Shown in pieces: positions 1-38,465 of a stretch of DNA of 38,465 bases. The stretch covers positions 1 to 38,465 of the forward strand of contig CAMLRX010000037.1 in NCBI GenBank assembly GCA_946482545.1, given 5' to 3'. The stretch is from an uncultured Flavihumibacter sp. Lineage in GTDB: Bacteria; Bacteroidota; Bacteroidia; Chitinophagales; Chitinophagaceae. Below the pieces are notes generated by a model. The model made no database searches and was not told where the DNA came from. It saw nothing but the letters and a program-made list of their open reading frames with translations. Position 1 is the first letter of the stretch. Every line of letters starts with the position of its first letter. The position numbers and the translations under genes were made by a program.

Positions 1-1567
1 TTTCAAGAAATCTGTTTTCCTCGCTCCCAGCTTTTCTTTCAAAGCAAACGACAAACTTTCTTTCCTGATCAATACGGAGTTCTACAACGCCGAAGCAACC
101 AATACACTGATGGTGTTCCTGAACAGAGGCCGTCAACTCATCGCCAGAACGCCGGAAGAACTGAACATGGATTTTAACCGTTCCTACACCAGCAACGACA
201 TCACGTACAAAACACCTACCGTGAACCTTTTCGGACAAATGACCTATAAAATCTCCGACAAATGGACTTCACAAACCAACGTGGCGAGAAGTGTACGGAA
301 AAGTGATGGTTACTATTCCTACGTAATGTTCCTGGATGGCAGTCCGAATGGAGCCATCGCCGCTAACGATACACTGATCAGCAGGTTCGCCTACTACCAG
401 AATTCGACTTCCACCACCACTGATATTCAGCAGAACTTCATCGGTGATTTTAACATTGGAAAGTTCCGCAACAGGGTGATCGCAGGATTCGATTTCATGC
501 AACTCCAATCGGTGAATGATAATTCGGCTTATGCATTGTTCGATTATGTGAATGTGACAAGAGATCAGCCGAATAACTTCGACGCACGCTACGGCATGCT
601 TACCCGCGCAGCAGTTGATGCTAAACTCGCCACCACCGCCGGCGCTACTAAAAACAGCACCAACAACTATACATACAGCGCATATATTTCAGATGTTTTC
701 AATGTTACGGATCGTTTGATCGCGATGGCAAGTCTACGTTTCGACCATTTCGACAACAAGCCTACCGTTAACCATATTTCAATGGCTGAATCCGGGAATT
801 ACAGTCAGAATTCACTTTCTCCTAAATTCGGACTGGTATATGAGGTAATAGAAAAACAAGTGAGTCTTTTCGCCAACTACATGAATGGTTTCCGCAATTC
901 GGCACCGGTTGCTAATAATCCGGTTGCCGGTTATCCTGCTAACCTGAAGCCGCAGCAGGCCGATCAGAAAGAAGCAGGTGTGAAACTGGACATGTTCGAC
1001 CACAAACTTGCTTTCACCGCAAGTTATTATGACCTTCTTGTAACAAATGTTTCGAGGCAGATTACTGCACCCAGCCTTACAAACCCCAGTCAGATGGTTA
1101 ACGTAACCATCCAGGATGGAGAGCAGGAATCCAAAGGTGTTGAATTCAACCTGATCGCCAACCCCATTCCAGGACTGAACATCGTAGCGGGGTACAGCTA
1201 TAACCACAGCAAAATCGTGAATGCAGCTCCGGCCACCAAAGACCTCCGTCCAACTTCCGCAGGCCCGGCGAATATGGCCAACCTCTGGATCAGCTACACC
1301 GCCAGGGCCGGTAAAATGAAAGGATTCGGCGCCGGATTCGGTGGCAACTACGCCAGCGACAACTACATCACCAACTCCCTGGCCACCGGTACCTTCGTGC
1401 TGCCCGCATACACCGTTGTAAACGCTACATTGTTCTACAATGCCGATAAATACCGTCTGGCGCTGAAAGCGGATAACATCGCTGATAAAGAATATTTCAG
1501 CGGATGGACCACAGTAGAAAAACAAATGCCACGTCGTTTCTCGGCAAGTATCGGTTTCAGGTTCTAA
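1..1567 (+). CDS. TonB-dependent receptor, C-terminal part (5' end outside window)
   Basis: The reading frame is open from the first bases (codons begin at position 2), so the ATG at 110 is internal and the plug domain lies upstream of the window. What remains is about 520 residues of alternating aromatic/polar beta strands, as in an outer-membrane 22-strand barrel. The protein ends in GFRF, the C-terminal aromatic signature recognised by the Bam complex. Late strands such as the one around TLFYNADKYRLALKADNIADKEYF match siderophore-receptor barrels. The receptor would import a ferric chelate or similar ligand using TonB/ExbBD energy. A PepSY membrane protein follows after 12 bases, a common partner of siderophore receptors in Bacteroidota, which favours iron uptake. 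The ligand cannot be told from sequence. Confidence 0.9.
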   Translation, partial: FKKSVFLAPSFSFKANDKLSFLINTEFYNAEATNTLMVFLNRGRQLIARTPEELNMDFNRSYTSNDITYKTPTVNLFGQMTYKISDKWTSQTNVARSVRKSDGYYSYVMFLDGSPNGAIAANDTLISRFAYYQNSTSTTTDIQQNFIGDFNIGKFRNRVIAGFDFMQLQSVNDNSAYALFDYVNVTRDQPNNFDARYGMLTRAAVDAKLATTAGATKNSTNNYTYSAYISDVFNVTDRLIAMASLRFDHFDNKPTVNHISMAESGNYSQNSLSPKFGLVYEVIEKQVSLFANYMNGFRNSAPVANNPVAGYPANLKPQQADQKEAGVKLDMFDHKLAFTASYYDLLVTNVSRQITAPSLTNPSQMVNVTIQDGEQESKGVEFNLIANPIPGLNIVAGYSYNHSKIVNAAPATKDLRPTSAGPANMANLWISYTARAGKMKGFGAGFGGNYASDNYITNSLATGTFVLPAYTVVNATLFYNADKYRLALKADNIADKEYFSGWTTVEKQMPRRFSASIGFRF

Positions 1568-1579
1568 ATTCGCACCTGC

Positions 1580-2806
1580 ATGGTCAAAAAGAAAAAGAAC
1601 TTTAAATACTGGATCGGAAGGATCCACCTTTGGCTGGGGCTTAGCTCCGGCCTTGTGGTTTTAATTGTGAGCCTTACCGGGTGCATTTTCGTGTTCCAGA
1701 AAGAGATCAGCGAACTGGTTTACCGCGATAAACTTTTCGTTACCCCGCCCGCCAATGCTCAAACGCTGCCTGTAAGTACCCTGCTTAAAAATGCGCAGTC
1801 TGCCATGGGTGATTCCATCGTGATCCGGAACTTCACGGCTTACAAGCAACCCGATAAAGCCTGGGAATTCATGGCCTTTAAAGGGGGCGATCCCAATGCG
1901 CTTACCTTTTATGGTTCCGTGGCATACTACCAGTCCGTGCACCTGAATCCCTACACGGGAGCTGTTACGGGGAAAACGGATTATATGAAGGAGTTCTTCA
2001 TCACCGTAAAGTACCTGCACTGGAGTTTGTTGCTGAATACACCTTACGGTCAGCCTATTGTGGGCTATGCCACACTTATTTTTGTGGTGATGCTGATTTC
2101 CGGTATGATCCTCTGGTGGCCGAAGAAATGGAACCGCGCCAACCGCCAGAAGAGTTTCCGCATCAAGTGGAAAGCGAACTTCAAACGGAAAAATTACGAC
2201 CTGCACAATGTATTGGGCTTTTATGCGCTTATCCCCGCCCTGCTGATCGCGCTCACCGGTATGGTCTGGGCCTTTAAATGGTGGCAGGCCACAGTGTATG
2301 TTGCGGCATCAGGTTCTACCAAAGCGCCGGAACAGGTGAAAGTGGTATCGGCTAAGCCTGAAAACTTTACGGCAGCAGGAACCGATCCGCTCGATATCGC
2401 TTATGCAGATGCGTTAAAGCGTATGCCCGATGCCGACAGGATCGCGGTGCTCTCCCCCGCTACGCCCGAAGCGCCCATCCGCATCAACGGATACCGTGGT
2501 AAAGAAACTTACCACGATAGAGATGAACTTTTCTTCGACCAGTATTCCGCACAGTTCCTGAAAAGAAGAAACGATTCGGAAAAGAATGCCGGGGAACAGT
2601 TGATAGAAGCGAATTATGATATTCATATCGGGGCCATCGCGGGATTGCCGGGAAAGATCCTGGCGTTTTTCGCAAGTTTGATTTGCGCAAGTTTACCGGT
2701 AACAGGTTTTATGGTATGGTGGGGCAGGAAGTTTAAGGGGAAAAAGAAGAAACCGGTGGTTGCTGGAGAAGCGAAGCTTTTTATTGAGGAGGCGGTGGGG
2801 GTTTAG
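1580..2806 (+). CDS. PepSY-associated TM helix protein
   Basis: A 408-residue inner-membrane protein with four hydrophobic helices: residues about 12-36 (after a KKKKNFKYW start), about 155-177, about 205-233 and about 350-378. The first helix carries the IHLWLGL motif typical of PepSY_TM proteins. A long periplasmic loop lies between helices 1 and 2, and a second between helices 3 and 4. The C-terminus is a basic cytoplasmic tail (KGKKKK). Members are often encoded beside TonB-dependent siderophore receptors and are thought to help reduce or release iron in the periplasm; that role is inferred, not visible. The start lies 12 bases after the receptor stop, so the two genes are probably co-transcribed. 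No terminator hairpin is obvious after the stop; repeat DNA begins at once. Confidence 0.9.
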   Translation: MVKKKKNFKYWIGRIHLWLGLSSGLVVLIVSLTGCIFVFQKEISELVYRDKLFVTPPANAQTLPVSTLLKNAQSAMGDSIVIRNFTAYKQPDKAWEFMAFKGGDPNALTFYGSVAYYQSVHLNPYTGAVTGKTDYMKEFFITVKYLHWSLLLNTPYGQPIVGYATLIFVVMLISGMILWWPKKWNRANRQKSFRIKWKANFKRKNYDLHNVLGFYALIPALLIALTGMVWAFKWWQATVYVAASGSTKAPEQVKVVSAKPENFTAAGTDPLDIAYADALKRMPDADRIAVLSPATPEAPIRINGYRGKETYHDRDELFFDQYSAQFLKRRNDSEKNAGEQLIEANYDIHIGAIAGLPGKILAFFASLICASLPVTGFMVWWGRKFKGKKKKPVVAGEAKLFIEEAVGV

Positions 2807-2817
2807 TTTTGGAAAGT

Positions 2818-3090
2818 TTTTTTTCACGCGATTGCTTTGTGCTTCGCACTGCGCAACGCACTGCTTCGTACCTCGCAGGAGCAAGGACGCAAAGCATTGG
2901 TGGGTTGGGGAGATTTTCTTTTCGTTTTTGTTTCTCGCAATGGCTTCCTGCTTCGTACCTCGCAGCCTAGCAAGCACAATGTGAGCTGTTGACGCAGCAA
3001 GTTGAGGATATTATTGAAAGGCTGATTGAAGAACAGCAACACTTTGCGTCCTTGCTCCTTTGCGTCTTTGCGAGGAACTAAGCAGTTGCA
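2818..3090. repeat. Intergenic repeat element with 18-base inverted repeats (copy 1)
   Basis: Gene-free DNA downstream of the PepSY gene. A perfect 18-base inverted repeat, AGGAGCAAGGACGCAAAG at 2877-2894 and its complement at 3042-3059, bounds about 183 bases. Outside and inside it, CTGCTTCGTACCTCGCAG occurs twice as an exact 18-base direct repeat (2861-2878 and 2948-2965). The same run of motifs recurs at 34982-35215. Both copies begin with T7-8 CACGCG right after the stop codon of a plus-strand gene. The unit CTTTGCGTCTTTGCGAG at 3060-3076 belongs to a repeat type common between Bacteroidota genes (from memory). Short open frames inside have no coding character. Confidence 0.7.
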
Positions 3091-3149
3091 ATAAAAAAGA
3101 TACTTTTAAATCCCTTCCGCACACTACACTTTTCGATAAGGAAAAACAT

Positions 3150-3185
3150 TGCCTCTCTCCCTCGGGAGAGCAGCGGGGTGAGGCT
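3150..3185. repeat. REP-like hairpin upstream of the AlkC gene
   Basis: CTCTCCC (3155-3161), TC, GGGAGAG (3164-3170) is a perfect 7-base-pair hairpin, followed by a GGGGTGAGG tail. This resembles short palindromic repeats scattered between genes of many Gram-negative genomes. It ends about 20 bases before the AlkC start codon and occupies the place where a -33 element would be expected. Confidence 0.5.
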
Positions 3186-3205
3186 CCAACACCTTATATT
3201 TGCTT

Positions 3206-4306
3206 ATGGCCTCCCTACTCAAAGATTCATTCAATACGCAATACTTTTCACTGTTCTGTTCGGCGCTGAAAAAAACGGTGCCTTCCTTCCGTGAAAAAAC
3301 ATTTCTTGCCCAGGTATTTTCTGCCGACTGGGAAGGAAAAGAACTGAAAGAAAGAATGCGCCATGTAACCCTATTGTTACCCGGGCATCTTCCAGGCAAT
3401 TTCTCACAGCAGGTACAGGCGCTCACAAAAACACTGGAAAGCATCCACAAAACCCGCGGTGGCGGGCACCTGGCTGATCTTATATTCCCGGATTTTATAG
3501 AGGTATTCGGATTGGCGCATCCACAGGAATCATTAACCGCCATGGAGACTATTACGCAGTTCATCTCCTGCGAATTCGCGATACGCCCGTTTCTGAAAGC
3601 CGACCAGGAAATGGTAATGCGCAAGATGTTGGAATGGTCGGAACACCCGCACCACAATGTAAGGCGGTTTTCGAGTGAAGGCTGCCGCCCGCGATTGCCT
3701 TGGGCCATGGCTATTCCCGCTTTGAAAAAAGATCCGGCACCCATTCTGCCGGTACTCGAGAACCTGAAAGCAGACAGTTCGCTGTTTGTGCGAAAAAGTG
3801 TGGCCAACAACCTCAACGATATCGCGAAGGACCATCCCGGTGTGGTGAAAAAACTGATTGGGAAATGGAAAGGGTTCTCCCCTGAGACAGACTGGATTCT
3901 GAAACATGGCAGCAGAACGCTTTTGAAAAAAGCGGATCCCGAAGCACTGGCCTTCTTCGGCTGGGGCGGAAAACTAAAAACAACTGTTTCTGCTTTCAAA
4001 CTGTCGAAAAAAAAAGTACAGATCGGGGAAGAAATGAGTTTCTCGTTCAACATTGAATTGAAGGAAAAGAAAGCTACCCCGGTTCGCATTGAATTTGCCG
4101 TACACTATATGAAAGCGAACGGCACACAAAGCAGGAAAATATTTCAACTGGCTCAAACAAGCCTGGAGCCCGGCAAACAATACACGTTCAAAAGAAAGCT
4201 CAGTTTCCGCGACCTCACCACACGTAAGCACCATAAAGGCGCGCATCAGTTGGGAATCGTGGTGAACGGGAAAGAGGTGGAAACGCTCCCCTTTGTGTTG
4301 GTGTAA
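3206..4306 (+). CDS. AlkC-type DNA alkylation repair glycosylase with Ig-like tail
   Basis: A 366-residue protein counted from the ATG at 3206; a TTG two codons upstream is less likely. The first 250 residues are HEAT-like helical repeats of the AlkC/AlkD family. The family signature lies at residues 152-166 (VRRFSSEG then RPRLPWA). Residues about 257-366 are beta-rich and look like the Ig-like domain known in one AlkC subgroup. Such enzymes excise alkylated purines such as 3-methyladenine without flipping the base. The gene stands alone, so it is probably a single-gene repair unit. The upstream stretch is repeat-rich, and a TATATTTG (-7-like) box at 3195-3202 almost touches the ATG, so the transcript may be leaderless. 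The stop is immediately adjacent to that of the convergent PAP2 gene. Confidence 0.88.
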   Translation: MASLLKDSFNTQYFSLFCSALKKTVPSFREKTFLAQVFSADWEGKELKERMRHVTLLLPGHLPGNFSQQVQALTKTLESIHKTRGGGHLADLIFPDFIEVFGLAHPQESLTAMETITQFISCEFAIRPFLKADQEMVMRKMLEWSEHPHHNVRRFSSEGCRPRLPWAMAIPALKKDPAPILPVLENLKADSSLFVRKSVANNLNDIAKDHPGVVKKLIGKWKGFSPETDWILKHGSRTLLKKADPEALAFFGWGGKLKTTVSAFKLSKKKVQIGEEMSFSFNIELKEKKATPVRIEFAVHYMKANGTQSRKIFQLAQTSLEPGKQYTFKRKLSFRDLTTRKHHKGAHQLGIVVNGKEVETLPFVLV

Positions 4307-5155
4307 TTACAGCGCGGGTGGTGTTTTGGGCGCTTTCTGCTGCGTTCGTTTCTGTTCCCAATAATATAAGCCACGGGTAATGAAATGCCCCATCAATCCG
4401 CCAACCAGTACATCGCTGGCCCAGTGGCGGTTGTCGTAGATGCGGGAAACGGCCGTTAAACCAGCAATGGAATAACAGGCTACCGGTACCCATTTAATAT
4501 GTTTGTATTCCAATGCCAAAGCTGTGGCCACTGAAATGGCCGTATTGGTATGTCCGGAAGGAAACGAGGTGTATTCCTTTTTAAAAGGTGTATGGAAGTC
4601 AAAGGGGTTGTCGGTATGCGCCGGACGGTTGCGTCTTGTAAAGCCTTTGAAAGTGGTATACACGGCCGTAGATACGAGCAGGGAACGGGCGCCCATCAAA
4701 GATGCGTGTTCCATTTTCCGGTCCTTTGTTATTTTGCCCGCGGCAAGCATACCCATCATAATGAACGGGAAATAGTTGTTGCCGAAGGGTTCCACTACGC
4801 GGGCCACTTCGTTGCCAAATTGTGTCCGGTTGGCCTGCGCGAATTTCTTAATCTCGTAATCGAATACCAGCGTGGTGCCAATGGCGAGCCCAGCAATGCC
4901 CGCGCGTTTCCAGTCTTTGCCCTTCCAGTGGAAGGGTTGTTTTACCGTGTATAAAAATCCTTGCGGAATGGTTTTAACGTAAGCCCAGTTCAACCGCAGG
5001 TATTCCTGCTGAATTGGAAGCGTATCTGTTATGTTAACCACCGAATCGAGTGGTACACGCACCGGGTCCTGTACCATCATGGTATCCTGCGCGGATGTTG
5101 TTTGGGCCCATAAATTTCCAACAAAAATTAAAGCGAGGGCAAGGGATTTTCTCAT
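4307..5155 (-). CDS. PAP2-family phosphatase, secreted or membrane-bound
   Basis: A 282-residue protein with an N-terminal signal peptide (about 1-22). All three PAP2 motifs are present: K170-x6-RP (KGFTRRNRP), PSGH at 199-202, and SR at 237-238 with H244 and D248 (SR-x5-H-x3-D). The catalytic histidines are therefore H202 and H244. Hydrophobic segments around 84-100, 128-142, 204-216 and 224-240 fit the six-helix PAP2 core. The substrate may be a lipid phosphate, undecaprenyl diphosphate or another periplasmic phosphomonoester; the sequence does not decide. Its start overlaps the stop of the GAF-protein gene by four bases (ATGA), so translation is probably coupled. It is the last gene of the minus-strand operon that contains polyphosphate kinase. 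Confidence 0.92.
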   Translation of the reverse strand: MRKSLALALIFVGNLWAQTTSAQDTMMVQDPVRVPLDSVVNITDTLPIQQEYLRLNWAYVKTIPQGFLYTVKQPFHWKGKDWKRAGIAGLAIGTTLVFDYEIKKFAQANRTQFGNEVARVVEPFGNNYFPFIMMGMLAAGKITKDRKMEHASLMGARSLLVSTAVYTTFKGFTRRNRPAHTDNPFDFHTPFKKEYTSFPSGHTNTAISVATALALEYKHIKWVPVACYSIAGLTAVSRIYDNRHWASDVLVGGLMGHFITRGLYYWEQKRTQQKAPKTPPAL

Positions 5156-7557
5156 GCAAATCCTGTGATTTTATTTTCCTTCCTGTTTTTTTCCACACTT
5201 CCGTAAGCGAGGTTCACCCCCACCCTGATGGCGTGTAAGCCTGATACGCCCTGCAATTCTTCCAGCTCCAGTTCTTCAAGATCGTTCAGCAATACGCCCT
5301 GCTCCTGCAGGTAATGGATATACGAAATATATTCCGCGGCTTCTTTCTGGTTGAAATAGACGATCGCGATTTTTCCCGGTTGGGTCAACCGCTCATTGGT
5401 GTTGCGGATGCATACCTTGTCGATCCTTTTTTTGATGATGTGGTAACGGATATTGTAGGTGCCTTCCACATCAAAACGGCGTTCATCGTTGCGGAACGAG
5501 ATGTCGATGGGATGGCTGTGTACGAAGATGAGTTGCGTGGTCCGCAAAGGCACCGCCATTTCCGGGAGCAACGCATGCGTTTTCCGGGCGATGGCCGCCA
5601 TGGAATCGAGCTGCCACAACCGCAGGTTTTTAAGATAGATGTTGTTGAACGTTTTATCCGGTGAGAGCGATTGACCGATGTACACATCGTATTCAACGCC
5701 ATCTGTTCTGAACTTTTCGAAATAGAACGGGAACTGCTGTTGCAAATCGGAACTCAGTACATCCAGTTGGGCACTCACGGTTTCGTTCACCAGGCGCATG
5801 GAGGCTTCGAGCCGACGGCGGTTTTCATATACCACGCCGGTGGAATCATCGATGGCGGAGAAGTATTTATTGACCACATCCTCCGTTTCGGGATGGGAAT
5901 GCCTGATGTGTACGAGGAAGGGATGCACTTCGGTTTCGAGGAATTCGTTCACCCAAAGCTGGTCGTTATCGGCCTCTCCATTCTCCACCGCTTCCATTCT
6001 TTTGCGGCATTTGAACATCATTTCGTCCATCAGGGCTAGTGGCACTTTCGCGCGCAGGGCGGAAAAGGTTTGTTCCAGTAAGCCGAACTGGCGGCGAAAA
6101 TCCACATGTAGCGCACTGTTCCGTTGCACGGTGGAATCCCGGATGTCGATAGCGCCGTATAACGGATATACCTGTTCGAAAGTGATGTTTTCCATACGTG
6201 GCGCGGCATTGCCGGCCATTTCGGCCCGCATGAATTTCCAGGCCACTTCATTGAATTTCCATTGCACGGCAGGTTGAAGGAATGTAAACTTGTCTTTGAT
6301 CACCGTTTCCACCTGCGTTTCTAGGTCCTCTATGGTATGTACGAGTAATTGTGCGAGCAGGGGCATGGCCGGATCAAGGCGCGACATCACTTTTTCATCC
6401 AGCACATCTTCTTTCCTGGTGTACACTTCCACCATACCCACCAGTTCCTGGTTGTTGAAAACGGGCACCAGGGCATAAGCGCTCACGCCATGGTGGTGCA
6501 ACATCTGCAAAAACTCATATTTGGCGGCCAGTTCAGCCGTAATTTTCCTGAAATAAATAAGCCGCGGCTTCTTCACATATTCTTCGGCCAGCGAATGGTA
6601 CAATCCTTCCGCCTGCCCCTGCCCGGTGGCAATGCTGAGCAGAATGCTCTGCCGACAGATTTCAGGATAGAATTTCAGTTTTTTATTGATACGCAGCAAG
6701 GGGAATATACCGAATTCGATTTTCTTGTCCTGTACCAGCGTCTGTAAAGCGTCGATTACGTCGCCATAACAATTGGCTAATTTTTCAGAAGCATCATTCA
6801 GGATAACGTTCTTGATGCTTTCCACTGCATATTCCTCCGTTACTTCATTCAGGGTGATCACCGTGATGCCTTCAAAAGCAAAATGATCGAGCGGAAGAAT
6901 TTTTTCGAAGATGGAAAAATCAAGTTGCTCCTGGATGCTGGATTCCACATTTTCGAACGTAAGATCAGGCAGTGGCTTTTTGGCCTTCACATCCAGGAAA
7001 CGTGTATCCAGGTTCACTTTGAAGTACCTGTTCAGGCCGGTATGTTCGTCCCGGATAGAGTACACCATATCTTCCCGCTGGAGGAACTTAAAGTTGAAAA
7101 GTCTTTCCAGGATAAGCGAATAGATAAACTTTACTGTATGGTCTTTGAACTCCATGCCGTACATGGTACAATGGTCCGGGTACACCTTATCGTGCTGCAT
7201 GTCATCCACGAGCCTGTACAACGCGTCGGTACCATAAAACACAACGGGGGTAAGTGGTGTTCCAAGCGCCCACAATACATTCTTCTCTTCTTCAAAAGAC
7301 GGCGAAAGCAGGGCGTACATTACTTCCAGCACCTCTTTGTACTGGTGCAGCAAAGTAACGTCCACCCCTTCTTCCAATTCCGGATATGGGGCGAATTTAT
7401 CGAGTACATACTGGTAAAAATCCTTGCGCAGCGTCTGTTCTTTCGAGGCCTTTTCCCGGATAAAACGGAGAAAGGGGCCGAACGAAAGGTGCACATCGGA
7501 ATTCTTACAGAAAGAAAGATCTTCTTCCGGGTTTAAATTGAGTAAAACTGCCTGCAT
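5152..7557 (-). CDS. GAF-domain protein of unknown function
   Basis: An 801-residue cytosolic-looking protein with no signal peptide or membrane helix. Residues about 255-410 fit a GAF domain, with a strand pattern around YALVPVFNNQELVGMVEVYTR. The flanks are mostly helical and match no catalytic family that I recognise: no kinase, GGDEF, EAL or HD motif is present. Long single GAF proteins of this size are common hypothetical proteins in Bacteroidota. The gene starts 25 bases after the stop of the phosphatase-barrel gene and ends in an ATGA overlap with PAP2, so it sits inside the operon. A ligand-sensing or scaffolding role is a guess from the GAF domain and its neighbours. Confidence 0.8.
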   Translation of the reverse strand: MQAVLLNLNPEEDLSFCKNSDVHLSFGPFLRFIREKASKEQTLRKDFYQYVLDKFAPYPELEEGVDVTLLHQYKEVLEVMYALLSPSFEEEKNVLWALGTPLTPVVFYGTDALYRLVDDMQHDKVYPDHCTMYGMEFKDHTVKFIYSLILERLFNFKFLQREDMVYSIRDEHTGLNRYFKVNLDTRFLDVKAKKPLPDLTFENVESSIQEQLDFSIFEKILPLDHFAFEGITVITLNEVTEEYAVESIKNVILNDASEKLANCYGDVIDALQTLVQDKKIEFGIFPLLRINKKLKFYPEICRQSILLSIATGQGQAEGLYHSLAEEYVKKPRLIYFRKITAELAAKYEFLQMLHHHGVSAYALVPVFNNQELVGMVEVYTRKEDVLDEKVMSRLDPAMPLLAQLLVHTIEDLETQVETVIKDKFTFLQPAVQWKFNEVAWKFMRAEMAGNAAPRMENITFEQVYPLYGAIDIRDSTVQRNSALHVDFRRQFGLLEQTFSALRAKVPLALMDEMMFKCRKRMEAVENGEADNDQLWVNEFLETEVHPFLVHIRHSHPETEDVVNKYFSAIDDSTGVVYENRRRLEASMRLVNETVSAQLDVLSSDLQQQFPFYFEKFRTDGVEYDVYIGQSLSPDKTFNNIYLKNLRLWQLDSMAAIARKTHALLPEMAVPLRTTQLIFVHSHPIDISFRNDERRFDVEGTYNIRYHIIKKRIDKVCIRNTNERLTQPGKIAIVYFNQKEAAEYISYIHYLQEQGVLLNDLEELELEELQGVSGLHAIRVGVNLAYGSVEKNRKENKITGFA

Positions 7558-7582
7558 ACATTTCCATTTTCGTTACTGATCC

Positions 7583-10500
7583 TCAAAACCTTAACCCCAT
7601 GGAGAAATATGGATAGAATCCTTCTTTTGATTTTCCCACCAGCAGGTTAAAAACTGCCAGTTGCGCCGGTGAGAAATATAGTCCACCGCCAAACCCATGG
7701 TGCCAGCGGTGCGACACTTCGTTTTTCTGCCAAACCCTTCCCAGGTCGTTGAACGCCACGAACCCAGCCTGTCCCGGCAGGATGTAACTTGCCACATTGG
7801 CCAGTTTTATCCTGAGTTCCAGGTTGTGGTAGAAATTGTGATCGCCCGCGAACCGGTATTGCCGGTAGCCCAGCAGGTTATTCTGCCCGCCGAGAAACAT
7901 GGACTGGTAGAAAGCCGACTTTCCAAAGGTAACACCTCCGCCGATCCTGTTGCCCATCACAATGGTTGAACGGGCATTGAGGTTGTTGTACACGCTGATT
8001 TCCGGGACAAGTTGCGCGAAATCCTCCGAAAATCCGTTCATGCCTTTGTAAGCCTGCAACCGCAGGGCAATCCTGTACCCCCAGTTGGTGAGGACCACAT
8101 TGTTCCGTTTATCCAATTCCAGGCCCGTTGTTAATCCGAGGTGGAATTTTGCCTTATTGACGGTAACACTGTCATAAGAACCGATTTTATCGGTCTGCTG
8201 GATGAAGCGGCCGTCGTTGTCTTCCCCATCGAATTTATAATACTGCAGCGTAGGGCCGATAAAATAACTGAATCCTTTTTGCTTTCTCCACTGGAAGCCC
8301 GGATCGAACTGGAAAACCGAAAAACGCGTCCGGTGGAACCTGATGTGTTCGCCCGTCTTTTTATATTCGGTTTCGTTGCCCCTTCCGAAGAAGTTAATGG
8401 TATTGTCCGGGGCCCTGATCATCGCGTTGAGGGTGAGGTCGGCCTTCCCTACCAGTTGGTTCCATTCCCCGCGGTAACGCATCCTGTATGCGCTGGTGGA
8501 AAAGGAATGGGCCAGCATAAATTCCTGGATATGCGTGTAGGGCAGTTTTCTGAAACCGGACTTACCGGTGTAACGGAAACCGCCACCCAATATAAACCCG
8601 TCATCCAGGTTCAGCCCGATGGTGATCAGCGGCATCCAGGTATTGTAGAGGTTTACGGGTACCAGTGCGGTATGCAGACTATCTTTCCCCCATTTCTTTC
8701 GAAGACCGGTGGTATCGCCATAAGCCAACAGTTTTCCGGGGCGCGCATACACTTTGGCGTTGCGGGCATTGCCTTCAAAAAGTATAGGAAGTTTTTTCTT
8801 TCCGCCAATGAACCGAAGTTTGGTATTGCCGGAATTTTTTGACACGTGCACACTGTCGTGGCCATCGAACAGGTAAAAGCGCAGTTCACTGGTTACCTTG
8901 CTGGAGAAGGTGCGGTGCATCAGGGTATCCTTCAGTTCCCCGTCTTTATTGATTTTTCTCATCGTTATCTCGAGGTTACCAGAAGCATTTTCTGTGATGG
9001 AAAGCAATTCATTCTTATCGGAACCGGCAATATCCACCTTCCTAGAGATGAACTTCCTGAAGCGTTGCATGGCAGACACTATTTCACCCCTTCTTCCTTT
9101 CAGGTTGCGCAGCAGTTCTTCGTGGCGCAAGGCGTATTGTTCGGCGGGCAGACGGCGAAGGGACGCTTCCAGCACCTCATCGGTCATGGCGGTTACAAAT
9201 TCCTCCACGATCTGCATCCACCTTTCATCGGAGAGTTGGGTGGCCGGATAAGGATCGAGAAACTTCGTTTTAAAAAGCGAATACCTGGCGCTGTTGATCT
9301 GTTCATCGAAGCCCTGCAAGGTGGGTACGAGCCATTGCCGGGAAGCGAGTTTCGGGAACCAGCCTTCCGTTTTATGGAACACCTGGTCGCGGTCGCGGGG
9401 AACGGGCAGGTAAAATTTGTTCTTCCCTTTTTTGGTGTCGGTCCAGCGCCACTGGTCCTCGTGGCGGTCCCAATCTTCTACCAGTATATCGAGCAATCTT
9501 GCGCGGAGCCACATTTCACCATCGAAGGTATCGTCGTTATCGGAACGGATTTTTTCCATCATCTTCGGCGTATTGTCTGAGGAGCCGATGGGTTCCCGTC
9601 TTTCGAGCAGACAAACCCTGTTGGCAAACACCACATTGTGTTCACCCAACGCCGTATCGGGCGCAACGATACCGATGATGGGTTCCGCATGCGGCACGCC
9701 GGCGGCTTTTGCGAGCGGCGGTATAACGAGGGCCGAATAGGGATGTTGTGCGCTCATGGCATCTTCCACCCAGTCGCTGGCGAAGGTTTCCTTCAAACCT
9801 TCCGGCAACAGTACGTCCGGCGCTTTTTCGACAGACCGCAGCACCCATTCATTTCCCTTCGCATCTTCGAGGCGCAGCGATTTCGTTTGCATACCACCGC
9901 CTCGTTTGGTAGGTTTCAGTCCGCCCATAACGGACGAAATACGGATTACGGGTATTGTGGTGGGTGTAGCCCATTCTTTCCGGTAGTTTTCTCCGAAGAA
10001 GCGCCTGTGCGACCTGGACACGCTATCGTAAGCAGGCCTGATGGCCACAGTGGTGCTGTCTTTCGCATAAATTTGTACAGCAGAAAGTTCTTTCTCTATT
10101 ACGGAAATATAATTTTTCGTGTAAGTATAACTGTTGTCCGCCATCTCCTCTTCCACGGTAAAATAATTGAGAAGCAATTGGTTCCCCGGCATCAGGTCGG
10201 CCACTACGAAACCGTTTTGCGCTGTGGCGTACAGGCTGCCCTTTCCTTTGTAAATGGCCGAATTTTTAGCGCCGGAACCACTCACTACCTGCAGGATATC
10301 TTTCTGAATGAATTGCAGCCCGTGATCGTGTCCGGAAACATGCACCAGGTTCTGGTGCGCTTCCGAGGCCTTGCCGAGTTGGCGGATCATATCCCTGTAC
10401 AACGGATGCCCTTTGTCTTCCGCATTCGTGAACACTGTTCTCAACAAAGGATACAGCGAACCTACCAGCGGCAGCGGGATGTACAGGTTTTTGTTAGCGG

Positions 10501-11179
10501 CTGTAAGTGGAAAAAGATGGTCTTTGAAAGAGAATCTCCCCCCATGAACACCATAAGTTTCAAACGGATGGTGGGAAGCCAGCAGCACCACTTTGTGGCG
10601 GTTTTTATACAACAGAGCCTGGAGCCTTTCGGCCACATCGGCACGCGTCTGGCAGGCGCATTCCGCACCGGGATTGTTTTTGGGATATGGGAACAACCAC
10701 CATTCGCTGTCGAAAGCGATGATGGACAAACTATCGGACACTTCAATTTCAACGGGATCGGGACAACCATCTGCCGGAACGAGTTTCAGCAACGGATCGT
10801 TTTGTGCTTCCAGGAACTGTCCTTGCAATTTTATCTTCGCGAGCCCGTCGGGCCCCATTCTGTCCCAATCGTGGTTCCCGGGAATAAAATAAACGGGTGC
10901 CCCCTTGGCGCGCATGGGTTCATATTGTGAACGGAGTATTTCCGGCCCCCAGGTGGAATCGCCTTCACCAGGCAGGTTCATGCCACGGGGATAAACATTA
11001 TCGCCCAGGAACAATACCGTGGTGCGTCCCGGCAGTATCTGTCCCGCCGCAAGGCGCATCAGTTGCTGCTGTTTTTCATCTTTTAATCCTGCATCGCCTA
11101 TCAGGATCACCCTTGCCGTTTGGGCATAACTTCCTGCGGCCAGCAGCAGGTATACCAATAAATGTAGTGCTGTTTTCAT
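7583..11179 (-). CDS. ACP5-like metallophosphatase / kinase-like domain / Omp85-type barrel fusion
   Basis: A 1198-residue exported protein with a signal peptide (1-19). Residues 23-300 are a purple-acid-phosphatase-like domain of the ACP5 type: metal ligands D29 (GDAG), D60 and Y63 (GDNVYPRG), N102 (GNHD), H203 (SHHPF), H284 and H286 (GHDHG). Residues about 430-720 match no named family I can state, but WVLRSV (445-450), DWDRHEDQWRW (569-579) and PRDRDQVF (594-601) are arranged like the N-lobe, catalytic loop and metal site of HipA/FAM20C-like kinases. That reading is inference. Residues about 845-1198 are beta strands with GYRQYRFAG, similar to the Omp85 LRGY motif, ending in SMGLRF. The protein should sit in the outer membrane with its soluble domains in the periplasm. 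It has a consensus Shine-Dalgarno. It lies between the PPK1 and GAF genes. Confidence 0.85.
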   Translation of the reverse strand: MKTALHLLVYLLLAAGSYAQTARVILIGDAGLKDEKQQQLMRLAAGQILPGRTTVLFLGDNVYPRGMNLPGEGDSTWGPEILRSQYEPMRAKGAPVYFIPGNHDWDRMGPDGLAKIKLQGQFLEAQNDPLLKLVPADGCPDPVEIEVSDSLSIIAFDSEWWLFPYPKNNPGAECACQTRADVAERLQALLYKNRHKVVLLASHHPFETYGVHGGRFSFKDHLFPLTAANKNLYIPLPLVGSLYPLLRTVFTNAEDKGHPLYRDMIRQLGKASEAHQNLVHVSGHDHGLQFIQKDILQVVSGSGAKNSAIYKGKGSLYATAQNGFVVADLMPGNQLLLNYFTVEEEMADNSYTYTKNYISVIEKELSAVQIYAKDSTTVAIRPAYDSVSRSHRRFFGENYRKEWATPTTIPVIRISSVMGGLKPTKRGGGMQTKSLRLEDAKGNEWVLRSVEKAPDVLLPEGLKETFASDWVEDAMSAQHPYSALVIPPLAKAAGVPHAEPIIGIVAPDTALGEHNVVFANRVCLLERREPIGSSDNTPKMMEKIRSDNDDTFDGEMWLRARLLDILVEDWDRHEDQWRWTDTKKGKNKFYLPVPRDRDQVFHKTEGWFPKLASRQWLVPTLQGFDEQINSARYSLFKTKFLDPYPATQLSDERWMQIVEEFVTAMTDEVLEASLRRLPAEQYALRHEELLRNLKGRRGEIVSAMQRFRKFISRKVDIAGSDKNELLSITENASGNLEITMRKINKDGELKDTLMHRTFSSKVTSELRFYLFDGHDSVHVSKNSGNTKLRFIGGKKKLPILFEGNARNAKVYARPGKLLAYGDTTGLRKKWGKDSLHTALVPVNLYNTWMPLITIGLNLDDGFILGGGFRYTGKSGFRKLPYTHIQEFMLAHSFSTSAYRMRYRGEWNQLVGKADLTLNAMIRAPDNTINFFGRGNETEYKKTGEHIRFHRTRFSVFQFDPGFQWRKQKGFSYFIGPTLQYYKFDGEDNDGRFIQQTDKIGSYDSVTVNKAKFHLGLTTGLELDKRNNVVLTNWGYRIALRLQAYKGMNGFSEDFAQLVPEISVYNNLNARSTIVMGNRIGGGVTFGKSAFYQSMFLGGQNNLLGYRQYRFAGDHNFYHNLELRIKLANVASYILPGQAGFVAFNDLGRVWQKNEVSHRWHHGFGGGLYFSPAQLAVFNLLVGKSKEGFYPYFSMGLRF

Positions 11180-11185
11180 ATATAT

Positions 11186-11191
11186 CCTCCT
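11186..11191 (-). promoter_or_regulatory. Consensus Shine-Dalgarno for the phosphatase-barrel gene
   Basis: On the minus strand AGGAGG lies six bases before the ATG at 11179. Most genes here have weak or no Shine-Dalgarno, as is usual in Bacteroidota, so a perfect one is unusual. It supports this start codon and suggests strong independent initiation inside the operon. Confidence 0.7.
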
Positions 11192-11237
11192 CCGCCCCGC
11201 AAGCGCGGCGCGACTTAAATAAATTCATCTGTTACCA

Positions 11238-12071
11238 CTACTGCTGTTTGTTCTTCCAGCGGAAAAGCAGCAGGTTGGCTACTGAAATATCATCGCCTTC
11301 ATTGGAAACGTACATGTCGCCCGAAGATGCGAACACCAGCCCTTCGGGCTGCCTGAAAACCGAGGGAGCGAGGCGGTAGGTTTCCTTTATCTGCCAGTTG
11401 GTATCGGCCACCACCAGCAATTTATTCGCCGAAGCCATAATGTACCAGTTGCCGTTCAGCGGATGCTTCGCCATCGCAGAAGGATGCAAAGAGAAATTCT
11501 TCTTTTTGTACTGCTCCGGTATCTGCGATTCCGCCAACTGGAATGAACTGGTTACAGACAGTTTCCCGGCCGTATCCGCCCGCAAAACATATCCTGTAAC
11601 GGCGGGTTGTTTTTTATTTACTTTACAGGTTTTACACAGTACATATATGTTGCCACCATCAATATCCATGGCTTCGTATTCTCCTTTGGGCAGTATATTT
11701 TCGTGCACCACGGGGTTCACAAAACCGGCGGAATCCACGTTCAGCGGAAAGTGGAGGAGTTGACCATTACTCTTCAACACCCACACCTTGTTGTCCGCGA
11801 TGGAAACATCTTCATAATCGCCACTTTTGGCGAAGTTCACCTTGTGCGGTTTTTTCATCCCGGGTTTAAAACGGAACAGTTTTCCTTTTTCATCCTGCAC
11901 GGCGTACATGCTATCTGTTCTGTCGCCGTTCAAAGCGATACCGGATATCTCGGTAAGGTCATCGGAGATAAAGAATTTTTCGGGAGCGGTAAAATCATAG
12001 CCTTCCGGGTTTTTGTGGTCGTTCACCATACCGCAGGACACGAAGAACAGCAACAGCAGCGCCAGTGCCAT
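11238..12071 (-). other. Lipoprotein segment inside the PPK1 fusion (possible separate start at 12071)
   Basis: ATG at 12069-12071 would give a 277-residue lipoprotein with lipobox VSC and a C-terminal SdiA-regulated-like domain. The sequence before the ATG is a weak GGGG-type ribosome site. If translation re-initiates here, a free lipoprotein is made as well as, or instead of, the fusion. If it does not, residues 655-665 would act as an internal membrane helix. Confidence 0.5.
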
Positions 12072-14030
12072 TTTCCCCAGGAGCCGGTCCCATATTGCGT
12101 ATTGTGAGCGCACGAGTTTACCGTTGGTAAGGGCGGGAAGCGGACGTGCCTTTACATTGTCGGCCATCTGCAACAGCATCATTTCCTGCAAGGTTGCTTT
12201 CGCTTCCGGATCATGGATGGGGAAACATACTTCTATTCTCCTGTGGAGGTTCCTGTTCATCCAGTCTGCGGAGCCAAGGTACACTTCAGTATTCCCGTTG
12301 TTGTGAAAACAGAATATCCGGCCATGCTCCAGGAAGCGGTCTACGATCCTGCGCACGGTAATGTTTTCGCTGAGTCCGGGTACACCGGGCACCAGGCAAC
12401 AAATGCCACGCACCAGCAACGTAATTTGTACGCCGGCCTGCGCGGCTTCATACAACAATGCGATCATCGACTTTTCTTCCAGGTTATTCATTTTGATGTG
12501 AATGGAAGCGGGAAGTCCTTGTTGCGCGTGTGTTATTTCGCGGCGTATAAGCGCGGTGAACTTTTCTTTCAGGTTGAACCGCGCCACCAGCAGGTGCTGG
12601 AACTGAAGATCGCCGGCTTCAGAAGGTTTCTTTCCAGATACCAGGAAATGAAAAAGGCGCTGCAATTCTTCCAGCATATCTTTACGCGCGGTGAGCAACA
12701 GGTGATCGGTATAAAAACGGGCGGTTGTTTCATTGAGGTTCCCCGTAGCAAGGAGCCCCAGCAACTGTTGCCCCTGTTCCGTTTGCCGTACCACCAATGC
12801 TATTTTGGCGTGTACTTTCAGCGAAGTGCGACTGTGCACCACTTTCACCCCGGCCTTCTTCATACGACGGGTCCAGCGGATGTTGTTGGCTTCATCGAAG
12901 CGGGCTTTCAATTCCACCATCACAAACACCTTTTTACCGTTCTTCGCAGCGGAAATAAGCGCCTGTGCTATTTTGGACTGATCGGCTACCCGGTAAAGCG
13001 TTACATACACTTCCTGCACCGAAGGATCAATAGCGGCTTCGTTGAAGAAGCGCAGCACATTATCGTAAGAATGAAAAGGCGGGTGGAGCAAAATATCACG
13101 TTTCCCCACTTCGTCCAGCAAACAGGCGACTTCTTCCAAACCATCACTCACTGGCGGCATAGGTTCGTATCGAAGATCTGGGTTGTGCACGGGTAGGGAA
13201 GCCAGGTCTTTCAGGTGGTGGTACCTTCCTCCTTTTACCAGGTTGGCGCCACTGAGTTGAAAGAACCGGATCAAAGTATCCAATTGCGCTGCCGGCATGG
13301 CCGGATCATACAATACGCGCGTCGCGAGTCCGAAATCGCGTTTCGATATTTCTTCTTCCATCCTATCCACCAGGTCGCCCTGGTAATCGTCTTTCAGGTT
13401 CAGTTCCGCGTCGCGGGTGATCTTGAAGCTGAACGCTTCGGCGGAGGCGGGGTCCTTTGTTATAGCCGGGAGGTGCATGCGCACCAGGTCGTCGAGGAAA
13501 AATATATAGGTGACCCCGTTTTCTTTTATGGTCCAGAAACGCGGCAACTGGTCGGAGGGCACATTATAGATCGTGTTCCCCGTGAGCAGGTACAGTTTAT
13601 TATTTTCGGGGAAGAACTCTGTTCCTTCCTGCATTACAACAGGTTGGAGGAAACCCAGTACCTGCGTGTAAAAATAATGTGCGGCCCTTTGCTTTACCGA
13701 TTCCGGTACGGGCTTATCGTACAGCAACACATAGCCTTCCATTTCCAGCACCGGCAATAATTTGCGCAAGATGTTGCCGAACACCTGCAATTGCGCGTCG
13801 ATCTTTTCCTTCACCAGCGGCAGCACATCTTCTTTTTCCGTTTCAATATGCTGAAGCGCGAGCAAAGCGGGTATTCTTACCCGGTAGAATTCATCCAGGT
13901 TGGAAGAATAGATGGAAAGAAACTGGAACCTTTCCATGAGCGGCACACCCGGCGCGTCCGCTTCTTCCAGCACCCTTTCATTAAAAGAGAGCCAACTTAA
14001 ATCCCTGTTGTAAAAAATCGGTTCCTGCAT
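11238..14030 (-). CDS. ppk1: Polyphosphate kinase 1 fused to an SdiA-regulated-type lipoprotein
   Basis: A 930-residue single frame. Residues 1-652 form a complete PPK1: N-terminal YNRDLSWLSFN, the catalytic histidine H407 in VHAKIALV, the second-site histidine H569 in FLEHGRIF, and the usual C-terminal end around RSQYAIWDRL. PPK1 reversibly makes polyphosphate from ATP through a phosphohistidine. At residue 654 a new methionine begins a typical lipoprotein signal (MALALLLLFFVSC, lipobox Cys 666). It is followed by about 260 residues resembling the SdiA-regulated (YjiK-like) beta-propeller family. The junction lies exactly where one protein should stop and the next should start, so this looks like two genes joined by loss of a stop codon. 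An assembly error is possible. The gene starts 19 bases after the HD gene. Confidence 0.9.
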   Translation of the reverse strand: MQEPIFYNRDLSWLSFNERVLEEADAPGVPLMERFQFLSIYSSNLDEFYRVRIPALLALQHIETEKEDVLPLVKEKIDAQLQVFGNILRKLLPVLEMEGYVLLYDKPVPESVKQRAAHYFYTQVLGFLQPVVMQEGTEFFPENNKLYLLTGNTIYNVPSDQLPRFWTIKENGVTYIFFLDDLVRMHLPAITKDPASAEAFSFKITRDAELNLKDDYQGDLVDRMEEEISKRDFGLATRVLYDPAMPAAQLDTLIRFFQLSGANLVKGGRYHHLKDLASLPVHNPDLRYEPMPPVSDGLEEVACLLDEVGKRDILLHPPFHSYDNVLRFFNEAAIDPSVQEVYVTLYRVADQSKIAQALISAAKNGKKVFVMVELKARFDEANNIRWTRRMKKAGVKVVHSRTSLKVHAKIALVVRQTEQGQQLLGLLATGNLNETTARFYTDHLLLTARKDMLEELQRLFHFLVSGKKPSEAGDLQFQHLLVARFNLKEKFTALIRREITHAQQGLPASIHIKMNNLEEKSMIALLYEAAQAGVQITLLVRGICCLVPGVPGLSENITVRRIVDRFLEHGRIFCFHNNGNTEVYLGSADWMNRNLHRRIEVCFPIHDPEAKATLQEMMLLQMADNVKARPLPALTNGKLVRSQYAIWDRLLGKMALALLLLFFVSCGMVNDHKNPEGYDFTAPEKFFISDDLTEISGIALNGDRTDSMYAVQDEKGKLFRFKPGMKKPHKVNFAKSGDYEDVSIADNKVWVLKSNGQLLHFPLNVDSAGFVNPVVHENILPKGEYEAMDIDGGNIYVLCKTCKVNKKQPAVTGYVLRADTAGKLSVTSSFQLAESQIPEQYKKKNFSLHPSAMAKHPLNGNWYIMASANKLLVVADTNWQIKETYRLAPSVFRQPEGLVFASSGDMYVSNEGDDISVANLLLFRWKNKQQ

Positions 14031-14049
14031 TGTAATTATTTGCCATTGA

Positions 14050-15282
14050 TCAACGTGCCACCAGTACCGAAGCCACTACAAAGGCCAGTACCGATACCAC
14101 GATCCCGAACATGAACACATTATAGCCTACCCTTAATAACTTATACTTTCTGCCTAACACAACACCCTGCGAATAAATATCCCGGATCAGACTGCCATAA
14201 AGAAAGGCGCGATCGCCCATCACCGCTTCCATACCCTGGGCATATTCCTGTAAACTCATCTGGTAAAAATTCCCGAAGAACAGTAGGTTCACTCTTCTTT
14301 CCTTAATATCTTCTTCCGTAAAAGTTCCCGGTGGAATGGTGGGCCTGGTGGCCAGGATACTGAACACCATGGTAACCACGCACACGAACAGCAGCAGGAT
14401 CGCGGGAATGGTGAGGTGCGGGTATTCCTCCAGTTTGCGCAGCAATACCGACAACAACACAGATATAATGATAGAAGTTGTCGTGATCATGATGTGCGCC
14501 TTGTTATCGGCCATATCGCTCAGGCGCTGATGGTTGTTGGAACTGATGCGGAACATGGTTTCAATGCCGCGGTCGGGGCGGTCCGATTTGTCTTTTTTCC
14601 CTTCGCCTTTCCCCTCTTTTGGCAGGACCATACCAGGGGGAAGCGGTACAGGTATATCTTCCATGGTGGGAATCGCTTCCCCTTTGGCAGCTTCCGCTTT
14701 CGCGATCAGTTTCTTCAGGTTCGCCTGTTTTTTTTCCGCAAGATGCGTTCTGGCATAATCGGTATGGTACTGGTGCGTCTGGAACAATTTTATTGTTTTG
14801 TTCCGCCAGGCTTCTTTGTCGCAGTTTTTGGCGAAAAAGAACGTGCACTCTTTACGCATCAGCTTACTTTTCTCCGGGAATTCCTCCTTTCCCAGGTGGA
14901 ACAGGTCGGCATCACATACAATCTGTTCGAGCAGGTTAACCGGATTTTGCGGCATGCGGGTAGCGAGGATACAACCCTGTACGGCGGTAATATCTTCTTC
15001 CGGCGCGTTGTTCTCCTTTAAGAAATCCGCGGCCATTTCGGCCCCTCTGCGTTCATGGTCGGAAGGTTCCACGTAATAACCCAGGTCGTGGAACCAGGCG
15101 GCGGTATTCACCACGAACCTGTCGCGTTCACTTAATTTATAATGGTCCGCCATCAGCATTGCGGCGCTCACCACACCTTCCGTATGGGAGCGGTTGTGGT
15201 ATACGAGCCGTTCATCGCGGTGCGATTGGAAAAAAGCATCTACTTTTTCCAGTAACCTGCCTGTAAGGAATGAATAATCCAT
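14050..15282 (-). CDS. HD phosphohydrolase fused to Pycsar-effector-type membrane domain
   Basis: A 410-residue protein. Residues about 20-180 are an HD domain with ligands H33, H65-D66 (WFHDLGY) and D124 (CDADLFHLG), which predicts a metal-dependent nucleotide phosphohydrolase. After a charged, proline-rich linker (200-238), residues about 240-410 match the Pycsar effector domain (DUF5706 type). It opens with NNHQRLSDMADNKAHIM, followed by helices at 264-282, 292-311 and 386-407. In Pycsar defence such membrane domains respond to cCMP or cUMP, but no nucleotide cyclase is encoded here. The HD-fused form next to PPK1 is therefore more likely housekeeping signalling; both ideas are inference. 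It is the first gene of the minus-strand operon, 19 bases before PPK1. Confidence 0.88.
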   Translation of the reverse strand: MDYSFLTGRLLEKVDAFFQSHRDERLVYHNRSHTEGVVSAAMLMADHYKLSERDRFVVNTAAWFHDLGYYVEPSDHERRGAEMAADFLKENNAPEEDITAVQGCILATRMPQNPVNLLEQIVCDADLFHLGKEEFPEKSKLMRKECTFFFAKNCDKEAWRNKTIKLFQTHQYHTDYARTHLAEKKQANLKKLIAKAEAAKGEAIPTMEDIPVPLPPGMVLPKEGKGEGKKDKSDRPDRGIETMFRISSNNHQRLSDMADNKAHIMITTTSIIISVLLSVLLRKLEEYPHLTIPAILLLFVCVVTMVFSILATRPTIPPGTFTEEDIKERRVNLLFFGNFYQMSLQEYAQGMEAVMGDRAFLYGSLIRDIYSQGVVLGRKYKLLRVGYNVFMFGIVVSVLAFVVASVLVAR

Positions 15283-15306
15283 TGGTAATAATTAAATCTG
15301 CCCGCC

Positions 15307-15336
15307 CAAACTACTATAAAGTTGGCACCTGTTAAA
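15307..15336 (-). promoter_or_regulatory. Candidate promoter of the polyphosphate operon
   Basis: On the minus strand TTTA (15336-15333), 18 bases, then GTAGTTTG (15314-15307). The core TTTG of the Bacteroidota -7 element is kept, but its first two bases differ from TA. The distance to the ATG at 15282 implies a leader of about 15-20 bases. No other good candidate was found in this 219-base divergent gap. Confidence 0.4.
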
Positions 15337-15458
15337 ATATTCCGCACCCGATTGCAAGATGCCGTTAAAAAACCGGATCACCACTGTACAAATCTTATAA
15401 ACCGATGTAAAATTGAATGATTTCACGGAGAAAACATATACCCCCGGTTTTCGATAAG

Positions 15459-15488
15459 TTTCCGGCATACTTAACTGTCGTATATTTG
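15459..15488 (+). promoter_or_regulatory. Promoter of the PAS histidine kinase
   Basis: TTTC at 15459-15462, an 18-base spacer, and a perfect TATATTTG (TAnnTTTG) at 15481-15488. The start codon lies only 13 bases beyond the -7 box, so the leader must be very short. Confidence 0.55.
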
Positions 15489-15501
15489 AAAAAAGCTTTT
15501 C

Positions 15502-17886
15502 TTGGATCCCATCACCTCTTACCAACAGGCCAATATCAGTGAAGAAAGAATGCGGTTCGCCCTGAATGCCGCGGGCATTGGTTTATGGGACCTGGATCCG
15601 ATCAACAATGTAGTGGAATGGGACGAACGCTGCCGCCAACTCTATGGGTTTCCTCCTGACGAGGTGATTACGTATGAACAGGTTTTACAATACACCCATC
15701 CTGACGACCTGGAGCGGCTCGCGCAGGCCGTAACCGCCGTGCTCAAACCCGGTTCAACCGGCGATTTTGATATGGAATACCGCGCAATTGGTGCAAGCGA
15801 TGGTAAAACACGCTGGCTGCATACTACGGGTAAAGCCTATTTCAACCAGGAAGGGATCGCACACAGGTTCTCCGGCATCTCGAGGGATATCACGGAAGAA
15901 AAAAGAAAAGAAGAAGCGCTGCGGAACGTGGAAAAACGTTTCCAGACTGCATTCGACCACGCCGCCCTCGGCATTGTAGTCTCTGACATGGAAGGAAAGG
16001 TGATTATGGCCAACAAAGCCTTCGCGGATATGCTGGGCTACAGCCAGGAGGAATTGTACAACCAGAATTTTCTTGACATTACACATCCGGAAGATGTGAA
16101 CGTGAGCCAGGAGATGGTGGCGACACTGCTTTCAGGGCAGTCCGAATCCGATACATTATTCAAAAGATACATCGGCAAAAACGGCGATACAATCTGGACG
16201 AGCCTGTATACCACACTGGTGAAAGATGAAAAAGGCAACAACGATTGCTTTTTCTCCATCATCCAGGATATTACGGACGAGATCGCCTGGAAAGAAGAAC
16301 AGCAGCGCCTCCTGCTGCGCGTGGCACAAAGCGAGAGCAGGTTCAGGATGATGATAGAACAGGCGCCCGTGGCCATCGCGCTGCTCAAAACAGAACACCT
16401 CATTATTGAAGCGGCCAACGATGAGATGCTGAAGTTCTGGGGCAACAGAAAGGCGGAAGCCGTTATCGGGAAAACATTTATACATGCCCTTCCAGAACTG
16501 AAAGGACAAGGTTTTGATGATCTTTTGCGCAACGTTTACCATACCGGACAACCACATTACGGGTACGATACAGCCGCCTGGATCGTGCAGAACGACGCGC
16601 TGGAACTTCATTTCTTCAATTTTGTATTTGCCCCGGTAACCGAAGGCACCAACGAAACCTCCGGTATCATCCTGATTGCCACCGATACCACCGGACAGGT
16701 ACATGCCCGTAAAAAACTGGAGGAAAGTGAAAAAAGATTCCGCACCCTCGTGGAAGAAGCGCCGGTGGCCACCGCCGTGTACTGGGGAGAAGATATGGTG
16801 ATAGAAACCGCCAACGACGCGATGATCAGACTCTGGGGCAAAACCTGCGACGTGATCGGTAAAAAACTGGAAGACGCATTACCTGAACTCGAAGGACAAC
16901 CCTTCCTCGGATTATTAAAGAACGTTTACCATACAGGAGTCACCTATAAAACAGAGGACCAGTCCGCTGACCTCATCGTAGATGGTGAACTGAAAACCTT
17001 CTATTTCAACTTCACCTACAAACCACTTAAAAACAGCAAGGGCGAAGTGTACGCGATCCTGAACATGGCGGTGGACATCACCTCCAAAAAAATGGTGGAA
17101 CAGGATCTGGAAAGAAAAGTGCTGGAGCGCACCGAGCAATTGCACAATACCAATAAAAGCCTGGAGGAAGCCAACGCCCACCTACTGAAATCGAACCTGG
17201 AACTGGAGCAATATGCTTACGTGGTGTCCCACGATATGCAGGAACCGGCCCGGAAAATACTGACGTTCTCCGAAATGCTGGAAAGCACACTGGGCAATGA
17301 ACTGGCACCCCGCACCAAACTCTACCTGTCCAAAGTACAGGCCTCCGCAGCAAGGATGCTCACGCTGATCAAGGACCTGCTCAGTTTCTCCCATCTGGCC
17401 AATGCACAACGGAACTTCGTTCCTGTAAGCCTGAACCATCTCCTCGACCAGGTACTTATTGACCTGGAACTGCTGATAGAACAGAAAAACGCCGTGATCC
17501 AATGCGATGACCTCCCGGAAATAGAAGCCATCCCATTGCAGATCAGCCAACTCTTTTACAACCTGGTGAACAACGCGCTCAAATTCAGCAGAGAAGGCGT
17601 TCCACCCAAACTGACCATCCAATACAAACCTATAGAGAACGGGTTCATCGAACTGCACTTCTCGGATAACGGCATCGGTTTTGAAAAGGAATACGAAGAG
17701 AAAATATTCGCGCTGTTCCAGCGCCTGCACGACAGGAGCCGGTTTGAAGGCACCGGCATCGGGCTGGCACTCTGCCGGAAAGTAGTGGAGAACCATGGCG
17801 GTACCATCAACGCGAAATCTGTTTACGGACAGGGGGCAGATTTTATCGTGGTATTGCCCCTTCAGCAAACGCGTTCATCTTCCTAA
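15502..17886 (+). CDS. Sensor histidine kinase with four PAS domains
   Basis: A 794-residue cytosolic kinase with no membrane helix. There are four PAS domains, at about 15-130, 145-262, 275-395 and 410-535; the third and fourth are close relatives (both have EEAPVA or EQAPVA starts and LKNVYHTG or LRNVYHTG). A short coiled coil leads to the HisKA domain with phospho-acceptor H577 (VVSHDMQEPARK). The ATPase domain (about 680-790) has the N box NLVNNALKFS, the G1 box DNGIGF and the G2 box GTGIGLALC at about 750. No response regulator is nearby, so it is an orphan kinase with unknown signal. The TTG at 15502 is the first possible start; the next ATG (15550) would trim the first PAS domain. A secreted cyclophilin gene follows within 11 bases. 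Confidence 0.92.
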   Translation: MDPITSYQQANISEERMRFALNAAGIGLWDLDPINNVVEWDERCRQLYGFPPDEVITYEQVLQYTHPDDLERLAQAVTAVLKPGSTGDFDMEYRAIGASDGKTRWLHTTGKAYFNQEGIAHRFSGISRDITEEKRKEEALRNVEKRFQTAFDHAALGIVVSDMEGKVIMANKAFADMLGYSQEELYNQNFLDITHPEDVNVSQEMVATLLSGQSESDTLFKRYIGKNGDTIWTSLYTTLVKDEKGNNDCFFSIIQDITDEIAWKEEQQRLLLRVAQSESRFRMMIEQAPVAIALLKTEHLIIEAANDEMLKFWGNRKAEAVIGKTFIHALPELKGQGFDDLLRNVYHTGQPHYGYDTAAWIVQNDALELHFFNFVFAPVTEGTNETSGIILIATDTTGQVHARKKLEESEKRFRTLVEEAPVATAVYWGEDMVIETANDAMIRLWGKTCDVIGKKLEDALPELEGQPFLGLLKNVYHTGVTYKTEDQSADLIVDGELKTFYFNFTYKPLKNSKGEVYAILNMAVDITSKKMVEQDLERKVLERTEQLHNTNKSLEEANAHLLKSNLELEQYAYVVSHDMQEPARKILTFSEMLESTLGNELAPRTKLYLSKVQASAARMLTLIKDLLSFSHLANAQRNFVPVSLNHLLDQVLIDLELLIEQKNAVIQCDDLPEIEAIPLQISQLFYNLVNNALKFSREGVPPKLTIQYKPIENGFIELHFSDNGIGFEKEYEEKIFALFQRLHDRSRFEGTGIGLALCRKVVENHGGTINAKSVYGQGADFIVVLPLQQTRSSS

Positions 17887-17897
17887 ACAATATGCTC

Positions 17898-18578
17898 ATG
17901 CGAAAATTAATTGTGGTCCTTCTTTGTTTCTTTTTTTCCGCCATCACTACAAAAGCACAGGAACACACTTACGTGTCCATCACCACGGCTTACGGCACCG
18001 CCATCGTAAAACTGTACAACGAAACGCCCAACCACCGGGATAACTTTATCGCCTATACGAAAAAGGGCTACTTCGATAAAACCATGTTCCACCGTGTGAT
18101 CAAAAATTTCGTGATACAGGGCGGTGATCCAGACAGCTTTTTCGTGGCCCCGCAACAAGGTTATTACACCTTCGGCGACAAAAGACTGGCCCCGGAATTC
18201 AACGACAGCATTTTCCACAAACGCGGCATCCTGGGTATGGGTCGTGATGAGAACAAAGAACAGGCTTCCTTCTTTACCCAATTGTACCTCGTGCAAGGCA
18301 AAACCTACACCGATACACAACTGGACCAGATAGAACAGAAATACCGCGCCGGAAAAAAATTCCCTGCATACCAACGCGAACATTACAAAACCATTGGTGG
18401 CCTACCCCATCTCGACGGCCATTACATGGTGATTGGAGAAGTGGTGAAAGGCATGGAAATGGTGGATGCCATTTCAGACCTGAAAACAGATCAAAATGAC
18501 ATCCCCCTTGAAAAAGTTTGGATGAAAGTTAAAGTGCTGAAGAAAAAAGCGGTTAAAAAATTATTGGCTACAAGCTAA
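17898..18578 (+). CDS. Secreted peptidyl-prolyl isomerase (cyclophilin type)
   Basis: A 226-residue protein from the ATG at 17898 (MRKLIVV); an ATG two codons upstream is possible. The signal peptide ends at about residue 20 (TKAQ). The cyclophilin fold shows YFDKTMFHRVIKNFVIQGGD, with the active-site Arg in FHRV and the Phe/Gln of FVIQGG. An insertion of about 45 residues (around the KEQASFFTQLYL segment) precedes the C-terminal HLDGHYMVIGEVVKGMEMVD strands, as in other Bacteroidota cyclophilins. It should catalyse proline isomerisation during folding of exported proteins. The start is 5-11 bases after the histidine kinase stop, so they are probably co-transcribed. The 3' end overlaps the convergent altronate dehydratase gene by 11 bases. 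Confidence 0.92.
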   Translation: MRKLIVVLLCFFFSAITTKAQEHTYVSITTAYGTAIVKLYNETPNHRDNFIAYTKKGYFDKTMFHRVIKNFVIQGGDPDSFFVAPQQGYYTFGDKRLAPEFNDSIFHKRGILGMGRDENKEQASFFTQLYLVQGKTYTDTQLDQIEQKYRAGKKFPAYQREHYKTIGGLPHLDGHYMVIGEVVKGMEMVDAISDLKTDQNDIPLEKVWMKVKVLKKKAVKKLLATS

Positions 18579-20235
18579 CACCACGCTTCCACGGAATGAA
18601 ATCATCCTGACCGAGTTCAACGGCTTTCGGGATCACTTCACCACTGGCGGCGCGGATACAATATTCCAGTATCTCCTCCCCCATTGCTTCAATGGATTTT
18701 TCACCACGAATGACGGCGCCGGTATCGATATCGATGATATCTGCCATTCGTTTGGCGAGTGCTGAGTTAGTGGCCACTTTAATGGTGGGCGCCACAGGAT
18801 TGCCTGTAGGCGTTCCCAGGCCGGTGGTGAATAAAATCAATGTTGCCCCGGAAGCGGCTTTGCCGGTGGTGGCCTCCACATCGTTGCCGGGCGTACACAC
18901 CAGGCTGAGTCCGGGTTTGGTAGCAGGTTCGGTATAATCCAGCACATCCACTACTGGAGAACTTCCGCCTTTCCGTGCTGCCCCGGTAGACTTAATCGCA
19001 TCGGTAATTAACCCATCTTTGATATTCCCCGGGGAAGGGTTCATGTGAAAACCGGATCCGGCCAGTTCGGCCTGGTGGTTGTATTCCGTCATGAGACGGA
19101 TGAACTTTTCGGCAGAAGCCGCATCGGTGCAACGGTCCAGCATTTCCTGCTCGGCACCGCAGAGTTCGGGGAACTCGGCCAGCAGTACTTTGCCACCCAA
19201 GGCCACAAGTAAATCGGCTGTGTAACCCACCGCGGGATTGGCGGAGATGCCACTGAACCCATCGCTGCCCCCGCATTTCACACCGAGGCACAAAGCGCTT
19301 AGCGGAGTCGGTGTTCTTTTGTATTGATTGATGGTGGCCAAGCCGGTGAAAGTCTGGCGGATGGCATCTTTCAGCAACTCTTCTTCACTCCGCGACTGCT
19401 GTTGTTCAAAAAACAAAATAGGTTTATCGAAAGCGGGATTTCTTTTTTTCAGATCGTTGACGAACTCCTCCGTTTGCAGGTGCTGGCAACCCAGGCTCAT
19501 CACGGTGATACCGCCCACATTAGGATGATCGGCATACGCGGCCAGCAAAGCACCCAGGGTAGCCGCGTCCTGCCTTGTACCACCGCAACCGCCGGAATGG
19601 TTCAGAAACTTGATCCCGTCTACGTTAGGGAAAAGCCGTTCGTGGGTTGGAACTGCGGAAGGCGCCAGGTTAATGGATGAAGCATCTTTTCCATCCCTTA
19701 CCGCGGCGGCCAATTCCTTCGCATAACGTTTATACTTATCCGTTTTCGCATAGCCGAGTTCGTTCAGCAATGCTTCCCTGATCACATCCAGGTTACGGTT
19801 CTCACAAAATACCATCGGCACAAACAACCAGTAATTGGCCGTACCCACCCTTCCATCGGAACGGAGGTATCCATTAAAAGTACGACCGGCAAACTTCGAC
19901 ACATCGGGCTTTTTCCACTCCTTCACAAATCCACGGTAAGCGAATGGTTCGGCTGCGTGTTTGGTATTTTCAGTAGTCATGCGTGTTCCGGCAGGCGCGA
20001 ACATTGTTGTTTTACCCACCAGCACACCATACATCCGGATCTCGCTTCCGGGTTCCATGTCGTGTTCAAACACTTTGTGCTTCGCGGGAATCACTTCTTT
20101 GAGCAGCACGGCAGATGCGCCGGTATCGATGATGGTATCTTTCTGCAAATCGCTCAGCGCCACCAGCACATTATCGGAGGGATGAATGCGCAGCCAGCTT
20201 ACGGCGTTTTCCTTTGTGGTCGTGTTTTCCTTCAT
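18568..20235 (-). CDS. uxaA: Altronate dehydratase (UxaA family, full-length)
   Basis: A 555-residue protein from the ATG at 20235 (MKENTTT); a longer frame upstream gives an atypical N-terminus. Residues about 12-100 are the SAF-like UxaA N-terminal domain. The large C-terminal domain starts at FNGYLRSDGRVGTANYW and carries HSGGCGGTRQD, GVKCGGSDGFSGI and EFPELCGAEQ, cysteines and polar residues likely to bind iron. The enzyme dehydrates D-altronate to 2-keto-3-deoxygluconate in galacturonate breakdown. No other uronate gene is nearby, and a sister enzyme such as galactarate dehydratase has the same layout, so the substrate is likely but not certain. It is divergent from an AraC regulator, with a 17-base palindrome between them. 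Confidence 0.85.
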   Translation of the reverse strand: MKENTTTKENAVSWLRIHPSDNVLVALSDLQKDTIIDTGASAVLLKEVIPAKHKVFEHDMEPGSEIRMYGVLVGKTTMFAPAGTRMTTENTKHAAEPFAYRGFVKEWKKPDVSKFAGRTFNGYLRSDGRVGTANYWLFVPMVFCENRNLDVIREALLNELGYAKTDKYKRYAKELAAAVRDGKDASSINLAPSAVPTHERLFPNVDGIKFLNHSGGCGGTRQDAATLGALLAAYADHPNVGGITVMSLGCQHLQTEEFVNDLKKRNPAFDKPILFFEQQQSRSEEELLKDAIRQTFTGLATINQYKRTPTPLSALCLGVKCGGSDGFSGISANPAVGYTADLLVALGGKVLLAEFPELCGAEQEMLDRCTDAASAEKFIRLMTEYNHQAELAGSGFHMNPSPGNIKDGLITDAIKSTGAARKGGSSPVVDVLDYTEPATKPGLSLVCTPGNDVEATTGKAASGATLILFTTGLGTPTGNPVAPTIKVATNSALAKRMADIIDIDTGAVIRGEKSIEAMGEEILEYCIRAASGEVIPKAVELGQDDFIPWKRGVSL

Positions 20236-20280
20236 GGTGCTAAAATTATTCTTTCGGAACATGCAAAACAACCATTTCCG

Positions 20281-20297
20281 GCGCAATGCCATTGCGC
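20281..20297. promoter_or_regulatory. Perfect 17-base palindrome between altronate dehydratase and AraC genes
   Basis: GCGCAATG-C-CATTGCGC: two 8-base arms around one central base, 46 bases upstream of the dehydratase start and 132 bases before the AraC start. It is symmetric and has no T tract, so a protein operator is more likely than a terminator. AraC proteins usually bind direct repeats, so the binder might be another regulator. Confidence 0.5.
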
Positions 20298-20428
20298 GGC
20301 TTTATGCTTTTCATTCAGCCGGATTAACATTGAAAAAAAATCTTCGGGCGTTGAACTGCTTCCAAAATAATTCAGCTAAATTAGCACGTATTTGATTGCA
20401 AGACGCCAATTTCAGCCAAAATTACACA

Positions 20429-21298
20429 ATGAGACCGCAGTTATTAAAAGTTTCCCAGGGTCCGGGACACTCCTTCAGCGTACGCCGCGACCTGGTGCCA
20501 CACATCAACAACCGCTGGCATTACCATTCCGAAGTGGAACTGATCCATTTTGAACAGGGGGAAGGCACCCAGTTTATTGGCGACCATATCAGCCGGTTTG
20601 GTCCGGGCGATGTGGTGCTGGTGGGTTCCAACCTGCCGCATTACTGGCGTTTTGATGAACCCTATTTCCAGGAAGAACACATTGCCGAAGCCGATACCCG
20701 CGTGGTGCATTTTTCAGAAAATTTCTGGGGTGAAGCGTTCCTGCACCTGCACGAAAACCAGCCCATCCGCCACCTGCTGGAAAAAGCCGGCAGGGGATTG
20801 CAGGTGGAAGGTCCGGCGCGGGAAGAAGTAGCGGGAATGATGATGAAGTTGTTGCAAACGGAAGGTCCCAGGCGTATTTCGTTGCTGGTGGAAGCCTTGT
20901 GTATTATCGCTGAAAGCGGATCTGTAACGCCGCTTTCCTCTATCGGTTTCAAACACGATAAAGCTGAAGCCGAAGGCGACAGGATCAATGCTATTTATGA
21001 ATATACGTTACAGCATTTCAGGAAGAAGATTCAGTTGGAGGAGATCGCGGAGATTGCGAACATTAGTCCGAATTCATTTTGCAGGTATTTTAAATCGAAA
21101 ACCCGGAAAACGTATTCACAGTTTATTATAGAGATACGGGTGGGTCATGCGTGTAAATTGCTTATTGAAAATAACCTTAGTATAAAGCAGTTGTGTTATG
21201 AGAGTGGGTTTAATAATTTCACGAGTTTTCATAAGTATTTCAAGCAGATAACGGGGAAGAGTCCGTTGGCGTATCAGCGGGCGTTTAATGAGGGGTGA
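20429..21298 (+). CDS. AraC-family transcriptional regulator with cupin sensor domain
   Basis: A 289-residue protein from the ATG at 20429; a TTG 11 codons upstream is also open. Residues about 15-100 form a cupin-like sugar-sensing domain (HYHSEVELIHFEQGEG, then FGPGDVVLVGSNLPHYW). Residues about 185-289 hold the two helix-turn-helix motifs: LEEIAEIANISPNSFCRYFK and the second around IKQLCYESGFNNFTSFHKYF, followed by the usual TGKSPLAYQR end. Members of this cupin type usually control carbohydrate genes. The divergent layout suggests control of the altronate dehydratase gene, probably in response to a uronate-derived sugar acid. No -33/-7 pair fits well upstream. Confidence 0.9.
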   Translation: MRPQLLKVSQGPGHSFSVRRDLVPHINNRWHYHSEVELIHFEQGEGTQFIGDHISRFGPGDVVLVGSNLPHYWRFDEPYFQEEHIAEADTRVVHFSENFWGEAFLHLHENQPIRHLLEKAGRGLQVEGPAREEVAGMMMKLLQTEGPRRISLLVEALCIIAESGSVTPLSSIGFKHDKAEAEGDRINAIYEYTLQHFRKKIQLEEIAEIANISPNSFCRYFKSKTRKTYSQFIIEIRVGHACKLLIENNLSIKQLCYESGFNNFTSFHKYFKQITGKSPLAYQRAFNEG

Positions 21299-21738
21299 GC
21301 GTAAGACACTTTTTCAAATTAGGAATTTTTACTAAATTGACCTTGTTGCCGGCAGCGTCAATAAATAAACCTTAAAAATTATCCTAGTATGAAAGTCTTC
21401 ATCTTCCTTGCAGCTTTTTGCCTTTTTTCTTTCGCCACAAACTCAGGCTATCCGCTGACCAATCAACTCCCCCCCAACTAAACGTTGTGCTCCAGAACTT
21501 TGCTTTAGAGGAAAGTCCAATAGTAAGTGTACTGAAATGTATTCTGTATTCGAAACCTGCTGCGACGGCAGGCGTGTCCGTTCCGCCGCACTTGTGATTA
21601 TTTTTGATTGTGATTCCTATAAAATTCTGGATGCCGGGGTACTGAAAGGTCCCGGCTGTATTTACAATTGTATTTGATGTGAATCAGATTTGAGCGGACT
21701 GCCGCCGGCAAAAATTCAGTAACACGTCAATCTGTAAC
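21299..21738. other. Gap of 440 bases holding a broken small gene
   Basis: There is no intact gene here. The only content I can support is the frame-disrupted Cys-rich reading frame at 21389-21677. G+C is visibly lower than in the flanking AraC gene. No convincing promoter or terminator was found. Confidence 0.5.
21389..21677 (+). pseudogene. Frame-disrupted small secreted Cys-rich protein
   Basis: ATG at 21389 opens a 30-residue frame, MKVFIFLAAFCLFSFATNSG and onward, a good signal peptide. It stops at 21479-21481 just after a run of seven C (21469-21475). With one C removed the frame continues to a stop at 21675-21677 and gives about 95 residues. The second part has eight cysteines in some 65 residues (KRC, ELC, SKC, ETCC, FDC, GPGC, YNC), suggesting four disulfides in an exported mini-protein. 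I do not recognise the family. The cause may be a real mutation, phase variation in the C tract, or a sequencing error. The GLPGLI gene starts 61 bases downstream in the same direction. Confidence 0.5.
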
Positions 21739-22467
21739 ATGAAGTCAATCCTATTATTTCTTCTCATCACCTTTTCGTCACTATCATTTTCTCAACCTGC
21801 TGCTATCGGCTATGTAGTATATGAATTAGGCACTGAGCCACGGATTCAGACTATTGAATTCTGGTTCGGAGAAAATGAATACAACTACAGGTTTCAAAAA
21901 GAAGTGCCAGACTTCGGGAGCTTTGTGCTGAAAAGCGCCACCTCCAATCCCCTGGAAGATTCTCTCAAAAAGCAAAAACTGCTCAAAATGCTGGAAGAAA
22001 GAATTAAAAAGGAACCTGTGCAACAATGGTACGGCAGGCTGGGCACCAATGAAATTAACTACTCAACTTTCGACAATACGTTCAAATGTTATTGCATCAG
22101 TGACAGTATCATTCCCATTGCCTGGACACTTCAATCCGACACTACTACGATAAATGGAATAAAATGTCAGCGTGCCCTTGGAAAAAGAGGCGCTATCTCC
22201 TATCGCGCCTGGTTCGCACCAGGCATACCAACATCTGCGGCACCAATGGATTACCGGGGTCTACCCGGGCTTATTATTGCCGTAAACAGTGAAACAACCG
22301 GTTTTCAGATGAAAATAAAGGAGCTCGAATTCCCTTTGTCTTCAAGAACGCTGGCACTGAAAGGCTGCGATCAGGGAGTCTATATATCGAAGCAGGAGTT
22401 TTCAAAATTACAAGCAGAACAGAACAAACGGGTTCAGCAAAGAATTGAAACGATCAATGGCCAGTAG
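21739..22467 (+). CDS. GLPGLI family protein
   Basis: A 242-residue exported protein with a signal peptide (about 1-18). It carries the family motif YRGLPGLI at about residues 173-180, in the usual setting of a strand-rich fold (AWFAPGIPTSAAPMDYRGLPG). GLPGLI proteins are found almost only in Bacteroidota, usually next to a TonB-type outer-membrane protein, and their function is unknown. That partner follows directly: its likely start lies 11 bases before or 4 bases after this stop, so the pair is translated together. The gene is poorer in G+C than those on either side of the region. Confidence 0.9.
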   Translation: MKSILLFLLITFSSLSFSQPAAIGYVVYELGTEPRIQTIEFWFGENEYNYRFQKEVPDFGSFVLKSATSNPLEDSLKKQKLLKMLEERIKKEPVQQWYGRLGTNEINYSTFDNTFKCYCISDSIIPIAWTLQSDTTTINGIKCQRALGKRGAISYRAWFAPGIPTSAAPMDYRGLPGLIIAVNSETTGFQMKIKELEFPLSSRTLALKGCDQGVYISKQEFSKLQAEQNKRVQQRIETINGQ

Positions 22468-25162
22468 CGGAATGACGCGTAGACAATTCATGTGGCTGTT
22501 TCGATCTATGCTTGGTCTGGTAATCTTTGGAAGTATACCAAAGTCCGGAACAAGTCAGGCCAAAGTTTGTGGCTTTGTAAAGAATGAAAAAGGCACTCCG
22601 GTAGCCTTTGCATCTGTAACCGCAGGGCACGATAGCGCAAAGCCAGCCACCATTTTTGCCATCACAAATAAAGAAGGTTTTTTTAACCTCCCCGCTACCA
22701 GCAGTGCTCAAAAAATTTTCTTAACAGTTACACATCTGCAGTTTGAAGAAAAGAGAATTTCGTTTACCGTTCATCAACCATCCGGTAATTGTCCCGATAT
22801 AGTTTTGCAGGAGCGTACCGGCACACTTTCTCCTGTTGTGGTAACCCCTGACAGGCCTATCACAATGAAAGGCGACACCATCGTTTTCAATACAAAGTCC
22901 TTTTCAAATGGAAACGAGCGTTCTATCCTTGAACTTGTTGGTAAACTTCCCGGGATCACAGTACTGGAAGATGGGAAACTGCTGTTCAACGGGCAATTGA
23001 TAGAGCACCTTCTTTTTGAAGGAGAAGATATGAGTGGCAGAAATTATATGGACATTATAAGAAATATCGGACCAACCGGTATTGAGCAAGTTGAACTTAT
23101 TCATGACTATTCCGATATGTCGGATATTGGCTCCGGCTTATTGCCTACTCAAAAAAAGGCTTTAAACCTGCGTTTCGGCGAAGACCATATTTCTCGTTTA
23201 TTCGGGCAGCTTGGTGTTTCCGGAGGCTTGCCGCATGATACATATTCAGCGAATAACAACACGCTTTTTCTGGGAAAGAAAACTAAACTGGTTGCATTCG
23301 GCAACTTTAATACAACGGGAAACCTTGTTGTATCCCAATATTCTAAAGATGCTTTAGCAGCTTCTGAATCGGGAGCGATTGAAGTTACACTTCCCGTTTT
23401 CAAAAGCTTAGCCAGAATAGAAAGCGTAAAGACTAATCCATTGAACCATGAACAAATTTCCGAAAACACATCAGGCATAGCGAACTGTTATCTGAAAATC
23501 ACCCCATGGAAGAACACACGTTTTCAAGTTGGTCTTCGTTACGCCAACGACAAGTTCCAACAATCAGGGTCATCAGTTACCACATTCACACTCCCTCCGG
23601 CCATTTCCAGAAGCACTACACTTAACGACCTGAACCGGCTTATTGATGTGAACATCAATGGTAACATACAGTTCAACAAAAGGAATCAACTCCTCCTTCT
23701 GGCTAGAAAACATGCTTATAAAGTGCAACAAAATGAGCAATTACGCCTTTTGAACCAAAGCTACACGAACGATTTAACCGGAATAGAAAATCAGGAAGGT
23801 GGAATGGCCATCTGGAACCACCTCACCAGGCGAAATGCCCTGATACGTGCCGACGTTCAGTTTTCAACCGGAAGGCTCCCACTCGTTCTTCAACAAACTC
23901 CATCTAATTTTTCTGCGTTTTTCTTTCCCGGCGACGCCATAGCCAGTATTACACAAGATGAGCATCAGCGTATGCAGCGATGGCTTTCCTCCTTAACCTT
24001 CACGAAACAGATCGGGAAGTACCGCATAATCTTAAAAGCATCCCACAACCTCGACAGACATAAACTTCAAAACGACATCACAGGAATATATTTGAATGGA
24101 TTCAAAAATAGTTATGATTCAACCATACAAACGGAAACTCAACTACACAATTCAAAACTGGAGATAGTGAGCAACACATCCATATCCGAAAAAATAGAAC
24201 TCACGACAGGGTTTGCCCTGAATCATATATCGCTTTCAAACCATAACAACAAATTCGCTGCGCTTAACAAATGGTTACTCCTGCCTGATGTAAACCTCAG
24301 TTGGAAACTCTCTACTCATAAAAGTTTAGCACTAAACTTCAGACAGAAAACGGTGGTAGCATCAACGGAGCAATTCTCCAGCGGCTATAGCATTCAAAGC
24401 GATGTGCATATAGAGCGGGGAGCCTTCACTCCAGGCGCCAGCCTGGCCTCCTCCCTTAAACTTTCTTTTTCCAGTAACGATATACCCAGGAATGGGCGTC
24501 TTTTTTATATTAGTATCGCACTACAACAAACGCCGATGTTGTTCCTTCCGGAAATCGTGAATGATCCTCAATTTTCAATAATCAGGCTTACATCCATAAA
24601 CAAATATCTCGGGCTGGTCAATTTTTTTGTAAAGCTGGATCAGTCGATCAGCACGTCACGGTGGCGGCTATTGTCAGATTTCACCTATACCCACGTTAAC
24701 ACGGCATCCACCCTGAATGGAAACACCGTGAACAATACATTATACAATTTAAAATATTCACTTGGCGTAAAATACTTCAGTAAGTCCGCGGAATACTTAC
24801 TCCGCACCGAATTCAGGAACTTAATTCAGCGGAACAAAGCATATGCATACCGGAATAGCAATACTTTCTTTATTACACAGTCTTCCTTTGCACAAAAAAT
24901 ACGCAACAATTACTGGGGTAGTTTTGACATTCGATCCATGTTTATCTGGGGCAGTCAAAATCAGCCGCAGCATATCACGATCATGAATGCCGGAATCAAC
25001 CGATCCTCCGCCAACGGGAAATGGCAATTTGGATTAAAAGCAAGCAACATACTGAATCAACGAACCATTACAAAAGCAATATTAAGTGCCACTTATGTAA
25101 CCACAGAGCAATTTAATTTGTTTCCAAGGTATATTAATGCAAAAGTGCAATACAGTTTTTAA
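22457..25162 (+). CDS. TonB-receptor-like outer-membrane protein with carboxypeptidase-regulatory domain
   Basis: About 901 residues from the ATG at 22457; the ATG at 22472 (MTRRQFMW) gives an equally good signal peptide. Residues about 40-110 are a CarboxypepD_reg-like beta sandwich (GFVKNEKGTPVAFASVTAG). Residues about 125-220 are plug-like (SILELVGKLPGITVLEDGKL). The rest is a long beta barrel ending in AKVQYSF. No TonB box is clear. It resembles the partner proteins of GLPGLI genes and may import or export a peptide or other ligand; the ligand is unknown. It forms a two-gene unit with the GLPGLI gene, with low G+C in both. Confidence 0.85.
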   Translation: MASSGMTRRQFMWLFRSMLGLVIFGSIPKSGTSQAKVCGFVKNEKGTPVAFASVTAGHDSAKPATIFAITNKEGFFNLPATSSAQKIFLTVTHLQFEEKRISFTVHQPSGNCPDIVLQERTGTLSPVVVTPDRPITMKGDTIVFNTKSFSNGNERSILELVGKLPGITVLEDGKLLFNGQLIEHLLFEGEDMSGRNYMDIIRNIGPTGIEQVELIHDYSDMSDIGSGLLPTQKKALNLRFGEDHISRLFGQLGVSGGLPHDTYSANNNTLFLGKKTKLVAFGNFNTTGNLVVSQYSKDALAASESGAIEVTLPVFKSLARIESVKTNPLNHEQISENTSGIANCYLKITPWKNTRFQVGLRYANDKFQQSGSSVTTFTLPPAISRSTTLNDLNRLIDVNINGNIQFNKRNQLLLLARKHAYKVQQNEQLRLLNQSYTNDLTGIENQEGGMAIWNHLTRRNALIRADVQFSTGRLPLVLQQTPSNFSAFFFPGDAIASITQDEHQRMQRWLSSLTFTKQIGKYRIILKASHNLDRHKLQNDITGIYLNGFKNSYDSTIQTETQLHNSKLEIVSNTSISEKIELTTGFALNHISLSNHNNKFAALNKWLLLPDVNLSWKLSTHKSLALNFRQKTVVASTEQFSSGYSIQSDVHIERGAFTPGASLASSLKLSFSSNDIPRNGRLFYISIALQQTPMLFLPEIVNDPQFSIIRLTSINKYLGLVNFFVKLDQSISTSRWRLLSDFTYTHVNTASTLNGNTVNNTLYNLKYSLGVKYFSKSAEYLLRTEFRNLIQRNKAYAYRNSNTFFITQSSFAQKIRNNYWGSFDIRSMFIWGSQNQPQHITIMNAGINRSSANGKWQFGLKASNILNQRTITKAILSATYVTTEQFNLFPRYINAKVQYSF

Positions 25163-25218
25163 GAAAGTAAATTACAAAGACTAATTTTTCAGACCGATTT
25201 CCTAAAGCACCAGGCTAG

Positions 25219-25248
25219 TTTAGAGCGGTTAAATTTTCCCTACCTTCG
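25219..25248 (+). promoter_or_regulatory. Promoter of the small membrane protein gene
   Basis: TTTA at 25219-25222, an 18-base spacer, then TACCTTCG at 25241-25248, close to TAnnTTTG. The start codon follows 27 bases later. Confidence 0.5.
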
Positions 25249-25275
25249 CACCTCAACCAAGCAACCACCCTTCGC

Positions 25276-25770
25276 ATGAAACCCAACGCGTTGCCACCCG
25301 CTGCACTCCGCGGAAAAATCATATTACTGCTCCTGCTGGGTACCCAGTATTTTCTGCTGCTGCGCGGCACCATGAAGTCTGCCTTCGATTATACCTTTTG
25401 TGAAACATGTCCTACTGATTACCTGCTGATCGCTGATTGGATATCACTGATATACCTACCCGCTATTTATTACCAGTTGTACAAACGCCGCTGGTGGGGC
25501 TGGATGCTGCTGATTATCAATAATATCCTTTTTGTTACCGTAAACATTGCGCAAACAAAAATACACGCAACACACTATCCTTTCCAGGAAGAAATGACCA
25601 CAACCTTCCTGCTGCCCCCCATCGTGAAAACACTGGTAGTACTGCTCCTTTTTAACGGGAATGCAAAACGTTTTTTCAACGTAAGTAAAGGCGTTTTTTT
25701 CCGTACTGTATTGGCCGGATTAATACTCGCTGCGGGCATCTGGTTATGGTTGAAACGTCATGCAGCCTGA
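25276..25770 (+). CDS. Small four-helix membrane protein, unknown
   Basis: A 164-residue protein with four hydrophobic segments: about 13-30, 50-68, 75-92 and 108-124, plus a last one at about 143-160; four or five helices depending on the first. A conserved-looking loop CETCP lies at about 38-42, between helices 1 and 2. It ends with a basic tail (KRHAA). I do not recognise the family. It is a single gene, transcribed toward a convergent esterase gene, with its own promoter-like sequence. Confidence 0.7.
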   Translation: MKPNALPPAALRGKIILLLLLGTQYFLLLRGTMKSAFDYTFCETCPTDYLLIADWISLIYLPAIYYQLYKRRWWGWMLLIINNILFVTVNIAQTKIHATHYPFQEEMTTTFLLPPIVKTLVVLLLFNGNAKRFFNVSKGVFFRTVLAGLILAAGIWLWLKRHAA

Positions 25771-25780
25771 AGTATGACGT
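25755..25780. terminator. Weak hairpin between convergent genes
   Basis: ACGTCAT (25755-25761) and ATGACGT (25774-25780) form a 7-base-pair stem with a 12-base loop, overlapping the end of the membrane-protein gene. There is no clear T tract, so a bidirectional terminator is only possible. Confidence 0.3.
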
Positions 25781-25781
25781 A

Positions 25782-26465
25782 TTAAAGCAGTTGCTTCAAT
25801 ACTTTCCAGACATTTTCCGCCAGTATCTTATGCCCTTCGGCAGTAGGATGAATGCCATCGCCCTGGTTCAGTTCAGGAATACCGCCCACACCTTCCAGGA
25901 GAAATGGCACGAGTGCTGCGTTGTTTTTTTCTGCCAGTTCACCATACAATGCACGGAAACGATCGCTGTAAGCCTTACCCATATTCGGCGGCACCTGCAT
26001 TCCGGCCAACACAATCTTCGCCTGAGGATACGCAGTTTTCACCTTATCAGTAATAGATTGCAGGTTCTTCACGGTTTCATCCAACTGGATACCGCGCAGT
26101 CCATCGTTAGCCCCGAGTTCAAGTACAAATATCTCTACCGGTTGCTTCAGTATCCAGTCCACACGTGTATTGCCGCCCGCCGATGTTTCTCCGCTCAACC
26201 CGGCGTTCACGGCCAGGTAAGGTAACTTTAAAGAATCGATCCGCTGCTGGATCAGGGCTGGGAAGGCCTGTGAGGGATCGAGTCCATAGCCCGCGGTAAG
26301 ACTGTTTCCAAAAAATACAATATGTTTTACCTCCCCGAGCAACTGCACTTCAGCGGCACCCGCAGAATCTTTTTCTGAAACTTTAGCGTCGGGAGCATTG
26401 TTGTTACCACATGCCATCCATAAAAAAACGGCCAGAAAAAAGCTGATCCATCGTAGATTTAACAT
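25782..26465 (-). CDS. SGNH/GDSL lipoprotein esterase (TesA-like arylesterase)
   Basis: A 227-residue lipoprotein with lipid-attachment Cys19 after a hydrophobic signal. SGNH blocks are in order: GNSLTAGYG with nucleophile S55 (Asn replaces the Asp of GDSL), GLSGETSAGG, GANDGLRG, and DGIHP with D203 and H206. It should hydrolyse fatty-acyl or aryl esters in the periplasm or at the membrane. It is divergent from an ABC ATPase/permease pair, matching the tesA-ybbA-ybbP arrangement known in E. coli. A promoter-like TTTA-N18-TAACTTTA lies just upstream on its strand. Confidence 0.92.
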   Translation of the reverse strand: MLNLRWISFFLAVFLWMACGNNNAPDAKVSEKDSAGAAEVQLLGEVKHIVFFGNSLTAGYGLDPSQAFPALIQQRIDSLKLPYLAVNAGLSGETSAGGNTRVDWILKQPVEIFVLELGANDGLRGIQLDETVKNLQSITDKVKTAYPQAKIVLAGMQVPPNMGKAYSDRFRALYGELAEKNNAALVPFLLEGVGGIPELNQGDGIHPTAEGHKILAENVWKVLKQLL

Positions 26466-26475
26466 ATACCAGGTT

Positions 26476-26505
26476 TAAAGTTAACTGCCAGTTTGTACAT
26501 TTAAA
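26476..26505 (-). promoter_or_regulatory. Promoter of the esterase gene
   Basis: On the minus strand TTTA (26505-26502), 18 bases, TAACTTTA (26483-26476), ten bases before the ATG at 26465. This lies inside the 71-base divergent gap shared with the ABC operon. No equally good promoter was seen for the plus-strand gene. Confidence 0.5.
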
Positions 26506-26536
26506 ATTACCAAAAACATACCACGCCCTTCGCAAT

Positions 26537-27226
26537 ATGAACCAGATACTTTCCGTAAACAACCTTACCAGGCACTACCGGAGCGCTGAACGCGAACTAA
26601 CGGTGCTCCATAACATCAGTTTTTCTATTAACGCAGGCGGAACCGCGGCCATTATTGGCCCATCGGGCAGCGGCAAGACCACTTTACTGGGTCTCTGCGC
26701 CGGACTGGACCGCGCCAGCGAAGGAACCGTTGTATTAAACGGCACACTGCTGAACGACCTCGATGAGGATGAAAGGGCCGCGATCCGGAACCGCCACGTG
26801 GGCTTCATTTTCCAGAACTTCCAGTTGCTCCCCACCTTAACCGCCCTCGAAAATGTGATGGTTCCCCTGGAACTCCGGGGTGAACACAACAGCCGGAAAC
26901 AGGCGGAAGCCTTGTTGCAGAAAGTGGGACTCGCAGAACGCATGCACCACTACCCTTCCCAACTTTCTGGAGGAGAACAACAGCGGGTTTGCATAGCCCG
27001 GGCCTTCTCCACCCAACCAGCTATTCTTTTCGCCGATGAGCCCACGGGCAACCTCGACGCTGAAACCAGCGCCCGCATCATAGAACTGCTTTTCAACCTG
27101 AACAGGGAAGCCGGCACCACCCTCGTGATCGTAACCCACGACCCCGAACTGGCCGCCCTTACCCAACGCATCATCCGGCTGAAAGGCGGACACCTCGTTT
27201 CCGATGAACCAACTTCCAGGCCATGA
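26537..27226 (+). CDS. ABC transporter ATP-binding protein (YbbA/LolD-like)
   Basis: A 229-residue ATPase with Walker A GPSGSGKTT (41-49), Q-loop FIFQNFQLLP (about 90-99), signature LSGGEQQR (143-150), Walker B ILFADEP (163-169), D-loop GNLD (171-174) and a switch His in VTHD. This is the MacB/LolD/FtsE group, which powers substrate extraction from the membrane rather than classic import. Its stop overlaps the permease start by four bases (ATGA). The divergent esterase and this pair match the tesA-ybbA-ybbP block, which favours the YbbA subgroup. Confidence 0.95.
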   Translation: MNQILSVNNLTRHYRSAERELTVLHNISFSINAGGTAAIIGPSGSGKTTLLGLCAGLDRASEGTVVLNGTLLNDLDEDERAAIRNRHVGFIFQNFQLLPTLTALENVMVPLELRGEHNSRKQAEALLQKVGLAERMHHYPSQLSGGEQQRVCIARAFSTQPAILFADEPTGNLDAETSARIIELLFNLNREAGTTLVIVTHDPELAALTQRIIRLKGGHLVSDEPTSRP

Positions 27227-29760
27227 GTAAAACACCCATTCAGTTCCGCTGGCTCCTGAAAATGGCCCTGCGCGACAGCAGACGGGGACGCGCACGCCTT
27301 CTGCTTTTCATGAGCGCCATCGTATTGGGCGTGGCCGCACTCGTTTCCATTTTTTCCCTCGGCGATAATGTACAAAAAGACCTTGACGCACAAGCCAAAG
27401 AACTCGCCGGTGCCGACCTGATCGCGGACACCAACAGGCCGCCCGCAGCTTCCGCACTTCAACTGCTGGACAGTATAGGCACACAACGTGCGCGGGAAGC
27501 CAGTTTCGCTTCCATGGTGTATTTCACCCAATCGAAAGGGACCAGGCTCGTCCAGGTACGCGCACTGGAAGAAGGCTATCCCTTTTACGGCAGCTTTCAA
27601 ACCGCACCCGCAAACGCCGGAAAAACATTCCGGAAAAAACAAGCAGCGCTGGTAGATCAAACACTGTTGCTCCAGTTCAACGCGAAACCCGGCGATACCA
27701 TCCAGGTGGGCAATTTGTTTTTCGAAATCGCGGGTGCGCTGAAACAGGCGCCGGGCAGAACAGGACTCTCTACCACTGTGGCCCCGCCCGTTTATATTCC
27801 CTATCAATACCTCGAAGCAACGGGCTTACTTCAGAAAGGGAGCAGGGTGAGTTACAACTTCTACTTTAAGTTCAATGGCAGCAACCTGGCGCAACAACTT
27901 CCCGCGTTGGAGCCGCGTTTCGAACAGGAAGGACTTGATTTTGAAACTTCCGATTCCCGCAAAGCAGAAACGGCACGTGAGTTTAATGACCTCTCCTCAT
28001 TTCTCACACTCATCAGCTTTATCGCCTTGTTGCTGGGCTGCATCGGCGTAGCCAGCTCCATCAATATTTACATCAGGGAAAAAATCACCTCAATAGCGAT
28101 ACTCCGTTGTCTGGGGGCCAGCGGCAAACAAACTTTCCTGATTTTCCTGCTTCAGGTTGCCGCCATTGGTCTGGCCGGAGCGCTGGCCGGTTGCGCATTG
28201 GGCACACTCGTTCAACAGGGGCTTCCTTACCTGCTGAAAGACATTCTTCCGCTGCAACTCACCCCGTCCATTTCATGGCCGGCCATCGGGAAAGGCTTGC
28301 TCACCGGACTTTTCATTGCACTGCTGTTCGGCATCATGCCTTTACTTTCCATCCGTAACATCTCACCACTTTATACCCTGCGGATTTCCAATGAAGATAA
28401 ACCAGGCTGGCGCGATCCGCTGAAATGGCTCCTGTATTTACTGATCTTCCTTTTCATTACCGTGTTCACCTGGTGGCAAACAGGCAATATGGTCAGTGCA
28501 TTACTCTTCACTACCGGCATCCTGGTCGCGTTCCTGCTGCTCGTAGCCCTGGCCTGGTTGCTGCGCGCCGCCGTAAAACGTTTCCTGCCCCATAAACTCG
28601 CTTATGTGTGGCGGCAAGGCTTCGCCAACCTTTATCGCCCGAATAACCAAACGCTGATCCTTGTAGTAACGATCGGACTGGGAACGGCGTTCATCGGCAC
28701 ACTTTACTTCGTGCAACATATCCTGGTAAACAGGGTCGCGCTTTCTTCCAGCGGCAAACAACCAAACATTGTACTTTTCGATATCCAGCCTTCCCAACGG
28801 GAAGCTATAGCCGATCTTGCAACAAACTTCCAATTGCCCGTACAACAGCAGGTACCCATCGTTACCATGCGGGTAGAAACGGTGAATGGAAGAAATGCGC
28901 TCCAGGCAAAGAGCGATACTGCTGAAGGTACGCCTGCACGGGCTTTTGAAGGTGAACTGCGGGTAACCTACCGCGATACGCTCACTGATTCGGAAAAACT
29001 ACTGAAAGGGAAAATGGGCGCAAAAGTGAAAGGCCCCAACGATCCTGTGCTGGTATCTTTAGAGGACCGCTACGCGAAAAGACTACATGTATCCGTTGGC
29101 GATAGCATCACCTTTAACGTGCAGGGCATGTTGGTAAAAACGATTGTTGGCAGCATCCGCCAGGTGAACTGGCAACGGGTGCAAACCAATTTCAGGGCCA
29201 TCTTCCCGCCAGGCGTACTGGAGGCGGCACCACAGTTCCATGTGCTCATCAGCCGGGTACCTTCGAGGGAAGTATCCGCTCAATTCCAGCAGGCAGTGGT
29301 GGCCAGGTTTCCAAATGTATCCATCATCGACCTGAACCTGATCCTCGAAGTACTGGATGAAGTATTGGGAAAGATAGGCTTCGTGGTCCGCTTCATGGCG
29401 GCATTCAGCATCCTCACCGGACTGATTGTACTCATCGCATCCGTATTCATCAGCAAGTACCAGCGGGTACAGGAAAGTGTGCTGCTCCGGACATTGGGTG
29501 CCAGCCGCAAACAGATCGGACAGATCACCGCGCTCGAATACTTTTTCCTCGGCGCGCTGGCAGCGGCCACGGGATTGGGACTGGCAACAGCGGCCAGTTG
29601 GGCCCTCGCGGTTTATATGTTTGAGGCGCCGTTCTCCCCTTCCATCTTCCCGCTGCTCATCATATTCTTCAGCATATCGGGTTTAACAGTACTCATTGGA
29701 TGGCTGAACAGCAGAGACGTGGTGCGGAAACCACCGCTGGAAGTACTGAGAAGGGAATAA
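27223..29760 (+). CDS. ABC transporter permease, FtsX/YbbP-like
   Basis: An 845-residue permease. An N-terminal helix (about 22-42) precedes a large periplasmic domain (about 43-255). FtsX core helices follow (about 262-285, 305-335, 355-380), then extra helices (about 395-445), a second periplasmic domain (about 500-715) and a C-terminal FtsX core (about 725-830). Two FtsX cores in one chain with ten or so helices is the YbbP layout. It is coupled to the ATPase by an ATGA overlap. The complex may export or extract a lipid or hydrophobic product related to the TesA-like esterase; that link is inferred from synteny only. Confidence 0.92.
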   Translation: MSKTPIQFRWLLKMALRDSRRGRARLLLFMSAIVLGVAALVSIFSLGDNVQKDLDAQAKELAGADLIADTNRPPAASALQLLDSIGTQRAREASFASMVYFTQSKGTRLVQVRALEEGYPFYGSFQTAPANAGKTFRKKQAALVDQTLLLQFNAKPGDTIQVGNLFFEIAGALKQAPGRTGLSTTVAPPVYIPYQYLEATGLLQKGSRVSYNFYFKFNGSNLAQQLPALEPRFEQEGLDFETSDSRKAETAREFNDLSSFLTLISFIALLLGCIGVASSINIYIREKITSIAILRCLGASGKQTFLIFLLQVAAIGLAGALAGCALGTLVQQGLPYLLKDILPLQLTPSISWPAIGKGLLTGLFIALLFGIMPLLSIRNISPLYTLRISNEDKPGWRDPLKWLLYLLIFLFITVFTWWQTGNMVSALLFTTGILVAFLLLVALAWLLRAAVKRFLPHKLAYVWRQGFANLYRPNNQTLILVVTIGLGTAFIGTLYFVQHILVNRVALSSSGKQPNIVLFDIQPSQREAIADLATNFQLPVQQQVPIVTMRVETVNGRNALQAKSDTAEGTPARAFEGELRVTYRDTLTDSEKLLKGKMGAKVKGPNDPVLVSLEDRYAKRLHVSVGDSITFNVQGMLVKTIVGSIRQVNWQRVQTNFRAIFPPGVLEAAPQFHVLISRVPSREVSAQFQQAVVARFPNVSIIDLNLILEVLDEVLGKIGFVVRFMAAFSILTGLIVLIASVFISKYQRVQESVLLRTLGASRKQIGQITALEYFFLGALAAATGLGLATAASWALAVYMFEAPFSPSIFPLLIIFFSISGLTVLIGWLNSRDVVRKPPLEVLRRE

Positions 29761-29820
29761 TCGTAAACAACAGGTGAATATTGGTGAAGCTAAAAACACC
29801 TGCGCATCCTACTTTTCAGC

Positions 29821-31362
29821 ATGAAAATCAGATTATGGCTGCAGATGATTTGTCTGGCAGCCTTCCTGCAAACTGTGGCGCAACCAAGAACGAAACCCAT
29901 TCGTTTCCTGGTTTCCTGTGAGGCGCCGGCTAGCAAAAAATTCAGCGTTTCATTCTCATACACTGCCGATAAAGAAGAGGTTGTCGTCTTCCGAATGCCG
30001 CAATGGACGCCAGGTTACTACCAGATGATGCATTATGCAGCACAGGTGACAGGATTTAAAGCAACCAACGCTAACGGAGATACGCTACGCTGGGAAAAGC
30101 GTGCGCCGGATGCCTGGGCCATTTATACAAAGAAAAAACAGCCTTTCAAGGTTTCTTACCAGGTTAGCGGCACCAGGAATTTCGTGGCCGCAAACTACCT
30201 CGATTCCACCAAAGCATTCATCGTTCCCGCAGGGCTGTTCCTTTATCCCGAAAACCAGTTGGGGCGAAACGTGGAACTTAGCATACATCCCTTTGCAGCC
30301 TTCAAACGTATTGCTACCGGACTCGACACTGTTGCGGGTACCACCTTCACCTATAAAGCGCCGGATTTTGACGTGCTGTACGACAGCCCGATACTGATGG
30401 GCAGCGCACTGGAAGAATTGCCTTCCTTCCAGGTAAAAAATATTCCGCATTACTTTGTTGCCCACCAGGCTGGCAGCTTCGACCAACAGACCTTCATGGG
30501 CGATCTGAAAAAAATTGTGGAGGCAGCTTCAGACATCATTGGAGAAATTCCATACCCGCATTACACGTTTCTGGCCATTGGTCCGGGTGGCGGCGGGATC
30601 GAACACCTGAATTCCACCGCCATTTCGTTTTCCGGAAAAGGACTTGAAAATCCTGAAAACAGGACCAGGATGTATTCCTTCCTGGCCCATGAACACTTCC
30701 ATCATTACAATGCAAAAAGAATACGCCCCATAGAACTCGGCCCTTTCAATTACAGAGATGGCAGCAAAACCAATATGCTCTGGATCGCCGAGGGCATCAC
30801 GGTTTACTATGAACACCACATCCTGCGGCGTGCCGGTTTGGTGAACGACCAGCATCTTCGCGATCAACTGGCCCGCAGTATTCAGTCTTATGAAAAAAGA
30901 CCCGGAAAAAAATGGCAGTCTGTGGCGGAAGCGAGCGCCCACACCTGGACCGACGGGCCTTTCGGCGGAAACCCGGACAGCACCATTTCGTACTATGAAA
31001 AAGGACCTATCCTGGCCGCCATGCTCGACCTTAAAATCAGGCACGAAACAAAAAACGAACGCACACTGGATCACCTGATGCGTGCCCTTTACACCAATTA
31101 TTATAAGAAACAAAACCGTGGCTTCACCGAAGCCGAGTTCAGAAAAGAAGCGGAGCGGATCGCAGGCGTTTCGCTGGAAGAATTCTTCCAGTATATTTAC
31201 ACGACAGCGCCACTGGATTACAACAAATATTTCGGTTACGCCGGGTTACAGGTAATGCTACCGGAAAACAATACCGAATCCGTAGTGATTCAACCAGTCG
31301 CCCATACAAATCCATTACAGCAAAAGATCGTTCAAAGCTGGACCGGTAATCAACAGCCATAA
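29821..31362 (+). CDS. M61 family metallopeptidase
   Basis: A 513-residue exported enzyme with a signal peptide (about 1-20). An N-terminal beta domain (about 25-200) precedes the thermolysin-like core with zinc motif H290-E-H-F-H294 and third ligand E324 (WIAEGIT). GGGGIEH at about 257-262 is the substrate-binding loop typical of the family. M61 enzymes are glycyl-type aminopeptidases. Many members have about 600 residues and a C-terminal PDZ domain; here the chain ends about 40 residues after the catalytic helices, so the PDZ appears to be missing or very short. An S9 peptidase gene follows after 19 bases, suggesting joint peptide breakdown in the periplasm. Confidence 0.9.
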   Translation: MKIRLWLQMICLAAFLQTVAQPRTKPIRFLVSCEAPASKKFSVSFSYTADKEEVVVFRMPQWTPGYYQMMHYAAQVTGFKATNANGDTLRWEKRAPDAWAIYTKKKQPFKVSYQVSGTRNFVAANYLDSTKAFIVPAGLFLYPENQLGRNVELSIHPFAAFKRIATGLDTVAGTTFTYKAPDFDVLYDSPILMGSALEELPSFQVKNIPHYFVAHQAGSFDQQTFMGDLKKIVEAASDIIGEIPYPHYTFLAIGPGGGGIEHLNSTAISFSGKGLENPENRTRMYSFLAHEHFHHYNAKRIRPIELGPFNYRDGSKTNMLWIAEGITVYYEHHILRRAGLVNDQHLRDQLARSIQSYEKRPGKKWQSVAEASAHTWTDGPFGGNPDSTISYYEKGPILAAMLDLKIRHETKNERTLDHLMRALYTNYYKKQNRGFTEAEFRKEAERIAGVSLEEFFQYIYTTAPLDYNKYFGYAGLQVMLPENNTESVVIQPVAHTNPLQQKIVQSWTGNQQP

Positions 31363-31381
31363 AACGAATACGATTCATTAC

Positions 31382-33586
31382 ATGAACAACATCACTTTAA
31401 CGAATATGCGCAAACGTTTTTATTGTATTCTTTCTGCCCTGTTCCTTTCCATTAGCCTGATGGCCCAACCTTCAGAACGTGTTTGGACAAAAGATGGCAG
31501 CGGCTTCTGGTCGCTTGAATTCGCAGGCTTCCAACGCACCAAATTGCCTGAAAACAAAAAAGAACTCGTGGTACCGGCCGAATGGTATAAACCAGAAGGA
31601 TCCCCTGGCCCCATGCAAATAGCGAACTTCTCCTGGGACAGCAGCGAAACACAAATGCTCCTGTTCACCAACACAAGGCGCGTTTGGCGCTACAATACCC
31701 GTGGCGATTACTGGCTGCTGGATACCCGCACCAAAGCACTGAAAAAACTGGGCGGCACATTACCTTCCGCTTCCCTGATGTTCGCGAAGTTCTCTCCTGA
31801 CGGGAAAAAAGTAGCTTATGTAAGCAACTATAATATTTACGTGGAAGACATTGCATCCGGAAAAATCACCCCCCTCACAAAAAACGGCAACAGAAGGAAC
31901 ATCTACGGCACCTTTGATTGGGTATATGAAGAAGAATTCGGTTGCAGAGATGGCTTCCGGTGGAGCCCTGACGGTACAACCATTGCCTTCTGGCACTCCG
32001 ATGCGGAAGGTACGCGCGATTTCCTGATGATCAACAATACAGATTCCATCTACTCCTATACCATCCCTGTTGAATACCCGAAAACAGGAGAATCACCTTC
32101 AGCCGTTAAAGCCGGCGTGGTTTCCGTTGCCAGCGGAAACATTACCTGGATCCAGTTGCCAGGCCATCCCCGTGAACATTACCTGCCCCGCATGGAGTGG
32201 ATTCCCGGCACACAACAACTTATCCTTCAGCAACTGAACCGGAAGCAACAGGAAAGTATTTTGTACACCGCCGATGCTGGGAACGGTACCACCAGAATTA
32301 TTCATAAAGAAACCGATAATGCCTGGGTAGACGTGAAGTCCACCTGGGGCGGCAACATCGCCGGATGGGACTGGCTGAACAACGGAAAAGAATTTGTTTG
32401 GGTAAGCGAGAAAGATGGCTGGCGCCATGCCTGGAGAATGGGCCTTGACGGGAAAAAAGAATTACTCCTCACCAAAGGCGCTTACGACCTGGACAACATC
32501 ATCCGCATCGATGAAAAAAACAACAGGCTCTATTTTACCGCATCGCCAGAAAACGCGACACAAAAGTACCTCTATGTTTGTCCGCTCGATGGAAAAGGAA
32601 ATGCGAAAAGACTTACGCCAGCTCAACTAGCAGGCACGAACAGTTATGATATTGCACCGAACGGCGCATTCGCCTTCCACCGCTTTTCGAGCCATCAGGG
32701 CATGATACCACCGGAATGGATCGCATTGCCTTCGCACCAGACGCTTTCCGGCAAAAACCAGGAAGAGGCTTTCGCCGCAGCCCGTTCCAAAACCAGTCCT
32801 ACAAAGTTTTTCCAGGTCACCACTGAAGACGGCGTCACGCTTGATGGCTGGATGGTGCTGCCGGCCAATTTCGATTCCACATTAAAATACCCGGTCGTGT
32901 TTCATGTGTATGGCGAACCCGCCGCCACTACGGTAAACGACCAACTGGGCGCAGGTTCCAACCGTTTGTACAAAGGCAACATGAGCGCTGACGGGTATAT
33001 TTATATATCACTGGATAACCGTGGCACCCCGGCGCCCAAAGGGCGCGAATGGCGGAAAAGCATTTACCGGAAAGTAGGTATTATCAATACGCGCGACCAG
33101 GCCATGGCTGCAAAACAAATTATTAAATGGTCCTTCGTGGATCCCACGCGGATCGCCGTATGGGGCTGGAGCGGCGGTGGTTCCATGACCCTCAACCTGT
33201 TGTTTCGTTACCCTGAAATTTACAGCACCGGTATTGCCATCGCAGCAGTGGCCAATCAACTGACCTACGATAATATTTACCAGGAAAGATACATGGGACT
33301 GCCACAGGAAAACCGCGCCGATTTCCTGGAAGGATCGCCGGTTACTTATGCTAAAAACCTGAAAGGCAACCTGCTGTACATTCACGGTACCGGGGACGAT
33401 AACGTGCATTACCAGAATGCGGAACTGCTGATCAATGAACTCATCAAACACAACAAACAATTCAGCCTCATGAGTTATCCCAACCGTTCGCACAGCATCA
33501 GCGAGGGGGAAGGTACCAACGAACACCTGCGCACACTGTACACGGAATACCTTAAAAAGCACTGTCCTCCGGGCGGCAGGAAATAA
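31382..33586 (+). CDS. S9 family peptidase (dipeptidyl peptidase IV type)
   Basis: A 734-residue secreted enzyme; either the ATG at 31382 or the one at 31406 (MRKRFYC) begins a signal peptide that ends near LMAQ. An eight-bladed beta propeller (about 60-480) includes the EE motif in DWVYEEEFGCRDGF that binds the free N-terminus in DPP-IV. The alpha/beta hydrolase domain has nucleophile S597 (GWSGGGS), D672 (GTGDDNVH) and H704 (NRSHSISEG). It should cleave X-Pro or X-Ala dipeptides from peptide N-termini in the periplasm. It follows the M61 gene closely, and both are likely one transcript. Confidence 0.93.
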   Translation: MNNITLTNMRKRFYCILSALFLSISLMAQPSERVWTKDGSGFWSLEFAGFQRTKLPENKKELVVPAEWYKPEGSPGPMQIANFSWDSSETQMLLFTNTRRVWRYNTRGDYWLLDTRTKALKKLGGTLPSASLMFAKFSPDGKKVAYVSNYNIYVEDIASGKITPLTKNGNRRNIYGTFDWVYEEEFGCRDGFRWSPDGTTIAFWHSDAEGTRDFLMINNTDSIYSYTIPVEYPKTGESPSAVKAGVVSVASGNITWIQLPGHPREHYLPRMEWIPGTQQLILQQLNRKQQESILYTADAGNGTTRIIHKETDNAWVDVKSTWGGNIAGWDWLNNGKEFVWVSEKDGWRHAWRMGLDGKKELLLTKGAYDLDNIIRIDEKNNRLYFTASPENATQKYLYVCPLDGKGNAKRLTPAQLAGTNSYDIAPNGAFAFHRFSSHQGMIPPEWIALPSHQTLSGKNQEEAFAAARSKTSPTKFFQVTTEDGVTLDGWMVLPANFDSTLKYPVVFHVYGEPAATTVNDQLGAGSNRLYKGNMSADGYIYISLDNRGTPAPKGREWRKSIYRKVGIINTRDQAMAAKQIIKWSFVDPTRIAVWGWSGGGSMTLNLLFRYPEIYSTGIAIAAVANQLTYDNIYQERYMGLPQENRADFLEGSPVTYAKNLKGNLLYIHGTGDDNVHYQNAELLINELIKHNKQFSLMSYPNRSHSISEGEGTNEHLRTLYTEYLKKHCPPGGRK

Positions 33587-33614
33587 GTTCATATAATAAA
33601 AAAACGTTAAACAG

Positions 33615-33645
33615 TTTGGCGTTCTGAAAAAAGTCCTACATTTGC
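33615..33645 (+). promoter_or_regulatory. Promoter of the TetR gene
   Basis: TTTG at 33615-33618, an 18-base spacer and TACATTTGC at 33637-33645 form a very good Bacteroidota promoter. The operator-like palindrome follows at once. Confidence 0.65.
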
Positions 33646-33658
33646 CTAACACTGTTAG
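33646..33658. promoter_or_regulatory. Operator-like inverted repeat at the TetR transcription start
   Basis: CTAACA-C-TGTTAG has 6-base arms around one base. It sits where transcription should start, 11 bases before the TetR ATG, so bound repressor would block its own gene. A near copy lies before the nitroreductase gene. Confidence 0.6.
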
Positions 33659-33669
33659 AAAAAAACACA

Positions 33670-34269
33670 ATGGGCATTTCAGAACGTAAACTCAGGCAAA
33701 AGCAGGAACTCCGCCAGAACATACTGGTGGAAGCACGCCGGCTGATGAAGGAGGAAGGCTGCGCAGCCATTTCCATCCGGAAGATAGCCGATGCCATTGA
33801 GTACAGTGCCCCTGTGGTGTACGAACATTTCGAGAACAAAGATGCCCTGCTGAAAGAATTTGTGAAAGAAGGATTCGGAATGCTGGCGGAATATGTGGGG
33901 AAGGCCGCGAATGAAATGCAATACCCATCGGCGCAACTGGAGGCCATTGGTCATGCTTACTGGAACTTCGCTTTTGAGCACAAAGAGCATTATCAACTGA
34001 TGTTTGGCCTGGGGATGCCTTCCTGTGAAACAGTGCGGGAAGTAGAAGAAGTGAAACGTTTTACCGATGTGCTTTACAAGCCCCTTACCACCATTCTGGA
34101 GCAACATGGCAAGAAGGAAAATACGTTCCTGAAACTGCACTCCTACTGGTCGATGTTGCACGGCCTGGTTTCCATTAACCTGATGACAAATGATGCTTCC
34201 GAAAAGGAAATGAATAAACTGGTATTGAAAGACATGATCTCCGTTTTTATAAAGGGACTGGGAGGCTGA
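33670..34269 (+). CDS. TetR/AcrR-family transcriptional regulator
   Basis: A 199-residue regulator. Its N-terminal helix-turn-helix covers about 17-62 (ILVEARRLMKEEG, then ISIRKIADAIEYSAPVVYEHF, then KDALL). The C-terminal all-helical ligand domain (about 75-195) resembles the TetR_C_33/WHG-type domains. It probably represses itself and the downstream nitroreductase gene, judged by a shared 13-base motif in front of both. The inducer is unknown; a quinone, nitroaromatic or other reactive small molecule would fit the target. Confidence 0.92.
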   Translation: MGISERKLRQKQELRQNILVEARRLMKEEGCAAISIRKIADAIEYSAPVVYEHFENKDALLKEFVKEGFGMLAEYVGKAANEMQYPSAQLEAIGHAYWNFAFEHKEHYQLMFGLGMPSCETVREVEEVKRFTDVLYKPLTTILEQHGKKENTFLKLHSYWSMLHGLVSINLMTNDASEKEMNKLVLKDMISVFIKGLGG

Positions 34270-34290
34270 CTTTGTGGTCACTTTTTTTTT
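34267..34290 (+). terminator. Short hairpin with T9 tract after the TetR gene
   Basis: TGAC (34267-34270, including the stop) and GTCA (34277-34280) form a 4-base stem, followed by C and nine T. The stem is short for an efficient terminator, so it may attenuate rather than stop transcription. Confidence 0.3.
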
Positions 34291-34300
34291 GGCCCAGAAA

Positions 34301-34313
34301 TTAACACCGTTAG
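34301..34313. promoter_or_regulatory. Operator-like repeat before the nitroreductase gene
   Basis: TTAACACCGTTAG differs from the TetR-gene site CTAACACTGTTAG at two of 13 positions. A weaker relative, TTAACACTATCAA, begins at 34337. The TTTG at 34288-34291 could be the -33 element, which would place this site between the -33 and -7 boxes. Confidence 0.5.
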
Positions 34314-34351
34314 AAATTATACATTAAAAATAAATATTAACACTATCAACA

Positions 34352-34981
34352 ATGAGTATTCTGAACGCACTGCAATGGCGTTATGCCACCAAAAGAATGA
34401 ACGGCCAGGCTGTTCCTGAAGAAAAAGTAAATGCTATTCTGGAAGCAACGAGATTGAGCCCGTCCTCACTCGGGCTTCAGCCTTATACGATCCTGGTAAT
34501 TACAGATCCCGAGTTAAAAAAGAAAATTCAGCCCATCGCTTACAACCAGCCGCAGATTGTGGAATCCTCTCACCTGCTGGTATTTGCCGCATGGGAAACA
34601 ATAGCCGATTTCCAGGTGGATGCCTATATCGGACAGATTGCAGCAGAAAGAGGGCTTGCTTTAGAAGCATTGGATGGATTTAAGTCGATGATCACAGGCG
34701 CTACTTCCGGCAAAGACCCTGAACAAAGTTTTCAATGGAACGCACGACAGGCTTACATCGCATTCGGAACTGCCATCGTGGCCGCTGCCGAACAAGGCGT
34801 TGACGCGACACCCATGGAAGGTTTCAACGGGCCAGAGTTGGATGCGTTGCTGGGCTTGAAAGAAAAAGGATTGCGGTCGGTTACATTGCTGCCGCTGGGT
34901 TACAGGGATGCAGCTCAGGATGCGTTGGCTTCGGCACCTAAGGTGCGGCGGAAGCGGGAGGAGTTGTTTGTGGAGTTGTAG
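34352..34981 (+). CDS. Nitroreductase-family NAD(P)H-dependent oxidoreductase
   Basis: A 209-residue flavoenzyme. RYATKRM (about 10-16) and SPSSLGLQPY (about 36-45) are the FMN-binding elements of the NfsB/NAD(P)H-dehydrogenase nitroreductase family. RKREELF near the C-terminus matches the usual end. It should be a homodimer that passes two electrons from NAD(P)H to nitro compounds, quinones or enals. The gene lies 82 bases after TetR and shares its operator motif, so it is the probable target of that repressor. Repeat DNA begins right after the stop. Confidence 0.93.
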   Translation: MSILNALQWRYATKRMNGQAVPEEKVNAILEATRLSPSSLGLQPYTILVITDPELKKKIQPIAYNQPQIVESSHLLVFAAWETIADFQVDAYIGQIAAERGLALEALDGFKSMITGATSGKDPEQSFQWNARQAYIAFGTAIVAAAEQGVDATPMEGFNGPELDALLGLKEKGLRSVTLLPLGYRDAAQDALASAPKVRRKREELFVEL

Positions 34982-35215
34982 TTTTTTTCACGCGTTTTTT
35001 TCGTGTCACGCAAAGACGCAAGGAAGCAAAGACGCTAAGAGCGGCTGAGGCGCAGCAGGCTACGGGATATTTTCTCGCGACGGCGTGCTGCTTCGTTCCT
35101 TGCAGACGCAACGTACCTTGGTTGATTGGGAAGCGGTTTTTTGTGGTGTTTTTTCTTGCAATTGCTTAGTACCTGGTAACGCAGCGGATGATGCTGTTGT
35201 ATTGCTGAACTTTAA
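34982..35215. repeat. Intergenic repeat element (copy 2)
   Basis: This matches the element at 2818-3090 in order and orientation. T7 CACGCG follows the stop codon, then GCAAAGACGCAAGGAAGCAAAGACGC units (35009 on), then CTGCTTCGTTCCTTGCAG at 35088-35105 (two changes from copy 1), then an ACGCAA ... TTGGTTGATTGGGAAG stretch and TTGCAATTGCTTAGTACCT. The inverted repeat that bounds copy 1 is degraded here. No gene was found in this 364-base gap besides the hairpin at 35220-35256. Confidence 0.65.
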
Positions 35216-35219
35216 ATAA

Positions 35220-35256
35220 GAAAGCGGGGGAGATCAGATGATCGTCCCCCGCTTTC
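35220..35256 (-). terminator. Strong 12-bp hairpin terminator downstream of the TlpA gene
   Basis: GAAAGCGGGGGA (35220-35231) and TCCCCCGCTTTC (35245-35256) are perfectly complementary around a 13-base loop that itself contains GATC repeats. On the minus strand it lies 90 bases after the TlpA stop and is followed by TTATTTAAAG, a modest T-rich tail. It may act in both directions. Confidence 0.7.
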
Positions 35257-35345
35257 AGTTTAAGTACATTTGAGCATAACGATGCACAGTTGAATGGTAA
35301 AAGTGCAGTACATAACTACTTCAACTGGCTCATCTGCTTAATCAT

Positions 35346-36470
35346 TCAGGATGCCCGGGCCAGTTCGATCATGGCCGCAAGGTGTTCGGCTGCCATGGCA
35401 TCGGTTTCCGTGTATTTGTTACCCCCGATAGACTGGAAACGGATATTACCTTCTCTATCAATAACGATCTTTGTAGGAATACCTTTAATGCCGTAAGAAG
35501 TAGCTACCGCCGATTGTTTTGTTGTGGTATCCCTGAGGTCGAAGAGCACTTTAAAATCATAGTTATTAGATTGCAGATACGACATCGCTTCCGGCACCGG
35601 ATTTTCTTCCCGGTTGAAACAATGGATGAACAGAAATACAACATCGGGATTGTTCTTATACCTGTCCTGCACTGTCTTCATGGTTGGGAAGGATGCTTTA
35701 CAGGGTGCGCACCAGGTAGCCCAGAAATCAAGCACAACGGTCTTTCCTTTCAGCGAAGCGAGTGAAACGGTATTACCCGCATCATCTTTCAAGGCCCAGG
35801 AAGGTGAAACTTTATCAATCATTTCGGATTTAACGGCCGCTCTTACATGGGTTTGCCAGGCGCTTACGGTGGAATCTTTAAACACATCAAACCCTTTTAC
35901 TGAACCCTTCAGCGCTACATACGCCTTTTTAAACAATGTATCCGTTACGTACGGCGTGGCCCTTCCCGCAATAATCATGTTTGTGATATGCGCAACGGCC
36001 TCCTCTTTGCGACCAGATCCTGTAATGGCTTCGGCATAGAGTGCCTGCATGGCAGGAGGAAAAGGGCTGGTTCCTACGATTGGTTTCAGGATAGTGTACG
36101 CTTTCTCAAAAGATTTATTGTCAATCAGCAATGCCGCATATCCCATGCAAAAGCTCTCGTAAATAGTGCGGTAATTTGTTTCGGACTTCAAAGCTGCGAG
36201 GGTATCGTAGCGCAAAGCAGCAAACTGAAGCATACTTTTCAGATGCCCTTTAGCCGCTAAACCACGCATAGCATCAACCACAGTCGTTGATTTCAAATTA
36301 AGATTACTGATGGCATACACCGAGGCAAAAGCCGCCTCTTTTTTACCTTCGGCAGCTTGCTTTAAGGCCTGATTACGCAATGCCATATCTTCTTCACTGA
36401 AATACTGGGCCCGTGCGGAACTCATTGCCCCCATGAGCAACAGTGCCGGAATCAATAATTGTTTCAACAT
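35346..36470 (-). CDS. TlpA-family thioredoxin-like protein with long N-terminal domain
   Basis: A 374-residue exported protein with a signal peptide (about 1-21). Residues about 22-210 are helical repeats without a recognised motif. Residues about 225-370 are a TlpA/AhpC-TSA thioredoxin domain with active-site C254-A-P-C257 (WATWCAPCK) and the cis-Pro loop GIKGIPTK. It should reduce or isomerise disulfides in the periplasm. The gene follows PKD-like and DUF4843 genes by 13-15 bases, an arrangement common in Bacteroidota at the tail of SusC/SusD-type loci. The strong hairpin at 35220-35256 would end the transcript. Confidence 0.92.
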   Translation of the reverse strand: MLKQLLIPALLLMGAMSSARAQYFSEEDMALRNQALKQAAEGKKEAAFASVYAISNLNLKSTTVVDAMRGLAAKGHLKSMLQFAALRYDTLAALKSETNYRTIYESFCMGYAALLIDNKSFEKAYTILKPIVGTSPFPPAMQALYAEAITGSGRKEEAVAHITNMIIAGRATPYVTDTLFKKAYVALKGSVKGFDVFKDSTVSAWQTHVRAAVKSEMIDKVSPSWALKDDAGNTVSLASLKGKTVVLDFWATWCAPCKASFPTMKTVQDRYKNNPDVVFLFIHCFNREENPVPEAMSYLQSNNYDFKVLFDLRDTTTKQSAVATSYGIKGIPTKIVIDREGNIRFQSIGGNKYTETDAMAAEHLAAMIELARAS

Positions 36471-36483
36471 GTCTTATTATTTT

Positions 36484-37992
36484 TTAGTTTGCTTTCAACC
36501 CCATATCGGCAATCTTTCCAAAACCACCGAACTTTTTCACACCTGCTGCGTTCATTTGTCCGCTTACTTCATTCACGGGAACAACATACACAAACCCTTC
36601 GCGGGTATCCGGGTTCCAGGTGGCCACGAACATGAGCTGGCTGTTGCGCGTGGTAGCCGCAGTATATCCGCTGCCAACGGCTTTGAACAACTTCATAGCT
36701 GTAATCTGTTCGTTGTTGCCAAATCCATCGAAGGCCATCGTTGCGGAATTGGTAAGCGTGGAAGTGCGGTAAATAGCCTTTTCATTGGCATAGAATGCGA
36801 CGGGTCCCCTGCTGCTGACGGCAAAAAACCTGGCATCCGCGGTTCCTGGTGATCCCGATAAATCAACCACAGCAACAGAAGGATTCCGGGGAGTAGCCTG
36901 CTGCCCGGCGAAGTTGATCGTATAAAGGTAGAGGCCCGTTCCTGAAGGATCCCTGAAGTACGCATAACGATAATTACTGAACCCATTTTGCTGAAACAGC
37001 ATCTCCTTCCCAATATTGGACAGGTCGAACAATGCCGTGCCGGCATTCGCAGGCAGAAACTCTGATACAAAAGGCCCGGATGAGGACATGATCAGAAAAC
37101 GCCTGTTCTTCTGGTCGTAAAAATTATAATCAGTATTGGTGAACGAGGCATCGTTTACTTCGTACCCCTTATTCGGTTCCACAGCAGGACCTGTAAAGAA
37201 TGGAGAAAGCAGAAAAGTACTGTAAATGCTTTTTTCATTTGCCAGAAGCCCCAGTTCTCCCTCAAAGCCATCGGGTTTAATTACATTGGGTTTGGTGAGG
37301 AACATGCCGCGGTAATCTGTCAGATAATCCAGGCTCACATAATCCATCATTGCACCACCGGTAGTGGTGATCGCGTACACCACATAAGCGCCGAAACCCT
37401 CTCCTGCAAACCACATGCGGCCAGACTGCTGGATTTTTAAAGGAAGTCCGGTCAGCTTTCTTTTGTTGATCGTTTGAAACGCGTCCAGCAATACCGTGTC
37501 TTTTGCCAAACCTGCAATTATATCTGACGTGCGTACCATTCCTATTTCGCTGCCCCCGTCTTTTTCATAAATGACCATCCAGCCATAAGGATAAGGTGAC
37601 CTTACAACTACTGAATATTGCATCAATGCTTTTACCCCGTTAACGGTATCGGTCACCTGAAGTTCCAGGTAATAATTTCCGGGCGCCTTATCGATGGTGC
37701 CTGAAAAATTCTTTTGACGACTCAGCGTATCGGCAACCATATTTCCGGTTGAAGTAAGGTAGATCCGCCAGAGGTATTTTAACCTTGAAGCATCCTCTTC
37801 GTACACTATTTTAGGTTCAATGCTCAGTGGGGTAACCGCTTTCTGGACTTCGAACGCAGTGCGCATACCCACGGTATCCACCCTGAATTGTTGCTGCTGC
37901 TTATAATTGTAGTTTCCCCTGTCTTTATAGCAGGAGGCGAGCACAAGCACCATCAATGTGCACAGCGCTCCATATTTATACCTGTTTGTCAT
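36484..37992 (-). CDS. PKD-like family lipoprotein
   Basis: A 502-residue lipoprotein with Cys21 after a hydrophobic signal (LVLASC). A PKD-like beta-sandwich region spans about 40-130 (strands around YLWRIYL and GNYYLELQVTD). It is followed by a repeated-strand region (about 135-495) that looks like a beta propeller. This matches the PKD-like family (PF16407 type) found downstream of SusC/SusD in Bacteroidota. It is probably a surface or periplasmic component for binding the substrate of the locus. Its start lies 15 bases after the DUF4843 stop. Confidence 0.85.
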   Translation of the reverse strand: MTNRYKYGALCTLMVLVLASCYKDRGNYNYKQQQQFRVDTVGMRTAFEVQKAVTPLSIEPKIVYEEDASRLKYLWRIYLTSTGNMVADTLSRQKNFSGTIDKAPGNYYLELQVTDTVNGVKALMQYSVVVRSPYPYGWMVIYEKDGGSEIGMVRTSDIIAGLAKDTVLLDAFQTINKRKLTGLPLKIQQSGRMWFAGEGFGAYVVYAITTTGGAMMDYVSLDYLTDYRGMFLTKPNVIKPDGFEGELGLLANEKSIYSTFLLSPFFTGPAVEPNKGYEVNDASFTNTDYNFYDQKNRRFLIMSSSGPFVSEFLPANAGTALFDLSNIGKEMLFQQNGFSNYRYAYFRDPSGTGLYLYTINFAGQQATPRNPSVAVVDLSGSPGTADARFFAVSSRGPVAFYANEKAIYRTSTLTNSATMAFDGFGNNEQITAMKLFKAVGSGYTAATTRNSQLMFVATWNPDTREGFVYVVPVNEVSGQMNAAGVKKFGGFGKIADMGLKAN

Positions 37993-38007
37993 GATTATTG
38001 ATTTGGG

Positions 38008-38465
38008 TTATGGAAAACTAACCAGGTTACCGTTCTCATCGCGCAGCGGATTACCCGGATGCGTATTGTTGTAATCCGCCACATATTCCTGCACGATAAA
38101 CAGTATCTGGTAAATAACAGATGGGTGAACATTGTATGTGGTATACCCTGTTTGTTCAATAATGATCTGGTACTTTTTATCACTATAAGTACCAAAGCTG
38201 GCGCTCCAGGAAGAAGGCCGGACCAGTTTGTCGTTCCAGATAATTTTCATCACCGGAGAAAACCTGCCGTTCACCGGTCCGCGTACAAAATTTTCATTTT
38301 CCCTGATGGCCAGTGTAAGCCGTGCTGTATTGGTTTTCAGCCGGGACGTGCGTTTGAGCACGAGGGGAAATGAGGTTTGAATGCTGTTGGCAGGTATGGA
38401 AAAATCAGCCGGAAGCACATATTCGGAAGGCTCCGCCGTGGTAACCGAATCGATCACGACCACCG
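38008..38465 (-). CDS. DUF4843 domain protein, C-terminal part (start outside window)
   Basis: At least 151 residues, open to the window edge. Beta-rich strands with ADFSIPANSIQTSFPLVLKR and the ending VQEYVADYNN match the DUF4843 family, usually a lipoprotein encoded between SusD and a PKD-like gene. The N-terminal signal lies outside. Its neighbours make it part of a polymer-uptake locus whose SusC and SusD should be further right. Confidence 0.8.
   Translation of the reverse strand, partial: VVVIDSVTTAEPSEYVLPADFSIPANSIQTSFPLVLKRTSRLKTNTARLTLAIRENENFVRGPVNGRFSPVMKIIWNDKLVRPSSWSASFGTYSDKKYQIIIEQTGYTTYNVHPSVIYQILFIVQEYVADYNNTHPGNPLRDENGNLVSFP

Follow-up and report, generated by a model that had tools for sequence, protein, structure and literature searches.

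Omp85 proteins usually carry periplasmic POTRA domains, which the 'noNterm' and 'Metallo' types lack. The fusion of a phosphatase to an Omp85 barrel was catalogued by Heinz and Lithgow in 2014 as 'Metallo' (PMC4104836), with its PF00149 domain termed a metalloprotease, and the barrels of 'Metallo' and 'noNterm' were found to be alike. The sections on these two types make no mention of a middle domain, and the word 'kinase' is nowhere in the text of PMC4104836. A metallophosphoesterase of Riemerella, a candidate for a characterised homologue, appears in a review's table of T9SS effectors (PMC10202324).

We analysed a stretch of 38,465 nucleotides from an uncultured Flavihumibacter sp. (the window), in which one gene encodes an outer-membrane protein of Bacteroidota that joins a phosphatase, a kinase-fold domain and an Omp85 barrel:

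7583..11179, minus strand: gene, with phosphatase, kinase-fold domain and Omp85 barrel in one open reading frame
11123..11179, minus strand: putative signal peptide, residues 1-19 (MKTALHLLVYLLLAAGSYA), read directly from the sequence
10100..11122, minus strand: purple acid phosphatase (ACP5-like) metallophosphatase domain, residues 20-360
9041..10060, minus strand: predicted kinase-fold domain, residues 374-713
8690..9040, minus strand: all-beta linker, residues 714-830, without POTRA, from DSSP of the predicted models
7586..8641, minus strand: predicted 16-strand Omp85 barrel, residues 847-1198, with C-terminal Phe

The preliminary description had proposed ACP5-type phosphatase ligands and a C-terminal Omp85 barrel, and both are borne out. 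The phosphatase has the purple acid phosphatase fold and all seven metal-site residues of the ACP5 type, including the tyrosine (D29, D60, Y63, N102, H204, H284 and H286). The barrel is of the BamA/TamA type, with 16 strands in the predicted structure, and the PF00149 domain N-terminal to it places the protein in 'Metallo'. Residues 714-846 are predicted to form strands and one short helical turn, with no beta-alpha-alpha-beta-beta unit, and no POTRA was found between the kinase-fold domain and the barrel in the predicted structure.

Both ends of a 16-strand barrel face the periplasm, so the two enzyme domains would most likely lie there as well. Alternatively, the barrel could serve as a type V-like export device in the style of PlpD-patatin, carrying both enzyme domains to the surface to act on extracellular molecules. 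The N-terminal placement of enzyme domains on an Omp85 barrel fits this, and surface delivery was raised for 'Metallo' proteins by analogy with patatin-like ones (in the same sections of PMC4104836). Two points speak against it, however: no POTRA separates the enzymes from the barrel in the structure prediction, and in two loci (L185 and L198) each enzyme has a gene of its own with a lipobox-like start, so that no covalent barrel is needed. The regular expression that identified these starts also hit that of the L185 barrel. We regard export as unlikely.

Is the middle domain a kinase? Its predicted fold is kinase-like and two-lobed, and comparison with known folds returned kinase-type matches, including PI4K-II, CotH, CtkA and HipT, which supports an earlier kinase-like reading made from short motifs. 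The 20 Foldseek matches with E < 0.001 have low TM-scores against the target (0.24-0.54) and rmsd values of 6.6-10.6 Å, with one at 18.4. Fam20C is a weak Foldseek match at rank 23 (E 1.4e-3, probability 0.89, rmsd 15.8), and the 50 listed VIA rows contain no chain of it.

Profile comparison by hhalign, run with 29 rows for CotH and 28 for HipA and with L141, L167 and L177 of the 60 loci left out, gave a marginal match to CotH (PF08757; E 4.4e-4, probability 34%, 120 columns) and a weaker one to HipA (PF07804; E 5.6e-3, probability 6.5%, 113 columns). As a yardstick, CotH against HipA scores E 3.8e-5 with a probability of 71%. These scores fall short of clear homology between the middle domain and known kinases at the level of sequence. 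No PDB profile match was significant: the 13 listed (E 0.24-0.44) comprise 12 chains that are metallo-beta-lactamases by name and CtkA, the latter over the catalytic loop. The 18 Pfam families matched by the 85 members at E 0.1 include no kinase family, and neither CotH (PF08757) nor HipA (PF07804) is among them.

The putative active site lies in four elements:

9824..9838, minus strand: beta-3 motif R448-K452 (RSVEK), close to where kinases have their canonical lysine
9761..9763, minus strand: D473, candidate alpha-C acid on the helix that follows beta-3, invariant in 45/45
9443..9475, minus strand: catalytic loop D569-W579 (DWDRHEDQWRW)
9377..9400, minus strand: metal-site motif P594-F601 (PRDRDQVF), with D596/D598

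R448 and K452 are invariant (45/45), as are D569, D571, R572 and H573 in the loop and D596 and D598 in the metal-site motif, where R597 is kept in 44/45. The acidic residues for which conservation had been predicted are thus invariant, the metal-site pair having been numbered one too high as D597/D599. The putative catalytic Asp, D571, and the metal-site pair D596/D598 occur in the order and spacing of the kinase superfamily, and in the marginal profile alignment the WD of the catalytic loop falls on the WD of the CotH loop and PRDRDQVF on CotH PxDxD. Judged by motif and secondary structure rather than by superposition, R448 would take the beta-3 lysine position. D571 is the candidate base. 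Q576, which would replace Asn as a metal ligand, is present in 44/45 sequences (Asn once); in another set Gln occurs 82 times and Asn 3 times.

These substitutions, an invariant Arg where the motif leads one to expect lysine and a Gln at the Asn position, leave room for a kinase fold that moves AMP or another group, or that catalyses nothing and senses nucleotide or polyphosphate. The periplasm is not expected to contain ATP, which favours such a reading, as do members of the kinase superfamily described as AMPylating or glutamylating (PMC10870513). Yet the putative acidic metal and catalytic residues are invariant, as a mere scaffold would not need, the Gln/Asn exchange occurs naturally (44/1 and 82/3), and the marginal CotH profile match runs over the motifs. 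On balance we consider other chemistry doubtful, though worth keeping in view.

The genes around the three-domain gene bear on its likely role:

11238..14030, minus strand: upstream gene, PPK1 with an in-frame lipoprotein-like beta-propeller tail
14050..15282, minus strand: HD-PycTM protein (HD phosphohydrolase plus Pycsar-effector-like TM domain)
5152..7557, minus strand: downstream gene, 801-aa protein P0004
4307..5155, minus strand: PAP2-family phosphatase (PF01569, 2.5e-21)

PPK1 matches TIGR03705 over residues 6-632 (E 1.1e-188); its tail, called a propeller from sub-threshold Pfam matches, is a separate gene in relatives. P0004 is separated from the three-domain gene by a 25-bp gap, with synteny kept, and is overlapped by the PAP2-family gene by 4 bp. 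It contains a GAF region (GAF_2 in 18/22 aligned members), and its conserved C-terminal half matches nothing. The P0004 motifs GAIDIRNSS and KFRTDG are reminiscent of cyclases; P0004 was rejected as a divergent class III cyclase (hhalign of its C-terminus against cyclases 0.4%, nothing by hmmsearch, only GAF in Pfam). PPK1 is found in 271/296 genomes but at only 5/32 distant loci. Its co-occurrence was discarded as evidence because it is nearly everywhere, and only linkage informs.

The HD-PycTM gene (PF18967 3.2e-35, PF01966 1.1e-9, PADLOC PycTM 1.6e-14) gives the window's cluster a PycTM-type effector. The PycTM-type domain is known mainly from phage defence, and the three-domain protein might assist a cyclase-PycTM pair in answering phages. 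PycTM linkage occurs in 81/112 genomes, class III cyclases lie in the cluster at 4/32 distant loci (L178, L184, L188 and L189), and all three of those scanned (L178, L184 and L189) show similarity to PycC. However, the phylum-wide presence, the mostly single PycTM copy per genome and the PPK1 next door have a housekeeping look. In the window's cluster no cyclase was recognised, PF00211 (class III cyclase) is absent from the nine ORFs scanned, and P0001 is without a PADLOC match. We think a defence role very improbable; the PycTM linkage suggests that this domain has a role in ordinary envelope or phosphate physiology.

The search of Bacteroidota genomes recovered the family in 112/296 of those sampled, more than one third, and 5488 of 7997 scored candidates are members. 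Their source names include 'BamA/TamA family outer membrane protein', 'metallophosphoesterase' and 'hypothetical protein', and 'kinase' is in no member name listed. Many homologues are without the phosphatase domain, and stand-alone members are without both phosphatase and barrel. A two-way switch cannot be general, since so many members have no phosphatase. Could the protein simply be a phosphate-scavenging envelope phosphatase, whose middle domain serves for structure or binding only? The purple acid phosphatase fold with its ligands and the PPK1 and PAP2 neighbours are in keeping with this. Against it, the three-domain form changes 10 times or more across the tree, and variation falls on the phosphatase, which is absent from many homologues or decayed (3/27 close rows), while the middle-domain site is unvaried. 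Part of this contrast follows from the sampling, because all homologue sets were collected through their resemblance to the middle domain and members whose site is intact are thereby favoured. Scavenging alone seems to us a most improbable account.

The computed domains, folds, site invariance, fused or adjacent genes and gene linkage are best explained, in our view, by a phosphotransferase anchored in the outer membrane and belonging to a kinase-fold family, distantly CotH-like and often paired with a phosphatase, to which we give a probability of about 0.62. The weak sequence similarity, low Foldseek TM-scores, the Arg and Gln replacements and the ATP expected to be missing from the periplasm count against it. 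We infer catalysis, phosphate as the moved group, and an orientation, donor, substrate and regulatory PycTM gene as follows. The signal peptide would export the protein, the barrel would insert in the outer membrane, and the all-beta linker would hold both enzyme domains at the barrel mouth. The kinase-fold domain may bind a phosphate donor with a Gly-rich hairpin, R448/K452 and D473, and metal with Q576 and D596/D598; D571, as base, would promote transfer of phosphate to a lipid, lipoprotein or polymer of the envelope. The phosphatase, where present, would remove or recycle phosphate, and many homologues manage without it. The PycTM-type membrane protein would act together with the locus, as would PPK1 and the lipoprotein in the window's relatives.

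The PPK1 linkage makes polyphosphate one donor that may be considered. Extended further, the family would use a non-ATP donor, perhaps polyphosphate, on an outer-membrane component, opposed by the tethered phosphatase and governed by a chromosomal Pycsar-type module (a cyclase or GAF protein plus HD-PycTM); this full scheme is a long shot. More generally, an invariant kinase-fold site in an envelope protein hints at phosphate chemistry in that compartment, where no ATP is expected. If the domain is active, the agent that phosphorylates outer-membrane molecules, and its donor, become directly testable by single-residue mutants.

We recognised no description of the kinase-fold domain in the literature searched, though it may already be listed in the KINtaro family table (PMC10870513). 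How does it compare with known systems? Mammalian ACP5 differs from the phosphatase here, which is fused to a kinase fold and a barrel. The type II phosphatidylinositol 4-kinases PI4K2A/2B share 10-11% identity and no sequence-profile match with this secreted, bacterial protein, and the likeness to Fam20C, the Golgi casein kinase, is that of a secretory-pathway kinase. CotH spore-coat kinases have no barrel fusion, whereas the domain here sits on a barrel. HipA, CtkA and HipT kinases are cytosolic or serve as effectors, and HipA reached an hhalign probability of just the 6.5% given above. In PlpD-type patatin autotransporters (type Vd), too, an Omp85-family barrel follows a soluble enzyme, but the protein here has no predicted POTRA. 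Closest are the 'Metallo' proteins, with PF00149 and a barrel, and the 'noNterm' barrels without a recognised N-terminal domain, as given in the sections cited of PMC4104836. Our guess is that the ~855-aa form corresponds to 'noNterm'; the annotation of 'Metallo' Omp85 proteins needs revision, and so perhaps does that of some 'noNterm' ones.

The protein encoded at 7583-11179 is an uninterrupted open reading frame of 1198 residues with a signal-peptide-like N-terminus and a C-terminal Phe. It lies within a same-strand gene cluster.

Genes of the cluster in the window
4307-5155 (-), PAP2 phosphatase
5152-7557 (-), 801-aa GAF protein
7583-11179 (-), phosphatase, kinase-fold and Omp85 barrel protein
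11238-14030 (-), PPK1 with a lipoprotein-like tail
14050-15282 (-), HD-PycTM

Pfam recognises the metallophosphatase alone (residues 23-218, E 2.3e-6), with no further match when the limit is loosened to E 10, and NCBIfam places the protein in an Omp85 family with a score under the family cut-off. The preliminary description proposed a kinase-like domain between these two parts from three short motifs, which start at residues 445, 569 and 594. That reading is borne out by the predicted fold and by site conservation. Residues R448, K452, D473, D564, D569, D571, R572, H573, D596, D598 and G606 are invariant both in 85 aligned rows and in a non-redundant set of 45 (the window plus 44, after 13 of 57 were dropped as near-duplicates), as are W577 and R597 in 85/85 and E526 and P594 in 45/45; Q576 and R597 are kept in 44/45. 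The acidic pair given as D597 and D599 is D596 and D598.

By motif, GGGxQ to R448/K452 would be the Gly-rich hairpin and beta-3, D571 a candidate catalytic base, Q576 a candidate metal ligand where Asn is usual, and D596/D598 a DFG-like candidate metal site; these assignments use order, spacing, secondary structure and a marginal CotH alignment, without superposition. Canonical kinases have Lys and Asn where this family has Arg and Gln by motif, and Asn replaces Gln at position 576 in 3/85 rows and 1/45 members. Identity to the window in the 45-member set, a non-random sample of best-scoring and some hand-picked loci, has a median of 35% and a minimum of 29%. Keeping these residues at 35% identity speaks for a functional active site, although gathering members by similarity biases the sets towards intact sites. 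Constancy does not specify the group transferred, and the main rival is a kinase fold with non-kinase chemistry.

When residues 385-760 were used as a database query, 5488 of the 7997 candidates scored were retained; the 120 matches listed measure ~1160-1220 aa, or 735-935 aa without the phosphatase. With the middle piece alone, 1008 matches came from 3829 candidates, some of them stand-alone proteins of ~485 aa, and many further listed matches are fragments. The family occurs in 112/296 sampled Bacteroidota genomes. On a 91-row tree the three-domain form requires 12 changes, gains and losses pooled, at least 10 of them on starred branches. A member with a decayed phosphatase (P0048) is sister to one without it (P0057), which suggests losses at that place. 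The phosphatase is the variable part of the architecture, and the constancy of the kinase fold reflects sets collected with it. In two genomes (L185 and L198), sisters on the tree and therefore one event, three adjacent genes replace the fused one.

Separate genes at L185
9051-10688, kinase-fold gene
10702-11913, metallophosphatase gene
11910-13097, Omp85 barrel gene

That many genomes have the three domains fused, and these two have them encoded side by side, speaks for a shared function. The C-terminal residue is Phe in 53/57 full forms and Ile or Leu in 51/62 proteins of 790-880 aa, mostly lacking the phosphatase, so the barrel-end signal may differ between forms. One Mucilaginibacter genome carries full-length and phosphatase-less copies ~5 kb apart, with an 801-aa relative between them.

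Among 80 named loci with a reach of ~8 kb, several shortened by contig ends, 58 carry the full-length form, with PPK1 in 45, the tail protein in 48, HD-PycTM in 52 and the 801-aa relative in 52; for the 22 phosphatase-less loci the counts are 9, 10, 10 and 11. Around selected members, 32 more stretches of 8-20 kb contain HD-PycTM or a PycTM relative in 16 cases, PPK1 in 5 and a class III cyclase in 4. The 801-aa family, which accompanies HD-PycTM and the kinase-fold protein in many loci, combines a weakly matching GAF region with a C-terminal half that is highly conserved (DGVEYDIYIGQS, FDVEGxYNIRY, KKRIDK) and matched none of the families searched. Elsewhere in the window, 21000-26000 has a G+C of 0.41-0.45 versus ~0.50 in its surroundings and is possibly acquired DNA.

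The window's HD-PycTM is a chromosomal gene in which an HD domain is fused to PycTM (PF18967); related frames are ~400 aa in many genomes and ~200 aa in others. PycTM occurs in 109 of the 296 genomes, 95 having both families, 17 the kinase-fold family alone, 14 PycTM alone and 170 neither (Fisher p 1e-43, overstated because the genomes are related). The link is unexpectedly tight: the two lie within 5 kb in 65/112 genomes and within 20 kb in 81/112, against ~1.3 expected by chance, a rough figure that assumes a 4.2 Mb genome. The four cyclase loci are L178, L184, L188 and L189, and three place the cyclase beside our family.

Family member beside a class III cyclase
L184, 7849-14225
L189, 4524-11763
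L188, 7921-13669

At L184 the family member, a cyclase similar to PycC (E 5e-7) and PycTM are consecutive; here and at L189 the TPR-containing, PycC-like cyclases are followed by PycTM genes, putatively a Pycsar-like pair with our protein as third gene.

The protein is most likely a periplasm-facing envelope phosphotransferase, often with a phosphatase. The folds, the invariance of the site, the genes fused or side by side and their linkage were computed; catalysis, donor, substrate and the side of the membrane are inferred. A periplasmic kinase could not draw on the usual ATP pool and would need another phosphate donor, and polyphosphate would be attractive since PPK1 adjoins in the window. 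However, PPK1 is, so far as known, cytosolic, the family also occurs without PPK1 linkage, and PPK1 is present in 271/296 genomes, which makes polyphosphate a clade-level hint and no family trait. The window's PPK1 continues in frame into the tail at about residue 652, where MALALLLLFFVSCG falls inside the reading frame; in 50 relatives with both parts placeable, the tail is in another frame or at least one stop intervenes, and the joining would be either a real fusion or an assembly error. A PPK-like gene of Flavobacterium johnsoniae is induced by phosphate starvation, with no connection to our family found in the available part of that source (PMC8115612).

In the accessible portions of each source, the family was not found in a treatment of bacterial pseudokinases (PMC12599244) or in PMC10281475, 'phosphatase' and 'kinase' have 0 occurrences in PMC12611786, and 'phosphatase' and 'metallo' 0 in PMC12045153. 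KINtaro names >70 kinase-like families, and no description of our domain was recognised in the literature searched, which covered passages of KINtaro outside its family table (PMC10870513). The 2014 Omp85 survey, in the text available, defines 'Metallo' proteins by PF00149, terms that domain a metalloprotease, finds 'noNterm' barrels to resemble the 'Metallo' ones and contains 'kinase' 0 times (PMC4104836). The architecture belongs with this known 'Metallo' kind, and its kinase-fold family looks new, CotH-like only at a distance and by a marginal alignment.
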